Positions 1-64,000 of a stretch of DNA of 64,000 nucleotides are shown here, in pieces. Source of the DNA: a virus. Each line of letters starts with the position of its first letter. Position 1 is the stretch's first letter. Location: the IMG/VR virus record IMGVR_UViG_3300046804_002325, positions 112,979 to 176,978 of that record; one strand, given 5' to 3'. The position numbers were made by a program, and so were the translations under genes. The notes beneath the pieces are model-generated. The model was not told the DNA's origin, made no database searches, and worked only from the letters and a program-made list of their open reading frames with translations.

Positions 1-279
1 AAGTTTAGATTCCTCTGATTTAGCTGAAACAATTTCTTTGAGATTAGATTCACACTGTTCCACTTCTTCATCTGTGAGATTTCGTTTCTCTTTGATGGCC
101 AATCCAATTGCTTCAATAGTCGGCGGGCTATTGTATTCCTCAACGAACTTGGACACCTCTGTAAAGATAGTGCGGTCAACTCTGTCCGTGAAATATTCAC
201 CTTTAAGAAAGGGTAGGACTTTGCGTAGGTATTCTTCATTGTAAATCAGATTCTTTAGAATCGTCTGTTCCAGTTTCAT
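1..279 (-). CDS. 41: Replicative DNA helicase gp41, N-terminal part (runs off window)
   Basis: The first 93 codons of a DnaB-type replicative helicase like T4 gp41, which as a hexamer unwinds DNA ahead of gp43 and works with the gp61 primase. Only the helical N-terminal domain is in the window; the ATPase core lies beyond base 1. The protein begins MKLEQTILKNLIYNEEYLRK and continues with EYFTDRVDRTIFTEV and a short EEYNSPPTIEAI segment, matching the T4 gp41 pattern (a KVWPYMDSEYF-like start, then EYHSVPSINAL). The ATG at 279 has AGGAA a few bases upstream. The gene overlaps the end of the preceding gene by 44 bases, as expected for T4-type coupled genes. The order uvsX, small gene, gp41 is that of T4 (uvsX, 40, 41), which supports the call. 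Confidence 0.85.
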   Translation of the reverse strand, partial: MKLEQTILKNLIYNEEYLRKVLPFLKGEYFTDRVDRTIFTEVSKFVEEYNSPPTIEAIGLAIKEKRNLTDEEVEQCESNLKEIVSAKSEESKL

Positions 280-565
280 CAATAATTTCCTGTTCAATAT
301 TGTTGGACATTAATTGTACCAACAGGTCACCAATGTAGTTCTTAAAGTCGGCATCTTTCTCTAACTTGTTTGGCTTCATAACTGGTGATTCTATCACATC
401 ATAAGCAAAAAGTAAATAGACCTGTTCACCTTCTTCTTTAAATTTAACTTTACCATATTTGTAAACGGTATCTTTATATGTACCGGTTAAAAACCTGATA
501 TGTACACCTTCATTAGAATCTTTCGGATAAATGAAGCAATAATCAATACCTTCAATCAACTCCAT
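236..565 (-). CDS. Small protein at the gp40 position
   Basis: A protein of 109 residues between uvsX and gp41. I chose the ATG at 565 (MELIEGIDYCF) over an ATG 42 bases upstream because GGAG sits eight bases before it. The N-terminal half is beta-rich with a FLTGTYKDTVYKYG segment; the C-terminal half is helical and ends in an acidic tail (DETGTDDSKESD). In T4 the gene in this slot is 40, described as a head vertex assembly chaperone, and I think this is its positional equivalent, but I can see no diagnostic motif. It overlaps the 3' end of uvsX and the 5' end of gp41, so all three are probably translationally coupled. Confidence 0.6.
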   Translation of the reverse strand: MELIEGIDYCFIYPKDSNEGVHIRFLTGTYKDTVYKYGKVKFKEEGEQVYLLFAYDVIESPVMKPNKLEKDADFKNYIGDLLVQLMSNNIEQEIIDETGTDDSKESDLQ

Positions 566-1622
566 TTGTTGTCTCCACATCAAATGTTTCTTCAATATCA
601 CCTGCAAGAATTTCTGTTGATGCTACACGATACTTGCTCTCAACAAATTGTTGAAATGCTTTGTTCTTTAGTATTGGCAACCAGAATGCTGATGTATTGG
701 TTTCTTTTTCACGGTATTTCTTTTCTTCTACAACACCATCTTCATCAACACGTTGATACCAACCATTAGATGGTTTGATTACATGTTTAGATTCAAGTGC
801 AAGGTCAAGTAAGCCAGACCACTTGCTAATGCCACCGTCATGCAATACAGTAACAGGGATTTTAGATTTTTCACGGACATATCTAGATTTTTCTACGTTT
901 ATGACAAAGTTGTAACCAACGATTTCAGTACCTTCTTTTTCTTGTTGACGACCGATAATGAAAATATTATCAGCAGAGTAATATGAACCAGTACCACCAC
1001 CAACGATATCTTTGGGGAACATACCGATTTCTTTGTATGTGTGATTGACAACAATCATTGGAATGTCTTTCAAAGACAAGTGTGGTGTTACCATACGGAA
1101 CAAAGACTTCACTTGTTTAGCACGAGACATATCAGCAACTGATTTGCCATCCAATGCATCATCAACTTCTTTCTTTGATGCCAAGTTACCAATAGAATCA
1201 ATAACAATAATCAATCTGTCACCACGTTCAAGATTGGTCAACTGTGCCATCACATCAAACTTCAACTGCTCAATATCTGTAAGAGGAGTATGCAAAACAC
1301 GATTTGTATCAATACCGAATGAGTCAAAATAGGACTGAGGAGTACCAAACTCAGAATCGTAGAATAAAAGCGCAGCATCTTCATATTTGTCCATGTATGA
1401 TTTGGCCATCAATAAAGAGAATGCTGTCTTAAAGTGTTTGGATGGTCCTGCCCACATCGTAAGACCTGGTGTTAGACCACCATCTAGTTTACCTGACAGT
1501 GCAATGTTAACTGCTGGTACTGCCGTTGGAATCATGTCCTTATCTGTAAAGAACTTTGATTTGGATAGAATAGCAGATTCTTTGATGCTACTATTCTTTT
1601 TAATTTTGTCAAGAATGCTCAT
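552..1622 (-). CDS. uvsX: RecA-like recombinase UvsX
   Basis: Strand-exchange protein of 356 residues (T4 UvsX 391) that forms filaments on ssDNA and drives recombination-dependent replication with UvsY and gp32. The UvsX-type Walker A is GPSKHFKTA near residue 58 and a Walker B-like strand RLIIVIDSIGN is near residue 137. The VDDALDGKSVADMSRAK stretch and the VNHTYKEIGMFPKDIVGGGTG loop are typical of the T4-like RecA family. The C-terminus is acidic (DIEETFDVE). It overlaps the upstream membrane-protein gene by 4 bases (ATGA type), and the downstream gp40-position gene starts inside its 3' end. Confidence 0.95.
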   Translation of the reverse strand: MSILDKIKKNSSIKESAILSKSKFFTDKDMIPTAVPAVNIALSGKLDGGLTPGLTMWAGPSKHFKTAFSLLMAKSYMDKYEDAALLFYDSEFGTPQSYFDSFGIDTNRVLHTPLTDIEQLKFDVMAQLTNLERGDRLIIVIDSIGNLASKKEVDDALDGKSVADMSRAKQVKSLFRMVTPHLSLKDIPMIVVNHTYKEIGMFPKDIVGGGTGSYYSADNIFIIGRQQEKEGTEIVGYNFVINVEKSRYVREKSKIPVTVLHDGGISKWSGLLDLALESKHVIKPSNGWYQRVDEDGVVEEKKYREKETNTSAFWLPILKNKAFQQFVESKYRVASTEILAGDIEETFDVETTNGVD

Positions 1623-2830
1623 TTATTTTCCTTTTCACGAAACGAATATGGTTCATCATAGTCATACTTAGGTTCAAGTCTCTTACTTGTTATTGCTGGC
1701 ATAGTTTCGCCAGTTATTTCATCAAGCACAATTACATTTTCTTTTTCAATTTCAATGGTATTGTGTTTTGTTTCTTCTTCGGTTAATGTTACCTCTTCTA
1801 CACTTTCAGGTATGTGAGGCATTGGTTTTAGGTTTTTAAAGTGTATGAAGGGTTCATGTAAATACTTACGGCTGATTTTTTCTTGCAACTCTTTGTTAGC
1901 CTGCATAATCAAATCAAACATTTCCGCATGGCTGATGCTAACATTACCAGTTTCTTCGTCTGTTACGACAATCTCTGGTACTACATTTGCAACCTCTTGT
2001 GCAATAATACCAACATGTTCAGGTTCTCTAACTAGTTCTGTTGGTTGACCTTTCATAAAATCGTCCCATACTTTGTTTCGTACGGGTTTTTTCTCTGCCA
2101 TTGACATATTGGCTGCAATCAATAACAATACTGCCAACGGATCAAATACAACCATAATCAACATAATGACAAGGCGAACAGCCTTATCAATAATGTCTGC
2201 TTCACCAGAACCGTAGATTAATTCGGCCACGTATTTAATTGGGCCGAAATCGCTTTCCACTTTCTGTAACTCATTTTGTAACGGGAACTTTTCTTCAGTG
2301 AGTTGAGAAATTGTTTTCTGGTAGGCTTCGTTCTCAGCCTGTATTCGACTGCGTTCCTTTTGTTGCGACCTTCGTATGACCACGGAGTTAGCGACACCTT
2401 TTTCATCGCTGCTGCGGCCCATAGTTTGGTCGACCATATCATCCATCTGTTTAATAATCTTGCGGTTATCATCTAAATTTCCTTTTGCAACTCTAATCTT
2501 TTCGTCAAGTAATTGCACCTTGGCTGCCAATGGTGCTGTGTCAGAAGAATGTTCCAAGTGTGCCTTGGACAAATAACCAAAGATACCCATACTGGTAATC
2601 AACATCAGAATGACTGATGCTGCCGTTAGGTATACTCTCATACCGATATGTGTTTCTTTCCAGTTTCTATACAACCAAGATACCGTTACAAGTTTGGCAC
2701 CTTCAAGTACCGAACCCATAATGATAATTGGCCAGAATGAACCTGGAAAGATTGCTGCCAGTCCAATAACTGAATAGTAAGCTGCAACACCAGATAAAGC
2801 CAGTGCTGTCAGAAATGTTAATAGTGTCAT
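1619..2830 (-). CDS. Membrane protein with long coiled coil, unknown function
   Basis: A 403-residue protein with hydrophobic segments at about residues 2-28, 33-55 and 66-88, then a charged, heptad-like stretch (about 100-205) predicted to be a coiled coil. A fourth strongly hydrophobic segment (about 220-245, AVRLVIMLIMVVFDPLAVLLLI) is followed by a long acidic cytoplasm-like tail ending DEPYSFREKENK. I do not recognise a named family. Similar multi-helix plus coiled-coil proteins occur beside gp43/uvsX in marine T4-like phages, but the function is unknown. It overlaps gp43 upstream and uvsX downstream by 4 bases each, so it is made with the replication proteins. It could organise replication or recombination at the membrane, but that is inference. 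Confidence 0.75.
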   Translation of the reverse strand: MTLLTFLTALALSGVAAYYSVIGLAAIFPGSFWPIIIMGSVLEGAKLVTVSWLYRNWKETHIGMRVYLTAASVILMLITSMGIFGYLSKAHLEHSSDTAPLAAKVQLLDEKIRVAKGNLDDNRKIIKQMDDMVDQTMGRSSDEKGVANSVVIRRSQQKERSRIQAENEAYQKTISQLTEEKFPLQNELQKVESDFGPIKYVAELIYGSGEADIIDKAVRLVIMLIMVVFDPLAVLLLIAANMSMAEKKPVRNKVWDDFMKGQPTELVREPEHVGIIAQEVANVVPEIVVTDEETGNVSISHAEMFDLIMQANKELQEKISRKYLHEPFIHFKNLKPMPHIPESVEEVTLTEEETKHNTIEIEKENVIVLDEITGETMPAITSKRLEPKYDYDEPYSFREKENK

Positions 2831-5361
2831 CCGAAAAAGTCTTCCAAAGAATTAGTTTTTTCTGTTTTCCAACCCATACAGTTTAGAATAACCTTAATTG
2901 GTTCCAGAAACGCTTTATCGAATTGTACATCATAATCAATAACCTCGTCAAGCCCAAATTCTTTAGGAATTCTGGACGGGAAAGATACCACATCTTCTTT
3001 GAAATGATTTGGTAGTTTCAAATAGGTGAATTTAATCTTTTCACCTTCTTGTATTTTTGGGTATTTCTTTTCCAAACCCATCAGTTTTAGATGGTGGTTA
3101 TACATGATGGCACCACGCACATGGATTGGTGTGCCTTTTTTGTACAATGTTACCGAATCGGAATAATTATTTAAGCCATTCAGTCCACGAGGAAAAGATA
3201 TTTCTTCTGGTGGTAATGTTTTAAATTCTTTTCTAAATTCGGCAATAAAGTCTTGCACATCAGATTCGGTACCAGTCATCATCAACTTAACAGATTTCCA
3301 CATCTTTTCACGGATGGCCGATGGTGTTGATGACTTAATCATTTCCAAACCCATGACTTTAATCTTAGGTTCGGCATATTGCACACCTTCGTTGTTATAC
3401 ACATTTAGAATATAACGCTTCTTGGCAGTCCATACACCTTTGTCAGACAAACCTTCACGTTTCATTTGCATCTTTTGAGCATAAGCGTTAACGTATTGAG
3501 CAAGTTCAGTGTAAGCTTTATCAATAAAAGGTTGAAGTTTATCCTCGCAGATTTTATCCATGATGGTGATGATCCGAGGAGTATCAGATTGGTTTTGAAC
3601 AAACTTGTCCATAAGAGGACCAAGCTTAAGATAGATTGAGTCAGTATCGGACGCAATAACATAATCAACTCCTTTTGTACCAACCAATTTGTTCATGTAT
3701 TCATTTATTTTGCCTTCAATCCAACGAATCGAGAGCTGGCCTGCTGTAGTGACTCCCAGAGCCATGCGTAGGTCATAAAACCTAAAATACTGGCTTCCCA
3801 AAGCACCGTAGGCGGAATTAAGTGATACCTTCTTTGCGAGTTGTAGGTTGTCGTATCTTGCGATTCGTTTTTCAATGTCGTATTTTTTGCTTGCGTCTTT
3901 TTCATTTTCATACTCCTGTTTTGCCTGAAGCATTAACTTCTTAAACTTCTTACGGTCTTCGTACATTTCTTCCATCATCTTAGGCAAGAAACCTTGCATG
4001 TCTGTACGGAAGAATTGACCATTTGGTGTAATGGTCACACCATCCAGATTTGATAAATCAACGGTCTTAGACAACAATTTATCAACACTTACACCCTGTG
4101 AAAGAATATCACGCATTTCTTGTGTGTAATTTTCTGGTTCAATCAATGTTTCTGGACTGATGTTGTATTGCATCATCAAGTGAGGATACAAACTGTTCAA
4201 GTCAAACGATGCAACCCATTTGTGAGCACCAACTTGTGGTTCTTTCACATATGCACCTTCAAATGCCGAATCTTTATCCTGCACTTCACGGGGTGGTACA
4301 ATAATGCCTTTGTTGAACAAATAGGAATAAGTCATCGAATCCCACATACGGGTCTGTGCAAACACATCTTCATAGTTACACTTGGTGTCATAGGCCAAAG
4401 TGAGTGCCAGTTCTAACAACTTCAACTTATCTTCCAACTTCAAAATCAACTTAACGTCTTTGATGTTGTATTCAATAAATTTCTGATAGTTCAAACGATA
4501 CAGTTGGTGTAGGTTATCATACTCATCGTATGAAATCTTACCTTCACCAAGTTCTACTTGTGCAATGTTATCCAAACGATAAGATTCTTGTGACTTACCA
4601 CCTGGCGCATACCATTTGTAGAGTTCAATATAATCAAGTGATTCGACACCAACAAATCCATACGCAATCATTTGTCGACCATTAATTACAGTCTTGCGTT
4701 CAGAAATATAATTCCATGGCGACAACTTCTTGACCAAATCTTCACCAAGAATTTTACGAAAACGATTTACAAGATAGGGAATATCAAAGAACTTGGTGTT
4801 CCAGCCGGTGATAACATCGGGACATTTTTGAATCCATAGTTCCAAGAATTGTTTGCAAAGTGAATATTCATCTTTACACTTGACATAAATCTCATCACCT
4901 TGAGTAACATAATCACCACAACCAAACACATATGTTGCACCGTTCAGATAGGTAATTGCAATGGCTGTAATTGGTTCGTTGGCTTGATATGGATCAGGGA
5001 AACCATTTTCTGAACCAACCTCAATATCGACAATGCCGATAGAGATTTTTTCCATCTCCCATTCAATCATATCTGGATGTTGGTCTGCAATAAATGCATA
5101 CGCATATCTGGTGTTGCCGTAAATCTTAGGCATACCAGGAATACCATCATACTTTTTGAAGAAGTCTTTTGCTTCGTTGATATCGTCAAACTTTTTGCGT
5201 TCTAACGGTGTGCCATCCAAAGTTTTGTATTGACTAGGTTTCTTTGTTGGTAAGTATAAAGATGGTGAATAGTCAATTCGTTGTTTGACACGTTTACCAT
5301 CCATAAAACCACGGTAAAGAATACCATTGCCAAAGTTTTGGACATTAGTATAAAAATCCAT
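2827..5361 (-). CDS. 43: DNA polymerase gp43 (family B)
   Basis: Replicative DNA polymerase with 3'-5' proofreading, 844 residues (T4 gp43 898). The exonuclease motif Exo I is visible as GIVDIEVGSENG (about residue 110) with Exo II around ITGWNTKFFDIPYL. The polymerase motifs are DLNSLYPHLM (motif A), KKVSLNSAYGALGSQYF (motif B) and VIASDTDSIYLKLG (motif C). The C-terminus NSLEDFFG is the PIP-like peptide that docks on the gp45 clamp, as in T4. It is preceded by a small LSm-like gene and overlaps the following membrane-protein gene by 4 bases. No intein or intron interruption is seen. Confidence 0.97.
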   Translation of the reverse strand: MDFYTNVQNFGNGILYRGFMDGKRVKQRIDYSPSLYLPTKKPSQYKTLDGTPLERKKFDDINEAKDFFKKYDGIPGMPKIYGNTRYAYAFIADQHPDMIEWEMEKISIGIVDIEVGSENGFPDPYQANEPITAIAITYLNGATYVFGCGDYVTQGDEIYVKCKDEYSLCKQFLELWIQKCPDVITGWNTKFFDIPYLVNRFRKILGEDLVKKLSPWNYISERKTVINGRQMIAYGFVGVESLDYIELYKWYAPGGKSQESYRLDNIAQVELGEGKISYDEYDNLHQLYRLNYQKFIEYNIKDVKLILKLEDKLKLLELALTLAYDTKCNYEDVFAQTRMWDSMTYSYLFNKGIIVPPREVQDKDSAFEGAYVKEPQVGAHKWVASFDLNSLYPHLMMQYNISPETLIEPENYTQEMRDILSQGVSVDKLLSKTVDLSNLDGVTITPNGQFFRTDMQGFLPKMMEEMYEDRKKFKKLMLQAKQEYENEKDASKKYDIEKRIARYDNLQLAKKVSLNSAYGALGSQYFRFYDLRMALGVTTAGQLSIRWIEGKINEYMNKLVGTKGVDYVIASDTDSIYLKLGPLMDKFVQNQSDTPRIITIMDKICEDKLQPFIDKAYTELAQYVNAYAQKMQMKREGLSDKGVWTAKKRYILNVYNNEGVQYAEPKIKVMGLEMIKSSTPSAIREKMWKSVKLMMTGTESDVQDFIAEFRKEFKTLPPEEISFPRGLNGLNNYSDSVTLYKKGTPIHVRGAIMYNHHLKLMGLEKKYPKIQEGEKIKFTYLKLPNHFKEDVVSFPSRIPKEFGLDEVIDYDVQFDKAFLEPIKVILNCMGWKTEKTNSLEDFFG

Positions 5362-5364
5362 TAA

Positions 5365-5670
5365 TTAACCTGTGATGATTTGTTGAGAACCTTCACCAGA
5401 AAACATGCGTTTGTATTCTTCAACCAATGGTTCATCTGGTTCATACGCATAAACCACATGTAAAGGTTCCAAAAATACTGTCGATACCTTATCCATGCTT
5501 GCCAATGACGGGAAAGGTTGAAACCCCATGGACGGTTGGCCGCCGGCAATTTGTGAGGGAAACATTCTTAGTGTGACTGCTCCGGTCATCTGAATACGAC
5601 CTTCTGGAGTGGTGGTGTGTTGACCGATGATTTCTTCGCCGGTAACGAGTTTAAGTGCCATGACTTTCAT
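5365..5670 (-). CDS. LSm-like small phage protein (hypothetical)
   Basis: A protein of 101 residues starting at the ATG at 5670 (MKVMALKLVTGEE), with AAGGAT upstream; an ATG three codons later is possible. The start KLVTGEEIIGQ, followed by GRIQMTGAVTLRMF and a C-terminal acidic helix (DEPLVEEYKRMFSG), is the layout of small LSm/Hfq-fold proteins common in T4-like marine phages. No RNA-binding function is proven for them. It resembles the protein at 26302-26673 in layout (strand-turn-strand, then DDFEEYY-like helix). It ends 3 bases before gp43 and is the first gene after the minus-strand promoter at 5705-5733. Confidence 0.7.
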   Translation of the reverse strand: MKVMALKLVTGEEIIGQHTTTPEGRIQMTGAVTLRMFPSQIAGGQPSMGFQPFPSLASMDKVSTVFLEPLHVVYAYEPDEPLVEEYKRMFSGEGSQQIITG

Positions 5671-5690
5671 ATTGATCCTTGTCAAAAATT

Positions 5691-5698
5691 CATAAATA
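5691..5698 (+). promoter_or_regulatory. Possible late promoter for the plus-strand cassette
   Basis: CATAAATA differs by one base from the T4 late consensus TATAAATA and lies 85 bases upstream of the ATG of the first plus-strand gene. It fits late expression of a lysis or cell-wall cassette. It rests on one octamer in AT-rich DNA, so it is tentative. Confidence 0.3.
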
Positions 5699-5704
5699 CA
5701 TGTA

Positions 5705-5733
5705 ATTATATATGATTTTGTCTGGACATGCAA
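5705..5733 (-). promoter_or_regulatory. Sigma-70-type promoter for the gp43 region
   Basis: On the minus strand TTGCAT and TATAAT are separated by 17 bases, about 35 bases upstream of the LSm-like gene. It sits in the divergent gap between the minus-strand replication genes and the plus-strand cassette. A 6-bp hairpin (GGACAT with ATGTCC) overlaps it at 5724-5740. Call by consensus only. Confidence 0.6.
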
Positions 5734-5782
5734 GATGTCCGTGCGTTGTTTACCATCTGACAACATCATTTTCCCTGAATAA

Positions 5783-6550
5783 ATGGATCCACTAACATTA
5801 TTTGCGCTTGCAAACGGTGCGGTTTCCGCTGTAAAAGCCGGTTGCAAGTTATACAAAGACATTAAAGGTGCGGCCGGTGAGGTCAAAGACGTTCTCAAAG
5901 ACCTTGATGAACAGTTCAAAAAACTCCATCCGCCGGATAAACCTGCAACTGTTGAACAAAAGAAACAGTTTATTGAAGAAAAGGAACGAATCAAGAAATT
6001 GAATCAATCGGATCCTGGGGATGCCTACGACCAGATTGCTGAACAACTTTCTGTTTATTTTGAAAATTATGCTAAGTGTATTGCTATATTTGAACAAGAA
6101 GAAGCAAGAGCGCAAGAAGTTTATGCTGGTGAAGCATCAGTTGGCAAGCGTGCGTTACAACGTGTTGTTATGCGTAAGAAGTTGGAACACATGGGTGTTG
6201 AACTTCGTGAATTGTTAGTGTATCAATCGCCACCTGAACTTGGTGCATTGTATACTGATGTTTCTGAAATGATGGAAAAAATCACCAAGGAACAAACAGT
6301 AGCAATCGCTAAGAAAATGAAACAGGAACAGGTTGATGCTGAAAGAAGAAAAAAAAGATTACAAAGATTAAGAATAGAAATTGCGTGGGGTATAAGTGTT
6401 ATTGTTATGGTAGCTACGATTAGTTTTTCTTTTGCAATGTTGATTGAAGACCGTATACAAAAATATCCGCATTTGGGTGATGGATGGATACCAAAAACAG
6501 AAGAACAGCGTAGAATAGAAGCTTTACCTAAACGATACATAGGAAGATAA
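5783..6550 (+). CDS. Membrane-anchored coiled-coil protein, first gene of plus-strand cassette
   Basis: A 255-residue protein not recognised by family. The N-terminus (MDPLTLFALANGAVSAVKAG) is alanine/glycine-rich and followed by helical, Lys/Glu-rich sequence predicted to be coiled coil. A single strong transmembrane segment lies at about 200-222 (IAWGISVIVMVATISFSFAML), with basic residues just before it, and a short tail of about 33 residues follows. No clear Shine-Dalgarno precedes the ATG at 5783. It is the first of three plus-strand genes joined by 1- and 4-base overlaps, ending in a peptidoglycan DD-peptidase, so a role in envelope interaction or lysis is likely. Virion association cannot be excluded. 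Confidence 0.75.
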   Translation: MDPLTLFALANGAVSAVKAGCKLYKDIKGAAGEVKDVLKDLDEQFKKLHPPDKPATVEQKKQFIEEKERIKKLNQSDPGDAYDQIAEQLSVYFENYAKCIAIFEQEEARAQEVYAGEASVGKRALQRVVMRKKLEHMGVELRELLVYQSPPELGALYTDVSEMMEKITKEQTVAIAKKMKQEQVDAERRKKRLQRLRIEIAWGISVIVMVATISFSFAMLIEDRIQKYPHLGDGWIPKTEEQRRIEALPKRYIGR

Positions 6551-6693
6551 TGTTAAAAGACATAACAGGTTGGTTATTAAAACAAGGTATACTTTTCGCA
6601 ACACTTTTAATTAACTTATTATCCGCAGGCATCACAGTTTTGGTTTATTTGTTGATTGCATATTGTGTTGCGTGGTGGGATAAAAATACATGA
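6550..6693 (+). CDS. Small membrane protein, holin-like candidate
   Basis: A 47-residue ORF that starts in a TAATG overlap with the preceding stop and ends in an ATGA overlap with the DD-peptidase gene. It has a short polar N-terminus (MLKDITGWLLKQG), one long or two short hydrophobic helices (about residues 14-41, rich in Leu, Ile, Val, Ala) and a charged end WWDKNT. Size, hydrophobicity and a position directly before a secreted cell-wall enzyme fit a holin or pinholin, but no family signature can be read. The tight overlaps on both sides are the best evidence that it is translated. Confidence 0.6.
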   Translation: MLKDITGWLLKQGILFATLLINLLSAGITVLVYLLIAYCVAWWDKNT

Positions 6694-7334
6694 AGAAATT
6701 TATTACATTAATTGCTTTATTATCATCGTTGAATTGTTTTGCTGGTAATGAAATTACTGCCAAAAGTTGGATTGTGTCCTCACAGGGACAAACCTTGCGT
6801 GGAGAAAATACTACGGAAGTTCGGTCAATCGCAAGTATTACAAAACTGGTGACCGTTATGGTCTATGTGGATGCATACAAAAGTGTTACATCCAAAAAGT
6901 ACCAGGAACTCATCCAACGAACTCTGGTATCATCTGACAACCATGCAGCGAATCGTTTGTGTAATGACTACCCAGGCGGTCGGAGTGATTGTATTTTTAT
7001 GATGAATTTGAAGGCAAGGGAACTAGGTTTGACCCAGACCAAGTTTGTGGACCCAACCGGATTATCTGTGTTTAATATCAGTAATGCGGAAGAGTTAGTT
7101 AAGATTGTGGAGGCTGCCAGTAAATATCCTGAAATTGTGAAAGCATCCAACACAAAAAATAGAAACACCAACCCGTTGGTTGGTAAACACCACTTCAAAG
7201 TAAGTAAAACTGGATTTATAAATGCTGCTGGTGGTTGTATTGTTGCAATGACCGACCAGAAAATTGTGGTGATTCTAGGAAGTAAAAACACTCACACTAG
7301 AATACCTGAACTAGAAAAGTTATTGAAGATATAA
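6690..7334 (+). CDS. Exported D-alanyl-D-alanine carboxypeptidase/endopeptidase (PBP5/PBP7-like, S11)
   Basis: A 214-residue penicillin-binding-type peptidase. It has a signal peptide (MKKFITLIALLSSLNCFAG), the active-site SxxK as SITK in RSIASITKLVT (about residue 49), SxN as SDN in LVSSDNHAANR (about residue 82) and KTG in VSKTGFINAAGG (about residue 172). All three motifs of the serine acyl-transferase fold are intact and correctly spaced for a minimal S11 domain lacking the C-terminal domain of PBP5. Such enzymes trim or cut peptidoglycan peptides in the periplasm. It is the last gene of the plus-strand cassette behind a holin-like protein. It may act as lysin, help degrade the wall, or remodel it. 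Cys-17 raises the possibility of a lipoprotein signal. Confidence 0.88.
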   Translation: MKKFITLIALLSSLNCFAGNEITAKSWIVSSQGQTLRGENTTEVRSIASITKLVTVMVYVDAYKSVTSKKYQELIQRTLVSSDNHAANRLCNDYPGGRSDCIFMMNLKARELGLTQTKFVDPTGLSVFNISNAEELVKIVEAASKYPEIVKASNTKNRNTNPLVGKHHFKVSKTGFINAAGGCIVAMTDQKIVVILGSKNTHTRIPELEKLLKI

Positions 7335-7532
7335 TTATTCTGAGAAATCAGGTTTCATAATAACCTTCTCGTCAAATTCTCTTTTGATTCTTTCAAACTC
7401 ATCATCTTCAGCACGAGCATCATCTTTTTCTTGTGGTGTTTTCTTACGAAATATGGCATCATAGTTATCACCAAAAGTTTTTTGGTCTACACTAAATGGC
7501 CTTGGACTAGAACCTTTACCACCATCCGACAT
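7335..7532 (-). CDS. Small conserved phage protein, hypothetical
   Basis: A 65-residue hydrophilic protein starting MSDGGKGSSPRPFSVDQKTF and continuing with NYDAIFRKK and an acidic helical tail. Proteins with this SDGGKGS-RPFSV start are common, uncharacterised members of T4-like cyanophage and pelagiphage genomes. It lies one base after the GroES-like gene and stops exactly where the plus-strand cassette stops, so the two transcription units converge here. Confidence 0.7.
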   Translation of the reverse strand: MSDGGKGSSPRPFSVDQKTFGDNYDAIFRKKTPQEKDDARAEDDEFERIKREFDEKVIMKPDFSE

Positions 7533-7533
7533 A

Positions 7534-7773
7534 TTACTCTCCGTAAATTAAAACAACATGTTCAATTCTAAGGACATAATGTTCACCTGACTTGATTGCG
7601 CCATTCCAATTTAGTAAAACAATATCACCAACAGAAACTTCATCAACATCAGGACCAATTGCAATAACTTTTGCACGGTCTGGTTCTTCAGAACTTTTTA
7701 GGACAATTCCAGAAGCAGTTGTTGTTTCTGCTGCAATTCGTTCCACAATAATCTTGTCATGTAATGGTCGCAT
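7534..7773 (-). CDS. GroES-like co-chaperonin (gp31 analogue)
   Basis: A 79-residue Cpn10-fold protein beginning MRPLHDKIIVERIAAETTTASGIV, the hallmark start of GroES (RPLHDRVIVKR), with a short mobile loop (AETTTASGIVLKSSEE) and the VSVGDIVLLNW strand. It is shorter than GroES (about 97 residues). T4 supplies gp31 in place of GroES to fold its capsid protein gp23 in GroEL; this protein is probably used the same way. It follows the tRNA array by 17 bases on the same strand, so part of its mRNA may come from tRNA-operon read-through. Confidence 0.9.
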   Translation of the reverse strand: MRPLHDKIIVERIAAETTTASGIVLKSSEEPDRAKVIAIGPDVDEVSVGDIVLLNWNGAIKSGEHYVLRIEHVVLIYGE

Positions 7774-7790
7774 AATGTCCTTAATAAAAA

Positions 7791-7867
7791 TGGTTGCAGT
7801 GGTTGGACTCGCACCAACGACCTCCGAGGGTATGAACCTGGTGAGATGGCTTCTTCTCTACACTGCT
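7791..7867 (-). tRNA. tRNA-Met (CAT), initiator-like
   Basis: Anticodon CAT, 3' CCA encoded. Position 1 is A and position 72 is A, giving an unpaired end as in initiator tRNAs, and the D stem has the A11-T24 pair typical of bacterial fMet. The anticodon stem has one C-C mismatch and only two of the three GC pairs of fMet. The T loop is TGCGAGT (G in place of T55) and the D loop lacks GG. Initiator identity is inference. Confidence 0.75.
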
Positions 7868-7872
7868 ACAAA

Positions 7873-7937
7873 TGGAGCGGGAAACAAGATTCTCACTTGT
7901 ATATTGGGTGGACCCCAACATTGTTAAAAACTCCCGC
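7873..7937 (-). tRNA. Aberrant tRNA-Gly-like gene (TCC), no D arm
   Basis: 65 nt with a 7-bp acceptor stem (GCGGGAG with TTCCCGC), a perfect 5-bp T stem (ACAAG/CTTGT) with loop TGAGAAT, a 5-bp or longer anticodon stem and encoded TCCA end. Between acceptor and anticodon stem there are only about 11 bases, with no D stem. The loop GGTCCAC gives TCC and lacks T33. G1-C72, C2-G71, T73 and CC at 35-36 all match glycine identity. It may be a decayed or specialised tRNA. Confidence 0.5.
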
Positions 7938-7945
7938 ATAAAACT

Positions 7946-8019
7946 TGGAGCGGAATATCAGAATCGAACTGATAACTCTAACTTGGAAGGATAGCGTTTT
8001 GCCACTAAACTAATTCCGC
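7946..8019 (-). tRNA. tRNA-Gly (TCC)
   Basis: Canonical cloverleaf: acceptor GCGGAAT/ATTCCGC, anticodon loop CTTCCAA, T loop TTCGATT, discriminator T as in glycine tRNAs, CCA encoded. Confidence 0.95.
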
Positions 8020-8027
8020 ATGTATGT

Positions 8028-8056
8028 ATTATATATCAAAAAATTTGTAGAGTCAA
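8028..8056 (-). promoter_or_regulatory. Sigma-70-type promoter inside the tRNA array
   Basis: TTGACT and TATAAT on the minus strand separated by exactly 17 bases, in the 61-base gap upstream of tRNA-Gly(TCC). It would drive the last tRNAs and possibly the GroES-like gene. Confidence 0.75.
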
Positions 8057-8080
8057 TAGTTTTTTTTAAAATATACCGTT

Positions 8081-8154
8081 TGGTGCCCCGTGACAGAATC
8101 GAACTGCCAACCTCTGATTACAAAACAGATGTTATACCACTTAACTAACAGGGC
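8081..8154 (-). tRNA. tRNA-Thr (TGT)
   Basis: Acceptor GCCCTGT/ACGGGGC (one G-T pair), anticodon loop TTTGTAA, T loop TTCGATT, discriminator A, CCA encoded. One A-C mismatch in the T stem. Confidence 0.93.
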
Positions 8155-8159
8155 AAATT

Positions 8160-8233
8160 TGGAGCGGGTAGCGAGAATCGAACTCGCAAATAAACCTTGG
8201 CAAGGTTTCAGGTTACCTTTACATCATACCCGC
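8160..8233 (-). tRNA. tRNA-Gly (GCC)
   Basis: Acceptor GCGGGTA/TACCCGC, anticodon loop TTGCCAA, T arm GCGAG/CTCGC with loop TTCGATT, discriminator T, CCA encoded. Confidence 0.95.
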
Positions 8234-8242
8234 AAAAGAGTT

Positions 8243-8271
8243 ATTATATATGCTCCACAATCATTTGTCAA
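8243..8271 (-). promoter_or_regulatory. Strong sigma-70-type promoter inside the tRNA array
   Basis: TTGACA and TATAAT, the full consensus, separated by 17 bases in the 46-base gap upstream of tRNA-Gly(GCC). It faces the minus-strand tRNAs. Confidence 0.82.
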
Positions 8272-8279
8272 GCATTATT

Positions 8280-8369
8280 TGGTGCGACTGGCCGGAATCG
8301 AACCGGCACGACCCTTTCGGAATCTTCGGATTTTAAGTCCGATGCGTCTACCTATTTCACCACAGTCGC
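8280..8369 (-). tRNA. tRNA-Leu (TAA)
   Basis: Class II tRNA with a long variable arm, acceptor GCGACTG/CAGTCGC, anticodon loop CTTAAAA, T arm GCCGG/CCGGC, discriminator A, CCA encoded. The only leucine tRNA here with the normal long variable arm. Confidence 0.95.
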
Positions 8370-8373
8370 AAAC

Positions 8374-8448
8374 TGGTCCGGCGTGCAGGAATCGAACCCA
8401 CATTAAAAGGGTAGAAGCCTTCTGTATTATCCATTATACTAACGCCAG
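8374..8448 (-). tRNA. tRNA-Arg (TCT)
   Basis: Acceptor CTGGCGT/ACGCCGG with one T-G pair, anticodon loop CTTCTAC, T loop TTCGATT, CCA encoded. Reads AGA/AGG, rare in many proteobacteria. Confidence 0.93.
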
Positions 8449-8453
8449 TTGTT

Positions 8454-8530
8454 TGGTGCCCCAAGCGAGAGTCGAACTCGCAAAATTTGGTTTCTAAGAC
8501 CAACACGTATACCAATTCCGTCATCGGGGC
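8454..8530 (-). tRNA. tRNA-Leu (TAG) with short variable loop
   Basis: Acceptor GCCCCGA/TTGGGGC, anticodon stem TTGGT/ACCAA with loop CTTAGAA, T arm GCGAG/CTCGC, CCA encoded. The D arm is of the leucine type, but the variable region is only 5 bases (ATTTT) instead of the long class II arm. The anticodon reads CUA, so it is not a stop suppressor. Confidence 0.88.
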
Positions 8531-8544
8531 AAATAAATAATCTT

Positions 8545-8733
8545 ATGTCAGAATTCAAATCAGCAGAACCTAATCTTTGGCGATATGCCGCAACTCAACC
8601 ATACATTGATAGAAAATCATATGTATGTGAGAAAACTTTTGCGCCATCTTTTCCTAAAAAAGAAAATGTTCCATTTGAACGAACTGAAATAAAACAACTT
8701 GGTGCTCCAAGAAAGAATCGAACTTTCATTTAA
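8545..8733 (+). CDS. Possible small plus-strand ORF between tRNA genes
   Basis: The 169-base gap between tRNA-Leu(TAG) and tRNA-Thr(GGT) holds a plus-strand ORF of 62 codons starting MSEFKSAEPNLWRYAATQPY and rich in Lys, Pro and Glu like a real small protein. It has no Shine-Dalgarno, runs against the tRNA operon and its last 11 codons lie inside the antisense of tRNA-Thr, which argues against it. I see no good minus-strand ORF or strong fold in this gap. Confidence 0.25.
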   Translation: MSEFKSAEPNLWRYAATQPYIDRKSYVCEKTFAPSFPKKENVPFERTEIKQLGAPRKNRTFI

Positions 8734-8773
8734 TCCTTACCATGGATTTGTTTTGCCATTAAACTATAGGAGC
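8700..8773 (-). tRNA. tRNA-Thr (GGT)
   Basis: Acceptor GCTCCTA/TTGGAGC with one T-T mismatch, anticodon stem AATCC/GGATT with loop ATGGTAA, T loop TTCGATT, CCA encoded. Confidence 0.92.
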
Positions 8774-8774
8774 A

Positions 8775-8851
8775 TGGTACCCAAGGTGGGATTCGAGCCC
8801 ACAAAAACATGTGTTTGAGACATGCACGTTTACCTATTTCGTCACTTGGGC
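8775..8851 (-). tRNA. tRNA-Leu (CAA) with short variable loop
   Basis: Acceptor GCCCAAG/CTTGGGT, anticodon stem CATGT/ACATG with loop CTCAAAC, T loop CTCGAAT, CCA encoded. Its sequence resembles tRNA-Leu(TAG) at 8454 (GTGACGAAATAGGTAAACGTG D arm region, slightly varied) and it shares the 5-base variable loop. Confidence 0.88.
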
Positions 8852-8854
8852 ATT

Positions 8855-8930
8855 TGGTGCAACCTAGAGGAATCGAACCTCTTTCAATGGTTCTTCAGAC
8901 CACCGCTATGACCACATCAGCTAAAGTTGC
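8855..8930 (-). tRNA. tRNA-Phe (GAA)
   Basis: Acceptor GCAACTT/AGGTTGC, anticodon loop CTGAAGA, T arm AGAGG/CCTCT with TTCGATT, discriminator A, CCA encoded. Confidence 0.94.
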
Positions 8931-8934
8931 ATAT

Positions 8935-9009
8935 TGGTGCATCGTGAGAGGATTGAACTCCCGACCTTCGCCTTGTAAGGGCGCAGCTCTACCGCTGAGC
9001 TAACGATGC
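8935..9009 (-). tRNA. tRNA-Val (TAC)
   Basis: Acceptor GCATCGT/ACGATGC, D arm AGCTCAGCGGTAGAGCT, anticodon loop CTTACAA, T loop TTCAATC, CCA encoded. Confidence 0.94.
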
Positions 9010-9014
9010 ATATT

Positions 9015-9088
9015 TGGGGAGATATAAGAGAATCGAACTCTTGATAACGGAATCACAACCCGTGGTTTTACCACTAAACTAATATCTC
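9015..9088 (-). tRNA. tRNA-His (GTG)
   Basis: Acceptor GAGATAT/ATATCTC, discriminator C and a G at position -1, the histidine-specific pair, anticodon loop TTGTGAT, CCA encoded. Confidence 0.95.
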
Positions 9089-9092
9089 CATA

Positions 9093-9578
9093 TTATTGTA
9101 ATGCTTCCTGTTCTGCCAAAATTCTTTTCAGTCTGTCAGCACAGAAACTTGCAGCAGGCGCATCTGGTTTAACCATAGGTGTCATGTTACATGTACCTTT
9201 GATATAACCAATTGCTTGTTGTACCACACATGAACTGCCGTGCATATCATCTTTATTTAAGTCCAAATGAACTTCAACATGATAATCTTCTAACACTTCA
9301 GCTAATGATTGGAACAATTCTGAAACCTTATATACTTCTGTCATCAGACGCATAGCAGGTTTACTTTTCTTGTGGTCATAATCTAATTCACGGTCAACAT
9401 AACCGAAAATTTTACAACCATGGCGGCCATCAATATGAACTACGACAGCCAAAGCATAATCAGCATACCAAACGCCGTTAACACGGATACGTTCAGAGTC
9501 AGCACCCAAATAAACTTTCGTATCTGGTCCTTGGTTTGCAAGGAATTGTTTGACTTCTTGTATGTCGAAATTTCTCAT
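9093..9578 (-). CDS. RNase H-fold protein of the DUF458/YkuK family
   Basis: A 161-residue protein embedded in the tRNA array. I start it at the ATG at 9578 (MRNFDIQEVKQFL) because AAAGGTG precedes it; a longer frame upstream runs through tRNA genes. The motif VYLGADSERIRVNGVWYADYALAVVV at about residues 20-45, with its acidic residue on the first strand and later acidic positions (VDRELDYDH, HLDLNKDD), is the pattern of DUF458 (YkuK), a predicted RNase H-related nuclease family. GSSCVVQQAIGYIKG and the Ala-rich end also fit. The function is unproven in any organism. Lying between tRNA-His and tRNA-Trp, it might process or cleave RNA from this operon, but that is speculation. Confidence 0.82.
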   Translation of the reverse strand: MRNFDIQEVKQFLANQGPDTKVYLGADSERIRVNGVWYADYALAVVVHIDGRHGCKIFGYVDRELDYDHKKSKPAMRLMTEVYKVSELFQSLAEVLEDYHVEVHLDLNKDDMHGSSCVVQQAIGYIKGTCNMTPMVKPDAPAASFCADRLKRILAEQEALQ

Positions 9579-9598
9579 ATCAATCACCTTTCTATAAA

Positions 9599-9672
9599 TG
9601 GCTCCCCGCCAGGGAATCGAACCCCGTCCAAAAGTTTTGGAGACTCTTGTGCTACCGGAACACTTGCGGGAA
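9599..9672 (-). tRNA. tRNA-Trp (CCA)
   Basis: Acceptor TTCCCGC/GCGGGGA, anticodon loop CTCCAAA, T arm CGGGG/CCCTG, discriminator G as in bacterial Trp tRNAs, CCA encoded. Confidence 0.94.
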
Positions 9673-9679
9673 ATAAATC

Positions 9680-9754
9680 TGGTACCCCGTGTAAGAATTG
9701 AACTTACGGCCAATGCCTTATCAAGACACTGCTCTACCACTGAGCTAACGAGGT
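9680..9754 (-). tRNA. tRNA-Ile (GAT)
   Basis: Acceptor ACCTCGT/ACGGGGT, D arm AGCTCAGTGGTAGAGC, anticodon loop TTGATAA, T loop TTCAATT, CCA encoded. Confidence 0.94.
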
Positions 9755-9958
9755 AAAATGCTCTGACATCCTGCGGCGGTAATTATAGTGTATCATCTCT
9801 TGGGTTTCCCCGCAAATCTCACACACCCTCCACCCGCTTCCCGACCAGGACCGCTCTCGTGCTGCCAACGGCCTTTCGGTTTAAAGACTACCACCCGTGT
9901 ATATCATTACACTTCTCATCCTGCGGGTCACAGTAGTGGTTGACGAGACCACACGTTC
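9755..9958 (-). ncRNA. Structured non-tRNA block A in the tRNA array
   Basis: 204 bases, GC-rich compared with the genome, without tRNA or ORF. On the minus strand the 5' half folds into hairpin GTGGT/ACCAC and a compound stem ACTAC/GTAGT, ACCCG/CGGGT, GTGT/ACAC. The 3' half has a GNRA-type hairpin (GGG-GAAA-CCC). The decamer CATCCTGCGG (plus strand) occurs twice, at 9767-9776 and 9917-9926. Possibly two processed RNAs. Confidence 0.4.
9767..9926. repeat. Direct decamer repeat CATCCTGCGG
   Basis: Two exact copies at 9767-9776 and 9917-9926, 150 bases apart, inside structured block A. They could mark repeated elements of one RNA or a recombination scar. Confidence 0.5.
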
Positions 9959-10033
9959 TGGAGGGCAATGAGAGAATCAAACTCCCGTTTCAAGGTTCGT
10001 AGCCTCGTGTATTATTCACTATACGAATCGCCC
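9959..10033 (-). tRNA. tRNA-Arg (ACG)
   Basis: Acceptor GGGCGAT/ATTGCCC, anticodon stem CGAGG/CCTTG with loop CTACGAA, T loop TTTGATT, discriminator T, CCA encoded. A34 would need TadA editing to inosine to read all CGN codons. Confidence 0.92.
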
Positions 10034-10037
10034 ATGT

Positions 10038-10112
10038 TGGTGGTTCAGGTGAGAATCGAACTCACACAAGGCACCGTATGAAGATGCTGCACTGCCACTA
10101 TGCTACTGAACC
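10038..10112 (-). tRNA. tRNA-Met (CAT), elongator-type
   Basis: Acceptor GGTTCAG/CTGAACC fully paired, anticodon stem GCATC/GGTGC with loop TTCATAC, T loop TTCGATT, CCA encoded. It could instead be an Ile2 tRNA if C34 becomes lysidine. Confidence 0.9.
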
Positions 10113-10118
10113 GAAATT

Positions 10119-10193
10119 TGGTGGACCGTGAGAGAATCGAACTCTCACCTGAGGCTTGCAAAGCCACCGTGCTCCCATTATCACTAACAGCCC
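10119..10193 (-). tRNA. tRNA-Ala (TGC)
   Basis: The acceptor GGGCTGT/ACGGTCC contains the G3-T70 wobble that marks alanine, anticodon loop TTTGCAA, discriminator A, CCA encoded. Confidence 0.95.
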
Positions 10194-10242
10194 AAATAAC
10201 TTACTACTTATCTCATTGTACGCCGCAAGTTAAGGCGAGATA
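10194..10242 (-). ncRNA. Short H-type pseudoknot element between tRNA-Pro and tRNA-Ala
   Basis: The 49-base spacer folds on the minus strand as TATCTC/GAGATA plus CGCC/GGCG with loop TTAACTTGC. The loop bases TAACTT are complementary to AAGTTA just downstream, giving a 6-bp pseudoknot. Could be a processing signal or an RNA of its own. Confidence 0.35.
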
Positions 10243-10318
10243 TGGTCTCCGTAGAGGGATTTGAACCCCCACTGCTTGGTCCCAAACCAAGAGCGCTACC
10301 AGGTTACGCTATACGGAG
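10243..10318 (-). tRNA. tRNA-Pro (TGG)
   Basis: Acceptor CTCCGTA/TACGGAG, anticodon stem CTTGG/CCAAG with loop TTTGGGA, T loop TTCAAAT, CCA encoded. Confidence 0.95.
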
Positions 10319-10323
10319 AAAAA

Positions 10324-10399
10324 TGGCTCCCTAGGTATGGATCGAACATACGACATCTTGATTAACAGTCAAGCGCAACTACCTCTGTGCTACTAGGGA
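10324..10399 (-). tRNA. tRNA-Asn (GTT)
   Basis: Acceptor TCCCTAG/CTAGGGA, anticodon stem CTTGA/TCAAG with loop CTGTTAA, T loop TTCGATC, discriminator G, CCA encoded. Confidence 0.95.
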
Positions 10400-10403
10400 A
10401 TAA

Positions 10404-10473
10404 AATCTTGAAAGTTCCGATATCACCCATCGTCACTAACAACCGTTGAGTAACCATGCATCAAAACAAGATT
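10404..10473 (-). ncRNA. Structured non-tRNA element B (7-bp closing stem)
   Basis: Between tRNA-Asn and tRNA-Asp. Closed by AATCTTG/CAAGATT (7 bp), enclosing a hairpin of paired arms GTTACT/AGTGAC extended by AAC-GGTT-GTT, and a second hairpin CGAT/ATCG. The size and 7-bp closure are tRNA-like but there is no CCA and no T arm. Confidence 0.42.
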
Positions 10474-10484
10474 ACTGTTTGCCT

Positions 10485-10559
10485 TGGCGGTCCCAAGGGG
10501 TAACGATCCCCTTCTTTATGCGTGACAGGCATACGTGCGTCCATGAACACTTTGAGACC
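10485..10559 (-). tRNA. tRNA-Asp (GTC), atypical T loop
   Basis: Acceptor GGTCTCA/TGGGACC, D stem GTGT/GCAC, anticodon stem TATGC/GCATA with loop CTGTCAC, discriminator G as in Asp tRNAs, CCA encoded. The T stem AGGGG/CCCCT is intact but the T loop is ATCGTTA instead of TTCGANN, so consensus-based finders may score it low. Confidence 0.87.
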
Positions 10560-10564
10560 TAAAT

Positions 10565-10639
10565 TGGTGCAGGGCTTTCACCTGCTGCTAATCAAACCGG
10601 GTTACGGTGATTAATCTGCCTTGATTATTCCTCAAGGAC
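10565..10639 (-). ncRNA. Structured element C: three tandem hairpins ending in ACCA
   Basis: Minus strand: CCTTGA/TCAAGG with a 7-base loop, TAATCA/TGATTA capped by CCG/CGG, and GCAGG/CCTGC with a 7-base loop, followed directly by ACCA, like the other tRNA 3' ends. No acceptor stem joins the ends, so it is not a cloverleaf. The last hairpin plus ACCA resembles a T-arm minihelix. Confidence 0.42.
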
Positions 10640-10645
10640 TTTTAT

Positions 10646-10730
10646 TGGTGGAGACGGTGTGAGTCGAACACACAATGCCAGAGGCGGCGGATTTACAGTC
10701 CACTGGGGTTACCAATTTTCCTACATCTCC
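10646..10730 (-). tRNA. tRNA-Tyr (GTA)
   Basis: Class II tRNA with extended variable arm, acceptor GGAGATG/CGTCTCC, anticodon stem GTGGA/TCCGC with loop CTGTAAA, T loop TTCGACT, CCA encoded. Confidence 0.94.
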
Positions 10731-10739
10731 ATAATTGTT

Positions 10740-10814
10740 TGGTAGGTCCACAGAGAATCGAACTCTGATTTACTGGTTAAAAGCCAGTTACTTTAGCCGT
10801 TAAGTTATGAACCC
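10740..10814 (-). tRNA. tRNA-Lys (TTT)
   Basis: Acceptor GGGTTCA/TGGACCT with G-T pairs, anticodon stem ACTGG/CCAGT with loop CTTTTAA, T loop TTCGATT, CCA encoded. Confidence 0.95.
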
Positions 10815-10830
10815 ATCTACCATATTAAAT

Positions 10831-10897
10831 CACACTAGGGTGTCACAATCGTTTCTCACCGAGACTTCTCACGGCACCGTCTGCCGATAAGATTGTG
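10831..10897 (-). ncRNA. Structured non-tRNA element D (7-bp closing stem)
   Basis: Closed by CACAATC (minus 5' side) with GATTGTG, 7 bp, enclosing hairpin CGGCA/TGCCG and a TCTC/GAGA hairpin. A short hairpin ACAC-CCTA-GTGT follows at the 3' side. No ORF. Confidence 0.42.
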
Positions 10898-10900
10898 TCC

Positions 10901-11018
10901 ACATTACAAGTCAACTAATTCCAGCACCATCGGAGGGCTTCATGTAAACTTATTCAGCGTGGGTCGGCACCCATCTTGCTACCAAATAAGCCACCTACTG
11001 GAGTTGATAACCTAATGC
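10901..11018 (-). ncRNA. Structured non-tRNA element E (about 118 nt)
   Basis: Ends pair as GCATTA/TAATGT, then TCAAC/GTTGA and CCAG/CTGG. Inside, CTTATT/AATAAG encloses AGC/GCT and TGGGT-GCCG-ACCCA, while GGCTT can alternatively pair with AAGCC. Its size is close to T4 stable RNAs C and D, which also lie in a tRNA cluster. Confidence 0.42.
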
Positions 11019-11027
11019 AATTTAATA

Positions 11028-11102
11028 TGGTACACGGTACGAGAATCGAACTCGTCTTTCCGCCTTGAAAGGGCAGCGTCCTAACCGATAGACGAACCGT
11101 GC
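11028..11102 (-). tRNA. tRNA-Glu (TTC)
   Basis: Acceptor GCACGGT/ACCGTGT, anticodon stem CTGCC/GGCGG with loop CTTTCAA, T arm ACGAG/CTCGT, CCA encoded. Confidence 0.95.
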
Positions 11103-11103
11103 A

Positions 11104-11145
11104 TATTAACTCTACAAATTTTTAAAGAACAAGATGTGTATTGTA
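11104..11145. repeat. 42-base repeat, copy 1: promoter -10 and boxA-like leader
   Basis: Identical to 11824-11865. On the minus strand it runs from TACAAT (-10) through the boxA-like GTTCTTTAAAAATTTG to TAGAGTTAATA. It lies directly upstream of tRNA-Glu. Confidence 0.9.
11115..11130 (-). promoter_or_regulatory. boxA-like antitermination element, copy 1
   Basis: GTTCTTTAAAAATTTG resembles the NusB/NusE-binding boxA of rRNA leaders (E. coli TGCTCTTTAACAA), particularly the form common before rRNA operons of Burkholderiales. It lies just after the start point of the promoter at 11140-11167, as boxA does in rrn leaders. Function inferred. Confidence 0.55.
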
Positions 11146-11167
11146 TCACAACCACATCTTTTGTCAA
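11140..11167 (-). promoter_or_regulatory. Sigma-70-type promoter for tRNA-Glu and downstream tRNAs
   Basis: TTGACA, 16 bases, TACAAT on the minus strand. The spacer and start region form an 8-bp inverted repeat (AAGATGTG/CACATCTT). No gene lies in 11103-11196 besides this promoter and its leader. Confidence 0.8.
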
Positions 11168-11196
11168 CCATCATGTTGTAAAATTACAACACAACT

Positions 11197-11273
11197 TGGA
11201 GTAGGTGACAGGAATCGAACCTGCATAAAATGGATTTGCAATCCACGGCCTAACCGTTCGGCTACACACCTAC
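11197..11273 (-). tRNA. tRNA-Cys (GCA)
   Basis: Acceptor GTAGGTG/CACCTAC fully paired, anticodon stem GTGGA/TCCAT with loop TTGCAAA, discriminator T as in Cys tRNAs, CCA encoded. Confidence 0.95.
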
Positions 11274-11279
11274 ATTGTT

Positions 11280-11371
11280 TGGTACCAGCGGTGAGAATCA
11301 AACTCACTCAAGAACGCTAATCTGGCGCTAAAAGGTGTATAAGACCTCTCTGACTACCAAGTCTCGCTGGC
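11280..11371 (-). tRNA. Unusual tRNA, anticodon TAT (Ile?), long variable arm
   Basis: Acceptor GCCAGCG/CGCTGGT, T arm GTGAG/CTCAC with loop TTTGATT, CCA encoded. The anticodon stem GAGGT/ACCTT has loop CTTATAC, anticodon TAT, which would read AUA. A class II-like arm (AGCGC/GCGTT with a 7-base loop) follows, unexpected for isoleucine. The D arm is GACT/AGTC with a 4-base loop. Identity uncertain. Confidence 0.65.
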
Positions 11372-11374
11372 ATT

Positions 11375-11463
11375 TGGTGGAGACTGTGGGAGTCGAACCC
11401 ACTCGCCGTATCACTACAACGACAGATTAGCAATCTGCTGCATTACCATCCTGCCCAATCTCC
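11375..11463 (-). tRNA. tRNA-Ser (GCT)
   Basis: Class II tRNA with long variable arm, acceptor GGAGATT/AGTCTCC, anticodon loop TTGCTAA, T arm GTGGG/CCCAC, CCA encoded. The discriminator is A rather than the usual G of bacterial Ser tRNAs. Confidence 0.93.
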
Positions 11464-11474
11464 ATAAATATTTT

Positions 11475-11567
11475 GTTAGACTGATTAACTAGCTCGGAAG
11501 GATGCCAACTTTGATAGTTTTGCTAGTTTCCTATCAAACTTGTTGAAAGCCAAATTCCCAGTCTAAC
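11475..11567 (-). ncRNA. Structured non-tRNA element F with 7-bp loop pseudoknot
   Basis: Closed by GTTAGACTG/CAGTCTAAC (9 bp), with GGAA/TTCC inside and a central hairpin TTTGATAG/CTATCAAA (8 bp). The hairpin loop (11522-11528) carries AACTAGC on the minus strand, and GCTAGTT lies near the 3' closing strand (11487-11493): a perfect 7-bp pseudoknot. The most convincing of these RNAs. Confidence 0.5.
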
Positions 11568-11572
11568 GCAAT

Positions 11573-11664
11573 TGGCGGAAAGCAGAGGAGTCGAACCCCA
11601 TCCCATTTCTGAGAACCTAGTTTTCAAGGCTAGTCGCCGGACCATCCCAGCTGCATTACTTTCC
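11573..11664 (-). tRNA. tRNA-Ser (TGA)
   Basis: Class II tRNA, acceptor GGAAAGT/GCTTTCC, anticodon loop CTTGAAA, long variable arm, T loop TTCGACT, discriminator G, CCA encoded. One C-A mismatch in the anticodon stem. Confidence 0.93.
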
Positions 11665-11670
11665 ATATAG

Positions 11671-11739
11671 AAACACACTAACACGGCTACCACACCTTAT
11701 GATGTCCTGTGACCGCACTTCAGGTTAGATAATGTGTTT
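11671..11739 (-). ncRNA. Structured non-tRNA element G (7-bp closing stem)
   Basis: Between tRNA-Ser(TGA) and tRNA-Gln. Closed by AAACACA/TGTGTTT and, after a 4-base bulge, CTAAC/GTTAG. It encloses a CCTG/CAGG hairpin and ACATC-ATAA-GGTGT. 69 nt, no ORF, no CCA. Confidence 0.42.
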
Positions 11740-11744
11740 TTATA

Positions 11745-11818
11745 TGGCACCCCCACTTGGAATCAAACCAAGACTAACAAGTTCAAAGCCTGTTGTGCTA
11801 TCACTACACCATGGAGGA
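11745..11818 (-). tRNA. tRNA-Gln (TTG)
   Basis: Acceptor TCCTCCA/TGGGGGT with T1-T72 unpaired (Gln tRNAs have a weak first pair), anticodon loop CTTTGAA, T loop TTTGATT, discriminator G, CCA encoded. First gene of the array. Confidence 0.92.
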
Positions 11819-11823
11819 ACAAT

Positions 11824-11865
11824 TATTAACTCTACAAATTTTTAAAGAACAAGATGTGTATTGTA
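11824..11865. repeat. 42-base repeat, copy 2: promoter -10 and boxA-like leader
   Basis: Identical to 11104-11145, 720 bases away. It leads directly into tRNA-Gln. The flanking sequences differ, so this is a conserved leader module, not part of a longer duplication. Confidence 0.9.
11835..11850 (-). promoter_or_regulatory. boxA-like antitermination element, copy 2
   Basis: Same GTTCTTTAAAAATTTG as copy 1, at the same distance from its promoter and 16 bases before tRNA-Gln. Confidence 0.55.
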
Positions 11866-11887
11866 ACAGAATCAAAGAATCTGGCAA
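11860..11887 (-). promoter_or_regulatory. Sigma-70-type promoter at the head of the tRNA array
   Basis: TTGCCA, 16 bases, TACAAT on the minus strand, just downstream of the terminator at 11914-11946. It starts the tRNA transcription unit as a separate operon. Confidence 0.78.
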
Positions 11888-11913
11888 CTACACTGTTGTT
11901 TTGAAACAACAAA

Positions 11914-11946
11914 CAAAAAACCCTAGTAGATTTCTCTTACTAGGGT
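11914..11946 (-). terminator. Rho-independent terminator
   Basis: Minus strand: CCCTAGTA/TACTAGGG, 8 bp with a 9-base loop, followed by six T. It ends the transcript from the promoter at 12123-12151 and insulates the tRNA operon. Confidence 0.88.
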
Positions 11947-12116
11947 CTTGTGTTTGGAGTCTTTTTAGAACTTCTGTTTTCAGTTCTCCATCTTCACACA
12001 AAACCCGAGCGACCATGAGCCATTATCGGCACTATTAATGGTGCGATACTCTGGCTGCAACGTAAAGGGTTTATGGGATATGAGAGACACTTTTTTCTTT
12101 CTAAAAAATTAAATAT
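11915..12116 (-). ncRNA. Candidate stand-alone small RNA (about 200 nt)
   Basis: A consensus-like promoter (12123-12151) and a strong terminator (11914-11946) bracket about 200 bases with no ORF longer than about ten codons. The stretch folds on its own: AAACCC/GGGTTT (12001-12006 with 12067-12072) encloses CCATTA/TAATGG, and AGAACT/AGTTCT forms a hairpin before the terminator. I recognise no known RNA family. Confidence 0.5.
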
Positions 12117-12122
12117 GTTTGT

Positions 12123-12151
12123 ATTATATAGTAAACTTGGCACCTTGGCAA
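12123..12151 (-). promoter_or_regulatory. Strong sigma-70-type promoter of the candidate small RNA
   Basis: TTGCCA, 17 bases, TATAAT on the minus strand, between the end of the metalloprotein gene and the tRNA operon terminator. Confidence 0.82.
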
Positions 12152-12175
12152 GCGGTTTTTGAAAATATTTTTTAA

Positions 12176-12679
12176 TTATTTCCACCTAATTGGTTCGGAG
12201 ACCACGGGTAGATTTGGATTTTTGAATCCGTGGAAGACTTCCCACAGACATTCTTGTACAGCAAACTTGGTCAAAAGACCTGCTTCACGACCATGAGCAT
12301 CTATTTCCCATGGATGTTCCCAATAATCTACCTTATCAGAATCTATGCGTTTACCTCTCCACATGGACAGGTCATCATTCGTTTCACCACAGATTAGTTG
12401 CTTGACATGCACCATTTCATGTGCAAGTGTGGAGAGTATGGTAGATGCACCTAGACCAGGATGAACCTCAATTAGAAACTGTCGAGGTTGATTTCTTGTA
12501 TTGTAACCTTCCGCACCACATGATCCATAATTGTCCAACTTGGCATCAAAACGAACAATCGTGGTACAATTATTTCTTATTCTGGAATTTGTTATCAATT
12601 CTTTAGCGAAAAATTCGGTTGCCCGTACAATGTAAGGCTTAAAGTATTTGTCAGGACAGTTGTAGACTTTTACTTGCAT
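12176..12679 (-). CDS. SprT-like zinc metalloprotein
   Basis: A 167-residue protein with a zincin motif HEMVHVKQ (HExxH, about residue 88), preceded by STILSTLAHE and followed by the downstream acidic region YWEHPWEIDAHGREA that may supply the third ligand (E or H). This layout is like the SprT/Spartan-type and related putative metallopeptidases found widely in phages; the N-terminal half (YIVRATEFFAKELI) is helical. A substrate is unknown; Spartan proteases cut DNA-bound proteins, but activity here is inferred. It lies 8 bases after the dCMP deaminase gene and is the last gene before the small RNA promoter. Confidence 0.8.
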   Translation of the reverse strand: MQVKVYNCPDKYFKPYIVRATEFFAKELITNSRIRNNCTTIVRFDAKLDNYGSCGAEGYNTRNQPRQFLIEVHPGLGASTILSTLAHEMVHVKQLICGETNDDLSMWRGKRIDSDKVDYWEHPWEIDAHGREAGLLTKFAVQECLWEVFHGFKNPNLPVVSEPIRWK

Positions 12680-12687
12680 AAGCCTAT

Positions 12688-13116
12688 TTAGATTTGCTCT
12701 ACTTTTACTCCTGCTTTTTCCAGGAATCGTAGGCCACTTTCACTGCGATAAGTGTTACGGTAATAGACAGAACTGATACCAGATTGGTAAACCAGTTTGG
12801 CACAGTCCAAGCAAGGTGCATGAGTGACAAACAAAGTAGAGCAAATGCCAGATTCATTTGATTTTGCCAGCTTAGCGATTGCATTAGTTTCAGCATGAAG
12901 TACCTCCGGTTTAGTTGTTAATAAGGTAACGCCACCCTGAACCTTTTCTTCGGTTTCACAGTTGTTATCCCAACCGGATGGCATTCCATTGTAACCAATA
13001 GAAATGATGCGGTCATCTTTTACAATAACCGCACCAACCTTCAATCGTCTGGCTGTAGAACATTCTGCGAATGTCTCAGCCATCTTCATATACGCATCAC
13101 GAAATTTTTGTTTCAT
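12688..13116 (-). CDS. cd: dCMP deaminase
   Basis: A 142-residue zinc-dependent deaminase that converts dCMP to dUMP, feeding dTMP synthesis during phage replication. The catalytic motif is HAETNAIAKLA (about residue 70) and the zinc-binding PCLDCAKLV (about residue 100), the HAE...PCxxC signature of the family; the start KFRDAYMKMAETFAECSTARRLKVGAVIV is also typical. It is shorter than T4 Cd (193 residues). It begins in a TAATG overlap with the rubredoxin gene. Confidence 0.95.
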   Translation of the reverse strand: MKQKFRDAYMKMAETFAECSTARRLKVGAVIVKDDRIISIGYNGMPSGWDNNCETEEKVQGGVTLLTTKPEVLHAETNAIAKLAKSNESGICSTLFVTHAPCLDCAKLVYQSGISSVYYRNTYRSESGLRFLEKAGVKVEQI

Positions 13117-13265
13117 TAGTCAAAGTCTACTGGATAATAATCATGTTTACCAACACCACATTCTGGACAACCAACTTCTTCTGGTAGTGATTGCCAATCA
13201 GATTCTTTCATTGTGTGGCCACAAACGATGCACACATAATCTCTTTCTTGATTTTGATTTTCCAT
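13116..13265 (-). CDS. Rubredoxin-like protein
   Basis: A 49-residue ORF with the two iron-binding knuckles of rubredoxin: YVCIVCGH (CxxCG, about residue 10) and VGCPECGVGKHDYYPV (CPxCG, about residue 33), separated by the usual LP-containing segment (SLPEEVG). Rubredoxins carry one electron on an Fe(Cys)4 centre. It starts in a TAATG overlap with the end of the rubrerythrin gene and ends in a TAATG overlap with dCMP deaminase, so it is surely translated. In full-length rubrerythrins this domain is fused to the diiron domain; here it is split off, probably giving the reductant for its neighbour. Confidence 0.88.
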   Translation of the reverse strand: MENQNQERDYVCIVCGHTMKESDWQSLPEEVGCPECGVGKHDYYPVDFD

Positions 13266-13717
13266 TATTGTACCTCTTGTAACATTCTTTGATATGCTGT
13301 TGCGTGGCGTTCTTCAACTTTTGCTAGTGCTTCAAAACGCTTTTCGGCCAATGCGAGAACTTTACGGAATTCTTCCGCATGTGTTTGACTTTCTGCGATT
13401 TGATGTGCAGCTTCACGCTCCGCTTCTTGGTTGCCTTCGATTTGTGCTTCACGCAACATAGAAGGATACATTTCGGTGAATTCGTGTGTTTCACCTTCAA
13501 TAGCCATCTCTAAACACTTGCGTGTATCTGGTTTACCAACCAACAATTCTAGGTGACCCCATGCATGTTTGATTTCTTGGTCTGCTGTATGTTCAAAGTG
13601 TTTTGCAACTTCTTCGTAACCTTCAGCACGAGCCAACTTGGCAAAATAACGGTATTTGATATGCGCCATTGACTCACCTGCCAATGCACTCTCAAGGTTT
13701 TTTAATGTAACTGACAT
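13265..13717 (-). CDS. Rubrerythrin-like diiron protein
   Basis: A 150-residue ferritin-like four-helix protein. Ligand-type motifs ALAGESMAHIKYRYFAKLA (E and ExxY type, about residue 14), DQEIKHAWGHL (ExxH, about residue 48), EGETHEFTEMYP (about 74-90) and ESQTHAEEFRKVLA (ExxxH, about residue 108) match the diiron site of rubrerythrin. The family reduces hydrogen peroxide and protects from oxidative stress. The C-terminal rubredoxin domain is absent but is supplied by the next gene. A 6-bp hairpin (AAGTAA/TTACTT) lies in the leader just before the AAAGGAA ribosome site. A phage may use it to keep host redox state stable during infection. Confidence 0.88.
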   Translation of the reverse strand: MSVTLKNLESALAGESMAHIKYRYFAKLARAEGYEEVAKHFEHTADQEIKHAWGHLELLVGKPDTRKCLEMAIEGETHEFTEMYPSMLREAQIEGNQEAEREAAHQIAESQTHAEEFRKVLALAEKRFEALAKVEERHATAYQRMLQEVQ

Positions 13718-13817
13718 AATTTCCTTTCAATAGTTAAGTAACCTCATGGATTACTTATCATAGTATATCGCTATTTCGATAGAAAATCTAATTGAAAATT
13801 TCTATCATCGTAATAGT

Positions 13818-13894
13818 TGGTGCGCCCACTAGGACTTGAACCTAGGACCAATGGATTATGAGTCCACTGCTCTGACCAACTGAGCTATAGGCGC
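13818..13894 (-). tRNA. tRNA (CAT), probably Ile2 or Met
   Basis: Highly canonical: acceptor GCGCCTA/TGGGCGC, D arm AGCTCAGTTGGTCAGAGC, anticodon loop CTCATAA, T loop TTCAAGT, CCA encoded. The 3' half resembles E. coli tRNA-Ile2, which is converted by TilS to read AUA, but methionine cannot be excluded. It stands alone, 2 kb from the main array. Confidence 0.92.
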
Positions 13895-13896
13895 AA

Positions 13897-14082
13897 TTAT
13901 TTACACTTCTCCAAAGAATCTTTACGCATCAACTTTGGTGTTTCTCTGATGCCAATATTCTTAATTACATAAACAAATTCCACTCCGTCAACTTCTTTTG
14001 TTTGACCAGGTAGAACATAATAAACTTCATCCTTGCGGATGATGTTACGCATTTTAATTGGGTTTTTATCTAGTGTTTTCAT
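13897..14082 (-). CDS. Small hypothetical protein
   Basis: A 61-residue basic protein, MKTLDKNPIKMRNIIRKDEV with a YYVLPGQTKEVDGVEFVYVIKN core that looks like a small beta barrel, and a Lys-rich end. I chose the ATG at 14082 over one six codons upstream because the downstream start gives the commoner MKTL start. Family unknown. It lies between tRNA (CAT), 3 bases away, and the terminator at 14101-14129. Confidence 0.6.
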   Translation of the reverse strand: MKTLDKNPIKMRNIIRKDEVYYVLPGQTKEVDGVEFVYVIKNIGIRETPKLMRKDSLEKCK

Positions 14083-14100
14083 AATGACACCATTATACAT

Positions 14101-14129
14101 AAAAAAAAGGGGTCTGTCAAGACCCCTTT
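14101..14129 (-). terminator. Rho-independent terminator after the hsp20 unit
   Basis: Minus strand: AAGGGGTCT/AGACCCCTT, 9 bp with loop TGAC, followed by a run of T. It ends the hsp20 transcript. Confidence 0.9.
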
Positions 14130-14134
14130 AGGTA

Positions 14135-14218
14135 TTATCTACCTTTAATACCAGGACTTGACCTGTGTCGTTTGATAGCTTCTATAGCTTCAAGAATACT
14201 TATTAGGAACTTTTTCAT
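14135..14218 (-). CDS. Possible 27-residue peptide
   Basis: An ORF starting MKKFLISILEAIEAIKRHRS, amphipathic N-terminus and basic C-terminus, ending just before the terminator. It overlaps the 30-residue ORF at 14190-14282 in another frame and has only a weak ribosome site, so at most one of the two may be real or they may be coupled. Confidence 0.35.
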   Translation of the reverse strand: MKKFLISILEAIEAIKRHRSSPGIKGR

Positions 14219-14282
14219 CTTTGAATTTTTCTGGATAGTTTAATCGTTCCCATTCCTCATCGGTAACGGGCCACCAGTTCAT
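14190..14282 (-). CDS. Possible 30-residue peptide coupled to hsp20
   Basis: An ORF starting MNWWPVTDEEWERLNYPEKF, beginning in an ATGA overlap with the hsp20 stop. The acidic, tryptophan-rich composition and the overlap favour translation by re-initiation. No family recognised. Confidence 0.45.
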   Translation of the reverse strand: MNWWPVTDEEWERLNYPEKFKDEKVPNKYS

Positions 14283-14725
14283 TTTGTACTCTTGTCAACA
14301 ATAGAAATCTTTTTGATAACATCTTGGGTCTTTACCAAGTTTTGCAACCAAATCTTCAACATGCCATTTGCCAATTCGGCATTATCAATTTCAACTTTGT
14401 CGTTGATTTTGAATTCACGTTGGAAGTTACGGTTAGCAATACCCTTGAAAATGAAGTTTTCTGGTGATTCTTCATCTTGTGCTTTACCCTTAATAACAAG
14501 TTTGTTACCTTCTAAAGTAACTTCAATGTCAGACTTTGCAAAACCTGCAACAGCCATTTCAATAACATATTTGTTTTCGTTTACTTGTTTGATGTTGTAT
14601 GGGGGATACGACATTGCCTTTGTTGCTGTCTTTGACATTTCTTGTAGGTCTTTAAAAACGTCATCAAAGCCAATTGTAAAGGGGTCGAATTTACGGAAAT
14701 CCAATGAAGGAAATAGTTGTGTCAT
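14279..14725 (-). CDS. Small heat shock protein Hsp20
   Basis: A 148-residue alpha-crystallin-type chaperone. After an N-terminal arm (MTQLFPSLDFRKFDPFTIGFDDVF, IbpA-like) the crystallin domain runs from about residue 45 (YPPYNIKQVNENKYVIEMAVAGF) to 125 (ELANGMLKIWLQNL), with the A-x-x-x-G-V/L-L motif visible as ANGMLKI. Hsp20 proteins are frequent in cyanophage-type T4-like genomes and hold unfolding proteins for refolding, perhaps during virion assembly. The start follows AGGAG by 8 bases. The gene has its own promoter and a structured leader of about 145 bases, which is unusual here. Confidence 0.95.
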   Translation of the reverse strand: MTQLFPSLDFRKFDPFTIGFDDVFKDLQEMSKTATKAMSYPPYNIKQVNENKYVIEMAVAGFAKSDIEVTLEGNKLVIKGKAQDEESPENFIFKGIANRNFQREFKINDKVEIDNAELANGMLKIWLQNLVKTQDVIKKISIVDKSTK

Positions 14726-14739
14726 GCTTTTTCTCCTGT

Positions 14740-14829
14740 TAAAGCGAGTTAAGTTAGTGGTACCCCGAAGGCATACCGATAAAAGCTGGTTACGGGTTCC
14801 AGCGTCACCCTATCGTTGTGACCGCTTTA
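14740..14829 (-). promoter_or_regulatory. Structured hsp20 5' leader, riboswitch- or thermosensor-like
   Basis: A 7-bp stem TAAAGCG/CGCTTTA closes about 90 bases. Inside are GTCAC/GTGAC, GCTGG/CCAGC and a hairpin with a TTCG loop. The loop of the first hairpin contains CGATA, complementary to TATCG further down (5-bp pseudoknot). The 3' strand of the closing stem touches the ribosome site (ACAGGAG), so folding could control translation. Confidence 0.5.
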
Positions 14830-14878
14830 TACGCTCCTAAGGTAGGTGGAGACCTTTTCCCATCCCGATGGGACTGAG

Positions 14879-14907
14879 ATTATAACAATATTTATATCAC
14901 AAGTCAA
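14879..14907 (-). promoter_or_regulatory. Sigma-70-type promoter of hsp20
   Basis: TTGACT, 17 bases, TATAAT on the minus strand, overlapping the end of regA. Confidence 0.8.
14889..14896 (-). promoter_or_regulatory. T4-type late promoter of hsp20
   Basis: Exact TATAAATA on the minus strand, nested inside the sigma-70 promoter spacer. The gene may thus be read both early by host RNA polymerase and late with gp55. Confidence 0.6.
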
Positions 14908-15311
14908 GTATTTTGTGGTTTTTTACCAATATTGTACTTGGGTGTTAATTGCCACTGGTCTTTCTCCTTGTGTGACAATATCTTAATTTGTGACAGGAAG
15001 ATAGGTTCCGGTGTCTGGGTTTGTTCTTTATTGACGATGGTCAACAGACCCCAATCTTCCAATAGGTTCACGATGGCATTCCTACGAGCCAAATCATTCT
15101 CTGTAATGTCGGTAGGTTTACCGTCTAATGCAAATAGTTCTTTGAAATGTACCACATAGTATTGTCCACGCTTGTGGAGAATGTGGCAAGATTGAAATAG
15201 TGTGTTGTCTTTCTTGGATGCAACACCTATGCGTGTTAGAGTTTCACGCACTTTCAAAAAATCATCTTGTTCTTTCAATGTAACTTCTACTAAATCTTTA
15301 ACATCAATCAT
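14904..15311 (-). CDS. regA: Translational repressor RegA
   Basis: A 135-residue homologue of T4 RegA (122 residues), which binds start regions of many early mRNAs to repress translation. Strongly conserved stretches are EVTLKEQDDFLKVRETLTRIG, QSCHILHKRGQYYVVHFKELF, LLEDWGLLTIV and the final QLTPKYNIGKK. It overlaps gp62 by 4 bases. The order regA-62-44-45 in transcription from 45 to regA is the T4 order. Confidence 0.97.
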   Translation of the reverse strand: MIDVKDLVEVTLKEQDDFLKVRETLTRIGVASKKDNTLFQSCHILHKRGQYYVVHFKELFALDGKPTDITENDLARRNAIVNLLEDWGLLTIVNKEQTQTPEPIFLSQIKILSHKEKDQWQLTPKYNIGKKPQNT

Positions 15312-15694
15312 TTCACTCCGCCTTTATCTGTTCTTTTTCTTATTTCAGCGATTTGTTCATCAGTAAGTATACGAAGTGCATCTCTTGCCTTTTGGTCAGA
15401 ATAACCAAAATAGAGTTTCACACACTCAATATCTTTATCCTTATTGGCTTTCTGCCACGGAGCAAACTTCCGTTTCATAGGCCTGATGGTATTTAGAAGG
15501 TACTGATATTGCATATCCTTATCAACATTGGGTATCTTGTTGACTTCATTTGCATGAAGAATACAATCCATGTGATAAGACAATGCACGATTGACTACAA
15601 ACGGAGCATAATCTTTGTAGTCCGTTTCGTCATGTAGAACAGATTTACCAGTCTGAAGAATAGATGGAATAATCTCTTTGAATAAATCAGGCAT
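15308..15694 (-). CDS. 62: Clamp loader small subunit gp62
   Basis: A 128-residue protein (T4 gp62 187), the non-ATPase subunit of the sliding clamp loader that pairs with four gp44. The conserved segments DYAPFVVNRALSYHMDCI and YQYLLNTIRPMKRKFAPWQK followed by VKLYFGYSDQKARDALRIL fit the short gp62 forms of cyanophages and pelagiphages. Position between regA and gp44 supports it. It overlaps the start of regA by 4 bases. Confidence 0.92.
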   Translation of the reverse strand: MPDLFKEIIPSILQTGKSVLHDETDYKDYAPFVVNRALSYHMDCILHANEVNKIPNVDKDMQYQYLLNTIRPMKRKFAPWQKANKDKDIECVKLYFGYSDQKARDALRILTDEQIAEIRKRTDKGGVK

Positions 15695-16226
15695 ATTTAA
15701 CTTTCAATTTTTGCATTTCAATATTCTGTTTATCTAATCGTTTCTTTTGGTTTTCACAGTAAATATTGTACTTCACTTTGAATTCTTCTAACCAATCTTC
15801 TCTGGTCAACCTATTCCTAGTTTTAAAACTATTATCAGAGTTGACTTTTGGTTGCAAGAAACCTTTGCCTTGATTACTTATATTATATTGGATTTCTTCA
15901 ATGAAGTATTCGGAAAGCCAATTCAGTTTTAATGTTCCATCAAAGTTTTGGTAATCCAAATGAACAATCTTTAGTTCACATTCGGGGTCGGATAGAAACT
16001 TTGCAATCTGAACGGTACATAAACGACCTGTTGTTTTCGCACAACTAGTTTTCAGGTTGTAACCGAACTTTGGATTAATCCAAACATCAGCATACTTTTG
16101 TCGTTTACTTTTTTGTTCATATTTGAAATGATTTCTAAATTCACATTCCAAAAATTCACTAGCATCAGAACCTTTTGTAATCTTATAATAAGGTTTGAAA
16201 CCATAAACAGAGAAATCGACATACAT
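15687..16226 (-). CDS. Unknown protein, possible PD-(D/E)XK nuclease fold
   Basis: A 179-residue protein inserted between gp44 and gp62. The stretch YADVWINPKFGYNLKTSCAK (about residues 45-65) has the shape of a nuclease core, an acidic strand followed by a x-L-K-T-S strand, and SEFLECEFRNHF upstream could give the earlier acidic residue. The later KIVHLDYQNFDG and the basic C-terminal helix are compatible. The expected (D/E)xK is NLK here, so catalytic activity is uncertain. It overlaps both neighbours, so it is co-translated with the clamp loader; a DNA-associated role or a homing-type origin are possible. Confidence 0.55.
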   Translation of the reverse strand: MYVDFSVYGFKPYYKITKGSDASEFLECEFRNHFKYEQKSKRQKYADVWINPKFGYNLKTSCAKTTGRLCTVQIAKFLSDPECELKIVHLDYQNFDGTLKLNWLSEYFIEEIQYNISNQGKGFLQPKVNSDNSFKTRNRLTREDWLEEFKVKYNIYCENQKKRLDKQNIEMQKLKVKYA

Positions 16227-17158
16227 TATTTGAACTCACATTCCACCATAATTTCTGTGAGACAAGCAATCAAATTGATTTCATGGTCAGCCACAAATGC
16301 TGCTTGATATTGATACTTAGCAAGAATAAGAACCAACTGTGGAACAGAACCAGGTTTCAACTGCTCATAAAGACCATCATACAAACCACGGAAGATGCGT
16401 GACTGGTCGTTGTCTAGGTTGTTTGTTACCCACTTACGGCAAGAAGCAAAGTCTTTGCCTTTGAGAGCTTTGAATAGTTCACCTAACTGGACATCAGAAA
16501 CCGCCGCAAGGATGCCTTTGTCAATAGTACCAGAAACACTATAACGCTGCAACTCATTAAGAATCCTACGATTGTCAGGAAAATGCTTAGTAATGACCGC
16601 AGCGACCACTTCTTTATCATAAGTAACACCCTCATCATTCAGTATACCACAAACACGGTGGAAAAATTGTGATGCCATCTTGGCTTTAGAACCATTGGCT
16701 TTGAAATCAATAACTGTGCATCTGGAATGCAATGGATCAATGATCCTGTTCTTAAAGTTACAGGTGAATATGAATGAACAGTTTGATGCAAATTCTTCAA
16801 TACTCGCACGAAGGGCAGCTTGTGCGTTGTGTGATAGGTAGTCTGCCTCATCTAAAATAATAACCTTGCGGCCACCACTAAGAGACATTGAACTGGCATA
16901 GTTCTTAACCTTAACACGAACGGCATCAACACCGTTTTCATCTGAACCGTTAATAACAATATAATCGCAACCTACTTCTTCACACAATGCTCGTGCAACT
17001 GTGGTCTTACCGACACCAGCTGTACCACACAGAAGTAGGTTGGGAATCTCTTTACGGTTTACAAATTCCTGAAATGACTTTTTAAGTGCATCAGGAAGGA
17101 TACAATCTTCAATTGTTTGTGGACGATACTTCTCTACCCACAACATGTGTTCGCTCAT
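16226..17158 (-). CDS. 44: Clamp loader large subunit gp44
   Basis: A 310-residue AAA+ ATPase (T4 gp44 319) that opens and loads the gp45 clamp. Walker A is GTAGVGKTTVARALC (about residue 45), Walker B KVIILDEADYLS (about residue 103), and the arginine-finger SRC motif is in DPLHSRCTVIDF. The start KYRPQTIEDCILPDALKKSF is the typical clamp loader start. It ends in a shared base with the next gene. Confidence 0.97.
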   Translation of the reverse strand: MSEHMLWVEKYRPQTIEDCILPDALKKSFQEFVNRKEIPNLLLCGTAGVGKTTVARALCEEVGCDYIVINGSDENGVDAVRVKVKNYASSMSLSGGRKVIILDEADYLSHNAQAALRASIEEFASNCSFIFTCNFKNRIIDPLHSRCTVIDFKANGSKAKMASQFFHRVCGILNDEGVTYDKEVVAAVITKHFPDNRRILNELQRYSVSGTIDKGILAAVSDVQLGELFKALKGKDFASCRKWVTNNLDNDQSRIFRGLYDGLYEQLKPGSVPQLVLILAKYQYQAAFVADHEINLIACLTEIMVECEFK

Positions 17159-17190
17159 TCAAATTCTCCATAATATAAAATAACATTGTA

Positions 17191-17541
17191 TCAGATTTTA
17201 CGCCAAGTGTCATTCTCTTTGATGTATAGTTTACCATCAGGACCAGGTACGATGTTCACTTTAACATTTTTCTCTGTTCCTGGTTTGTATTGTGGACCAA
17301 ATCCAACAACATAAGGATTGCCATTGACGGTGTATGATGGTTTAGGAAGTTCTTCACCATATGTTGCATGTAACTGCAACATAGGTTTACCTTCAAGTTG
17401 TTTCTCCAACTCTGCTGTTGGTAACTCATCTTGTTTGTAGACGATTCTTTCTTTTGCCTCTTGATATCCTTTGACACCAACACCAATTAGGCCAAGAAGG
17501 CCTAATGTCTTTGCAAAACTTCTTCTGCCTACGGGTTCCAT
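17191..17541 (-). CDS. Small protein with twin-arginine-like N-terminus, unknown
   Basis: A 116-residue protein between the DsbA-like gene and gp44. It starts MEPVGRRSFAKTLGLLGLIGVGVKG: a pair of arginines, Ser-Phe, then a moderately hydrophobic run, which resembles a Tat signal peptide or a single membrane anchor. The rest is hydrophilic, with Pro/Gly-rich repeats and VNIVPGPDGKLYIKENDTW, giving a small beta domain. No known family is recognised. An exported protein inside the replication block is unexpected. It starts in an overlap with the preceding stop. Confidence 0.7.
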   Translation of the reverse strand: MEPVGRRSFAKTLGLLGLIGVGVKGYQEAKERIVYKQDELPTAELEKQLEGKPMLQLHATYGEELPKPSYTVNGNPYVVGFGPQYKPGTEKNVKVNIVPGPDGKLYIKENDTWRKI

Positions 17542-17816
17542 TACTTAACCTCTGACATACTTTCGTACAAGGCTTCAAACTCTTTTGATTCAGCAACTTC
17601 AGTTTGGAATGAATTGTTGAACTGAACCTTTGCCATGCGTTTGAGAATCTTCTTAGGAATTTTCAATTCATCATATGCAACATTAACAATGTCTGCCATT
17701 GCTTCTGTATTTGTCTTGTTACGGTTCATGTACATAACAATCTCATCAACATAACCTTTTAGTTGTTTGAGTTGGTCATCATCATATGAACCAAATAGTG
17801 TATTTACTTTAGTCAT
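17541..17816 (-). CDS. dsbA: DsbA-like late transcription protein
   Basis: A 91-residue helical protein that resembles T4 DsbA (89 residues), a dsDNA-binding protein that binds near late promoters and enhances late transcription. The C-terminal half, AYDELKIPKKILKRMAKVQF followed by an FEALYESM end, aligns in pattern with the T4 protein (DELGVDGKMFNRLLALYH ... VELYDTVF). It lies directly after gp45, the clamp that activates late transcription, separated by 2 bases. gp33 is an alternative, but the match is worse. Confidence 0.62.
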   Translation of the reverse strand: MTKVNTLFGSYDDDQLKQLKGYVDEIVMYMNRNKTNTEAMADIVNVAYDELKIPKKILKRMAKVQFNNSFQTEVAESKEFEALYESMSEVK

Positions 17817-17818
17817 AA

Positions 17819-18493
17819 TTAATCTCCAAACTTAGAATCTTTGGCTTCGATTGCAATAAAGTATTGCATGTCACCAGATTTGTTTTTGAACGATGCAAGA
17901 CCAGCTTTTGAGATTTCAATATCGTAACTGTCAGGAATCATTTTGAAGTTTTCTGTTAAGAATACTGCTTTGAACTTTTTACCATCAGGATTACCACCGA
18001 TAGTTGTTGTGTTCGTATGTGCAGAGTCATCCTTGGCATCAAATACTGTGACCGAGATTTGTGATCCGTCTGATTCAAATGCGATGTTAGGTGAGGCCAA
18101 TACAGCACCGTTCTTTAGAATCTGAGACAAATCTTCCTGTGATAGAGACAAAGAACCGTCAACAGATGGCAGTTTCAAGTCTTTATCTGGTGGAGAAACA
18201 ATCATGTTCTTTGCAGTAGTACGATACTTGGTCTTTGAACGACCATTTTTGAAGATGATGTTATTAGTATCAAAATCCAATTCTGTATCTTTACCAAGAG
18301 AATGTACCGACAAGAACTGGTTCAAGTCATAGATACAAAAGTCTTGTGGGAAAGTATCTTTCAAAGTTGCCGTTGCGAGAACAGTCTTTGTTGAAGAAAT
18401 GGTTTTGATTGTATTGCCTGCTTTGAATTCCAAACCAGAATTAATTCCAGCAAAGTTTTTCAAAACATTCAATGTTTCATTTGAAAGTTTCAT
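17819..18493 (-). CDS. 45: Sliding clamp gp45
   Basis: A 224-residue clamp (T4 gp45 228), which forms the trimeric ring for gp43 processivity and couples replication to late transcription via gp55. The start MKLSNETLNVLKNFAGINSG and the segments FCIYDLNQFLSVHSL, NMIVSPPDKDLKLPS and AVFLTENFKMIPDSYDIEIS follow the T4 pattern. Clamps of this family have little sequence motif content; gene order and these segments make the call safe. Confidence 0.96.
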   Translation of the reverse strand: MKLSNETLNVLKNFAGINSGLEFKAGNTIKTISSTKTVLATATLKDTFPQDFCIYDLNQFLSVHSLGKDTELDFDTNNIIFKNGRSKTKYRTTAKNMIVSPPDKDLKLPSVDGSLSLSQEDLSQILKNGAVLASPNIAFESDGSQISVTVFDAKDDSAHTNTTTIGGNPDGKKFKAVFLTENFKMIPDSYDIEISKAGLASFKNKSGDMQYFIAIEAKDSKFGD

Positions 18494-18503
18494 AATATAC
18501 TCC

Positions 18504-19154
18504 TTATTTCAATTCACTAATTATACTTGAACCGTATGAGGTTGCAAGCTTTTTAACTAAATTATTTTTCAAGTCTTCCATGGTGCCGTTGTTATCAATT
18601 ACATGGTCAATATGACCACCAACCCATGACCATTCGGATGCATGTACACCAGATTGAGATTGCATAAATGTTTTGGCTTTGTTGTCACCGTTATTGGCTC
18701 TAGATGCAATATCATACCAATGTGGTTTAACACCACGCTGTATTTCAATTAGTATGCCACTCATGTCATGCACAAAATCAATTTCATTTTGAAAACGAAC
18801 ATCCGTGATAACAAAGTTTTGGTCTGGATTATTCAACATATAACGTTTCATTTTGATAACCCAAAAGTCTTTGTGAAACACATCACGACCAACCTCTGTA
18901 CCCATCAACTGTAATGCTAATCTTGGTGTGAATTCTTTACCAAACTCTTTAGACCAGAACTCATCTGGTTGTTCACGCCATTCACGGGACTTTTCTGTAT
19001 CACCTTCTAACAAGTGACGAGGCCAATCAAACATTTCAGCTGCAACATCCTTAACGCCTTTAGCAAAAGACACAGGTGTGAAACCCATGTCTTTTAGAAT
19101 GTCACCTGCGGTGCCTTTACCTGAACCAATGAATCCAAGTAAACCAACAATCAT
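18504..19154 (-). CDS. 1: Deoxynucleoside monophosphate kinase (T4 gene 1 type)
   Basis: A 216-residue P-loop kinase starting MIVGLLGFIGSGKGTAGDIL (Walker A GFIGSGKGT). The start at 19154 forms TAATG with the preceding stop and has GGAG upstream; a longer frame would run far into the glycosyltransferase gene. The LID/substrate segments MFDWPRHLLEGDTEKSREW, LMGTEVGRDVFHKDFWV and FVITDVRFQNEIDFV are those of T4-type dNMP kinase, which phosphorylates dTMP, dGMP and hydroxymethyl-dCMP. It feeds DNA precursors to the adjacent polymerase machinery. Confidence 0.92.
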   Translation of the reverse strand: MIVGLLGFIGSGKGTAGDILKDMGFTPVSFAKGVKDVAAEMFDWPRHLLEGDTEKSREWREQPDEFWSKEFGKEFTPRLALQLMGTEVGRDVFHKDFWVIKMKRYMLNNPDQNFVITDVRFQNEIDFVHDMSGILIEIQRGVKPHWYDIASRANNGDNKAKTFMQSQSGVHASEWSWVGGHIDHVIDNNGTMEDLKNNLVKKLATSYGSSIISELK

Positions 19155-19972
19155 TACATTTCTCCAACGAAGTTGGCTACTGCTGGCATGTCTCCACGGA
19201 AGTGATATGTACCGATGTGGTCTGTACGCATCCAAGGACACAACCAAATTGATCCACCAGTCTTACGCCATAATTGGCAGAACATATAGTCCTCAGACAA
19301 GTAACGGTCTGAACCACCACCTGTTGCTGAATCAGCAGTATCAATGATTGTATCAAAGTATGCATGGATGTAACGAGTGCCGTCAAAGTGTGCTTGACCT
19401 ACATGGTCAGGACGATATCGCAACTGTGGATATGCTGCTGCCATTTTTGGGAACACTTCACGTTTAACCAACATGAAACCTGTACCAATCTCTAGTACCT
19501 CAAGTGGTTCTGTAACAGAGAATTGTGCGGTGCCTTTAACTGGATTAAACACATAGTCACCAGTAACATTGGCCAATTGGTTTGGATCAATTTCTGGATT
19601 GCGTTCAATTGCTTTCTTAACAGCACGCCATTTAATTGCCTTCTTTGGATATGGACCACCAATAACATCTTTATCTAATGCTAGAAGTGCCAATACATCC
19701 TTAGGATCGAAGTGAATGTCTGAGTCAATAAACAATAGGTGTGTGCAGTCTGAACGATCCAAGAATTCATCAACTAGATAGTTTCTTGCACGAGTGATTA
19801 AAGATTCGTTGAAAAGAAATGAGAATTTCACTTGAACACCATATTGCATACACAATGCTTGTAGGTCTAAACAGGCCTTTGCGTATAGACCGTGGTTCAT
19901 ACCACCGTACATAGGTGTCGCAACAAAAATACTTTTCTTTTGTAAATCTTCTTTTTTAATTGAAATTTCCAT
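19154..19972 (-). CDS. GT-A-type glycosyltransferase-like protein
   Basis: A 272-residue protein with the metal-binding DxD of GT-A glycosyltransferases in THLLFIDSDIHFDPKDV (about residue 85), after SLITRARNYLVDEFL and before VIGGPYPKKAIKWRAVK. The C-terminal GTGFMLVKREVFPKM and LSEDYMFCQLWRKTGG (a possible ED catalytic or binding loop) are like GT2-type domains in T4-like cyanophages. Its substrate is unknown; it could glycosylate phage DNA or virion, or a host glycan. It lies between the HTH protein and the dNMP kinase, preceded by a terminator. Confidence 0.85.
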   Translation of the reverse strand: MEISIKKEDLQKKSIFVATPMYGGMNHGLYAKACLDLQALCMQYGVQVKFSFLFNESLITRARNYLVDEFLDRSDCTHLLFIDSDIHFDPKDVLALLALDKDVIGGPYPKKAIKWRAVKKAIERNPEIDPNQLANVTGDYVFNPVKGTAQFSVTEPLEVLEIGTGFMLVKREVFPKMAAAYPQLRYRPDHVGQAHFDGTRYIHAYFDTIIDTADSATGGGSDRYLSEDYMFCQLWRKTGGSIWLCPWMRTDHIGTYHFRGDMPAVANFVGEM

Positions 19973-19987
19973 TTGCTCTCCAAAAAT

Positions 19988-20022
19988 AAAAAAAGGGGAG
20001 AGCCATGGACTGGCTACTCCCC
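19988..20022 (-). terminator. Rho-independent terminator after the HTH gene
   Basis: Minus strand: GGGGAG-T-AGCC paired with GGCT-CTCCCC, loop of 7, followed by seven T. It isolates the HTH gene as a monocistronic unit with the promoter at 20360. Confidence 0.9.
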
Positions 20023-20036
20023 GTAATGCCTATTGA

Positions 20037-20306
20037 TTAGGCAGTTAGGCTGTAGCCAGACTTGAGTGCAGCACGAACCATTGCTTTGGTTGGCTTACCC
20101 AAGCGGTAAGAAGCAACTTTGGAACCATCACCACGAGTTTTGGTGTTAGTATAGATGACATGGCCTTCTTGGCGCAATTCATCAATACGAGCAGACACGT
20201 TGGTGATACCAAATCGTGCTTGCGCTTGAGCGACTGTCAAGGTGTTGTAACCTTCTGTCTTGCTCAAATAGTTCAAAATCTTTTGTTTAGCGGATACTTT
20301 AGTCAT
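20037..20306 (-). CDS. Winged-helix/HTH DNA-binding protein
   Basis: An 89-residue protein from the ATG at 20306 (MTKVSAKQKILNYLSKTEGYN), which has GGAG upstream; the longer frame has no ribosome site. The helices ILNYLS, LTVAQAQARFGI and NVSARIDELRQEGHVIYTN form a helix-turn-helix followed by a wing (SKVASYRLGKP), typical of small winged-helix regulators. It has its own promoter and terminator, so it is expressed separately, probably early. Its target is not visible. Confidence 0.85.
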   Translation of the reverse strand: MTKVSAKQKILNYLSKTEGYNTLTVAQAQARFGITNVSARIDELRQEGHVIYTNTKTRGDGSKVASYRLGKPTKAMVRAALKSGYSLTA

Positions 20307-20359
20307 ATCAATCTCCAATAACGAGTTAAAAATAAAATCTTGCATTTGCAAGTATCACT

Positions 20360-20388
20360 ATTATACTATTATATAGTATGCTTGTCAA
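20360..20388 (-). promoter_or_regulatory. Strong sigma-70-type promoter of the HTH gene
   Basis: TTGACA, 17 bases, TATAAT on the minus strand, within the spacer after the DruA-like gene. A second TATAAT lies inside the spacer. Confidence 0.85.
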
Positions 20389-20393
20389 GCGTC

Positions 20394-21665
20394 CTACCTA
20401 CCAACTTGTGGTAAATATTTCGCCTTGGTTTCTTCCCATGTTAGGTAGATGAGGTCATCATAGAACAAGGACTCATACGACACATTGTTCTTCTTCTTCA
20501 ACATGGAAATACGGCCTTTGGCATATTTGGTTTTCCAAATTTCCGTCAAGGCCTCAACACTGGTATCAAAGGATTTTACCAGTTTATCTTCCGTAATTTC
20601 TTTACGGAGGAATTCGGGTGTATTGTCATATAGTGGTGAGAAATAAATGCCACGCTGGTGGGCACATTTAACCAATTCTTTTGGTACTTTCAACTTACTA
20701 TATGCAAAATGTAATGTGCGATTTTTATGGTCACGCTTGTATGGTAGACCATTTGGTTTCTTGGCTTCCCACCATTCAAAGTAATGACGAGTGTGATTCT
20801 CTTTTACCCAATCGTATATTTTGTTGAGTATATCACGGTTAGGGTCAAAAGCCACTGAGCCGCTACTGAATCCCATTTTAGTCCAGTGCTCGAGTCCATC
20901 ATACTGAGATAACCCATTGGACTTTGTATTGCCATATAAAGAAGTAGTTGTAACGCCAACAAGAATGTTATCATATTGTCTTTTCCAATCTTCCTGAACT
21001 GTGTCAGATAAACATAACAACGCCAACAACTTACCACCCATATAATTAAAACCGAGTGGTTGTAGTGGCACAATCGTAGAACCAATTGCAGTATGATTAA
21101 TCATATTGCCTGTTGTTTTAATGTCTTTAGGCCAACCAATGAACTTATCCCTTGGTGTCAAATCCAAAAAGTCTGAACTGATACAGATAACGCCAAGATA
21201 TTTACCAGTAACCTCATCAATCACGGTGTAGAACAGGTTGCGTCCAATATTGGAGTTGTTCTTCATTGTAGATGAGAATGTACGCAAGGTGTTCCATTTG
21301 TCTGCCAACGGACCATTAGACAAAATCATCTTAGGTTTTAAATTGGCATAATCATCTGGTGATTGTGGCATCCAAATATTATCTTTAATATCTGTAATTA
21401 CTTTTTCGGTTGATGTATCAATCAACTGTGTTTCATTACCATACAATGTAGTAATATCTCTTGTAGGAAACTTTTCGTGTACCTCGCACCATTTCTGGTA
21501 CAAGGTATACTCACGAACATCCATTTGAGATTTAATTGTTAAGTCATCAATAATTTCTTGGCGTAGTCGGTCTGTATCAATGTGTGTGAAGCGCTCTGGT
21601 TCATTTTTAATTTGCCAGAGTCTCCATTGTTCATCAATATCAGGTATTTGTTTTTTGGTCGCCAT
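20394..21665 (-). CDS. DUF4338/DruA-like protein
   Basis: A 423-residue protein whose middle (about residues 115-285) follows the DUF4338 pattern: TVIDEVTGKYLGVICISSDF, RDKFIGWPKD, PLQPLGFNYMGGKLLALL, a TVQEDWKRQY segment and LVGVTTTSLYG, then GLEHWTKMGFSSGS. DUF4338 contains DruA, a component of the Druantia anti-phage systems; the family's molecular function is not settled. The N-terminal third looks helical and basic and the C-terminus is rich in Lys/Tyr (KGRISMLKKKNNV). Neighbours are peptide deformylase upstream (26-base overlap) and the HTH gene downstream. It stands without other Druantia genes, so it is more likely a phage protein with the fold than a defence system. Confidence 0.6.
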   Translation of the reverse strand: MATKKQIPDIDEQWRLWQIKNEPERFTHIDTDRLRQEIIDDLTIKSQMDVREYTLYQKWCEVHEKFPTRDITTLYGNETQLIDTSTEKVITDIKDNIWMPQSPDDYANLKPKMILSNGPLADKWNTLRTFSSTMKNNSNIGRNLFYTVIDEVTGKYLGVICISSDFLDLTPRDKFIGWPKDIKTTGNMINHTAIGSTIVPLQPLGFNYMGGKLLALLCLSDTVQEDWKRQYDNILVGVTTTSLYGNTKSNGLSQYDGLEHWTKMGFSSGSVAFDPNRDILNKIYDWVKENHTRHYFEWWEAKKPNGLPYKRDHKNRTLHFAYSKLKVPKELVKCAHQRGIYFSPLYDNTPEFLRKEITEDKLVKSFDTSVEALTEIWKTKYAKGRISMLKKKNNVSYESLFYDDLIYLTWEETKAKYLPQVGR

Positions 21666-22365
21666 TCTGTGTAAATTTTTTAATCAATTGCTGTGCAGCA
21701 TTTAAGGGTTTAGATTCATCCACAGGCACATTTCTTGGTTTGTTTAACGCAACATAACGCTTGAGTTGTCTAGAAAACTTTTCTCTTTTCTTTTCAACCT
21801 TCTTCAAACCTTGTTTTAGTGCCAACGGTTTTACACGATTAGTATACACTATTCCGTTCATGTGGTCAAGCTCGTGGAGGAAACAACGAGCGGTTAAACC
21901 GGTAAACTTCTTGGTTTTTTTCTCCCCTGTGAAGTCCTGGTATTCCACTTCAATGCTTTGTGGTCTGGTAATGTAGAGTGACAACATTGGGAAAGACAAA
22001 CAGGCTTCTGGCATGTGGATAGTTTCTTCACTAACGGCAAGTACCTTTGGATTGAAATATGCCACATACTCATCACCGGTACCCATAACGAATACACGAT
22101 ATTCAAAACCACATTGGTTGGCTGATAGACCATAACCATTGTATTTTTTGCATGTTTCTACCAATGAAGATGCAAAGTCGGCAGGATTAATAGGTGCATT
22201 TTCAAAGTCAAACTCTGGCAGGACTTTTGAAACTGCTTCATGTGAATAGTGAACCAAATCGAATGTTTCAATTTCTGGTTCCTTTTTAACATCTGTTTCC
22301 TTTTTTGTATCGTATAAAACGATTTTGTCATCATCAATATCAGTTACTTCATTTTGTGTATTCAT
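21640..22365 (-). CDS. def: Peptide deformylase
   Basis: A 241-residue metallohydrolase that removes the formyl group from new proteins. Motif 1 is YGLSANQCGFEYRVFV (GxGxAAxQ type), motif 2 PEACLSFPMLS (EGCLS type with A for G), motif 3 FLHELDHMNGIVY (HExxH, with HELDH). The rest of the core is in order but it has an N-terminal extension of about 55 residues and a basic C-terminal tail of about 40. Phage-encoded deformylases are common in marine phages. It overlaps the DruA-like gene and the endonuclease gene. Confidence 0.94.
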   Translation of the reverse strand: MNTQNEVTDIDDDKIVLYDTKKETDVKKEPEIETFDLVHYSHEAVSKVLPEFDFENAPINPADFASSLVETCKKYNGYGLSANQCGFEYRVFVMGTGDEYVAYFNPKVLAVSEETIHMPEACLSFPMLSLYITRPQSIEVEYQDFTGEKKTKKFTGLTARCFLHELDHMNGIVYTNRVKPLALKQGLKKVEKKREKFSRQLKRYVALNKPRNVPVDESKPLNAAQQLIKKFTQNGDQKTNT

Positions 22366-22819
22366 TTTGTGTATCCTTTAAGTAGTCATCAAAAGCATTA
22401 CGATTTTTTTCATATATTCCTAAACCATTGTTGCATGTTACACACAACAAACCACGATATTTTCCCGTCACATGGTCATGGTCCACATGTGGCACTTTCA
22501 TCTCCTTATTACAGATTTTACACTTACCTTGTTGTTTTGTCAACTCAGTTAGATATCTGTCATAGGACATATCAATAATACCACGAGATTTCCATTGTTT
22601 TTCTGATATTACCGAACGATTTTCTTTTCGGTATTTCACATAAGTTGATTGGTATTTCTCGTAGTTTTCTTTATATAAATCTGGATTTTGTTCCAATTTA
22701 TTTTGCCTATACGACTTAGCCTGTTCCTTTAATTCACCTTTACGCATTTCTTTATAAAGTTTCATGTAATTTGGATCCGACCTTTCGGGTAAGTCTGCGT
22801 ATTTTTTCTTTCTAGCCAT
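22349..22819 (-). CDS. HNH endonuclease, endonuclease VII-like
   Basis: A 156-residue protein with an endonuclease VII-type zinc/HNH core at the C-terminus: CKICNKEMKVPHVDHDHVTGKY (about residues 104-125) and LLCVTCNNGLGIY. The two CxxC pairs bind zinc and the DHDH pair is the catalytic His. The N-terminal half is Lys/Tyr/Glu-rich with many MKLYKEMRKGE-like helices. T4 endonuclease VII (gp49) resolves Holliday junctions; this one is shorter and could be a resolvase or a free-standing homing type nuclease. Confidence 0.8.
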   Translation of the reverse strand: MARKKKYADLPERSDPNYMKLYKEMRKGELKEQAKSYRQNKLEQNPDLYKENYEKYQSTYVKYRKENRSVISEKQWKSRGIIDMSYDRYLTELTKQQGKCKICNKEMKVPHVDHDHVTGKYRGLLCVTCNNGLGIYEKNRNAFDDYLKDTQNEYTK

Positions 22820-22846
22820 TAATATTTCAAATAAGTTATTTTTATT

Positions 22847-22854
22847 TATTTATA
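22847..22854 (-). promoter_or_regulatory. T4-type late promoter
   Basis: Exact TATAAATA (minus strand) 28 bases upstream of the endonuclease VII-like gene, in the gap after gp46. Resolvases are needed late, at packaging, which fits. Confidence 0.65.
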
Positions 22855-22871
22855 AAAAAACAAACTGTAAC

Positions 22872-24590
22872 TTATTTTGCGATACGACTAAAATTACCTT
22901 TCTTTTCAAATTTAATTACGGATCTAAATTTATCGAACAGTTGGTCGCCTTTGTGGGATATTACAAACACGTTTGTATCTGTCCCCATTTCATTAATCAA
23001 TTTTAAAAATTCCTCAGTACCTACTGTATCTAGTGAAGAATCAAACACTTCGTCCAAAATTAATAGATTGGTGTTGGTACTATTCTTCAACTTGGCAATC
23101 TGTCTCCATGTAAACAATAATGCCAGGTCGATACGCATCTTCTCACCTTCAGAGAAATTGGCATAAGAGAATTCATCACGGTGCCTACTCTTAATTGTTT
23201 CTTCAAAGTTTTCGTTTATGTTAAAGTTAACAAAGAAGTCCATTGCTGATAAATATTTGTTTATCAATTTATTCATAATTGGTAGATACTGTTTAATAAT
23301 TCTGGACTTAATACCACCATCTTTCAATAATGTACCGGCATATTCCAAATACTGTTTGTCTACTAATAATGTTTGATATCCTTGTTCGCTTTGTTCTAGT
23401 TCTTTTCGCAGCGATGTTAGTCGCTCATTATCTTGCTCGCTGGTTTCCACTTTAGTGGAAAGTTCCTTTATTTCCTCATTCAACTTCGTAATATAATTGT
23501 TGATTGCAGAGATTGTGGCATTATTCTTTGTAATCTCACTTTGGTGGTCAGTAATATGTTCCAATAATTTGGTTAACTTATCAATCTCATCGTTGACCTT
23601 TGTGAGCTCTGCCTCAACTTCTTCAAGATTCTTTTTCTGTGTGATAATTTTATCATTCTTTTCTTGTACTTGAGTTGATTTCCAATCTTCTGTAATGGCC
23701 TGTTTACAGGTAGGACAGTCATGGTTTGTTTCATAGAATTCAATATCTTTCTCATGTCGTTTGATATTGGTCTGAATCTTGCCTTGAACTTGAAATAAAC
23801 CTTTAGACTTCTTATCTAATTTACTTTTATTATCACCAACTTTGCTTTGTAAAACGGCAATATGTTTGTTAATAAGACCATTGTCTTTGTTTAATTTGAT
23901 TGCCTGTATCTGAGAGGTGGCAATCTGTTCAACCTTCTTGGCAATCTCGGCATCGTTATGCTTCTTGTGTTCTTCAATAGACTCCAATTGCATTTTGATT
24001 TTTTCTTCAAGCAAAGTTATATCATATTTGACCTTGGTCAAACTATCTTTATTGCTTGAGAGTTTTTCTTTGACGCCACTATGCATAGTGGAAAAGATTT
24101 GAATGTCCAACAAGTCCTCAATGATTGCTCTGCGGTCAGCTGCCGATAGTTGCATAAAAGGAATGAAGGACGCCGAACCAAGGATGACAACCTGCGTGAA
24201 GGACTTGTAATTTAGTTTGAGGATATTTTCCTCTAGTACCTTTTGGTAGTCTTTAGCAGCTGCATCCTGGTTCAGCAGAACATTATTGCAGTAGATTTCA
24301 AACTTGTTTGGTTTGATACCACGAACAATCTTATATTTCTTAGTACCGATTTCAAACTCCACCTCAACCAAACAATCTTTTTGATTGATAGAGTTTACCA
24401 GTTGTGGTTTATTTATCTTACGAAACGGTTTACCAAACAAGGCAAAACACAAGGCATCCAATACTGTGGACTTGCCAGCACCATTCTGACCAATAATTAA
24501 TGTATTAGTAGACTTGGTAAAATTAATTTCGGTGAAATGTGCTCCGGTGGAGATAAAGTTTTTCCACCTTACTTTTTGAAATAAAATCAT
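22872..24590 (-). CDS. 46: Recombination endonuclease subunit gp46 (Rad50-like)
   Basis: A 572-residue SMC-like ATPase (T4 gp46 560). Walker A is IIGQNGAGKSTVLDALC (about residue 33); long coiled-coil arms flank the zinc hook CPTC (about residue 292, TNHDCPTCKQAI); the signature FSEGEKMRIDLALLF and Walker B NLLILDEVFDSSLD are near the C-terminus. With gp47 it resects DNA ends for recombination-dependent replication. It overlaps gp47 by 4 bases. Confidence 0.97.
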   Translation of the reverse strand: MILFQKVRWKNFISTGAHFTEINFTKSTNTLIIGQNGAGKSTVLDALCFALFGKPFRKINKPQLVNSINQKDCLVEVEFEIGTKKYKIVRGIKPNKFEIYCNNVLLNQDAAAKDYQKVLEENILKLNYKSFTQVVILGSASFIPFMQLSAADRRAIIEDLLDIQIFSTMHSGVKEKLSSNKDSLTKVKYDITLLEEKIKMQLESIEEHKKHNDAEIAKKVEQIATSQIQAIKLNKDNGLINKHIAVLQSKVGDNKSKLDKKSKGLFQVQGKIQTNIKRHEKDIEFYETNHDCPTCKQAITEDWKSTQVQEKNDKIITQKKNLEEVEAELTKVNDEIDKLTKLLEHITDHQSEITKNNATISAINNYITKLNEEIKELSTKVETSEQDNERLTSLRKELEQSEQGYQTLLVDKQYLEYAGTLLKDGGIKSRIIKQYLPIMNKLINKYLSAMDFFVNFNINENFEETIKSRHRDEFSYANFSEGEKMRIDLALLFTWRQIAKLKNSTNTNLLILDEVFDSSLDTVGTEEFLKLINEMGTDTNVFVISHKGDQLFDKFRSVIKFEKKGNFSRIAK

Positions 24591-25651
24591 GTTTCAGTAT
24601 TCAATGCCTCTACGTAGAGTTCTCTCAATAATGTTTTCAACTTAGTATTATCTATGTTTTCTTCTGTGATACCATCAACATATTTGTTTAGAATTGTGAT
24701 GGTATCTTCAGCCTGGTCAACATCTTCATCTGTAATGTCAGCTAGTTCTGTAAAATCTTCAGCGATTGTAATGTCCGCTGGGTTTACATTATACAGGTTA
24801 TTCATAAACTTGTCAAATAGGTATGGATTGGTTTTATTCAATACAACCACTTTGACGTAGGTATTGGCATACGGTTTCAAATCTTTACTATCAATCTCTT
24901 TGATTGTTTCCGCCTTGTCATCATAGATGATGCGGTGAAACATTACGTTGGGATTTTGTACAAAGGTAAGGTCCCCGTTATCCAAATCAAATAAATGGAA
25001 ACCACGAGGGTCGTTATAATCTTGCCACGTAAGTTCATATGGGTTACCAAGGTAGTGTATACCATCAATACTAGACTTGTGATGATAATGACCACTAAAT
25101 GTAGCGGCAAATTTACGAAATATTGCACGGTCTAATCCTTCTTGTGATTGCATACCACGATGCATGGCGAAGCCAGATATTTCTAGGTGTCCCATACAAA
25201 TCGTAGCATCCGTGTCTTTGATTGTTGCCATACTATCTTCATAGTTATCGGCACAAATCCAAGGTAACATACAAATTTTATGATAACCAATTTGGAGGGT
25301 TGTTGGGTGTGATATTACATTAATGTTTGTATATTCATCCAACAACAGCTTAATTGAGTTTACTTCGTTCGTATTCTTAAAATAGGTATCGTGGTTACCA
25401 GCCAACATGTGTACATCAATATTCATACTCCAAAGTTTGTTAAAGAACATCTCTTTAGCACGCTTCAGTGTATAAAAATTAACATACTTTCTACGGTCGA
25501 ATGTGTCTCCAAGAATTAGTACACAACATATCTTTTCTTCCACCAATTTAGGAAAGAAAGTTTCATTGTAGAACTTCTCGTAGTAATCTAGGAACTGTGG
25601 TGAATCATTGCGAGCACCAAAGTGTTGGTCAGTTATAATTGCTATTTTCAT
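24587..25651 (-). CDS. 47: Recombination endonuclease subunit gp47 (Mre11-like)
   Basis: A 354-residue metallophosphoesterase (T4 gp47 339). Metal-binding motifs in order: ITDQHFGARND (DxH, residue 7), LILGDTFDRRKYVN (GDxxD), MLAGNHDTYFK (GNHD), ICMGHLEISG (GH) and FSGHYHHKS (GHxH). It partners gp46 in end resection. The C-terminal 100 residues are acidic and cap the complex. Confidence 0.97.
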   Translation of the reverse strand: MKIAIITDQHFGARNDSPQFLDYYEKFYNETFFPKLVEEKICCVLILGDTFDRRKYVNFYTLKRAKEMFFNKLWSMNIDVHMLAGNHDTYFKNTNEVNSIKLLLDEYTNINVISHPTTLQIGYHKICMLPWICADNYEDSMATIKDTDATICMGHLEISGFAMHRGMQSQEGLDRAIFRKFAATFSGHYHHKSSIDGIHYLGNPYELTWQDYNDPRGFHLFDLDNGDLTFVQNPNVMFHRIIYDDKAETIKEIDSKDLKPYANTYVKVVVLNKTNPYLFDKFMNNLYNVNPADITIAEDFTELADITDEDVDQAEDTITILNKYVDGITEENIDNTKLKTLLRELYVEALNTET

Positions 25652-25666
25652 AAAACTATTATAACA

Positions 25667-26218
25667 TTATTCCATGAACTTTTCAATACCTTCAGGCTTC
25701 TTTGCCGATTTGGCGTCTTTCTTTGCCTGTCTGGCATCTTCATAGTTCTCAATAAACTCTGCAATGTTATCATACAATGCGAATTGATTTGTTGTACCAT
25801 CTTCACCTTCCAACATTTCAAACTCATCCAAAATACCAATTTGTTCTGTTGATTTGTATTTGATATAAAGTTGTTTCTTTTCTTTCTGTATGCGTCTAAG
25901 AAATGCGTAGTAGATAATCTGTGTGAAGTATGCAAATGGGTTCTTTGATTTGGTAGGATCAAAGTTGTTGAAGTACATTAAACAGTTCTCAATACCATCC
26001 GAAATCATTTCATCACGGTAAGTATAGTTAATAAAATTTGGCTTGTGTGATAGACCTTCGGCAATTTTCATCCAACATTCGCCGATGTAGTTCGGTATCT
26101 TGGGTTCTGGTTTGCCGTTCTTCTTTGCTTCCTCACAGGCAGACTTGTAATCTACCAGAGCTTTGAGAAAGTCTGCATTATTAACATATTCTTTAGGTTT
26201 TTTAGTCGGTTGGTTCAT
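25667..26218 (-). CDS. 55: Late sigma factor gp55
   Basis: A 183-residue sigma-70-like factor (T4 gp55 185) for late genes; it recognises TATAAATA and contacts gp45. The region-2-like segment GIENCLMYFNNFDPTKSKNPFAYFTQIIYYAFLRRIQKEKKQLYIK is present in the middle, and the C-terminal basic tail (KKDAKSAKKPEG) is where the clamp contact would be. Its presence explains the TATAAATA promoters elsewhere in the window. Confidence 0.95.
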   Translation of the reverse strand: MNQPTKKPKEYVNNADFLKALVDYKSACEEAKKNGKPEPKIPNYIGECWMKIAEGLSHKPNFINYTYRDEMISDGIENCLMYFNNFDPTKSKNPFAYFTQIIYYAFLRRIQKEKKQLYIKYKSTEQIGILDEFEMLEGEDGTTNQFALYDNIAEFIENYEDARQAKKDAKSAKKPEGIEKFME

Positions 26219-26247
26219 AATTTATTCAAGTTTACCATAAAAAGTTG

Positions 26248-26276
26248 TTGACAAAGGGCTTGACATGTGATACAGT
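26248..26276 (+). promoter_or_regulatory. Possible plus-strand promoter antisense to downstream genes
   Basis: TTGACA, 17 bases, TACAGT on the plus strand, in the 83-base gap between gp55 and the LSm-like gene. Transcripts would run antisense to the minus-strand genes. The gap also has GGGCT/AGCCC as an inverted repeat. Confidence 0.35.
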
Positions 26277-26301
26277 CCACGGTGTAGCCCGGTTGATGAT
26301 G

Positions 26302-26673
26302 TTAATGGAATTTAATTCCTTTATTATCTTCTAGTTCAGCTAAGGCTTCTAACATATCTTGGATATCTTCCTTATCTTTAGATTCTTTCAAAGCTTTATT
26401 CATTTGCTTTACCGTATTGACATAATATTCTTCAAAATCTTCATTTGGTTCCATAGTGCAAAGTATCTCGGAGTTTTTAATAACCACAGATTTATCTTTC
26501 ATAATGGCCAATGGCAACCAATGTTGCATTACAAGGTTTTGATTACGCAATTCAAACATCATTGGATTGGTAAGTTCCACTTCACCATTGGGTTGGTCAC
26601 CCATATCATGTTTATAGAAAACATTACTGATTACATCCAAACCGTCTTTGAATCTTACAATTTTAACTGTCAT
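26302..26673 (-). CDS. Small phage protein, LSm-like (hypothetical)
   Basis: A 123-residue acidic protein, MTVKIVRFKDGLDVISNVFY then NGEVELTNPMMFELRNQNLV, WLPLAIMKDKSVVI and an acidic helical C-terminus (EDIQDMLEALAELEDNKG). The strand-turn-strand start resembles the small LSm-type protein at 5365-5670 and both have an EEY helix after the barrel. It lies between UvsW (4-base overlap) and gp55. The function is unknown. Confidence 0.65.
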   Translation of the reverse strand: MTVKIVRFKDGLDVISNVFYKHDMGDQPNGEVELTNPMMFELRNQNLVMQHWLPLAIMKDKSVVIKNSEILCTMEPNEDFEEYYVNTVKQMNKALKESKDKEDIQDMLEALAELEDNKGIKFH

Positions 26674-28166
26674 TTTTTAAGTCCTATATTGTAAATCTTA
26701 AAAGGGAACTTCTCCTCAGTATATATCTTTACTCTTTCCACGAAATGTCGTAGAGTAAAGTTCATGTGTTTTTTGTGTCTGAGGTCATCTGCAATGTCGT
26801 AGAGTGTTGCTTGTTCTTTGCCTTCCGATTTGCGAAGGCCTCGTCCAATAGATTGAAGATTGCGAACTCGTGACTTTGACGGAGATGCGAAAACAATATT
26901 ATGCAAGTTACGAATATTAATTCCAGTAGAATAAGTGCCATAAGAAGCCACAATAATTGCGTCACTTTCCTTCTCCATGATTGCACGAACCTTTTCTCGG
27001 TCTTCCGTGTCCACGCCTCCGTGGATAAAATAAACATTTCTGCCATTAAGTTTTTCGGCACCCTTAATCATATCATACAATACACTACCATGTTTTTCTA
27101 CCTGTTGGAACAATACCAATGAGTTTTTATCCATACTCAATGCCAGATTGCGTATGAATTTGTTCCGTGATTCTGATTTAATAAGGTATTCCATTTCTTC
27201 CTGATATGTCCACTTGGTACTATCTTCACAAATATCATCAGGGTGTTTCAATATCAGGCATTTAATATCAAAAGCAGTTACTTTACCTTGTTCAATAAGT
27301 TCTTTTGTTGTGATGATTTGTTTTGCAGGACCAAATAGACCTTCCAAAACCAACTTGTGTGTCTTAGTTCCATCCAAAGTACCAGTCATACCAATACGAT
27401 ACTGTGTATTTGATAGTGAGGTCATAATTGTGGTCAACGATTGAGCCTTGAACAAGTGTGCCTCATCACCAATAACATAATCAAACTGTTCAAAGAATTC
27501 TTTAGGCATTTTGAACAGAGATTGCCATGTTGATATTGTCAATGACTTATCTGTTTCTTTGACCATACCTTTGTAGTCATAGATTTTATGTACATTATCT
27601 TCAACATAAAAACCATTGTGAGATGAGTAATCTTGGAAGTCCGTATACATCTGTTCAACCAAAGATGTGGTCGGAACAATCATAAGACCTTTAAGTTGAT
27701 GATAATTGTGCAACTGTCTATACAATAGATATGCAATCAGGGACTTACCAGACGATGTTGGAGACACGAATAGTGCTCTATGTGACTGCATGGCATGTAC
27801 AAACGCATCCAACTGGTGCGGATGCACTTCCAATTTCTTTCCTTGTGAATGTATATTGAGGTTGTCTGCAAACTTCTTTGCGTGGTACATTGAGAATTCA
27901 GATTCAACAATATCATCCTCATAACTATACTCTCTATCTTCACAGAAAGCTTTGATGTATGGAATTAGACCAAGATATATTTGTTGTGTTTGTAGATTGA
28001 ATAACCGTATCTTACCGTCCCAGATTTTATTCCTGAAGGCAGGAACAAACTGGAAACCTGGTACAAAGAAGGTGAAGAACTGAGATAGTTCCATGGCCAC
28101 ATGACGCTCGCAGGTCACCTTGGCATACACACCATCTTTTTTGGTTATAACAACATCACTGGCCAT
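26670..28166 (-). CDS. uvsW: Helicase UvsW
   Basis: A 498-residue superfamily 2 helicase (T4 UvsW 587) that branch-migrates replication and recombination forks and removes R-loops. Visible motifs: VSPTSSGKSLIAYLL (motif I), VIGDEAHLFKA (motif II, DEAH), GMTGTLDGT (motif III), VASYGTYSTGINIRNLHNIVF and QSIGRGLRKSEG (motif VI). The N-terminal 80 residues (VTKKDGVYAKVTCERHVAM) match the UvsW accessory domain. Confidence 0.96.
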   Translation of the reverse strand: MASDVVITKKDGVYAKVTCERHVAMELSQFFTFFVPGFQFVPAFRNKIWDGKIRLFNLQTQQIYLGLIPYIKAFCEDREYSYEDDIVESEFSMYHAKKFADNLNIHSQGKKLEVHPHQLDAFVHAMQSHRALFVSPTSSGKSLIAYLLYRQLHNYHQLKGLMIVPTTSLVEQMYTDFQDYSSHNGFYVEDNVHKIYDYKGMVKETDKSLTISTWQSLFKMPKEFFEQFDYVIGDEAHLFKAQSLTTIMTSLSNTQYRIGMTGTLDGTKTHKLVLEGLFGPAKQIITTKELIEQGKVTAFDIKCLILKHPDDICEDSTKWTYQEEMEYLIKSESRNKFIRNLALSMDKNSLVLFQQVEKHGSVLYDMIKGAEKLNGRNVYFIHGGVDTEDREKVRAIMEKESDAIIVASYGTYSTGINIRNLHNIVFASPSKSRVRNLQSIGRGLRKSEGKEQATLYDIADDLRHKKHMNFTLRHFVERVKIYTEEKFPFKIYNIGLKK

Positions 28167-28590
28167 TTACAAATTTTTCCCATGAAATAAAATCACGCAG
28201 CTGCCATGTTCTTTGTTTCAATTCGTTCATAATAGATTCAATAACTGATACAACTTCTTCATGGTAGACCTTCTTTTCAAGTAACTTGATAAGGTCTTTG
28301 TCTGCTTCTAAGTATGTAGTAATGTCAGATTTGAGTGTAAATTGGAATGGTTCCCAACCATATTGTTCCAATTCTTCTTGTGTGGTTTTGCCTGTGTAGT
28401 ATTCCCATTTAATCTTACGCATACGCAGATAATCAAAATGTGCCTTCTTTGCGGCAATCTTGTGTTTGGTCAACTCGGCAAGATACTTACTGTGTAGTGT
28501 GGGAATCTTCAATAATTCTTTAGATGGTTCTGTTTGGTCTATGACCGCATCTACTTCCCACCATTTCAAAATGTGCTCTAGATTTTCCAT
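28156..28590 (-). CDS. uvsY: Recombination mediator UvsY
   Basis: A 144-residue all-helical protein (T4 UvsY 137) that loads UvsX on ssDNA. I start it at the ATG at 28590 (MENLEHILKWWEVDAVID); the frame is open a little further upstream but only through a TTG. The segments HSKYLAELTKHKIAAKKAHFDY and MRKIKWEYYTGKTTQEEL then ADKDLIKLLEKKV have the spacing of UvsY. It precedes UvsW with a 11-base overlap, as in T4 where uvsY and uvsW are adjacent. Confidence 0.88.
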   Translation of the reverse strand: MENLEHILKWWEVDAVIDQTEPSKELLKIPTLHSKYLAELTKHKIAAKKAHFDYLRMRKIKWEYYTGKTTQEELEQYGWEPFQFTLKSDITTYLEADKDLIKLLEKKVYHEEVVSVIESIMNELKQRTWQLRDFISWEKFVNGQ

Positions 28591-28634
28591 AATTAATAAT
28601 AAAAACAAATAATGTAGATTATATCAGAAGTCAA

Positions 28635-29144
28635 TCACAAAGGCAATACTTCGTAGTAATTAAAGTTAAAAGTTACCGTAGAATAAATTATGTTATCGGC
28701 AGACTGTGTGGTATCAAAATTGATATCGGTCATGTCAACTGGAAATACATTATGAAATTGTATACGAGCAATTGGATTGTTTAACGCAGACATGACGGTA
28801 AGTGTTGCGTCTGATACTGTACTACCACCTTGGAGTTCCAATAACCTTTTTCTTTCATCCATATTTGGGTGTGCCAATGCCAAGAACCAATCATACATGT
28901 TTTTCCATGCAGTCAATTCTTCATCAACAATATAGGTAACATTCAGACTATTAAATGATAGTTTATGACCTGGGTAATTAATGTCCAAAGTTGGAGTATT
29001 AAATGGTGCAGAACCCATTGACATACCAGGTATGTTTACTTGTTGACAGAAATATGGTACCGCACCAGTTCTATTGAATGATAATAGAAATTTACTGGGT
29101 TGTAACGGGTTTGTATTCTGTGGATTTCTGTTAAGAACTGTCAT
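28635..29144 (-). CDS. gp19-family tail tube-like protein (second copy)
   Basis: A 169-residue protein of the same fold family as gp19 at 35592-36134. It contains SKFLLSFNRTGAVPYFCQQVNIPGMSMG and the C-terminal segments ARIQFHNVFPVDMTDINFDTTQSADNIIYSTVTFNFNYYEV, like the tail tube monomer (VTFAYQYW ending). In other T4-like phages relatives of gp19 include gp54 and gp3-type completion proteins. It lies between UvsY and the NUMOD gene, far from the other tail genes. It could be a baseplate-tube initiator or tail completion protein. Confidence 0.78.
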   Translation of the reverse strand: MTVLNRNPQNTNPLQPSKFLLSFNRTGAVPYFCQQVNIPGMSMGSAPFNTPTLDINYPGHKLSFNSLNVTYIVDEELTAWKNMYDWFLALAHPNMDERKRLLELQGGSTVSDATLTVMSALNNPIARIQFHNVFPVDMTDINFDTTQSADNIIYSTVTFNFNYYEVLPL

Positions 29145-29164
29145 TGTTTCTCCTATACTACTAT

Positions 29165-29560
29165 TTAGGAGCCAATTTTAAGACACTTCCAACCCTTGTG
29201 TTGCTTCAGTATGCCTTGTGATACCTTGACCATATTACCTTGATCCAGTGAATTGTCTGAACAAAACTTTCTAAGGTTTACTATATTGAAAGATTTGCCT
29301 TCTGGATTAGTAACTAACCAAGAACACGAAAATGTTTCTCTAGCTCTATCTTTTTGGTGTTCAGATTGCTTAAATCCTTTTGCACTTTCTGCTCTATTTC
29401 GTATATGTTGTGGTGTTTGTTTTGAACCCATTTTAGTTTCACTTATTGCTTTTTTGGTTTCTTCTGAACGAGTTTTTTCATAGAACCTTATATGAGAATT
29501 ATTTTTTAATGAATCCATATCAAAAGGAAATGTTTTCAAACTTTCAAAAATATCATCCAT
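29165..29560 (-). CDS. NUMOD-containing fragment of a homing endonuclease
   Basis: A 131-residue basic protein with NUMOD3-like repeats (ETKKAISETKMGSKQTPQHI, SAKGFKQSEHQKD, about residues 35-72) and a C-terminal NUMOD1/IENR1-like module (FNIVNLRKFCSDNSLDQGNM, then GWKCLKI). These are the DNA-binding modules of GIY-YIG and HNH homing endonucleases. No GIY-YIG or HNH catalytic domain is visible, and the ORF starts at residue 1 with a short helix, so it looks like a remnant or a DNA-binding-only derivative. It sits right behind the major capsid gene gp23, a favourite target of phage homing endonucleases. Confidence 0.75.
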   Translation of the reverse strand: MDDIFESLKTFPFDMDSLKNNSHIRFYEKTRSEETKKAISETKMGSKQTPQHIRNRAESAKGFKQSEHQKDRARETFSCSWLVTNPEGKSFNIVNLRKFCSDNSLDQGNMVKVSQGILKQHKGWKCLKIGS

Positions 29561-29589
29561 TTTTCTAAAAACCTTATGTAATAGATATA

Positions 29590-29616
29590 CAAAAAGAGGG
29601 TACCGAAGTACCCTCT
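29590..29616 (-). terminator. Rho-independent terminator after the major capsid gene
   Basis: Minus strand: GAGGGTAC-TTCG-GTACCCTC with a TTCG tetraloop, followed by five T. An additional hairpin GTCAC/GTGAC stands just before it. Confidence 0.92.
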
Positions 29617-29657
29617 AAAAGTGTCACTCTTAACGGTGACTTATTGTAAAAACCAAA

Positions 29658-31010
29658 TCACATTAAATTCTTGACTTGGAAAATACGGTAGTAAACGTTT
29701 GAACGAGAGTTCAAAGCACCGTTACCAACTGTTAGACCTGTTGCAAATGGGTTAGCAACCATGCCGTAACGAGTCTTGAAACCAATCTTTGGTTGGAATG
29801 TGTACTGGTCAACAGCACGAACCATTTGTAGAGGTACGTATGGGCAGTAGAACAAACCAGCGTCATAAGGAGAAGTACCCTTATAACCGATTGTTACCAA
29901 TTCTTGGTTAGATGTGTAACCACCGAAGTATGGGTCGATATAGACCTTGATACGACCGTGCAACATACCAGCGAATGTGTTGCCTGTATCGTCAACTTGC
30001 AAGTCAGCAGACAAAGCAGGTGTATATTGCAACACGCCAGCCATAGCCATAGCAGAAGCAACGTCTGATGATACAATCATCACGTTACCTTTACCACGAC
30101 GAGTTTGTTTTGCAATAACGTTTGCATCACGTTCGATTTGGAAAATCAAACCTTTGAAACGTTCAACTGACCAACGACCGTTAGAGTCTGTGTCCAAGTC
30201 GAAAGCACCAGCTGTTGTAACACCGTACTGAGCACCTGCAACAGCAGTTGTGTAGATTGTACGGATAACTTCACGGTTGATTTCAGCCAAGATTTCTGTT
30301 GACAGAATGTTAGACAATTCTGTTTCAGCATCCAAACCATGGATTGCCTTCAAGTCTTGTGCCAATTCAAGTGAGTATTCTGCCTTCAAAGCACGGCTTT
30401 GAGCAGTAACTGTAACCTTCTCGATAGAGAAAGCCATTTGATTGAACATACCTGTTGAAGTGTCTGCACCCAAACCTTCAGCAGTAGATGTTCTCATGCC
30501 GATACCAGTTGTGAAGCTGTTAGCAGTCAAGTCAGCACCAGTGTTTGTAACGATGTCTGTTGCATTGTTACCACGGAAGCCATACAAGTTACCAGATGAA
30601 CCAGCACCTGAGAAGATTGTGTTAGCTTCGTTGAAGAATGCTTCGTTAGAGTCGCCTGTACCAGCTGTACCCATTGCATTGTACTTAGCACGCATTGCGA
30701 AGATTAGACCTGTAGGTCCTGTCATTGGCTGAACGCCAGCAACATCATACGCAATCAAGTTTGGCAATGCACGGCGAACCAAGCTAATCAAGATTGGGTC
30801 GAAGTTTTGAACACCAGCGCCTGTCACGTTTGTAGGTGCAGCACTGTATGTTGTTTCGTTCAACTGCTGAGCAGCAGCTGACATTTCACGTTGTTGGTTT
30901 TCCAAAACCAAAGCTGTAACAGCTTTCTTGTATGGATCTTTAATAGCTTCTAATTCTGGGTGTTCCAGAACTGGTTGCCATTTTTGTTGTAGTTCTTCAG
31001 ATAGAAACAT
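29658..31010 (-). CDS. 23: Major capsid protein gp23
   Basis: A 450-residue HK97-fold protein (T4 gp23 521). Recognisable parts are the N-terminal region FLSEELQQKWQPVLEHPELEAIKDPYKKAVTALVLENQ, the typical FDPILISLVRRALPNLIAYDVAGVQPMTGPTGLIFAMRAKY and C-terminal RAVDQYTFQPKIGFKTRYGMVANPF. It forms the prohead shell and is folded in GroEL, probably with the phage GroES-like protein at 7534. T4 gp23 is cleaved after a consensus Glu by gp21; the N-terminal region would be removed. A terminator follows. Confidence 0.97.
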   Translation of the reverse strand: MFLSEELQQKWQPVLEHPELEAIKDPYKKAVTALVLENQQREMSAAAQQLNETTYSAAPTNVTGAGVQNFDPILISLVRRALPNLIAYDVAGVQPMTGPTGLIFAMRAKYNAMGTAGTGDSNEAFFNEANTIFSGAGSSGNLYGFRGNNATDIVTNTGADLTANSFTTGIGMRTSTAEGLGADTSTGMFNQMAFSIEKVTVTAQSRALKAEYSLELAQDLKAIHGLDAETELSNILSTEILAEINREVIRTIYTTAVAGAQYGVTTAGAFDLDTDSNGRWSVERFKGLIFQIERDANVIAKQTRRGKGNVMIVSSDVASAMAMAGVLQYTPALSADLQVDDTGNTFAGMLHGRIKVYIDPYFGGYTSNQELVTIGYKGTSPYDAGLFYCPYVPLQMVRAVDQYTFQPKIGFKTRYGMVANPFATGLTVGNGALNSRSNVYYRIFQVKNLM

Positions 31011-31051
31011 TAGTTTTCTCCTTGTTAGTTTCTTTTAGATTCGGTAATTTT

Positions 31052-31059
31052 TATTTATT
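31052..31059 (-). promoter_or_regulatory. Possible late promoter of gp23
   Basis: AATAAATA on the minus strand, one base from TATAAATA, 42 bases before the gp23 ATG. Confidence 0.45.
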
Positions 31060-32332
31060 TTACCACAGATTTTGAGATTGCTGATGCGGCAGCATTAATC
31101 AAAGGATCAGCAGAAGCAGTTGTCTTAACTTCTGGTTTATCTTCTTCGATTTGTACTTCCTCATTCAATGCAGAACTGTCAGCAGCTTTAACGGCTTCAG
31201 TGAAATACGATGTTCTCAATGTTACCAGTTTGTCTGCAAATTCTTCATCGGTAGTAAACTCAACACTCTCTGCAAGTGACTTCATTTTTTCTACCTGTGT
31301 CTGCGTTAGGCCTTCACATACTGCATGGATCGCCTCATTCTTTTTGTGTTCGTTCAATTCTTTGCGTAATTCAACGGCAGATTGGATTTCTTCATTGATT
31401 TGAGCTTCCAATTCTTCAACTTTGTTTGTCAATTCTTCTACGACATCCACTTTTTCTTCTGGGATATCAATGTAGTGTTCAACGAACAAGTTCTTCAAAC
31501 CAGCAATGAATTCTTCTACGATTTCAGCACGTAGACCTTTTTCGATTGCCAATGTGTTTTCTTTAACCCATTCTTCTGCCATGTAACCGATGTAGTCATC
31601 CAACTTGGCAGACAAGTCGTTCTTAACTTCTTCAACGGCTAATTCAAATTCTTCAAACAAAGCTTCTTCAACTTCTTCCATCATTGCTTGTGTACGGGCA
31701 ATAACGGCAGCTTCAAAAATTGTAGATGCCTTTTCTTTGAAATCTTCTGATAATTCTTCACCAGACAATAGAGCAGAAACGTCTGCGTCCATATCTTCTT
31801 TCATTTTTTGTTTCTTCAACATAGCCTTAATCATTTTCTTATCTTCGGCTGCGTCTTCGTGACCTTCATCTTTTTCTTCAGATACAACAGACTCATCTTC
31901 TACTTTTTCTTCAGCATAAGATTGGAATGTGGCACCTGGGTTGGCGTGGAATGTTTGTTGTGCTAATTTAGCCTTAACACGGTCACGAATGTTTTCGTAT
32001 GATGTTGGTTCTGCTTGAGAAACAGCGTGTTCAGAACCTTGTGTTTCTGCTGGACCAGACAACTTAGCACCTGGTTGTGCGCCAACTGGTGGTGTTGCGC
32101 CTGGAGGTGTTGCTGTTGGTGCACCTTTTGTATAGTCTGGCTTATCGTCATCTTTCTTATCAACAACGTCAGCAACTTCACCAGCATCTTTTGTGCCATA
32201 TGCAACTGATGTAGGTAGTTTTTGTGGACCATCTTGACCGCTTTTCTTAGATGCAATGTTGGAATCGAAAGTTTCTTTTGCACCTTCTGTCAAAATTGCT
32301 TTAGCGGCGTCTGTCAGATTAAATTTTCCCAT
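31055..32332 (-). CDS. 22: Prohead core scaffolding protein gp22
   Basis: A 425-residue, very acidic, coiled-coil protein; T4 gp22 is 269 residues, so this is long. The C-terminal part (about 190-425) has the scaffold-type helices (LFEEFELAVEEVKNDLSAKL, KVDVVEELTNKVEELEAQI). The N-terminal half contains a Pro/Ala-rich low-complexity stretch (PTATPPGATPPVGAQPGAKL) and a QTFHANPGATFQSYAEEK linker. It is removed by gp21 during head maturation. The order 21-22-23 is that of T4. Confidence 0.9.
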   Translation of the reverse strand: MGKFNLTDAAKAILTEGAKETFDSNIASKKSGQDGPQKLPTSVAYGTKDAGEVADVVDKKDDDKPDYTKGAPTATPPGATPPVGAQPGAKLSGPAETQGSEHAVSQAEPTSYENIRDRVKAKLAQQTFHANPGATFQSYAEEKVEDESVVSEEKDEGHEDAAEDKKMIKAMLKKQKMKEDMDADVSALLSGEELSEDFKEKASTIFEAAVIARTQAMMEEVEEALFEEFELAVEEVKNDLSAKLDDYIGYMAEEWVKENTLAIEKGLRAEIVEEFIAGLKNLFVEHYIDIPEEKVDVVEELTNKVEELEAQINEEIQSAVELRKELNEHKKNEAIHAVCEGLTQTQVEKMKSLAESVEFTTDEEFADKLVTLRTSYFTEAVKAADSSALNEEVQIEEDKPEVKTTASADPLINAAASAISKSVVK

Positions 32333-32362
32333 TTTGAGAATCTCCTTGATTTTTATATTGGA

Positions 32363-32370
32363 TATTTATA
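32363..32370 (-). promoter_or_regulatory. T4-type late promoter of gp22
   Basis: Exact TATAAATA (minus strand) 31 bases before the gp22 ATG, between gp21 and gp22. Confidence 0.7.
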
Positions 32371-32371
32371 A

Positions 32372-33016
32372 TTAAAGTTTTTTGATGAGGTTTTCAAATA
32401 TCTTCAGACTTACTGATTCAATTTCTTTACGAGAAGCTTGACGAACTTGTGTCTTTGCTTCTTCAAACTGTTGTTCAGTCCAAATACCATTTACCATCAC
32501 CCATTCTTTACCTTCCATAATACCTTGCACGAAAGCGCCTGGTGCAGAAGGGTCTGCTACAATATCTGCCGCTGTGGCCAGATGAAAGTCTCCTTGAACA
32601 ACGTTGATGCCATTCTCCATCTTTAGTGAACCCATACCACGTGATGACACGCCGAGTTGAGCACCACCTTCGATTAGGTTTCTGGCAATATTGCCCATTG
32701 GTGTTTCAAGAATTTTAGCTTTGCCTATCCATGCATTACCTTCTTGACGCAGGCCAACAATTAAATGTGACACACGGTCTAAGTTGATGGAAGGTGTATC
32801 TGGGTGTCCCAGTTCACCAAAGGCACGATTTTTAGATACATATTCTTCTGTATAACGAGCAACTTCATTACGCATTGTTTCTTCTTTGTACATGCGTTTG
32901 TTGCGGTTAACAGCTTCTGCAACAAGGAAAGGACCCTCAATGTATAGGGTTTTCTTTCCGTCTTTTTCTTCTGTTAAGTAATTTACATTCTCAACAAGTT
33001 CTTTAATGAGTTTCAT
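32372..33016 (-). CDS. 21: Prohead protease gp21
   Basis: A 214-residue serine protease (T4 gp21 212) of the herpes/phage assemblin type that cleaves scaffold and head proteins. The conserved His lies in AFGELGHPDTPSINLDRVSHLIVG (about residue 67) and the Ser region in LGVSSRGMGSLKMENGIN (about residue 125). The length and context, between gp20/core genes and gp22/23, are as in T4. Confidence 0.95.
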   Translation of the reverse strand: MKLIKELVENVNYLTEEKDGKKTLYIEGPFLVAEAVNRNKRMYKEETMRNEVARYTEEYVSKNRAFGELGHPDTPSINLDRVSHLIVGLRQEGNAWIGKAKILETPMGNIARNLIEGGAQLGVSSRGMGSLKMENGINVVQGDFHLATAADIVADPSAPGAFVQGIMEGKEWVMVNGIWTEQQFEEAKTQVRQASRKEIESVSLKIFENLIKKL

Positions 33017-33024
33017 AGGTTACC

Positions 33025-33552
33025 TTATGGACGAATGTTATATGGAGCGTAGTTGAATGCTGCAGGATCATTGAACTGACCACGTTGGTAGTATGCATTG
33101 TCTTTGCGTAGTTCCAGTATAATTGTGTAACTATCGCCAGATACCATACCTCTTGTTACTACACCAATATCACCCTTGCAACCTGTTGTACCCGCTGCGT
33201 TATTTGGAATGGTTGTCCAGTTACCCATACCATCAAATTCTCCGTTGCCGTTTAAGAACATGATAGTTTTAGGTGTTGCTGCGTTCCATGTTAATTGGAC
33301 ATCACCTGTTACTGAACAATCATACCATACACGGTTGATTGCTAGTCCGTAATAACCCAATGTTGTATTTGCTGAACCACCTTGGTTGTTTGCAACAAGA
33401 TAACCATTAGTTGCTAATGCGCCGTAAAGTGTGTTTGCTTGAATACGAACTACGTTTGCTTCTTGTCCTGTACCGTCAAAAGATGCTGTTAACTTAATAA
33501 CAGTATGTTCTGTGGTGTCTTTAATGACTTGATATTCGTATGAGTTTGCCAT
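33025..33552 (-). CDS. Virion-type protein of unknown function
   Basis: A 175-residue protein, MANSYEYQVIKDTTEHTVIKL then GYYGLAINRVWYDCSVTGDVQLTW, FLNGNGEFDGMGNWTTIPN, and KGDIGVVTRGMVSGDSYTIILELRK: a beta-rich, Gly/Asn-rich domain like small phage structural or decoration proteins. It lies between the core protein and gp21, in the head operon. No specific family recognised. It may be a head decoration protein in place of T4 Soc/Hoc. Confidence 0.7.
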   Translation of the reverse strand: MANSYEYQVIKDTTEHTVIKLTASFDGTGQEANVVRIQANTLYGALATNGYLVANNQGGSANTTLGYYGLAINRVWYDCSVTGDVQLTWNAATPKTIMFLNGNGEFDGMGNWTTIPNNAAGTTGCKGDIGVVTRGMVSGDSYTIILELRKDNAYYQRGQFNDPAAFNYAPYNIRP

Positions 33553-33564
33553 TATTTTTTCCTA

Positions 33565-33759
33565 TTATTGTGCTTGTGTAATTGCTACATCATCAGCAGT
33601 TGCCATTGGATCAGGCTGATTAAACATAGTTTTTGCAACTTCCATTTTCTTTGCTTCAATATGTGCCATAACTTTGTCTTGCAAAGCTGAATAGAAAGCA
33701 TTACGCATTTCTAGTGCTTGGTCGTTTTCTGCGTAGTCGATGATTTGTCTTGTTGTCAT
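33565..33759 (-). CDS. Small prohead core-type protein (gp67-like position)
   Basis: A 64-residue helical protein, MTTRQIIDYAENDQALEMRN then ALQDKVMAHIEAKKMEVAKTMF. It stands between portal gp20 and gp21, where T4 has the small core proteins gp67 and gp68. The position and helical acidic-basic composition suggest a prohead core role; the sequence is too short for more. Confidence 0.6.
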   Translation of the reverse strand: MTTRQIIDYAENDQALEMRNAFYSALQDKVMAHIEAKKMEVAKTMFNQPDPMATADDVAITQAQ

Positions 33760-33777
33760 AATTTTCTCCTAATGAAA

Positions 33778-33785
33778 TATTTATA
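33778..33785 (-). promoter_or_regulatory. T4-type late promoter of the head core genes
   Basis: Exact TATAAATA (minus strand), overlapping the gp20 stop, 19 bases upstream of the small core protein gene. Confidence 0.68.
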
Positions 33786-35526
33786 GTATTCGCTTCAATT
33801 TGGTAAATGTATTATCTTCTTTCAGACTCAAATCACCTTTAACACTGCTTGATTCTGATTTTGATTTTTCTTTTGGTTTAGAACTTGTACTTGAAGAAGA
33901 TGAAGAACCGCCACCGGATTGTGCAGGATCTTGCGGCATAGCTTGTGCCATAGCAACTTGGTTCTCTGCATCAACTTGACCTACCATTTGTGCTTGTGCA
34001 ACTTGGTTGGTTACTTCAACTGGCAATCCGTTACCTTCTGCCTTTTCTTGTTCGATTTCATCTTCCATCTGAGCAATTTCATCATCGTTCATACGCAATA
34101 CATTACGCTGAATCCATGCTTGAGAGAAATAACGACCTGTATATGGGTCAACTGCACCCAACAATTGTAAACGATTGGTCATCAACTCTGCATCTTTTAG
34201 TTCAGAGAAGTTGTTGTCTTTGATGAAGTCATAGTGAATGTTTTCTTTGAACAAGTCCCATTCTTCTGCTGTACAAATACCTTTCAATACACATTGCACA
34301 CGCAATGCTTGGTCAAATACCTCAGAGAACTTGTTGCGTAGACGGTCAACAAACTTGGAGAACTTCAGTTCGTCACGGGTGATTTCACCTGTACGACCTA
34401 AAGAGAAACCAGAAGTCTCAGGATTCAATCTGGAGATAGGAACGCAAAGAGCTTTGTATAGTTTCTTTTCAAAATATTTAACATCTTCCAACTCACCTAG
34501 GTTCTGTCCACCTGGTAGTGTGGTGATTTCTGTACCCTTGCCACCTTCACGGCGAGGTAACCAGAAGTCTTCCATCATAGACATGAATTTACGGTCATCA
34601 CGGACTTCACCTGTGTTGGCATCATATACCAACTTGTTCTTGTACTTGACCATGATATCACGGAGATATTGTTCTGCTTTTAATTTTGGTAAGTTACCAA
34701 CATCAATGTAGAAAATACGGCGTTCTGGTGCACGAGAGATACGATAGATAACTGTCGCATCTTCAATCATACGCAACTGGTTGAGTGGTTTAATTGCCTT
34801 GTGTAGGTAACTCAACACAACAGCTCTGCGAGAATCCATCAAACCAGAAACAACATTGACGATTGAATCTGTTGTGATACGAACACCAACAGGACCAAAA
34901 TTGGATGAAGATGCAGTTACCACTTTGTCGTTGTAAATGTAATACTCATTTACAGTTTTCATTACTTCTGCGCCTGTGCGTTCATCTTTTTGTTTCTTAA
35001 TCTCACGCACTTTACGCAAACGGCGTGGATCCACATAACGCAATTCTTTGATACCTTCTTGTGGTTTCTCACGGTCAATAATCATATGATAGAATAAACG
35101 ACCATCAACATAGAATCTACGGAAGATATCTTGTGCCATATTGTTGTAGTTCATCATTCTTAGAATGGTTTGGAACTCCGCCTTAATAGCATTCTTAATT
35201 TTTTCTGGTTGTTTTAAATTGTCCAGTACAATCTCAATTATTTTGCCGTCATCGTCTTGACAAATGGCTTCATTAACTATGTCATCTATCGCTGACTCAA
35301 TTTCTGGTTGCATTGCCATTTCACGGTAACGAGAAATTAATTCAACCTCATTCTTAGCTGTACCGTCTAAGTCTACATATGTGCCGTAATAAGCGGCAGA
35401 TGTGATAGTTAATGCGCCGTCTTCCTGTGCGGGAGGCGTAAACGATTGTTGGTTTGTTTGTTCTTCCTCATCTTTCTGACGAGAAATTGTAAAACCGAAA
35501 AGTGAAAATTTATTAGGTGTTGCCAT
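33781..35526 (-). CDS. 20: Portal vertex protein gp20
   Basis: A 581-residue portal (T4 gp20 524). It includes the gp20-typical ISRYREMAMQPEIESAIDDIVNEAI, YVDGRLFYHMIIDREKP, ELRYVDPRRLRKVREIKK, DATVIYRISRAPERRIFYIDVG and SRLNPETSGFSLGRTGEITRDELKFSKFV. The ring of 12 subunits initiates the prohead and passes DNA. The C-terminus has a Ser/Lys-rich low-complexity stretch (SGGGSSSSSSTSSKPKEK), longer than in T4. Confidence 0.97.
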   Translation of the reverse strand: MATPNKFSLFGFTISRQKDEEEQTNQQSFTPPAQEDGALTITSAAYYGTYVDLDGTAKNEVELISRYREMAMQPEIESAIDDIVNEAICQDDDGKIIEIVLDNLKQPEKIKNAIKAEFQTILRMMNYNNMAQDIFRRFYVDGRLFYHMIIDREKPQEGIKELRYVDPRRLRKVREIKKQKDERTGAEVMKTVNEYYIYNDKVVTASSSNFGPVGVRITTDSIVNVVSGLMDSRRAVVLSYLHKAIKPLNQLRMIEDATVIYRISRAPERRIFYIDVGNLPKLKAEQYLRDIMVKYKNKLVYDANTGEVRDDRKFMSMMEDFWLPRREGGKGTEITTLPGGQNLGELEDVKYFEKKLYKALCVPISRLNPETSGFSLGRTGEITRDELKFSKFVDRLRNKFSEVFDQALRVQCVLKGICTAEEWDLFKENIHYDFIKDNNFSELKDAELMTNRLQLLGAVDPYTGRYFSQAWIQRNVLRMNDDEIAQMEDEIEQEKAEGNGLPVEVTNQVAQAQMVGQVDAENQVAMAQAMPQDPAQSGGGSSSSSSTSSKPKEKSKSESSSVKGDLSLKEDNTFTKLKRIL

Positions 35527-35555
35527 ATTTTTTAGATAATAATAAAATCAAGAAA

Positions 35556-35581
35556 ACATAAAAGGAGGACCGAAGTCCTCC
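35556..35581 (-). terminator. Terminator-like hairpin after gp19
   Basis: Minus strand: GGAGGAC-TTCG-GTCCTCC followed by TTTTATGTTTT. It lies between gp19 and gp20. Confidence 0.75.
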
Positions 35582-35591
35582 ATATAAGTCA

Positions 35592-36134
35592 TTAAGTTGT
35601 TGTTTCAGTTTGCCAGTATTGATAAGCAAATGTCACAGCGAATTCTTCGATTGTGTCATTTGAACCCCAATCCAAATCAATTGGTGCCAAATCAACAGGG
35701 AACAAACCTACAAACGTGTAACGCTTCAATTCATTTCCAGTTTTGCCGTACTGAATAACTTCAGCATCAACAGAATAACTGGATGGATTGATTGCGGCGC
35801 CATCACGAACATTACCTGCGTGACTGTTAACTGCGTTCATCCAAGATTCGATAGTATTTCTAATTGTAAAATCTTCATCGTTGATGACTGTAATTGTCCA
35901 GTCTGGGAATGTTCTGTTACCTGCGAACTTCAGTTCACGACCAAAGTATGGTACTGAAACCATACCTACGGTTGAACCTGGTAGTTGTGCAGCTTTAGCC
36001 ATAAAAGTTGCCTTTTGGCTAGCAGCAACACCGTTTGCAACTAATGCTGGGAATGTTAGAGAGACTTGAAACAGATTGGGACGGGCACCGTCACCAACCA
36101 TGTTCGCTCTAAATTCTGCTACGTTAAATGCCAT
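35592..36134 (-). CDS. 19: Tail tube protein gp19
   Basis: A 180-residue tail tube monomer (T4 gp19 163). The start AFNVAEFRANMVGDGARPNLFQVSL, the middle PGSTVGMVSVPYFGRELKFAGNRTFPDWTITVINDEDF and the C-terminal FVGLFPVDLAPIDLDWGSNDTIEEFAVTFAYQYW follow the family. Hexameric rings of gp19 form the tube inside the gp18 sheath. A second gp19-family protein is encoded at 28635-29144. Confidence 0.96.
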   Translation of the reverse strand: MAFNVAEFRANMVGDGARPNLFQVSLTFPALVANGVAASQKATFMAKAAQLPGSTVGMVSVPYFGRELKFAGNRTFPDWTITVINDEDFTIRNTIESWMNAVNSHAGNVRDGAAINPSSYSVDAEVIQYGKTGNELKRYTFVGLFPVDLAPIDLDWGSNDTIEEFAVTFAYQYWQTETTT

Positions 36135-36155
36135 TGTAATCTCCTAGTTATGATT

Positions 36156-36163
36156 TATTTATT
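36156..36163 (-). promoter_or_regulatory. Possible late promoter of gp19
   Basis: AATAAATA on the minus strand, one base from the late consensus, 22 bases upstream of the gp19 ATG at the gp18 stop. Confidence 0.4.
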
Positions 36164-37844
36164 AAGCCACACCAACGATGGTATTGAAGTCTACACCAGT
36201 TCCAACAGCAACAAAGTTCAATTGGATGAAGTTGACTGAACGAGAAGGCTTAATATAAATGTCACCAACAAATTGGTTGGAATCTATAACTTGTGCTGTG
36301 TTATTGGTTGTATCGCATACCACTTTGAAATCTGTGATACCACGGCGACCTTGAACATCACGCAAGAATGGAGTAACAGTAGAAACAAACTGAGCACGAG
36401 TGAACTCATCGTTTTGTTCAAACAATGAATACTTAGCGGATGTTGCAATTGCCTTTTCCAATACCAAGAATAGTCTACGGACATTAATACGGTCAAATGC
36501 AGATGGTTTGTTTGTCAATGTCTTGTCGCCAAACAATACGATACCTTGACCTGGGAATGATACAACAGGGTTAACACCTGCGGCATACAATGTGTCACGC
36601 TGAGTTTTGTTTGGATTCCATGCCAACTTGATGGCGTTTTTAATTTGACCACGACTTAGACCAGCTGGTGAGAACCATGGGTCACGAACTGTGTCTGTGT
36701 AAACACATAGACCAGCAATGTCACCGTTCAATGGAATCCAACGGTATACATTGTTGTACTTGTCGTATTGATATTTGTAACCAGAATCTGCAACTGCGTA
36801 TGTAGAAGTTGTAGCCAAAGCAGTCAACCAAGAAGCAATGCTTGTTGTTTCGCTGCCTGCGTTATTAACAACTGCTGTAGATGGAGGAGATACAAAAGCA
36901 ACACAATCTGCACGAGAAGCAGCAATTGTTGTGATAATATAGTTTTGTACATTTGAACCATGACCACCAGACAACAATAAAGAGATATCAATAGTTTCTT
37001 TGTTGTTAAACAAATCGTATGCGGATTCTACATTACCTTCTGTTGGTGAGGCATCAATACCACCTGCAAGAGAAATTAATTCTACTGCTGGTAATGTTGT
37101 AAATGCTGTTGAAGATGTTAATCCCCATGTAACAACTTGTGTTGCATAATCTGGTGGATCCATCGCATAAACATATTTTGAGTTATTGAATATAACTTGT
37201 TTCCAGTAATTTGAAACACCATTGATAACTGCGTCAGAAGCTTTTGAAATAAAAGGAAATGTTTCTAATACAGTACCTGCTGTACCTGTAAACAAACCAT
37301 TTTCATCAATAACAACAACGTGCATTTCGTCTGCTGAACCGCCAGCTGTACTAATTTGTGTTGATGTTCCTGGAGCAGATGTGAAATAAGATTTGTATGC
37401 CCATGATGCAAATTGTGTTGAATTGTCACAAACAGCAACTTGCAATGAGTTACCTAATGCACCTGGGTAACGAGCAACAAAGGCGCCATAAGTACCACTA
37501 TTATTTCTGTTTAAGTAAGATGCTTCAAAAACATCTTTATTTTTAATTAAAACTGTGGTTGAACCTGTTGCATTTTTTGAAGTAGAACCTACTGCACGAA
37601 CAATATTCAAATTGTTACCATATGCCAAGAAGTTGGCAGCAGTAAAGAATGATGTTGCTGTGTTAGAATCTGGTTTACCAAAACGACTTACTAAAGTAAT
37701 TTCATTATCAACTTGTGTAATTGTGTCTGCTGGGCCCCACTTGAATGCCCCTGCATATGCGCCAGCTGTAGTTAGGACAGAAGGGACAACGGTAGTTTGG
37801 TCAACTTCTGAAACGTTTACGCCTGGAGAGATTTGAAACGCCAT
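36162..37844 (-). CDS. 18: Tail sheath protein gp18
   Basis: A 560-residue contractile tail sheath subunit (T4 gp18 659). Conserved elements include the start FQISPGVNVSEVDQTTVVPSVLTTAGAYAGAFKWGPADT, FISKASDAVINGVSNYWKQVIF, RDPWFSPAGLSRGQIKNAIKLAWNP, FGDKTLTNKPSAFDRINVRRLF and GDIYIKPSRSVNFIQLNFVAVGTGVDF. Its order between gp17 and gp19 is that of T4. Confidence 0.97.
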   Translation of the reverse strand: MAFQISPGVNVSEVDQTTVVPSVLTTAGAYAGAFKWGPADTITQVDNEITLVSRFGKPDSNTATSFFTAANFLAYGNNLNIVRAVGSTSKNATGSTTVLIKNKDVFEASYLNRNNSGTYGAFVARYPGALGNSLQVAVCDNSTQFASWAYKSYFTSAPGTSTQISTAGGSADEMHVVVIDENGLFTGTAGTVLETFPFISKASDAVINGVSNYWKQVIFNNSKYVYAMDPPDYATQVVTWGLTSSTAFTTLPAVELISLAGGIDASPTEGNVESAYDLFNNKETIDISLLLSGGHGSNVQNYIITTIAASRADCVAFVSPPSTAVVNNAGSETTSIASWLTALATTSTYAVADSGYKYQYDKYNNVYRWIPLNGDIAGLCVYTDTVRDPWFSPAGLSRGQIKNAIKLAWNPNKTQRDTLYAAGVNPVVSFPGQGIVLFGDKTLTNKPSAFDRINVRRLFLVLEKAIATSAKYSLFEQNDEFTRAQFVSTVTPFLRDVQGRRGITDFKVVCDTTNNTAQVIDSNQFVGDIYIKPSRSVNFIQLNFVAVGTGVDFNTIVGVA

Positions 37845-37896
37845 TTTTTTCTCCTTGAATTATTATGTGTTCTTCTGGTAGTTTATACCATAGAGA

Positions 37897-37904
37897 TATT
37901 TATG
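37897..37904 (-). promoter_or_regulatory. Possible late promoter of gp18
   Basis: CATAAATA (minus strand), one base from consensus, 53 bases before the gp18 ATG in the 71-base gap to gp17. Confidence 0.45.
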
Positions 37905-37915
37905 AAAGGCTGGAT

Positions 37916-39619
37916 TTACAACCTGTCTAACATTTTTCTAGTGAAAGATGCATAGGTTTCACCACCATTTGCAACTTCCCACAAATCACCGTCAAGTATT
38001 TCAAAGTCATGTTCCAAACCATCTTCAATGATTGGTGCAGGAAGAACCTCATCGTCCATTTGGTTCATAGTCTCCAATTGGATTTGTTTACGAATATCGT
38101 GATTAACAATTTCTTTGAAATACTGTTGTGTTGTTACCCATCCAAAAATAACCAGTGACATTACCAAATCATCGTTGGCACCTAAGGCCGCCGCAAATGA
38201 ATTCTTTTGTTGTTCAAATGTGGTCAATTCTGAGTATGTATCAAAGTCACAGATGGTTAATTTGTCACCTTCAATCAAAGTCTTTAGGTTAGAACAACCA
38301 ATTGCCTTAACTTGAGGCGACATTTTCAGTCCCATTTGTATACCACGGGCAAAACCGGCAGACAGTTGTTGAGGTTTCTTATTGCCTGTGTATACTTTCC
38401 ATAGGTTCTCATACTCAAAGTCTGCATGTAACGAGTCTGCCACCTGTGGATTGTTGTTGATTTCTACCAAAATATACGCATCGTTGTAATATCTGGCTGC
38501 GTTGTAGATGACGGTAGGGAAAAGAATAGGTGTGATTGACGAACTGGCATAAGTTGCCACTTGTTTGTATGGTGTTTGTGAGATATCAATAACTTGAAAT
38601 GCAGAACAGTCCAAGTTTTTACCTTCAGACACATCAACACATATACAATACAAGTGGTCTGATTTTGCACCATCGGTTTCTTTGACTGGATGTTCATAGA
38701 TTTTCATCAAGTCGTGTGTCGCCACAGGATCACGATATGCGATTGTCTGTAACTTGTAACCAGAAACCAGAGTATTGGATGAACCCAAGAACTCGGTTTC
38801 AAATTCTTGTCTAAACTGGCGTTCGCTTGTGTTACGGATTGTTTCTTCTTTCCATGCCTCATCACGACCTGGTACCATAGACCAGTGAATTTCAAAGGTC
38901 CTATAGTTGTTCTTTTTGTGAATGGCATCCATCCACAACTTGTAAAACAGATTCATACCGTTCGGTGTAGACACGATAATAATCTTGGAAGTTTTACCAG
39001 ATGAAATAACAGGGTATACTGAGTTGAAGAATTCTTCAGCAATGTTGTTTGGAACGAACGCAAATTCGTCCAAGAATACCAAGTTAAATGAACCACCACG
39101 AACTGCGGATGATGAGGTAGAAGCTGCAACAATCTTAGAACCGTTCTCTAGTTCCACATTACCCTTGTTCCATACCACAATACCTTGTTGTAACCACATA
39201 GGTAAGTTTTCATACGCAAGTTGATATTTACCAAGAATGTCACGAGCTAGTGAACCCTTGTTAGCAAGAACGGCAACGTTTTGTTGGTCTGTGAATAATG
39301 TCAACCAAAGAAGGTATGCAACTGAGGTGGTAGTCTTACCAACCTGACGAGGACATTTGGTGATTGAGAATCTGTTTTCATGGTAGGTGCGAATCATTTC
39401 CTTTTGAAAAGGCCACATCTTAAACTTCATCAGACCCACATCAACGTTAACAATCGTTACATAGTTCTCTGCAAAGTATACTGGATCATTTGCACATCTT
39501 TTATATTCTTCAATTGTTTCTTTGGTCCATTCGACCTTGACGCCAACTTTTTTTAATAAAGGGTTATCTCTATATGAATCCTTGGCGTCTAAAGTATAAT
39601 CGTCATCATCATCAATCAT
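37916..39619 (-). CDS. 17: Large terminase subunit gp17
   Basis: A 567-residue packaging motor and headful nuclease (T4 gp17 610). The ATPase has ITKCPRQVGKTTTSVAYLL (Walker A, about residue 87) and LVFLDEFAFVPNN (Walker B, about residue 182), followed by the SGKTSKIIIVSTPNGMNLFYKLWMDA motif III region. The nuclease part begins with CVDVSEGKNLDCSAFQVI (acidic metal site, about residue 330) and later ANDDLVMSLVIFGW. It overlaps gp16 by one base. Confidence 0.97.
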   Translation of the reverse strand: MIDDDDDYTLDAKDSYRDNPLLKKVGVKVEWTKETIEEYKRCANDPVYFAENYVTIVNVDVGLMKFKMWPFQKEMIRTYHENRFSITKCPRQVGKTTTSVAYLLWLTLFTDQQNVAVLANKGSLARDILGKYQLAYENLPMWLQQGIVVWNKGNVELENGSKIVAASTSSSAVRGGSFNLVFLDEFAFVPNNIAEEFFNSVYPVISSGKTSKIIIVSTPNGMNLFYKLWMDAIHKKNNYRTFEIHWSMVPGRDEAWKEETIRNTSERQFRQEFETEFLGSSNTLVSGYKLQTIAYRDPVATHDLMKIYEHPVKETDGAKSDHLYCICVDVSEGKNLDCSAFQVIDISQTPYKQVATYASSSITPILFPTVIYNAARYYNDAYILVEINNNPQVADSLHADFEYENLWKVYTGNKKPQQLSAGFARGIQMGLKMSPQVKAIGCSNLKTLIEGDKLTICDFDTYSELTTFEQQKNSFAAALGANDDLVMSLVIFGWVTTQQYFKEIVNHDIRKQIQLETMNQMDDEVLPAPIIEDGLEHDFEILDGDLWEVANGGETYASFTRKMLDRL

Positions 39620-40035
39620 TATTTACCTTTGAGTAACTTGTTCAACTCTGCGGTGGAACCATTAAAGATAACAGCTTTATCAATTCGTGTATCACCATTT
39701 TGTTGTTTGCCGTCCATGGTACGCATTTGTTTTTGTACTGCCAGAAGTTCTTTGTTGGCATCTACCACATTCTTTAATAAAGTGGCATAAACTTCAAATG
39801 CTCTTGGGTGTTGACCTGCACTGGCAATTTGACGCAATTCTTCCATTGCATCTTTGCCATTATCTATTAAATCTTGTAAGTTGGACTTGGTTTGTTCATA
39901 GGCATCTGCCAGGTCGTTCTTTAGGTCTGGACCATCCACCGGTGTGTTATTGATAACCGGTAGCAATGGTTTTGATTCCTGTTCAACAGGAGTTACATCA
40001 AAAAGTTTTTCCATGTTTTTGTCAAATGTATTCAT
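39619..40035 (-). CDS. 16: Small terminase subunit gp16
   Basis: A 138-residue helical protein (T4 gp16 164) that recognises DNA and regulates gp17. Its central helices (DLADAYEQTKSNLQDLIDNG, ELRQIASAGQHPRAFEVYATL) and the C-terminal basic end fit the family of cyanophage-type gp16. It lies directly before gp17 with a one-base overlap. Confidence 0.85.
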   Translation of the reverse strand: MNTFDKNMEKLFDVTPVEQESKPLLPVINNTPVDGPDLKNDLADAYEQTKSNLQDLIDNGKDAMEELRQIASAGQHPRAFEVYATLLKNVVDANKELLAVQKQMRTMDGKQQNGDTRIDKAVIFNGSTAELNKLLKGK

Positions 40036-40046
40036 GTTGTTTAAGA

Positions 40047-41027
40047 TTAATTATACTCGGTTATTGTTGTGTTGGCTGTCCAAGGCGATGCAGCGTTTGC
40101 ATTTAATGGATCAGGAACAATATCAATTGTAACTCTTTGTGATGGTTCTACATTATAAGATGTAAATCTGTAATTTGCATTTGTCGTGTAACCATATATT
40201 GGTTGCGATGAAATGAAATTACCATCTATGTTCACAAGACTTAATTTATTGTTTGACCAACCGGTTACTTTTGCTGATGCGGTTGAATTTGTAGAACTAA
40301 ACCCTTGATACACCAACTCGCCTATCTTATAGTCACCAGTTCCTGTTGTGGGATTCATTGAGAATCTAACTTCATCTTCACTGGTAATTTGTTCTAATAT
40401 ATTAGTGATAGAATTTTTAATAACATTTGTATCTGTTACTGGACCATAAACAAAACCTTTAACGGTAAAATTTAATGTCCAAATAATTAATCTAGGATCA
40501 GATTCTCTGTTGCCTTCATATTGAGTGTCATGTGTTGCACTATTGAGAATAACAGGAACTTCTTTTACGATTCCCATTTCTGGAATCAAATTCAGTTTGA
40601 TTGTATAGTCTGGTGTGAAGTATGGTAAAATGTGTTCAATGACTTGTGTACCATCTTCAATATTTCTGATATACAAATATAGGTTGAAATCAAAATTGTA
40701 TGGAACAGGAGTATATTGACCTTTTACACCAGTGGCTGTTTGTGCATAGTTTCTGATGTTTGTGTTTTGTTTTCTTGAAGGATCATATGTTAGACCCATC
40801 ATTTCAAAAGACAACCTAGGTAAAGTCATTTGAACTTTTTTATCTAGATTATAATCTTCTTCCAGACGCAAAACATAGTGTTCTTTAGGTGCATATGTGA
40901 TAGGCACCAAAAATCTTTCCGATTCGGTATTGTCTGGGTTATATCTAACCATGGTAATTTCGTTGAATAGGTTACCAAAACCTACAACCATTTTACGAAT
41001 GATTCGATTATAAAATACGTTTGCCAT
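40047..41027 (-). CDS. 15: Tail sheath stabilizer/terminator gp15
   Basis: A 326-residue protein (T4 gp15 272) that caps the tail tube and sheath before head joining. The conserved start YNRIIRKMVVGFGNLFNEITM, PITYAPKEHYVLRLEED and QMTLPRLSFEMMGLTYDPSRKQN are typical. Longer than T4 by about 50 residues at the C-terminus, where KVTGWSNNKLSLVNIDGNF repeats a motif also seen in the neighbouring gp14. Confidence 0.93.
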   Translation of the reverse strand: MANVFYNRIIRKMVVGFGNLFNEITMVRYNPDNTESERFLVPITYAPKEHYVLRLEEDYNLDKKVQMTLPRLSFEMMGLTYDPSRKQNTNIRNYAQTATGVKGQYTPVPYNFDFNLYLYIRNIEDGTQVIEHILPYFTPDYTIKLNLIPEMGIVKEVPVILNSATHDTQYEGNRESDPRLIIWTLNFTVKGFVYGPVTDTNVIKNSITNILEQITSEDEVRFSMNPTTGTGDYKIGELVYQGFSSTNSTASAKVTGWSNNKLSLVNIDGNFISSQPIYGYTTNANYRFTSYNVEPSQRVTIDIVPDPLNANAASPWTANTTITEYN

Positions 41028-41911
41028 TAAATTTCACCAAAAGGATTAGTTTCACTAAAGTCTATAATAGAATTTGCTTGTTGTTCTATATACAGATTGT
41101 CATATTTTTCATTGTGTAATTCTACATCTAATGGATCATATGATGACAATCTGAATCGTGCATTACTTGTTGCGCCAATTACCAAATTATTGGCTGCAAA
41201 TTCACCAGAAATGTTTGTGATTGAAAGAACTCTTGTGTCTGCAACCCATTCTGATACTGTACCAAAAGCTGTTGCGTTTGCAAGTGTTAAATCGGATGAA
41301 TGATATACTATTTCTTTGTATTCATAGTTGCCGATACCACCCGAACGCATTTGCATGTCGATGGTATAAGCAGAATTGTCCACAATCATGTCGATATCTG
41401 GTACACCAGTGTCGATAACTTCCTGTGAATACTTGAATTTCTCCATTTCGATTTCGTAGAAGAATGGTATCTTACGACCTAATGTGAAGAAGTCTTTTGT
41501 TTGATTCACAAACTTAATCTCAAACAATTCACCAGTACCATTTAGAAATGGAACATAAATCAAATCACCTTCACGAGGTCTTGTGAATGTATTTTGTGGT
41601 ACTCTTTGGGAGAATGAACGCTTAGAAATAATAACATTAACATTGTTTTTAATTTCTAGGCCAAATTTGGAGAAGAATTCTCTTTCACCACTATACTCTA
41701 AAGCACTAGACAAATAGAATTCAATTGGAAATGCCGATTGGAATTTCTTAACTGGATCTTCACCATACAACAAATCTCTGGCAGTATCATTGTCATTAGG
41801 AAGATAGAAGGCGTCAGAACCCATAATCTTAATTGATTCTACAATTAAGTCTTCCACAACCCTCTGCTCATTGAGAGCGTTGTAATTATTGAAGTATACA
41901 CTTGTTGCCAT
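41027..41911 (-). CDS. 14: Neck protein gp14
   Basis: A 294-residue neck protein (T4 gp14 256). The segments NEQRVVEDLIVESIKIMGSDAFYLP and TFTRPREGDLIYVPFLNGTGELFEIKFV are the recognisable gp14 core. A region NATAFGTVSEWVADTRVLSI with GEFAANNLVIGATSNARFRL resembles the insert in gp15, suggesting a shared add-on domain. It overlaps gp15 by one base. Confidence 0.92.
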   Translation of the reverse strand: MATSVYFNNYNALNEQRVVEDLIVESIKIMGSDAFYLPNDNDTARDLLYGEDPVKKFQSAFPIEFYLSSALEYSGEREFFSKFGLEIKNNVNVIISKRSFSQRVPQNTFTRPREGDLIYVPFLNGTGELFEIKFVNQTKDFFTLGRKIPFFYEIEMEKFKYSQEVIDTGVPDIDMIVDNSAYTIDMQMRSGGIGNYEYKEIVYHSSDLTLANATAFGTVSEWVADTRVLSITNISGEFAANNLVIGATSNARFRLSSYDPLDVELHNEKYDNLYIEQQANSIIDFSETNPFGEI

Positions 41912-41912
41912 G

Positions 41913-42686
41913 TTAATTCATATACCAGTCTAACATACCACCATAGTTTTTTTCCATGTCAGCTTCTAAAGTTTTCTTTTCTTCTTCCGCTTCGTCATAG
42001 ATTTTGTCGCCATTTAGAACGACACCACCAGGCAATTGTATACCACCAAACTTTTTAAGGTTGGAACCCCATTGTTTCTTAATCAATGCGGTTGCATATT
42101 CTTTTAACCAACGGTCATTCCAAACTTGGCCATAAGTTTCTGGATCCAATGTTGCATAACATTCTGCAACAACTGTGGTGCCAACTGGTGCCTGAGATTG
42201 ACCCCACGCCCAATCAATCATCAGTCTTTGCATGTGACGATTGAAACGAATTGGTACTTCACCTGTGAACATTAGTTCCAGAGAACGCAAGTGTTGTTGA
42301 GTTAGTGTATAGTTGATGTATGATGCGGATGTGAAATCATACAATTCGTTTAGACGCAACTGGTATCTCAAATCAAACATATTGATTGAGGATTGTGAAT
42401 CTTGAATTGGGAAAATGCGTGTAACACCAGTAATTTCTAGTGTGTTGTTTGCACGGTCTTGTGCCTGAGTCAGGTCCAAATAACGGTTGTCTATATCCGT
42501 TTGGTCTATTTTTTTGATGTAATAAACTTTTTGTAGACCGTCAAAATGGTAATCGTGCCAATACTGTAAAGCATCGTCAATACGGTCTTCTATCTGGTCA
42601 TCATCAACGTTGATATCTATGACTGGGAAACCTAGACGTTTTAGGCAATAATTCTTGAAGGCGGCTCTATCTGTGATTGTAGCCAT
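41913..42686 (-). CDS. 13: Neck protein gp13
   Basis: A 257-residue neck/connector protein (T4 gp13 309). The start FKNYCLKRLGFPVIDINVDDDQIEDRIDDALQYWHDYHFDG and the later RHMQRLMIDWAWGQSQAPVG, VWNDRWLKEYATALIKKQWG and NKIYDEAEEE-like C-terminus fit gp13. With gp14 it joins the head to the tail. A perfect late promoter lies 24 bases upstream. Confidence 0.93.
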   Translation of the reverse strand: MATITDRAAFKNYCLKRLGFPVIDINVDDDQIEDRIDDALQYWHDYHFDGLQKVYYIKKIDQTDIDNRYLDLTQAQDRANNTLEITGVTRIFPIQDSQSSINMFDLRYQLRLNELYDFTSASYINYTLTQQHLRSLELMFTGEVPIRFNRHMQRLMIDWAWGQSQAPVGTTVVAECYATLDPETYGQVWNDRWLKEYATALIKKQWGSNLKKFGGIQLPGGVVLNGDKIYDEAEEEKKTLEADMEKNYGGMLDWYMN

Positions 42687-42709
42687 TACTAAAACTCCTT
42701 ATAATAAGG

Positions 42710-42717
42710 TATTTATA
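42710..42717 (-). promoter_or_regulatory. T4-type late promoter for gp13-gp19
   Basis: Exact TATAAATA (minus strand) 24 bases upstream of the gp13 ATG, which also has AAGGAG. It separates the morphogenesis block from the accessory block at 42.7-47.6 kb. Confidence 0.75.
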
Positions 42718-42961
42718 TTCGACCCCATCCTATGCCATTCCACACTCTTTCGTGACACCAGTAGATAAACGGTTTTACAACCATTTCTGTGGCACCTATA
42801 CTCAGACTAACTATCCATTCGCCAGTAAAAGCATAAGAAATTAACATCGTGGTAAATGTACCACAGAACCTGTAACTATATGCCTTTACAAAGCTTCTGG
42901 TTGCAGTTTCAGATTTATTTAAGGCCCATTGATTTACGAATTTTTGTAGCAGAGATTTCAT
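42713..42961 (-). CDS. DUF2061 small membrane protein
   Basis: An 82-residue protein starting MKSLLQKFVNQWALNKSETA at 42961 and overlapping the upstream kinase gene by 47 bases. The motif RSFVKAYSYRFCGTFTTMLISYAFTG followed by EMVVKPFIYWCHERVWNGIGWGR is the DUF2061 pattern: two transmembrane helices with a conserved HERVW. DUF2061 proteins often lie next to or are fused with APS kinase (CysC), and here the neighbour is CysC-like, which strengthens both calls. The function is unknown; transport or retention at the membrane is possible. Confidence 0.85.
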   Translation of the reverse strand: MKSLLQKFVNQWALNKSETATRSFVKAYSYRFCGTFTTMLISYAFTGEWIVSLSIGATEMVVKPFIYWCHERVWNGIGWGRI

Positions 42962-43709
42962 GTGTCTTATCATCAAATACCTCTTGTTCAATCTTATATC
43001 CCACATCACGTCCATAGGTAATGTTTACAATATTTGGCACAACCTGAATTTCATATTTTCCCTGGTAAATAGGGTCCAAGTCTCGTCTGATATATTGTTT
43101 GACCTGTTCGATTGCAAAAGGATTTGATCCTTGCCAACCTTGACAGTCTCTAATCTGTATTACGACCTGACCTGTCTTTTGAATTGCACGCTCAAACAAA
43201 GCACGGTGACCAGCATGCCATGGTTGCCAACGACCTAACATTTGTACCGTTTCTTTTTGCCAGTCAAATACTGGTCTACGGAAGTTTCCTAAGATGTGGT
43301 GTGCAATAAATTCACTCCATTTTTCACTGTTCTGTTCCGTGATTCTAAAATCATATACCTCTGGTGGAATAAAAGCCTTGTTGGTATCTTCAAATCTCCC
43401 CTTTTCGATAGTGTCAACCCACACAGTCCAGTCTGCTTTGAAGTTGTTACGCATTTCAACCAAAGGTGCCACAAAATCACAGATGACATAATCCATATCA
43501 GTCATGGAGTCTGCCAGTTCTCTCATGCGGTGACTTTGCCTGATTCTTCCTTCTGTACTGAAGTCCCAGTCATTATATTTTTTGCGTACATCATCAGCAT
43601 TCAACCAACCAACTTTCTTGTTGGCTGATTGTAAATGATCCAGTACATATTGTGCTAGGTATGTTTTACCAGAACCTGGCAATCCCATAATTAAAATTCG
43701 TTGTGTCAT
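42915..43709 (-). CDS. APS kinase-like domain fused to HxGH nucleotidyltransferase
   Basis: A 264-residue fusion. N-terminal domain (about 1-150): P-loop LIMGLPGSGKTYLAQYV, then the APS-kinase-like NADDVRKKYNDWDFSTEGRIRQSHRMREL (D-D-x-R and the FSTEGRIRQ loop), as in CysC, which turns APS into the sulfate donor PAPS. C-terminal domain (about 170-264): LGRWQPWHAGHRALFERA (HxGH) and ISATKIRKSM (ISxTxxR), the two signatures of cytidylyl-/adenylyltransferases such as NMNAT. ATP sulfurylase also uses an HxGH-like site, so the fusion could be a two-step PAPS maker, but this is inference. Kinase substrate unknown; a sulfotransferase lies two genes upstream. Confidence 0.82.
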   Translation of the reverse strand: MTQRILIMGLPGSGKTYLAQYVLDHLQSANKKVGWLNADDVRKKYNDWDFSTEGRIRQSHRMRELADSMTDMDYVICDFVAPLVEMRNNFKADWTVWVDTIEKGRFEDTNKAFIPPEVYDFRITEQNSEKWSEFIAHHILGNFRRPVFDWQKETVQMLGRWQPWHAGHRALFERAIQKTGQVVIQIRDCQGWQGSNPFAIEQVKQYIRRDLDPIYQGKYEIQVVPNIVNITYGRDVGYKIEQEVFDDKTHEISATKIRKSMGLK

Positions 43710-44599
43710 TTTTTCTCCATCATTTTGTCAATAAATTTATCCATATTAATATCGAAAGAATCATATACCACATTTGCTCTTTTAGGTATTTCAAAGGTGT
43801 CCGACTTTATTTCCACGGTATTCATCCAAACCACAAAATTGGGTGATAAGTAATCACGTGATGATAAACGTTCACATTTGAAATCTATAACCGTAAACTC
43901 TGTTGGTGCCAACACTGCCAACTTTTTCAATCGTTCGGCCTGTCTGTTTTCACCTTCTATGGATGTATCGGTATCGTTAAACATTTCGTTTATCGTTTCA
44001 CCATGTATATATGTGGCCTTCAGTCTGTCTGCTAATTTTTTACTGAAAGTGGTTTTTCCGGAACCTTTTTCACCCATAACTAAAATGGTATTTGATAGTG
44101 GTGTTGGATTTTCTGTTATATCAAACGACTGAATGATTGTTGGCTCACTGAAGGCATGAAACATCCATGGCCTATAAAATAATCCTTGACCTGGTTCCAT
44201 TAATATCTGTGTCTGGTATTCCCACTCAAAAAGATTATTGTAATTAAAATTATAATTTTGTAGAGCAGAAGTGACACCAGTTTTGTGGTAAAACATCGTA
44301 AAGATTGTTGGTTGAATTGCAACAACAAATTTCCACTCGGTGTAATTTGTGAAAGTATTGTATCTAATTCCTGTATTTGGCTTGTAAAAGTAACCGGATT
44401 CTTCACTGATTGTTACTTTTGTATTTAATACTTCACTGAATGTTTTGATTGCATCTGGTTGAATATAATTAAAACCTGTATTAACACTACCAAATTCAGT
44501 AGGTGCATACACTAAAGTATTTACTATTGAGTTCAATCCTTTAACTTGTTCTTCATTGTAAAAGTTTGATGTGTGAATAAAATTTAATACATTATACAT
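43706..44599 (-). CDS. Cupin/JmjC-like domain fused to APS kinase-like domain
   Basis: A 297-residue protein. The N-terminal part (about 1-165) is beta-rich, with TNYTEWKFVVAIQPTIFTMFYHK and LMEPGQGLFYRPWMFHAF, which look like strands and a ligand-binding loop of a cupin or 2OG-oxygenase fold, with a possible second His in FHAF; the HxD motif is not evident. The C-terminal part has a P-loop LVMGEKGSGKTTFSKKL and INEMFNDTDTSIEGENRQAERLKKLA, which parallels the loop of the next gene's kinase (ND-D-S-EG-RQ). It is thus a second APS-kinase-like protein. It overlaps both neighbours by 4-8 bases. Confidence 0.7.
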   Translation of the reverse strand: MYNVLNFIHTSNFYNEEQVKGLNSIVNTLVYAPTEFGSVNTGFNYIQPDAIKTFSEVLNTKVTISEESGYFYKPNTGIRYNTFTNYTEWKFVVAIQPTIFTMFYHKTGVTSALQNYNFNYNNLFEWEYQTQILMEPGQGLFYRPWMFHAFSEPTIIQSFDITENPTPLSNTILVMGEKGSGKTTFSKKLADRLKATYIHGETINEMFNDTDTSIEGENRQAERLKKLAVLAPTEFTVIDFKCERLSSRDYLSPNFVVWMNTVEIKSDTFEIPKRANVVYDSFDINMDKFIDKMMEKK

Positions 44600-45377
44600 A
44601 TTGTTTTTCTAATTCCACAAATCTATTGTATAGTTCGTCACCCAAAATAATTCTTGGATCTTTTGCGGTTTTTTCCAACTTAGGTCTGATGGTGTGTAAC
44701 CCATCAAAACCCCAGGCCACCAAATCGTCATCTACGGTATCGTTGATGATGTTTTCAAAGTCATAATTGAATTTTGGTAACTCTAAAAAATCTTCAATTC
44801 TTTGTAGTTGTGTTCTGGCATCATTCATCAAATCATCATATGTCACCACCACTATTTGGTCAGGAACTTCTTTTTTAATTTGATATGTACCTTCCATGCA
44901 GTCTTTGACCATATCAAACCACATCTCTGCCATGCGGTTATCATCGGTTGGCGGAAAACCTTTACGCATAATGGTTTCGTCTAAGTAACATTCTTTTTGT
45001 TTTCTGATAATAGTTAACCAACTAGCCATAATACTGGGTAAGTCTCGTTCCATTACAATGACTTTGATTTTCTTTTCAAACAACGCATTGGCTGTTAACA
45101 TATTCTTTGCCCAACCTCTACCTTTATCTATGATAATGGGTTCTGGTCTGTGCTGCCAAAAAGCAGGAAGAACTGCTTTGGTAATATTGCGTGCTTGTTC
45201 CTCAAAGTAGTTTGCTTTGACTGTCGGATCTTCTCTCCATGCGTCCTGCATCTTCACTGTCACATTCAACATAGGACTTGTGGGTGTTACATATACCTGT
45301 GGGTTTTGGTTTAGTATACTCGCCAGTAATGTTGATCCGGATCTTGGTAATCCTGATAAAAAATGTAATGTTTTCAT
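44592..45377 (-). CDS. Sulfotransferase (PAPS-dependent)
   Basis: A 261-residue cytosolic-type sulfotransferase. The 5'-phosphosulfate-binding loop is at the N-terminus, LHFLSGLPRSGSTLLASIL (P-loop-like, residue 10). The 3'-phosphate segment is seen around IKVIVMERDLPSIMASWLTIIRK (residue 105) with a conserved R/S pattern. The C-terminal VAWGFDGLHTIRPKLEKT is typical of the family. Such enzymes move sulfate from PAPS to sugars, lipids or Tyr. The two APS-kinase-like genes next to it could supply PAPS. Target unknown; phage tail glycans or host surface glycans are candidates. Confidence 0.85.
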   Translation of the reverse strand: MKTLHFLSGLPRSGSTLLASILNQNPQVYVTPTSPMLNVTVKMQDAWREDPTVKANYFEEQARNITKAVLPAFWQHRPEPIIIDKGRGWAKNMLTANALFEKKIKVIVMERDLPSIMASWLTIIRKQKECYLDETIMRKGFPPTDDNRMAEMWFDMVKDCMEGTYQIKKEVPDQIVVVTYDDLMNDARTQLQRIEDFLELPKFNYDFENIINDTVDDDLVAWGFDGLHTIRPKLEKTAKDPRIILGDELYNRFVELEKQYV

Positions 45378-45727
45378 TTGTCAATCATGTTGGGTATAGT
45401 TGGGTGGTGTCCTTTGCGACAATCAAATTGTCTGCAAGCTTTAGGTCTGTATTCATATATCGAACATTTGCCGTCAATAAACATTCCACATCCACCTTCT
45501 TTCTTTCTGTATAAAACGACAACGGGTCCGATATCTGGATTAATTTGTTTTTGTTCTATTGTTGGATTTATTAAACTCAATGGATATAATCCTGAAGCAA
45601 CTTCTTCCGGTGATAGAAATGGTGATAATTTTTCACAACAAAGTGTACAGGTGCCACACGGCACAATTTCTTCCGGCTCTTCAGATTTTATGGAAGATAG
45701 ATTTATATTAATTGTTTGTATTTTCAT
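45374..45727 (-). CDS. YkgJ-family cysteine cluster protein
   Basis: A 117-residue protein with the CxxCxxCC-type cluster of UPF0153/YkgJ: VPCGTCTLCCEKLSPF (about residue 23), then GCGMFIDGKCSIYEYRPKACRQFDCRKG (about residues 79-106), a set of about eight Cys that binds zinc or iron. In bacteria the family is uncharacterised and often lies beside modification or maturation enzymes; here it lies between the sulfotransferase and the TPR-glycosyltransferase. A role in maturation of a neighbour is inferred, not shown. Confidence 0.88.
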   Translation of the reverse strand: MKIQTININLSSIKSEEPEEIVPCGTCTLCCEKLSPFLSPEEVASGLYPLSLINPTIEQKQINPDIGPVVVLYRKKEGGCGMFIDGKCSIYEYRPKACRQFDCRKGHHPTIPNMIDK

Positions 45728-47027
45728 TCTTCAAATAATCATTCAATTCAAGTAATGGTGCTTTCCAATTATCATACTCACTTTGCCTGAAGATTGTCAG
45801 ATTATCACCATACCATTTGGTGTGATACTCTGGTTTTGCCCAAGTGTAATATGTTAGAATTGGAATAATAACAACTGATTGTTTTCCAATTGCACCGGCT
45901 GCATGTATCAATGATGTACAACTAGAAACCACAATATCCATTTGATTGATGTAATCAAGTGTATCGTCCCAGGTTTTAATTTTATCTTTTAATTGTATAA
46001 CTCTAGGATGACTAAAATCTTCATCTATGTGAAAAGAATAAATTTCATAATCTTCCGGAATACTATCAATCAATTCTTCAAATGGAATAGTTCTATGTAA
46101 GTCTTGGTCATACTTTGGATTACCCATACACTTGATGCCAATTTTCTTTTTGCCAGTGTTTGGTAATTTAGGTGAAACGTTTAATGGTTTCAGATATGTG
46201 CCGTACCATAAATCATCTTCTTCTAAATCCAAGTAAGTTGGGCTTGGCATAGAATATGTCCATAACCAATCATATGATATTTCTTTAAGATTTGTTACCG
46301 TTTCAAAACCACAACGATTGAAAATGCTTGCAATATCTTTTCTATTTGTAAACCAAATAGGATTCATTCCAACATCTTTAAAGTGTTTCATAAATCTAAC
46401 TGAAATGATTTCGTCACCAATACCACCTTCGGCACAAAGCACGATTGTTTTACCCGGTTGTGGTGTGCCTTCCCATAGTTGATTTTTTGGAAAGTTGAAT
46501 GATTCCCAGATGTTTAATTTTCTACCATCTAGTAACACATGCCTCAAACCTTCTTTGAAATTTCCATTACGTAAGTCATATGTACCTAGATTAAAGTTTA
46601 CTCTAAAATCAATATCATCTGTGTGCGGCTCGGTTAAAATGTTTCTCAGTATCTTTTCACCTTCATCTTTTCTGTCAAGTAAGAAATATGCCATTGCCTT
46701 ATCCATTTGATTTGGATGGTCATTTGGTCTTTCCTTTTCGTTAATACCGATATAAACCAATGCTTCTTTTGGCTTGTTAAGGTTTAGATATGCACGAATG
46801 ATATTAACTCTTGCATCAAATCTGGCATCATCGTTGGTCACCAATGCATACATTTTTTGTGCCAGTTCTAGTGTATCATTGAACTCTCTAATCTCGGCAT
46901 ATAATTTACCTAGTTGGTCCATTTCACCCAAACCGGTGGCATATGGTTTAAGAAGGTCTAGAACTATTTTAGCTTTCTCACTTTGTTTAATTTTAATAAA
47001 AAATTCAGCGGTCGATAACGGATTCAT
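45708..47027 (-). CDS. TPR protein with GT9-like glycosyltransferase domain
   Basis: A 439-residue protein. The N-terminal half (about 1-165) consists of TPR-like helical repeats (AEFFIKIKQSEKAKIVLDLL, RAYLNLNKPKEALVYIGI, FNLGTYDLRNGNFKEGLRHV). The C-terminal half has the GT9/heptosyltransferase-like fold marks VLCAEGGIGDEIISVRFM (GGxGD) and VVSSCTSLIHAAGAIGKQSV (SxxxHxAGA). Such TPR-GT fusions are common in marine bacteria and phages; the acceptor is unknown. It overlaps the methyltransferase gene upstream and the YkgJ gene downstream, so it belongs to the same operon. Confidence 0.83.
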   Translation of the reverse strand: MNPLSTAEFFIKIKQSEKAKIVLDLLKPYATGLGEMDQLGKLYAEIREFNDTLELAQKMYALVTNDDARFDARVNIIRAYLNLNKPKEALVYIGINEKERPNDHPNQMDKAMAYFLLDRKDEGEKILRNILTEPHTDDIDFRVNFNLGTYDLRNGNFKEGLRHVLLDGRKLNIWESFNFPKNQLWEGTPQPGKTIVLCAEGGIGDEIISVRFMKHFKDVGMNPIWFTNRKDIASIFNRCGFETVTNLKEISYDWLWTYSMPSPTYLDLEEDDLWYGTYLKPLNVSPKLPNTGKKKIGIKCMGNPKYDQDLHRTIPFEELIDSIPEDYEIYSFHIDEDFSHPRVIQLKDKIKTWDDTLDYINQMDIVVSSCTSLIHAAGAIGKQSVVIIPILTYYTWAKPEYHTKWYGDNLTIFRQSEYDNWKAPLLELNDYLKNENTNN

Positions 47028-47568
47028 CTTTATAAACTACCCATTGTATATGATATTCATTGATAACATTATTAAAAGACCTTGCTGCATGTTCACACTG
47101 TTCTTCGGTCATTTGTTGAAATTGTTTTTGCCAATATTCATCCAAAACAGGAGAAAAATTTAAAACACGCATGTCAACATTATTGATTAAACCAATAGGT
47201 GTTTCACATCCACCTGCGGCAATATCTCTTAGGTTACGTTCTTTAGAGAACATATCCAATGTGTGTGGATATACAGGTCTTTTATGAGAGGGGTCTATTA
47301 AGAATGTGTCGTGTCTAGGATGTGGAACTCTAACATCAATCGTTGTGCCGTGTTTACACACACGGTATAGTTCCTTGACACAATGAAAAAACCCATCACC
47401 CAGGTGTTCTAGTATGTGATGAGCAATAATACTGTCCACAGAACTATCTTCAAATGGTAGTTTATCTTTTTCTAAGTCGATAACAAAATCTGGTTTTGAA
47501 CCAGCATCATTATCAATATTTAAATAACCGGGAATTCTTTTTGAACCGGATCCAAGGTTTAGTTTCAT
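47005..47568 (-). CDS. SAM-dependent methyltransferase (class I)
   Basis: A 187-residue Rossmann methyltransferase. Motif I is MKLNLGSGSKRIPGYLNID (LGSGS), the second strand ends PDFVIDLEKDKLPFEDSSVDSI and the typical IIAHHILEHLGDGFFHCVKELYRVCKHGTTIDVRVP is motif 4-5. Such proteins often modify sugars in surface-glycan clusters. It is the first gene of the accessory operon, whose later genes are a glycosyltransferase, YkgJ protein, sulfotransferase and APS-kinase-like genes. Confidence 0.88.
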   Translation of the reverse strand: MKLNLGSGSKRIPGYLNIDNDAGSKPDFVIDLEKDKLPFEDSSVDSIIAHHILEHLGDGFFHCVKELYRVCKHGTTIDVRVPHPRHDTFLIDPSHKRPVYPHTLDMFSKERNLRDIAAGGCETPIGLINNVDMRVLNFSPVLDEYWQKQFQQMTEEQCEHAARSFNNVINEYHIQWVVYKDESVIDR

Positions 47569-47624
47569 AATATTTCACAATAATAATCTGATGATACTAT
47601 TATATATGTTCAGTTTCCTGATGT

Positions 47625-48764
47625 TTAAGTGATGGTTCTCCAGGTGCCGTTGATTGCGGATGTGTTAAACCCCACAGAGGATACTTGTTTCCAATTAGTA
47701 CCACCTGAAATTGTTTGTATTGGACTAGATTTAGACAGTACTGTATTATCACCTAATTGGCCATAATTATTATAACCCCATAACCATAATGTGCCATCTG
47801 TTTTGATTGCGGCAGTATGGTTTCTTCCACATGCCAATAGTTTCCAATTGGTACCCGATGCAACAGTTTGAACTGGACTTGAATAATCTGTTATGTTGTT
47901 GGTTCCTAATTGACCATAAATGTTTCGGCCCCACAACCATAGTGTACCATCTGTTTTGATTGCGGCAGTATGAGACTGTCCGCCAGATGATTGTTTCCAA
48001 TTAGTTCCACCTGCAACAGTTTGAACTGGACTAGACCTGTTTGTTATATTATTTGTACCTAATTGACCAACATTGTTTCTGCCCCATAACCATAGTGTAC
48101 CATCTGTTTTGATTGCTGTTACATGATATATTCCCGTTGATGTTGATTTCCAATTTGTACCGGCTGCAATTGTTTGTACAGGACTAGATTTGTCTATTCT
48201 TGTGTTATCACCCAAAGTACCGTCATTGTTATATCCCCATGTCCATAACGTGCCATCTGTTTTGATTGCCGCAGAAAAGTATGAATTAGAAGAAATTAAT
48301 TTCCAATTTTTTTCTGTACCAAGTTGTACAGGACTGGAATAATTTGTGATGTTACCTGTTCCCAGTTGACCGTTTCCATTATTTCCCCATACCCACAATG
48401 ATCCGTCTGTTTTGATTGCGAACACTGACATTTGATTAGAATATACATACTTCCAATTTGTACCGGCTGCAATTGTTTGCACAGGACTGGATGTGCTAGC
48501 GGTTGTGTTATTACCTAATGTACCATTGCTATTATATCCCCATGTCCATAACGTGCCGTCTGTTTTTATTGCTGCATTATGATAGCCACCGATTCCAACT
48601 AATTTCCAATTTGATCCGGAAGCAACAGTTTGCACAGGACTGGATCTATTGACTAAGGTTTCATCACCAGCAGCTCCAAATCCGTTGTATCCCCATGACC
48701 ACAATCCGCCTTGGTTAAAATAACTTACCGGTACCAACAATTCCTCTAAATTATTATACGACAT
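47625..48764 (-). CDS. RCC1-repeat protein 1 (seven-bladed propeller adhesin)
   Basis: A 379-residue protein made of seven RCC1-type repeats of about 50 residues, each with IKTDGTLWTWGYN, GQLGDNT and SSPVQT elements, i.e. a full seven-bladed beta-propeller. The N-terminal 25 residues (MSYNNLEELLVPVSYFNQGG) would be a connector. Phage RCC1-repeat proteins are virion-associated in other phages; here it is next to fibre genes, so a receptor-binding or fibre-tip role is likely. Three such genes lie in this region and differ mostly in the blade surface residues. Confidence 0.85.
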   Translation of the reverse strand: MSYNNLEELLVPVSYFNQGGLWSWGYNGFGAAGDETLVNRSSPVQTVASGSNWKLVGIGGYHNAAIKTDGTLWTWGYNSNGTLGNNTTASTSSPVQTIAAGTNWKYVYSNQMSVFAIKTDGSLWVWGNNGNGQLGTGNITNYSSPVQLGTEKNWKLISSNSYFSAAIKTDGTLWTWGYNNDGTLGDNTRIDKSSPVQTIAAGTNWKSTSTGIYHVTAIKTDGTLWLWGRNNVGQLGTNNITNRSSPVQTVAGGTNWKQSSGGQSHTAAIKTDGTLWLWGRNIYGQLGTNNITDYSSPVQTVASGTNWKLLACGRNHTAAIKTDGTLWLWGYNNYGQLGDNTVLSKSSPIQTISGGTNWKQVSSVGFNTSAINGTWRTIT

Positions 48765-48766
48765 GA

Positions 48767-49978
48767 TTAGAAGTCCTCATTAAAATCTTTGATGGCAAAA
48801 AATTTTCCTGTTCCGCCGCTAATTTGTTTCCAATTAGTTCCACCACTAACTGTTTGCACTGGACTAGAGTAATGTGTTGTGTTATTGGTTCCCAGATTAC
48901 CATAAAAATTAGCTCCCCAAGTCCAAAGAGTGCCATCCGTTTTCAAAGAGTATGTACTGTAATTGCCAGTTGAAACCTGTTTCCAATTGGTACCAGCGGA
49001 TATAGTTTGCACTGGACTTGACGTATTGGTTGTATTATTTGTACCTAATTGACCATAATTATTATTACCCCATAACCACAGGGTACCATTAGTCTTAATG
49101 GATGCAATATGATTGTAACTACTGACAGAACACTGTTTCCAATTATTTCCACCAGAAACCGTTTGAACTGGACTGGATTTTCTTACGCTCGTATTATCAC
49201 CCAACCCACCATAACCATTAAATCCCCATAACCACAGGGTACCGTCTGTTTTGATTGCCGCAACTGTTGATCCGCCAGCTGAAACCTGTTTCCAATTGGT
49301 ACCAGCGGATATAGTTTGTACTGGACTTGACCTATTGGTTGTATTATTTGTACCCAATTGACCATTGCCGTTGTCTCCCCATAACCACAGGGTACCGTCT
49401 GTTTTGATTGCTGACATAAACAAATCTCCACCAGTGGTGTACTTCCAATTAGTTCCACCAGATACTGTTTGAACTGGACTGGATCTATTAGTTGCAGTGT
49501 TATCGCCCAACTGGCCAGAGTTATTTTTCCCCCACATCCATAATGTGCCATCTGTTTTGATTGCTCCAAATGTTCTATCTCCGGCGCCAACTTGAATCCA
49601 GTTCGTCCCTGCACTAATTGTCTGTACGGGAGAACTGACTGAATTTGTGTTATTGTTACCTAATTCACCATAAGCATTATATCCCCATAACCACAGGGTA
49701 CCGTCTGTTTTGATTGCTGCTGCCGATGGCCCCCAACTGGATGTTACTTGCTTCCAGTTGGCGCCCCCCGATATAGTTTGTACTGGGCTAGACTTGTCAA
49801 CACTAGTTCTGTCGCCCAGTTGACCGACGAGAGCATAACCACATCCCCACAATCCAGCACTCTTTGCTTGGTCACTAAGTTGTGGATATGCATCAAACAA
49901 ATATTGTTTAGTTACATATCCACCTGGACTAAAATATCCATCAATGGGTATAGGAACTCCACTTTCACTGTATGCCAT
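48767..49978 (-). CDS. RCC1-repeat protein 2 (seven-bladed propeller adhesin)
   Basis: A 403-residue protein, seven RCC1-type repeats preceded by a distinct N-terminal segment (MAYSESGVPIPIDGYFSPGG, then KQYLFDAYPQLSDQAKSAGL) which may attach it to the fibre or baseplate. The repeats contain IKTDGTLWLWG, GQLGTNN and SSPVQTIS. It lies 2 bases before RCC1 gene 1 and was probably made by duplication. Confidence 0.85.
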   Translation of the reverse strand: MAYSESGVPIPIDGYFSPGGYVTKQYLFDAYPQLSDQAKSAGLWGCGYALVGQLGDRTSVDKSSPVQTISGGANWKQVTSSWGPSAAAIKTDGTLWLWGYNAYGELGNNNTNSVSSPVQTISAGTNWIQVGAGDRTFGAIKTDGTLWMWGKNNSGQLGDNTATNRSSPVQTVSGGTNWKYTTGGDLFMSAIKTDGTLWLWGDNGNGQLGTNNTTNRSSPVQTISAGTNWKQVSAGGSTVAAIKTDGTLWLWGFNGYGGLGDNTSVRKSSPVQTVSGGNNWKQCSVSSYNHIASIKTNGTLWLWGNNNYGQLGTNNTTNTSSPVQTISAGTNWKQVSTGNYSTYSLKTDGTLWTWGANFYGNLGTNNTTHYSSPVQTVSGGTNWKQISGGTGKFFAIKDFNEDF

Positions 49979-50609
49979 TTAAGGTCACCCTTGGATTAAA
50001 TTCATTGTGTAATAATTCTAAATCTTCTAATGATGTTTTACTATCAATAAGATTGATTCTATTGCGTTCTTCTGCAAAACAATTTTGTATATGTTCATTA
50101 ATAGATTGAACAATATTTTGTAAATCAACCAAAGATAATGTTACATAACCCTCATTGAACTTCCAATCATATGAACTAGAGTTCATTTGTAATTGTTCAA
50201 TGTATATTTTTCTACCTTCACGAGAGGTATCAACTGAATATTCTATATCATTGATAGTAACTTTAATTCCGCCGACTTCTTTCTTCCATCTTTTATCTGC
50301 AACAATTTGTTTCAATTCAGATTTTAAATGTTCTACATCTTTGTCTATCGCAACAAAATTACCTACTGCTTCTGTTTCAGTAATAGTCCAGAAAGGACCG
50401 TTGTGTTTTTGTGTTATTGGATTGTGTTCTTCATGTGTATATCTTGCTGGAAGAATGACAATTTCATCATTTACTGTGTACGGGACATCATTTTTTTGTG
50501 GTAGTGTTACTTGAACTTCACAATCTTCTTCTATGATGTTTTCAAAGAAAAACTTTCTCCATGGCATTGGCCCTAGAATTACTTGATTATTGTATACGAT
50601 TACAAACAT
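49965..50609 (-). CDS. Fibre-associated protein with DUF4376-like C-terminus
   Basis: A 214-residue protein from the ATG at 50609 (MFVIVYNNQVILGPMPWRKF), with GGAAT upstream; the frame upstream of it is AT-rich spacer. After a beta-rich N-terminal half (EVQVTLPQKNDVPYTVNDEI and PARYTHEEHNPITQ), the C-terminal part WKFNEGYVTLSLVDLQNIVQSINEHIQNCFAEE has the DUF4376 pattern found in phage tail fibre proteins and their accessory proteins. It lies between two RCC1 genes, so it may be a shared assembly factor or connector. Function is inferred from context. Confidence 0.72.
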   Translation of the reverse strand: MFVIVYNNQVILGPMPWRKFFFENIIEEDCEVQVTLPQKNDVPYTVNDEIVILPARYTHEEHNPITQKHNGPFWTITETEAVGNFVAIDKDVEHLKSELKQIVADKRWKKEVGGIKVTINDIEYSVDTSREGRKIYIEQLQMNSSSYDWKFNEGYVTLSLVDLQNIVQSINEHIQNCFAEERNRINLIDSKTSLEDLELLHNEFNPRVTLNGIQ

Positions 50610-50623
50610 TATTATATTCCTTA

Positions 50624-51796
50624 TTATTGTAGATCCGAAAAAGTCGTTGCTGAGGTAATAAGATACCCACAAGAAACTTGTTTCCAATTTGTTCCACTGG
50701 ATATAGTTTGGACTGGACTGGATGTGGATGTAAAAGTATTGGTTCCTAATTGGCCGAACGCATCACTCCCCCAAAGCCACAGCTCGCCATTAGTCTTAAT
50801 AGCGGCAGTATGGCTTGAACCGGTAGCAACAGATTTCCAATTTGTTCCACCGGTTATAGTTTGAACTGGGCTCGATTTGGATACTGTGGTATTATCACCT
50901 AGTTGAGCATTACCATTATTTCCAAAGAGCCACAACGTACCATCTGTTTTAATAGCACTAATGTGGCCACCAATGCTGGCAGAAACTGACTTCCAATTAT
51001 TTCCGCCTGCAATTGTTTGTACAGGACTGGATTTATTGGTTGTTGTGTTATCACCTAATTGACCATATTGATTATTACCACACAACCATAAGGTACCATC
51101 TGTTTTAATCGCAGCAGTAAAACTTGAGCCAACACTCACTTGATTCCAATTATTTCCGGTACCAAATGTTTGTGCTGGACTACTTTTATTGGTTAGAGTA
51201 TTGTCGCCCAATTGACCATTATTATTTTGGCCCCACAACCACAGTGTGCCATCGGTTTTAATTGCAGCAACGTGTTGAAAACCGGCACTTAATTTTTTCC
51301 AATTATTTCCAGCAGCAATGGTTTGAACGGGACTGGAATAGTTGGTTGTGTTATTGGTTCCTAATTGACCAACATTGTTTCTGCCCCATAACCACAACGT
51401 TCCGTCAGTTTTAATTGTTGTTGTGTAGTAGGATCCACACGAGACAAGATTCCAATTATTGCCACCACTTATAGTCTGTACAGGGCTAGATTTTTTGGTT
51501 GTTGTGTTATCTCCTAACTGTCCATAATAACGATTATCGCCCCACAACCATAAGGTGCCATCAGTTTTTATTCCAGCAATGTGATAATATCCCGTGGATG
51601 TTTGCTTCCAATTAGTTCCACCTGAAATAGTTTGTAACGGACTACCGTTGTAATTACCAGTCGCATTATTTCCTAACTGACCGTGGTTATTCAGTCCCCA
51701 CGCCCACAATCTATTACCGATATAATTATCAATTAAATCGGATTCTTTTAAATATTTTTTATCAAGTGTATCACCGTTACTAAAATTGAAGGCCAT
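50624..51796 (-). CDS. RCC1-repeat protein 3 (seven-bladed propeller adhesin)
   Basis: A 390-residue protein with seven RCC1-type repeats (IKTDGTLWLWG, GQLGDNT, SSPVQTI, NWKQVSCG at the end) and an N-terminal leader MAFNFSNGDTLDKKYLKESD. It overlaps the S74 fibre gene by one base. Compared with the other two copies the blades differ mostly in the variable loops, as in receptor-binding diversification. Confidence 0.85.
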   Translation of the reverse strand: MAFNFSNGDTLDKKYLKESDLIDNYIGNRLWAWGLNNHGQLGNNATGNYNGSPLQTISGGTNWKQTSTGYYHIAGIKTDGTLWLWGDNRYYGQLGDNTTTKKSSPVQTISGGNNWNLVSCGSYYTTTIKTDGTLWLWGRNNVGQLGTNNTTNYSSPVQTIAAGNNWKKLSAGFQHVAAIKTDGTLWLWGQNNNGQLGDNTLTNKSSPAQTFGTGNNWNQVSVGSSFTAAIKTDGTLWLCGNNQYGQLGDNTTTNKSSPVQTIAGGNNWKSVSASIGGHISAIKTDGTLWLFGNNGNAQLGDNTTVSKSSPVQTITGGTNWKSVATGSSHTAAIKTNGELWLWGSDAFGQLGTNTFTSTSSPVQTISSGTNWKQVSCGYLITSATTFSDLQ

Positions 51797-52821
51797 TATT
51801 TTTCCTCCAGCCTGGTGATTCTTTCTTCTAGACTTTGTATTTGTGTTGATTGTGTTTTGATGGCTTCAATTAAAAAACCAATCAAAGCATTATAGTTAAC
51901 AGTCTTTCTACCGTTGGCATCTGTCGTAACTAAATCAGGAATAATCTTTTCTAATTCCTGAGCAATCACACCATACGATTTTAATCCATTACTCTTCCAA
52001 AGGAAACTAACACCTCTTAATAGATTAACAGTTTCTAATGCATTTAGTATAGTTTCAATAGATGACTTTAGGTTCTCATCTGAACTGGTATTAAAGTTTG
52101 TGGAATATAATGTGCTTGTTGCAGAACTGTAATATAAGTTGGATGTATCAACTCTTGCATCTGTCCAAGTGCCGGAAGAACTTGCTGATAGTCCGATATA
52201 ATATGTGGTTGCTGCAGCAACCGCCGATAGTGTTGCACCACCTCCACCACCACCACTAATGGCATTATTTGATAATGCAGTGACTCTACCATATGCGTCT
52301 ACTGTTATTGTAACAGTATTTGATGTGCCACCATAAACACCAGGAGTTACTGCTGTTGTAGCAAGACCTAGAGCAACAGTGCCTGTTGACACGTTTGCGG
52401 TGATTTGACCTGTGTTGCCGTATACGGATGTTCCAGCAGGAATGGAAATGGATGTGTTTGTGATTGAAGAAACACGTCCGTTTGCGGCCAAAGTGATAAC
52501 TGGAATATTTGATGAACCGCCATATACACCATTTATTGTTGATAATGTTGTGTAGTCGGTGTTCGCCTGAACAAATGCAGCATTTGCATAAGAACCAGCA
52601 CTAACAGCCTTAGAATCAGCAGTTGCTGCGTTGGTAGTTGCTGTGTTTGCCTGAGTGTATGCTGAATTTGCTTGAACAAAAGAGGAATTTGCCTGTAAAA
52701 ATGCTGACTGTGCATAACTCAATACATCAACACCAGAAACCACGACCGTATTGGCCGACAATTGGTCAACTGAGTAGTCCAGTGTTTGGTCAATGTTTGC
52801 TGGTTGTATTTTTGTTGTCAT
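51796..52821 (-). CDS. Tail fibre with S74 intramolecular chaperone domain
   Basis: A 341-residue fibre. The N-terminus (TTKIQPANIDQTLDYSVDQL) and the repeated FLQANSSFVQANSAYTQANT stretch are fibre-like; the beta-rich middle has VYGGTSNTVTITVDAYGRVTAL, often seen in phage fibres. The C-terminal 110 residues are the Peptidase S74 chaperone domain: a TSSDENLKSSIETILNALE start, SNGLKSYGVIAQELEKIIPDLV and a final coiled coil (TQSTQIQSLEERITRLEEK). It trimerises the fibre and is cut off. The S of the SDE motif is the cleavage nucleophile. Confidence 0.92.
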   Translation of the reverse strand: MTTKIQPANIDQTLDYSVDQLSANTVVVSGVDVLSYAQSAFLQANSSFVQANSAYTQANTATTNAATADSKAVSAGSYANAAFVQANTDYTTLSTINGVYGGSSNIPVITLAANGRVSSITNTSISIPAGTSVYGNTGQITANVSTGTVALGLATTAVTPGVYGGTSNTVTITVDAYGRVTALSNNAISGGGGGGATLSAVAAATTYYIGLSASSSGTWTDARVDTSNLYYSSATSTLYSTNFNTSSDENLKSSIETILNALETVNLLRGVSFLWKSNGLKSYGVIAQELEKIIPDLVTTDANGRKTVNYNALIGFLIEAIKTQSTQIQSLEERITRLEEK

Positions 52822-52836
52822 TTTACTTTTTTATAT

Positions 52837-52844
52837 TATTTATT
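52837..52844 (-). promoter_or_regulatory. Possible late promoter of the S74 fibre
   Basis: AATAAATA (minus strand), one base from the late consensus, 16 bases before the ATG, so too close for a long leader but within the range seen for late genes. Confidence 0.35.
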
Positions 52845-55800
52845 TAATTTCCAACGGTGATGTAGGCACCGAAATTGTTCTAACACCTCTAGTGATTCTT
52901 AGGTCTTTTAGATATCCAGTTAATAAATATGATGATGTGTTATAAACTCCGATTTGATTCAGTGTATATGTTGTCATCAGTGATTGTGCCACAGTGTAGT
53001 TGGTACCAGCTTGAGTTCCGTTGATATACACTTTCATGGTGGTACCACTCTTAGTAACAGCAATATGTGTCCAGACACCAGCAACTATTGTGCCTATTGA
53101 ACCTTGTTGCAATGACCAAGCAGATCCGGTTGAGGACATCCATAAGTTCAGAGCACCACTTTGTATTTGTAAAGCAAGTGCAGCATAACCTGATGTGTTT
53201 GCATTTAAGTATAATATTGATTGCAACGAGGATACATCTGTTGGATATACCCAAGTTTCAAAAGTGAAGTCTGATGACCCAAAAGTCATATTAGGTGAAA
53301 CTGGTATAGTTAAATAATCACCGGTACCATCAAAGTAGATACTCTTTCCAGTGTTTTGTTGGAATGGGTTTCTTGATTGAACTTTTGTATCTCCATTTCT
53401 AGTAATAGTAAAATTATTAGTACTATTATCTTTGAAACTATTTGATTGACAGGTTAACAAACTTGTACTTGATACTGCGGTTAGTGGTGTAGTACTTGGC
53501 GTGAATGCTGTTCCGTTAGGATATAAACATGTACCCTTTATTATTCTAAAATTAGAAACAGACCCAAGTAACGAATTGGATGTATAGTCTCCTAATCTTC
53601 CTATAGCAAAATTACTAGATGAGTCATTTAATGAGTTTGTAGAAATATTTGCTGTACCTTGCTGAACACCGTTAAAGTACTGTCGTATTGTGGTTCCATT
53701 TCTGACCACAGCAATATGACTCCATCTTCCAGTAGTTAAGGTTGAAACGCTTGTGATAGATAAAGTAGAACTTCCATTGAAATAAATTTGTGTTTGTATA
53801 GTTCCATCTGAGGCAACTGTATCATACACATTGCGACTGGCTGTGGTTGCTGATGCATCACATTGACCATAGATGTAACCAGCAATTGATGGAAGTGATG
53901 GTACATTAATCCAATATTCAATAGTAAAGTCACCTGATCCAAGAGTAAAAGCAGTGTTATCTGCAATACTTAAATAATCACCTGTTCCATCAAAATAGTT
54001 ACTATAATAACTACCACTGTATGGATCCTCACTGGCCAATTTTACATCACCAACTGTTTCTAAGTTGTTAGTACTGTGATAGTCAATGATACCACCACTT
54101 GTTCCACTCACTAATAGATTTGAGAGATATGTGTTTGCACCAATTGTAGTTGTTGGTGTTAGTGGTGTGGTTGGTGGATAGAAGTTTGATGTATACAATG
54201 CGGATTTAGTAATTCGTGCATCACTGATATAACCAGTTATTGATGTTGCAGATGCGAAATAACTAGCAGGTCCACCACCGATATAAACTGTATTTTGTGT
54301 GCTGAAGTTTGCTGTTGTTACAGTAGAACTAGTAACCAATGTACCATTAAGGAAATAATATATTGTTGTTCCGGAACGAGTTACTGCAAGGTGAATCCAT
54401 TGATTTAATAACACACTTGAAAGTGCCTGAAAATTTCCATCAGGTTTCAACCAAGCAATACTTGATGCTGCGTTAACAAATAATGCCCAGTAAGTACCAG
54501 CACTTGCTGGACTATTATGTATAATCATTCCAGAACTTGTTCCAGCAGTTGCAGTTAAATATAACCACAGTTCAATAGTAAAATCTGCGGTCAGTGCTAC
54601 TAGATTAGTAGATGGAATTGTTAAGTAATCACCACTACCATCAAAATACATACTGCCACCATTCACACTTGGTGAATATGATACTTGTGTTGTATTTGTC
54701 AAACCAAATGGGTTAAATGAAGTTATTTTTGGAACACCAGGAGTTATTGTCAAATTGTTTGGACCAATATCAACAAATTTATTTGTTACCAAGGTCAACA
54801 AACTTGTATTTGCCACTGCTGTTAATGGTGAAGTGGGTACTGTAAATGATGTTTGTGTTGCATCATATACAGCAGTACCTTTAACCACTCGCAAGTTTGA
54901 TAGGTAACCACTAAACATATCTCCTTGTGTGTTTCTTGCATAAATGCTAACAGTAGCTGAAGAATCATTAACTACACTTGTTCCTGCTGAAGTTGTTGCA
55001 ACTCTTGTACCGTTTACATATAGTGATAATGTGGTTGTTTTTCTTACCAATGCTACGTGTGTCCAGGCATTTAATGGGAAATAAGTTGGATCAACAAGAG
55101 AATAGTAACTTGTACCTCCATAATATACCAATGCATTTAATGCATTTGAGGTGACATATAAAATAACAGAAGAACCAGCCGCTGTGGAATTATCTGTTTG
55201 AGCAAAAATAATATATGATGCAGTTCTGGCTGTAGCATACGCCCAACTTTCTATTGTAAAGTCACTTGAACCGAAAGTAAATGCTGTATTATCAGGAATT
55301 GTCAAATAGTCATAGTATAAACTATAACTTGCTGGCACACTTGTTACGCCACCGAATGGACTAAATGATTGTACTGTTGTATCGCCAACCTTAGTAATTG
55401 TAAAATTATTGAGTGAGTTGTCAACTAATCTATTTGATTGACATGTTAACAACTGTGTATTTGCTGTTGCTGTTAACGGTGTTGTTGGTGGCGTGAAAGC
55501 TCCTGTGTAAACTGCCTGACCTTTAACCAATCTAAGATTACTCATATATCCGTTCATTGGATAAGTAGTATCACCGGCATATACTAAACCAGTGTTGTTA
55601 AAGTTTGTTGAGTTTGTTGCGGTTCCAGTTGATACACCATCTCTATACAATGTTAGTGTTGTACCACTTCTTACCAAAGCATAATGGTACCATACACCAA
55701 CCGTGCCTGTTCCCGTTTCGGTTATCACCGCAGAACCAGATGCATATACAATCAATCTACCTGTACCGTTACCTGTTTGTACAACAATACCTCCGGCCAG

Positions 55801-58800
55801 AGTGTATCCTTTACTATACAATGTTTGATAACTTGCCAACGAATTGAAGTAATACCAAAACTCTAGAGTAAAGTCACCTGTACCCATTTGCAGAGCAGTG
55901 TTATCTGGAATGGTCCAATAATCTCCAGTACCATCAAAGTAATTACTCCAACCAGTTTGACTATACGGACTAAATGTGCCTTGTGTTGTATTACCATTTC
56001 TTGTGATTGGAAGGTTGAAACTAGATTGGTCCAAAAATCCATTGTTTGTTGCACCGCCATTATATTGACAAGTTAACAACTGTGTGTTTGCAACTGCTGT
56101 TAATGGTGTCTGTGGTGGTAAAAAGTTAGCAGTGTATAGTGCAGTACCTTTAACCACTCGTAAATCAGAAATATATCCCTGTATTAATTCTACAACCGAG
56201 TATCTAGAGCCAATATAAGAAATACTAGGTGAGATTGAATAATTTGTACTATCGGTTGTAGTGGCAGACAGTACTCCGTTAATAAACAACCTACCGGTGG
56301 TGTTTTGTCTTGTATAAGCAAGATGGACCCAAGTGTTTATTGTTGCCAATGAAGCAGTTGCGCCGTCAGCAGAACCAGTATACCATACAAGATTATTAGA
56401 AGAATTTCTAAAGAAGGCCCATGTGCCTGTGGCTCCTGAATTTCTTGCATCTATGAAATATAAACCAGATGCGCTAGCGTTTGAAAAATTTGCCCAAAGC
56501 TCAACTGTAAAATTACCAGTACCAAATGCAAATGCTGCATTACTAGGTAATGTTAAGTAATCCCCGGTGCCATCAAAATATGCTGAACCTAAACTAGTTA
56601 CTGTTGTGTTACTAGTTGTCATGGTGAATGGGCTTACTGTGATTGGTTGTGCATTGCCTGAACTTGTGATGGTTAAAGCATTTGTCGAATTGTCCTTTAG
56701 TGTCGCATCCTGGCAAGTTAGAAGACTTGTACCTGATATCGCTGTCAATTTTGCTGTCGGAACGGTGATAGTAGATTGTGTTAAGTCGTATATCGCAGTA
56801 CCTTTTATAATACGCAAATTAGATATATTCCCAATCAAAGTTTCACCTACACCTACACCAGCATCGGATCCTACTCTAAATGTACCTGTTCCCCAAGTAA
56901 TAGTTGCAGTGAGTGTAGTTAGTGTAGTGGATCCTGTCCCATTCACATACACCCTAGATGATGTGCCGGATCTCACCCAAGCAATGTGTGTCCATGTACC
57001 CAAAGGCACTACTGCGCCGGTATAGGAATAACTGGTTCCGTTGTAGAAATATAATGCTCCGGTGTTTTGTGATTTGAAGGCTTGAGAATTCCATCCTGTG
57101 TTCAGGTATTGTGTGTATCCGTTAGTACTATATGCGGTTTTCAGTATCCAAAACTCCACAGTAAAATCTCCATCCAAATTCAAAGGTGTACCAGCCGATG
57201 CAATGGATACAGAATCATTTGTATTGCCGGTGAAGTATGTACTATACTGTGTATTGTATGCCACCGTAGTTGGTGTGATGAATGGATGTGCTGAACTTAC
57301 GGTTGTATCGCCGTTCTTTGTGATTGCAAAGTTGTTATTTGAATTATCAATTAATCTGTTTGATTGACAGGTTAATAAAACAGTATTTGCTACTGCTGTT
57401 AATGGTGCTGTTGGTGGTGTGAAGTTGGTTGTATATAATGCAGTACCATTAAGTAAACGAAGATTGGAAATATAACCAGATAAAACTTGTGTGCCATCAC
57501 TAGCGCCACCGATTGTCATTGGTCCTGCGGAAATGAGTACGTTTGCGTCCGATACCCCTGTACCAGAAACACCGTTTGTATAAATTTTAATTGTTCCGGA
57601 ACTTCTAACTACTGCTACATGATTCCATCTATTCAATGTTAATGCAGGTCCGACAGCTATTCCAACATTCAAAAAGAAAAGTGATGGCACTAATGAATTA
57701 AGGTAAACATATGGGTTAGCACTTGCACCATTGCCGTTTCCCCATATACCAGCAGTAGCGCTGGAAGTAGGATATACCCACGCTTCAAATGTAAATGCAT
57801 TTGAACCAATAGCTAGTGAACTATTTGGTGTAAATGATAAGTAATCACCAGTACCATCAAAGTAATTACTATAATAACCACCCATATATGGATCAAAATT
57901 ACTTGGTCTAGTATCTCCAACAATAGTCAATTGAGCATTATTCAAACTTGCATCATTAATAAATGTTGGAGTTGGTGTATTGGCACTCAATAATAATGAT
58001 GTGTACTTCCAATAAGTATCACCCAAATTAATTGTCCAACTGATTGTTCTTGTTGCAGTTCTATTAGTTGTATTTGCTGTTGCAGTCAATAGTGTTGTAA
58101 CTGTCTGTGCTGTATCTGGAGTTCCGTAAATAACACTACCACTAATTGCCAAACCTGAAGGTAAAGCATTGGCTGTGTATGTGATTGTTCTGCCTGCTGC
58201 ACTAGTTGCACTTAATGTTACGTTAGCTATTGGAGAACCACCTTGTAACGAATATGCAGTTTGGTCAGCTGGTGAACTCCATGTCACTAAATCTTGATTA
58301 ACATTATAAATAATGTTTCTTGTATTTGAACGAGTTGTTGTATTGGCTGTTGCAGTCAATAATGCATATGTATTGCCAACTGTTGTTGGTGTACCAGAAA
58401 TTAAACCAGTGTTTGCATCTAATGTGATACCGGTTGGTGTTGTGTTCGCTGAATAAAGTACACCAAATCCAGCAGCACTGGTTGCATTTGCGGTAACATT
58501 AGAAATGGCAGAATACTCATATGCACTAATTACATAATTGTTTGCAGGTGTATTCCATGTAACCACATCGGAGTTAATATTGAATACTACATCACGGATT
58601 GCAGTTCTTGTTGTTGTGTTTGCAGTTGCTGTTAGTCTTGTGTATGTATTACCAACAGTATTTACTGTACCGGAAATTACACCACTTGACGCATTTAAAT
58701 TGATGCCAGTTGGTACTGCGTTTGCGGAATAGACCACACCATAACCAGCTGCAGATGTTGCTGAGGCGGTTACATTTGAAATTGGTGTATATTCATAACT

Positions 58801-59490
58801 AGATATGACTTGGTTGTTTGTTGGACTAGACCAAGAAACCACATCTGTGTTGATTGTCAGACTGAATGAACGGTCTGAATCTTGTAATTGTCCGTCAGTT
58901 GCACGAATAGTAAATGAGTATGTTGTAGAACCAGATTCTGCTGGAGCAGAACCAGACAACACGCCTGTTGTAGACAATGTTGTTCCTGGTGGCAGACTAC
59001 CAGACAAAATACTATATGTTACAGGTGCATCACCTGTGGCCACAAAAGTTGAACTTACACTTGTTCTTTCATATACTGAACCAACAGAACCCGCCGATGT
59101 TGACCATGTTGGTACGCCAGAATATACAAGTCCTGGTACCAAAATACCGGTACCACCATTTGCGTTTATAACAATAATAGTATAACTACCAGATGTATTT
59201 GCAGGAGAAGTAAAGGTTAATCTACCCTGGTCTAAGTATGTTACAGAACTTATTGTGGTTCCACCGACCATAATGGTGGCTCCTGGTGCAAAACCGGATC
59301 CATATACAACGATAGTTTGTCCGCCAGCAGTAGATGCTGCGGTATCATCTAGTGGTACATATGAACCATCTGTTACGGCAAACGAAGTGACGATTGGTAT
59401 TGGATATTCTGTCTGATTAAATCTATCAGCCTGAGAAAGTATACCATATCCATCATTTGCTCTTTTACCTCTGCGACCAGAATTGTACAT
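52840..59490 (-). CDS. Giant adhesin: IPT/TIG, Ig-like repeats and eight LamG domains
   Basis: A 2216-residue virion protein, one of the largest ORFs of the genome. Region 1 (about 35-125): IPT/TIG-type FAVTDGSYVPL then TIVVYGSGFAPGATIMVGG. Region 2 (about 130-500): cadherin/He_PIG-type repeats (YSILSGSLPPGTTLSTTGVL; ISAYEYSAISNVTANATSAA). Region 3: eight concanavalin/laminin-G-like domains of about 200 residues, each starting with a variant of SNYFDGTGDYLSI and DFTIEFWV, with a GYISNLRIIKGTALYT strand. LamG and TIG domains bind sugars or proteins, so it is probably a long tail fibre or adhesin for host attachment. No frameshift seen. Confidence 0.9.
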   Translation of the reverse strand: MYNSGRRGKRANDGYGILSQADRFNQTEYPIPIVTSFAVTDGSYVPLDDTAASTAGGQTIVVYGSGFAPGATIMVGGTTISSVTYLDQGRLTFTSPANTSGSYTIIVINANGGTGILVPGLVYSGVPTWSTSAGSVGSVYERTSVSSTFVATGDAPVTYSILSGSLPPGTTLSTTGVLSGSAPAESGSTTYSFTIRATDGQLQDSDRSFSLTINTDVVSWSSPTNNQVISSYEYTPISNVTASATSAAGYGVVYSANAVPTGINLNASSGVISGTVNTVGNTYTRLTATANTTTRTAIRDVVFNINSDVVTWNTPANNYVISAYEYSAISNVTANATSAAGFGVLYSANTTPTGITLDANTGLISGTPTTVGNTYALLTATANTTTRSNTRNIIYNVNQDLVTWSSPADQTAYSLQGGSPIANVTLSATSAAGRTITYTANALPSGLAISGSVIYGTPDTAQTVTTLLTATANTTNRTATRTISWTINLGDTYWKYTSLLLSANTPTPTFINDASLNNAQLTIVGDTRPSNFDPYMGGYYSNYFDGTGDYLSFTPNSSLAIGSNAFTFEAWVYPTSSATAGIWGNGNGASANPYVYLNSLVPSLFFLNVGIAVGPALTLNRWNHVAVVRSSGTIKIYTNGVSGTGVSDANVLISAGPMTIGGASDGTQVLSGYISNLRLLNGTALYTTNFTPPTAPLTAVANTVLLTCQSNRLIDNSNNNFAITKNGDTTVSSAHPFITPTTVAYNTQYSTYFTGNTNDSVSIASAGTPLNLDGDFTVEFWILKTAYSTNGYTQYLNTGWNSQAFKSQNTGALYFYNGTSYSYTGAVVPLGTWTHIAWVRSGTSSRVYVNGTGSTTLTTLTATITWGTGTFRVGSDAGVGVGETLIGNISNLRIIKGTAIYDLTQSTITVPTAKLTAISGTSLLTCQDATLKDNSTNALTITSSGNAQPITVSPFTMTTSNTTVTSLGSAYFDGTGDYLTLPSNAAFAFGTGNFTVELWANFSNASASGLYFIDARNSGATGTWAFFRNSSNNLVWYTGSADGATASLATINTWVHLAYTRQNTTGRLFINGVLSATTTDSTNYSISPSISYIGSRYSVVELIQGYISDLRVVKGTALYTANFLPPQTPLTAVANTQLLTCQYNGGATNNGFLDQSSFNLPITRNGNTTQGTFSPYSQTGWSNYFDGTGDYWTIPDNTALQMGTGDFTLEFWYYFNSLASYQTLYSKGYTLAGGIVVQTGNGTGRLIVYASGSAVITETGTGTVGVWYHYALVRSGTTLTLYRDGVSTGTATNSTNFNNTGLVYAGDTTYPMNGYMSNLRLVKGQAVYTGAFTPPTTPLTATANTQLLTCQSNRLVDNSLNNFTITKVGDTTVQSFSPFGGVTSVPASYSLYYDYLTIPDNTAFTFGSSDFTIESWAYATARTASYIIFAQTDNSTAAGSSVILYVTSNALNALVYYGGTSYYSLVDPTYFPLNAWTHVALVRKTTTLSLYVNGTRVATTSAGTSVVNDSSATVSIYARNTQGDMFSGYLSNLRVVKGTAVYDATQTSFTVPTSPLTAVANTSLLTLVTNKFVDIGPNNLTITPGVPKITSFNPFGLTNTTQVSYSPSVNGGSMYFDGSGDYLTIPSTNLVALTADFTIELWLYLTATAGTSSGMIIHNSPASAGTYWALFVNAASSIAWLKPDGNFQALSSVLLNQWIHLAVTRSGTTIYYFLNGTLVTSSTVTTANFSTQNTVYIGGGPASYFASATSITGYISDARITKSALYTSNFYPPTTPLTPTTTIGANTYLSNLLVSGTSGGIIDYHSTNNLETVGDVKLASEDPYSGSYYSNYFDGTGDYLSIADNTAFTLGSGDFTIEYWINVPSLPSIAGYIYGQCDASATTASRNVYDTVASDGTIQTQIYFNGSSTLSITSVSTLTTGRWSHIAVVRNGTTIRQYFNGVQQGTANISTNSLNDSSSNFAIGRLGDYTSNSLLGSVSNFRIIKGTCLYPNGTAFTPSTTPLTAVSSTSLLTCQSNSFKDNSTNNFTITRNGDTKVQSRNPFQQNTGKSIYFDGTGDYLTIPVSPNMTFGSSDFTFETWVYPTDVSSLQSILYLNANTSGYAALALQIQSGALNLWMSSTGSAWSLQQGSIGTIVAGVWTHIAVTKSGTTMKVYINGTQAGTNYTVAQSLMTTYTLNQIGVYNTSSYLLTGYLKDLRITRGVRTISVPTSPLEIK

Positions 59491-59852
59491 TAACTAATAG
59501 CCTCGTATGAACAGACTGCCTCCAAGAAACTATTTGCACTTGCAGTCAATCTAATTGAATCGTTTTCTTGTAAATACATAATCAGACCTTTATCAATCGG
59601 TGTGAATGATGTATTTGCGGCAACCGATACTTGATACGATAAACGATAGGCTGTTGATTGATTTTTATACACATCAACAGTAACACTCGCTGCACCTGTA
59701 CCAGAGATATTGGATACCACAAGACTATTTATCTTGTAAACCGAATTGCTGTTTGCGGGATTTGTAACTATTGATGTGGGCACAGTCGAAACGACCATAC
59801 CGTTTGTATTGCCATAAATTGTAGATACATTTACTACGTTCATTTGAGCCAT
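59490..59852 (-). CDS. Small fibre-operon protein
   Basis: A 120-residue beta-rich protein, MAQMNVVNVSTIYGNTNGMV then SVYKINSLVVSNISGTGAASVTVDVYKN and a C-terminal DSIRLTASANSFLEAVCSY. This resembles small virion proteins of T4-like phages placed between fibre genes. It overlaps the giant adhesin by one base (stop/start), so it is co-translated. Function unknown. Confidence 0.75.
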   Translation of the reverse strand: MAQMNVVNVSTIYGNTNGMVVSTVPTSIVTNPANSNSVYKINSLVVSNISGTGAASVTVDVYKNQSTAYRLSYQVSVAANTSFTPIDKGLIMYLQENDSIRLTASANSFLEAVCSYEAIS

Positions 59853-59856
59853 TTAA

Positions 59857-62520
59857 TTATCCTCCGAATACTATTGTCATGGCAATAGCTTTACCTAATG
59901 TTGTTCCAGTGTTTGCTTTTGCATATGCTGAGTTGGCTTGTGTTCTTGCAAAGCTATCCTCTGAAGCACCAATCTCTCTAATTTGAATTTTTACACCACT
60001 AACAGGTGCTCCTCCAACAAACGATAATGTTGTTCCTGAAATCGTATAGTCTGTTGTTGGTGTCTGAACAACACCATTTTCGGTGACAATAACATTATTG
60101 ACATTCGTATTTGCTGTTACAGTGTAATTAGTTGTTGTACCATCAGCAGTATAATTTCTAGTTACAAATGTTGAATTGCCACCACTTATACCGCCGCCGG
60201 TGTTTGCCTGTGCAAATGCAGCATTTGCTTGTATGAAGGCCGCATTGGCCTGTGTTCTTGCCCAAGAATCTGTACCTGAACCGCCTGTATTTGCTTGTGC
60301 ATAAGCGGCATTAGCCTGTATGAATGCTGCGTTTGCTTGTAAGAAAGCGGCAACAACTGTCGTTGAAGATCCTGCGTTGTTGGCGGCCAAGAATGCTGAG
60401 TTAGCATAAGAACTTGCTGCTTCTGCATTTGTGAAGGCATTATTCGCAACAGTAAATGCCGAGTTAGCATATTGACCTGCTATTACTGCTTTGCCATCTG
60501 CAACGGATGCATTACTTGTAGCGGTATTTGCTTGGAGATAGGCAGAGTTGGCATAAGAACCAGCAGTTACCGCTTTACTATCTGCCGTTGCTGCGTTTGT
60601 TACACCAGTATTGGCTTGCGTAAATGCACCATTGGCATACAATGATGCACCAGCGGCATTATTTGTGGCAGTATTAGCAACACCAAATGCTGAGTTAGCA
60701 TATGAACCCGCTGATACTGCCTTAGAATCGGCTGTTGCTGCATTGGTTGTGGCTGTGTTTGCTTGTAGATATGCCGAGTTGGCATATGATCCAGCAGTTA
60801 CCGCTTTACTATCTGCCGTTGATGCATTAGTGGTTGCAGTATTGGCTTGTACATAAGCACTATTAGCATATGAACCAGCAGTTACTGCCTTACCATCAGC
60901 AGTCGCAGCATTAGTGGTTGCAGTATTTGCCTGAATAAAGGCACCATTAGCATATGAACCAGCAGTTACCGCTTTACTATCCGCAGTTGCAGCATTAGTG
61001 GTTGCTGTATTTGCCTGAGAGTATGCAGAGTTAGCATAATTTCCAGCTGTAACAGCTTTACTATCTGCTGTTGCAGCATTAGTATTTGCCGTTGCGGCGT
61101 TGGTTGTGGCTGTATTTGCCTGAATAAAAGCACCGTTAGCATACACACCAGCTGAAGTTGCTGTTGTTAATGCAGTATTGGCTGTGGTGAAACTGGCATT
61201 TGTAAATGTATATGGTGCCGCAGCAGTATTTTGTAATGTGTTATCTACAAAAACAATTGGTTTTGTTGTCTTAAATGTTGTGTTATTAATCAACAATGCT
61301 GGGTTAGTTTTACCTTGTGCAAAACCACCAACATATACTTCAACCGCATTGTGTACACCAGTAGAATCTGTTGCTAGAATTAAGTTACCGGATGTTTGTG
61401 CACCACTTGGTGCTGACATGAATACATAACCTTCATTACGACCAGTTACATTATAGGTTGCATCTGTGAAGTTATTGGATGTGATACCCATATCAATCCA
61501 ACCACTGGTGTCAGCACCATTGTTTGGATATGCCACTAAGTCGGCAGAAGATGATGTGCCGTTGGCTGTGTTGTAGATATAAGATTGAATATAACCTGAT
61601 GAACTGCCCAAAGAACCGATGATTGGGTTAGTTGCACCACCTAATGCACTGCCTGTATTTGAACCAACGAAGGCCACGGTACCAATGTTTATTGAACCTA
61701 CGGTTTCAAGACCACCAGATTTAATAATATCATATTGTGCGTTTGCAAAATCTACTGTTGTTACTGGTTCTGCAACAACATTACTGAAAAACTTCCAACG
61801 GCCGTCTAGGTGGTCACGAACAACACCGGTATGTTGATATCTACCTTGTGTAAATGCACCAACCAAACCAATATCAATAGTATTGCCAGAATTTCCGTCT
61901 GCAAGATACAATAAAGAATCTGTTAATGATAAATTATTTGAAGAAATGGTTGTAGAGTTACCACCAATGGTAAGGTTACCAGTTACGTTTAAGTTTTGTG
62001 AAATTGTAACAGTACCAGTGATTGTACCACCTGATTGTACAAATGTTTTACCAATATTTGCGGCAGTAAATGCTGAGTTGGCCTGAATGAACGCAGCATC
62101 TGTACGCAAAGATGTTGAGTTGGCTAATGTATATGCAGCATTTGCTTGTATGAAGGCACCGTTGGCATAAAGGCCATTACCAATATCATTGGAGATTGAT
62201 GTATTGGCCTGATTGAATGCTGCATTGGCTTGTAAAAATGCAGCTGTAACTGTTGCAGAAGAACCTGCGGCGTTAGCTGCCAAGAAAGCTGCGTTAGCAT
62301 ATAGTGATGCACCTGCAGCATTAGAAACTGCGGTATTGGCTTGAGTAAATGCAGCTGCAGCTGTGTTTGCCGCATCTGATGCTGATTGTCTTGCGGTACT
62401 ATCTGATGATGTTCCTGTTACTGCAAGTAAAGACCATGCAGAACCATTCCATGTCCATGTTTTTGAACCTACCGTGTATGTTTGGTTTAGTGACGGTGAT
62501 ACTGGAAAACTTAATGCCAT
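59857..62520 (-). CDS. Long repetitive tail fibre
   Basis: An 887-residue fibre. The N-terminal segment LNQTYTVGSKTWTWNGSAWSLL is a typical phage fibre start (structural connector). Much of the rest (about 45-150 and 440-790) is built from alanine-rich repeats of the form ANSAYVQANTATTNAATADG, period about 22 residues, likely a trimeric coiled-coil or beta-solenoid shaft; a globular beta segment between (about 155-440, GTVTISQNLNVTGNLTIGGN) precedes the second repeat run. The C-terminal cap has FVTRNYTADGTTTNYTVT. The repeats match those of the next gene and are prone to recombine. Confidence 0.9.
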   Translation of the reverse strand: MALSFPVSPSLNQTYTVGSKTWTWNGSAWSLLAVTGTSSDSTARQSASDAANTAAAAFTQANTAVSNAAGASLYANAAFLAANAAGSSATVTAAFLQANAAFNQANTSISNDIGNGLYANGAFIQANAAYTLANSTSLRTDAAFIQANSAFTAANIGKTFVQSGGTITGTVTISQNLNVTGNLTIGGNSTTISSNNLSLTDSLLYLADGNSGNTIDIGLVGAFTQGRYQHTGVVRDHLDGRWKFFSNVVAEPVTTVDFANAQYDIIKSGGLETVGSINIGTVAFVGSNTGSALGGATNPIIGSLGSSSGYIQSYIYNTANGTSSSADLVAYPNNGADTSGWIDMGITSNNFTDATYNVTGRNEGYVFMSAPSGAQTSGNLILATDSTGVHNAVEVYVGGFAQGKTNPALLINNTTFKTTKPIVFVDNTLQNTAAAPYTFTNASFTTANTALTTATSAGVYANGAFIQANTATTNAATANTNAATADSKAVTAGNYANSAYSQANTATTNAATADSKAVTAGSYANGAFIQANTATTNAATADGKAVTAGSYANSAYVQANTATTNASTADSKAVTAGSYANSAYLQANTATTNAATADSKAVSAGSYANSAFGVANTATNNAAGASLYANGAFTQANTGVTNAATADSKAVTAGSYANSAYLQANTATSNASVADGKAVIAGQYANSAFTVANNAFTNAEAASSYANSAFLAANNAGSSTTVVAAFLQANAAFIQANAAYAQANTGGSGTDSWARTQANAAFIQANAAFAQANTGGGISGGNSTFVTRNYTADGTTTNYTVTANTNVNNVIVTENGVVQTPTTDYTISGTTLSFVGGAPVSGVKIQIREIGASEDSFARTQANSAYAKANTGTTLGKAIAMTIVFGG
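60182..61160. repeat. DNA-level repeats in fibre gene
   Basis: Degenerate repeats of about 60-70 bases encoding the ANSAYxQANTATTNAATADG unit, about fourteen units in a row, with third-base variation. They are homologous to the units at 63460-64000. Confidence 0.8.
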
Positions 62521-62554
62521 TATTGAGTACTCTTTTTATTTTCTTCTTATCTAT

Positions 62555-64000
62555 TTAGCCAATGTATGCCACAGACCAACTATCATTGGAGTCAAAAGTA
62601 ACTGTACCACTTGTAACAACCAGTTTAAGTGTATCGCCTACTGCCAACTTGGCAATACCGGCACCACCCATGTGATAAGCTGTTGAATTACCTGCCCATT
62701 CTAGATACACTTGTGTGGTGGTGGTTCCACCACTTGTCTTTTGTACTTGAATGGCTGCTATGCTAGCGGAACCAGAAAATCTTGCAACAAGACCAATTTG
62801 ATATAGACCAGCAACGGGTGCAGTGAATATACCAGTAGAAGTGTTTAAGTAACTTCCTTGATTGTAGTCAACTGTAAAGTTACTGCTTGTTAGTGTGTTT
62901 GTTGCAGTGATGTTAGTTGTTCCACCACCGACAACACGGAATGCTGGACGATTGGGTGAATAACCTGAACTGATACCATTAATTGTTACGTTACCACCAA
63001 AGGTTGTATCACCGTTGTCTTGTATTAATAACAACGATGATGTGTATGCACTGTTAATAATTTCTAAAGCACCCAAATTATTCATACGAATAGTTTTATT
63101 TGTATTGGTTGCTCCACCAGAACTGTTTGTAAACTTCAAAACATCGGCGTAACCAGTACCACCAATTGTGTTGGCCGCTCTTACTGTTAATGCTGTACCT
63201 ACTGCACTTGCAGGTGTGTATGCAACGTTTAATGTACCAGTAATTGAACCACCTGATGTGGTGATTGCTGTGTTTGCTTTATCAAATGCTGCCTGTGCAA
63301 TTGGTGATTCTGAAACTGCTGTTGTTGGTCCTAATTCAACCCATACTGGAGTTGTACCACTAAGGTTCTCATACTTTATACCTGTATCACTATTGATCCA
63401 CGAGTCTCTTACATTGGCTGTAGATGGTGCCGTATTCTGATAGAAAACAAATGTCTTAGAATTGGCAGTTGAGAATGAAGAATTGGATTGTATAAATGCA
63501 CCGTTGGCATATACACCGGCAGAAGTTGCTTTGCCGTCTGCTGTTGCTGCATTGGTGGTTGCTGTATTGGCTTGTATAAAGGCGCCGTTGGAATATACAC
63601 CGGCAGAAGTTGCTTTGCCGTCTGCTGTTGCTGCATTGGTGGTTGCTGTATTTGCCTGCAAGAATGCTGAATTGGCATATGAACTGGCTGCCAATGCATT
63701 TGTTGTAACAGTATTAGCCTGTGTATATGCTGAGTTAGCATAACTTCCAGCAGTTACTGCTTTACCGTCAGCAGTCGCAGCGTTAGTAGTTGCTGTGTTG
63801 GCCTGAGTATAAGCAGAGTTGGCATATGAACCAGCAGTTACTGCCTTACCGTCAGCAGTCGCAGCGTTAGTAGTTGCTGTGTTGGCCTGCAAGAACGCTG
63901 AGTTGGCATAAGAACTGGCGGCCAACGCATTGGTTGTGGCTGTATTTGCTTGAGTGTATGCAGAATTGGCATATGAACCAGCAGTTACTGCTTTACCGTC
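62555..64000 (-). CDS. Tail fibre with C1q-like tip (runs off window)
   Basis: The frame is open to the end of the window, so the N-terminus is missing; at least 481 residues are visible. The visible part starts inside the same ANSAYTQANTATTNA repeat found in the previous gene. After the FVFYQNTAPSTANVRDSWIN connector and a globular beta segment, the C-terminal 130 residues form a C1q/TNF-like domain: NFTVDYNQGSYLNTSTGIFTAPVAGLYQIGLVARF and KLVVTSGTVTFDSNDSWSVAYIG. C1q domains in phage fibres bind receptors. It is separated from the 887-residue fibre by 34 bases. Confidence 0.9.
   Translation of the reverse strand, partial: DGKAVTAGSYANSAYTQANTATTNALAASSYANSAFLQANTATTNAATADGKAVTAGSYANSAYTQANTATTNAATADGKAVTAGSYANSAYTQANTVTTNALAASSYANSAFLQANTATTNAATADGKATSAGVYSNGAFIQANTATTNAATADGKATSAGVYANGAFIQSNSSFSTANSKTFVFYQNTAPSTANVRDSWINSDTGIKYENLSGTTPVWVELGPTTAVSESPIAQAAFDKANTAITTSGGSITGTLNVAYTPASAVGTALTVRAANTIGGTGYADVLKFTNSSGGATNTNKTIRMNNLGALEIINSAYTSSLLLIQDNGDTTFGGNVTINGISSGYSPNRPAFRVVGGGTTNITATNTLTSSNFTVDYNQGSYLNTSTGIFTAPVAGLYQIGLVARFSGSASIAAIQVQKTSGGTTTTQVYLEWAGNSTAYHMGGAGIAKLAVGDTLKLVVTSGTVTFDSNDSWSVAYIG
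63460..64000. repeat. DNA-level repeats in second fibre gene
   Basis: Units encoding ANSAFLQANTATTNAATADG-type repeats; several adjoining units are nearly identical in DNA (for example around 63503-63575 and 63579-63652), which suggests recent expansion. Continues beyond the window. Confidence 0.85.

Follow-up and report, generated by a model that had tools for sequence, protein, structure and literature searches.

A T4-like phage operon with a proposed compact PAPS synthase and a predicted sulfotransferase: a possible glycan-sulfation module

Sulfotransferase genes occur in phage genomes, but what they do there has been called unclear (PMC10580990). Viromes from Lake Baikal list viral cysC and nadM among auxiliary metabolic genes—separately, and with no joint function (PMC8066274). 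SAR11 bacteria have aprAB among their core genes, with strong purifying selection acting on the pair, and their sulfate pathways have been called incomplete (PMC12636525). Here we describe a phage operon that combines a predicted sulfotransferase with a fusion of an APS-kinase-like domain and an NMNAT-like adenylyltransferase domain, in a 64,000-nt window (positions 112,979–176,978) of IMG/VR record IMGVR_UViG_3300046804_002325.

The operon is real. Seven minus-strand ORFs span positions 42713–47568, the end of each overlapping the start of the next (Table 1), as an earlier note on this DNA had proposed. The phage is T4-like, and its RCC1-repeat fiber genes and neck genes flank the operon, with tail-fiber genes adjoining. 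A DNA-level search with the operon against phage records gave no match, and protein searches were therefore used. In related phage contigs, sulfotransferase, TPR–GT9-like, YkgJ, methyltransferase, and kinase genes recur jointly between fiber and neck genes, so the grouping is more than chance. Pfam or single-sequence searches of the virus record returned no ATP sulfurylase, CysH, CysQ-like, or YeiH homolog.

Table 1. Genes of the operon, first gene at the top; coordinates are those of the window.
Coordinates	Strand	Feature	Basis
47005..47568	-	SAM-dependent methyltransferase, 187 aa; operon's first gene	Methyltransf_11 5.2e-7, over Pfam cut-off
45708..47027	-	Putative glycosyltransferase, 439 aa: TPR part and GT9-like C-terminal half	PDB profile search and motifs
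45374..45727	-	YkgJ-type CxxCxxCC protein, 117 aa	PF03692 2e-8, over Pfam cut-off
44592..45377	-	Predicted PAPS-type sulfotransferase, 261 aa	Sulfotransfer_3 4.5e-18 and Sulfotransfer_1 4.3e-12, both over cut-off
43706..44599	-	N-terminal domain (~1-160) and diverged P-loop kinase (~165-297)	Boundaries set by stand-alone relatives
42915..43709	-	Kinase-NMNAT fusion, 264 aa: APS-kinase-like 1-145, NMNAT-like adenylyltransferase 147-264	Pfam, profiles, model
42713..43015	-	DUF2061 small membrane protein, domain residues 43-93	PF09834 2.8e-17, over cut-off

The N-terminal half of the 264-aa protein resembles an APS kinase, matching APS_kinase PF01583 at 2.1e-11 (44.5 bits against a cut-off of 21.1). 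An AlphaFold2 model built from a deeper alignment, a shallow one having left the C-terminal domain poor, reached a pLDDT of 91.6. Foldseek returned APS kinases with APS bound as the best PDB folds, with human PAPS synthetase at rank 2 over 215 columns. Catalytic Asp39 and APS-pocket residues Arg42, Phe50, and Arg55 are retained, and by profile, fold, and pocket residues the domain lies nearest APS kinases, not NadR kinase or CoaE. Its lid is short, the CysC lid segment being absent, and its 36–40 bits are far under the NCBIfam APS kinase equivalog cut-offs of 127–139. We propose the 264-aa protein as a compact PAPS synthase.

The earlier note's two APS-kinase-like proteins are not supported as described: one is this kinase–NMNAT-like fusion, and the other, the 297-aa product of the adjacent gene, is a diverged kinase on a separate domain. 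In Pfam, the 297-aa protein has no match to PF01583. Its kinase half and the 264-aa kinase are paralogs (phmmer 2.4e-12), but this one has diverged: it keeps the P-loop and carries the APS-pocket changes D39E, R42N, F50T, and R55E (264-aa protein numbering). The first ~160 residues had no Pfam or PDB match and exist as a stand-alone protein in relatives; when the 297-aa protein was searched against viruses, a single weak relative came back.

The sulfotransferase gene product belongs by family match to PF13469/PF00685 and has both PAPS-binding motifs intact—a 5′-PSB (SGLPRSGSTLL) and a 3′-PB (RDLPSIMAS), each conserved among homologs—which fits the earlier prediction of a PAPS-type enzyme. A short kinase gene directly follows the sulfotransferase gene at 9 of 14 close viral loci, several of them nearly identical.

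Other genes of the operon recur with these partners. The TPR–GT9-like label stands for the TPR part, which the PDB profile search backs; the GT9 likeness is one of motifs only (hhalign to one GT9-like protein, 22% probability), and in Pfam and PDB profile searches the C-terminal half hit nothing, neither PF01075 nor a GT9 of solved structure. At one viral locus (L068), a homolog of this protein is fused to a sulfotransferase next to a kinase–NMNAT gene; a second fusion there joins a methyltransferase homolog to a GT9-like protein, and GT25 and GT2 belong to the same cluster. Methyltransferase homologs adjoin TPR–GT9-like genes in relatives, and the YkgJ-type protein recurs in related operons. 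A DUF2061 gene adjoins the kinase–NMNAT gene in many viral loci, is fused to the kinase in L012, and lies between CysH and the kinase in L225–L228; the true start of the DUF2061 ORF in the present operon is probably internal. Pfam bears out the earlier methyltransferase, YkgJ, and DUF2061 calls (Table 1).

We read the operon as a self-sufficient module for sulfating a glycan that the phage makes, in which the 264-aa protein would make PAPS from sulfate, and place the probability of this reading at about 0.5. The NMNAT-like domain would convert ATP and sulfate to APS in an ATP-sulfurylase-like step, and the N-terminal kinase would phosphorylate the APS 3′-OH to give PAPS. The TPR–GT9-like protein would build a sugar, the sulfotransferase would move sulfate from PAPS onto it, and the methyltransferase would modify the same glycan, for which the neighboring fiber proteins would be the likeliest carriers. 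Homology and residues—an APS-kinase fold with APS-pocket residues, and intact PAPS-binding motifs—argue for the predicted kinase and sulfotransferase steps, and gene context supports an NMNAT-like domain acting on sulfate or APS; that the acceptor is a glycan, and where on the virion it sits, we infer. The central prediction of the earlier note, synthesis of PAPS and its use in sulfating a glycan, thus held up in this sequence analysis, apart from the pair of APS-kinase-like proteins. It gains further support from the conserved APS-pocket residues, recurrent sulfotransferase neighbors, sulfotransferase–GT9-like fusion, and bacterial sulfate operons.

The C-terminal domain (residues ~147–264) scores over the Pfam cut-off for CTP_transf_like and carries GRWQPxHxGH and ISATKIR motifs of the HxGH and ISxTxIR type. 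Its nearest solved relatives are NMN adenylyltransferases (2qjt, E = 8.5e-9 in a profile search), and its ~28 bits are far under the NMNAT equivalog cut-offs of 127–181. Pfam finds no PF01747 (ATP sulfurylase) match in the 264-aa protein or anywhere in the virus record, so the domain is a possible functional equivalent, not a member, of that family; hhalign against an ATP sulfurylase aligned the ISxTKIR motif alone (20%). Gene context suggests that it may be an unrecognized kind of ATP sulfurylase, and literature searches found no paper that assigns the NMNAT-like gene to sulfate metabolism as an enzyme.

That context is bacterial: the NMNAT-like gene adjoins aprBA in apr blocks of SAR11, a group of ocean bacteria, and is present in CysI–CysH operons. 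In SAR11, 13 of the 21 fetched NMNAT-like loci, plus six kinase-bearing loci, fall inside an aprM–aprB–aprA block, and 8 of the 21 are not beside apr. Across 118 SAR11 genomes the gene co-occurs with aprA (60/15/5/38, P = 2e-13, confounded by shared ancestry), and it is present in 50 of the 51 genomes having the kinase, which in one SAR11 genome (G112) is followed by a sulfotransferase. A PF01747 ATP sulfurylase appeared in only 8 of the 118; the other 110 showed none. Four small alphaproteobacterial genomes carry a CobA–CysI–CysH–DUF2061–kinase–NMNAT operon, kinase and NMNAT lying at its end. The absence of ATP sulfurylase and CysD from most SAR11 genomes pointed at first to a NadR- or CoA-type reading; the aprMBA and CysI–CysH operons reversed it. 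The idea that CysH-operon genomes have no ATP sulfurylase failed in the one genome of the four that was scanned, which holds a homolog elsewhere, among surface-polysaccharide genes. Some SAR11 and SAR86 neighborhoods also hold GcvT-family, Rieske, and M24-peptidase genes, which suggest no function.

Slightly less than an even chance attaches to a wider proposal: a new family of compact (~115 aa) ATP sulfurylases, derived from NMNAT, that would provide the missing APS-forming or -consuming step by aprBA in SAR11, take part in assimilatory sulfate reduction in further small alphaproteobacteria, and, as a fusion with APS kinase, supply PAPS for glycan sulfation in hundreds of phages. It is rather unlikely that sulfation uses the kinase and sulfotransferase only, with APS drawn from the host and the NMNAT-like domain making or recycling another adenylylated compound. 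The kinship with NMN adenylyltransferases, the lack of real similarity to ATP sulfurylase, the sulfotransferase-adjacent kinases of L002–L015, which lack the domain, and the ATP sulfurylase of the scanned CysH-operon genome fit such a scheme, but the domain accompanies two kinds of APS-handling enzymes (aprBA and the kinase–CysH set), and most SAR11 genomes show no other ATP sulfurylase.

Within the sulfation-module reading, a glycan acceptor is favored because glycosyltransferase-like and methyltransferase partners recur and a sulfotransferase–GT9-like fusion exists, evidence that does not separate virion from host surface. We consider it unlikely that sulfate goes instead to fiber-protein tyrosines, or to host surface glycans so as to alter adsorption or superinfection, although the nearest solved structures of the sulfotransferase are, weakly, tyrosylprotein sulfotransferases and fiber genes are adjacent.

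The kinase–NMNAT protein is present in at least 596 viral sequences spread broadly over unrelated phages, and the 264-aa protein is under strong purifying selection: among 11 compared, protein identity is 82–89% and fourfold sites match at only 23–43%, synonymous sites being saturated. At 24 of 80 kinase–NMNAT loci a recognized sulfotransferase family lies within ~five genes (36 of 80 by looser criteria); the strict count excludes the sulfotransferase-like clusters c15, c18, and c32 because their hhalign probabilities are low. A further setting, FolE/QueD/QueE (preQ0-type) clusters, accounts for 29 of the 80 copies, which adjoin another nucleotidyltransferase and have no recognized sulfotransferase near. 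These clusters, the broad spread, and the NMNAT similarity would suit a cofactor enzyme, NadR-like or otherwise (NAD, CoA, or similar), unrelated to sulfation and encoded by a metabolic gene incidental in the operon; with a kinase closest to APS kinases and sulfate enzymes as bacterial operon partners, we hold this to be quite improbable. The Campylobacter phosphoramidate pathway uses a 3′-phosphonucleotide donor carrying a group other than sulfate, and a comparable donor acted on here by the sulfotransferase-fold enzyme would accord with the shortened kinase lid but is very improbable given sulfate-enzyme partners and conserved APS-pocket and PAPS-binding motifs.

For the enzyme missing from SAR11 sulfate pathways, the small adenylyltransferase gene in the apr block offers a specific candidate open to testing. 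If phages do encode a PAPS supply, linked to sulfotransferases and glycosyltransferases, this would explain phage sulfotransferases lacking a known role, and sulfated glycans would be expected on phages or host surfaces; some viral genes entered under the two names cysC and nadM would then be one sulfate-activating enzyme.

Among described systems, Synechococcus phages S-SRM01 and S-SKS1 encode a sulfotransferase of the same family (27–35% identity), near which S-SRM01 also carries genes for a TPR–GT9-like protein, a nucleotide-sugar epimerase, and a glycosyltransferase; unlike the operon phage, neither yielded a kinase–NMNAT homolog. Stenotrophomonas phage Suzuki, like S-SRM01 a relative that can be cultivated, does have a kinase–NMNAT gene. 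The cysC and nadM genes of the Lake Baikal viromes are probably of the same kind as those described here, from freshwater viruses (PMC8066274). The 264-aa kinase has the fold, P-loop, and main APS-pocket residues of CysC (PF01583) but a short lid and scores far below equivalog level. The C-terminal domain has its two motifs in common with NadM/NadR, from which it differs in being shorter, in scoring below the equivalog cut-offs, and in having sulfate enzymes as gene partners. Compared with human PAPSS1 (1x6v) and the Aquifex bifunctional ATP sulfurylase–APS kinase (2gks), the phage adenylyltransferase is small (~115 aa) and NMNAT-like rather than PF01747, and the phage kinase lacks the CysC lid segment; as in both, a kinase is joined to an HxGH-superfamily adenylyltransferase, and PAPSS1 and the phage protein share the kinase-first domain order.

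At 64 kb, the window makes up the end of a virus record of 176,978 bases; the virus is a T4-like phage that has genes for terminase, neck, and tail fibres. An operon of seven minus-strand genes, every one overlapping its successor, is flanked by RCC1-repeat fibre genes on one side and neck genes on the other. An earlier note read it as a sulfation and glycan-modification operon, and five of the domains it comprises (DUF2061, APS_kinase, Sulfotransfer_3, CxxCxxCC, and Methyltransf_11) all score above Pfam cut-offs; the GT9 part of the TPR/GT9-like label is assigned from motifs only. A related locus, L053, carries a longer series of RCC1-repeat proteins than the window.

Coordinates of the operon and of features in the window and in related loci (L-numbers)
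Feature	Location	Strand
Operon, in order from 47568: methyltransferase, TPR/GT9-like, YkgJ, sulfotransferase, 297-aa fusion, 264-aa fusion, DUF2061	window 47568-42713	-
297-aa fusion	window 43706-44599	-
264-aa fusion	window 42915-43709	-
Three mutually alike RCC1-repeat proteins adjoining fibre genes	window 47625-51796	
28 tRNA genes, almost all inside 4 kb	window 7791-13894	-
GT9-like protein fused to methyltransferase	L068:75-1796	
Sulfotransferase fused to GT9-like protein	L068:4425-6212	
ATP sulfurylase homologue of bacterial genome G174, within an island of surface-polysaccharide genes that includes NeuB-like and PIG-L-like ones	L260:1793-2857	
Second nucleotidyltransferase adjoining kinase-NMNAT gene	L016:4002-4493	

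Both proteins described earlier as APS-kinase-like proved to be composite. The 264-aa protein has an APS-kinase-like domain (residues 1-145) but is not a plain kinase: residues 147-264 form an adenylyltransferase domain with sequence likeness to NMN adenylyltransferase (NMNAT-like), not ATP sulfurylase. Its AlphaFold2 model, built from a 46-sequence alignment (pLDDT 91.6), matches APS kinases as top PDB folds, with APS-bound 7yq1 first and human PAPS synthetase second, the latter spanning 215 columns. APS-pocket residues are retained, as they also are in relatives' short kinases adjoining sulfotransferases; unlike CysC, the phage kinase lacks the lid segment. The 297-aa protein joins a P-loop kinase to an N-terminal domain that is a separate stand-alone protein in relatives. 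Its P-loop is retained, but positions equivalent to Asp39, Arg42, Phe50, and Arg55, which hold APS in APS kinases, are altered, and because of these changes the protein has probably ceased to use APS as a substrate.

In the proposed pathway, the NMNAT-like domain would convert sulfate and ATP to APS, as gene context suggests; the kinase, by homology, fold, and residues, would convert APS to PAPS; and the sulfotransferase, with intact motifs, would pass sulfate to an acceptor. The likeness of the C-terminal domain to NMN adenylyltransferase instead of ATP sulfurylase does not fit the first step. A host supply of APS, with another role for this domain, is the strongest alternative, yet an improbable one, at roughly one chance in five or slightly better.

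Gene context argues for the sulfate step. Sulfate reduction requires ATP sulfurylase and APS kinase ahead of CysH. Four small alphaproteobacterial genomes (L225-L228) share the order CobA-CysI-CysH-DUF2061-kinase-NMNAT, with CysH, CysI, and CobA above cut-offs, and here the kinase and NMNAT genes occupy the place of those two enzymes. DUF2061 accompanies the pair as in the phage operon, and this assimilatory sulfate reduction operon suggests a role for it in sulfate metabolism. One of the four, G174 (~0.82 Mb scanned), has an ATP sulfurylase homologue outside the CysH operon, which rules out any claim that this genome is missing the classic enzyme.

SAR11 genomes, whose sulfate pathways are reported to be incomplete, with aprAB a core gene pair (PMC12636525), offer a second context. 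Among 21 NMNAT-like loci retrieved for this comparison, 13 (L189, L192-L203) place the gene in an aprM/aprB/aprA block; of the remaining eight, two belong to aprA-free genomes, and in the genomes of the other six aprA lies at a different site. Six further loci (L110, L112, L113, L135, L137, L143) unite kinase, NMNAT-like gene, and apr genes, the L113 contig stopping at aprM; aprA and aprB score above NCBIfam cut-offs. Across 118 genomes, 60 have both the NMNAT-like gene and aprA, 15 the former only, 5 the latter only, and 38 neither (P = 2e-13, inflated by shared ancestry). The NMNAT-like gene occurs in 50 of 51 kinase-bearing genomes, and PF01747 (ATP sulfurylase) matches in 8/118. The apr-block gene is a candidate to act downstream of APS in SAR11 sulfite oxidation. 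At these apr loci other than L113 it usually lies near a CADD-family (TenA/PqqC-like) gene, and SuyB-like and HIT-family-like genes are often nearby.

The sulfotransferase step is likewise reflected in gene order. A short kinase directly follows the sulfotransferase in 9 of 14 viral loci closely related to the window's sulfotransferase, several of them near-identical; L014 has a 297-aa-type fusion in that position, and L012 an NMNAT-like gene and then a kinase-DUF2061 fusion. In SAR11 genome G112 the sulfotransferase immediately follows the kinase. PF13469 (a sulfotransferase family) scores above cut-off in 10 of 25 long viral contigs bearing the 264-aa protein, and a recognised sulfotransferase family lies within ~5 genes in 24 of 80 viral loci with a 264-aa-type gene (36/80 by looser criteria). 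Five phage clusters (L061, L083, L095, L047, L040) surround the kinase-NMNAT gene with multiple P-loop sulfotransferase-like genes, and in some of them TctC-like (tripartite tricarboxylate receptor) and GDSL-like hydrolase genes are also present. We favour a glycan acceptor because a sulfotransferase is fused to a glycosyltransferase-like protein in L068, where GT25, GT2, and the 264-aa gene stand beside both fusions, and a virion location because the operon adjoins fibre genes. Sulfate on protein tyrosine or host glycans is unlikely, at about one chance in five.

What does not fit sulfation is that 29 of the 80 viral kinase-NMNAT copies sit in FolE/QueD/QueE clusters with no recognised sulfotransferase close by. 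A second nucleotidyltransferase adjoins the kinase-NMNAT gene in these clusters (L016 and 28 other viral loci). A NadR-like cofactor enzyme, to which the NMNAT likeness would be suited and the retained APS pocket would not, is doubtful, and transfer of a group other than sulfate, set against that pocket and the intact sulfotransferase motifs, is very improbable.

Relatives of the 264-aa protein are encoded in at least 596 viral sequences, with at least five contigs >340 kb among the matches listed; cellular homologues, as one fusion or two overlapping genes, occur in SAR11, SAR86, and other Proteobacteria. Compared codon by codon, 11 phage homologues share 82-89% protein identity but match at only 23-43% of fourfold synonymous sites, a pattern that reflects prolonged purifying selection and not a recent transfer.

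Earlier work lists phage sulfotransferases and viral cysC among auxiliary genes, with no settled role (PMC10580990, PMC8066274, PMC8290583). No paper in the literature searched, which left out most subscription papers, was seen to describe a sulfate enzyme of the NMNAT-like type; if assays confirm the activity, the family would be new.
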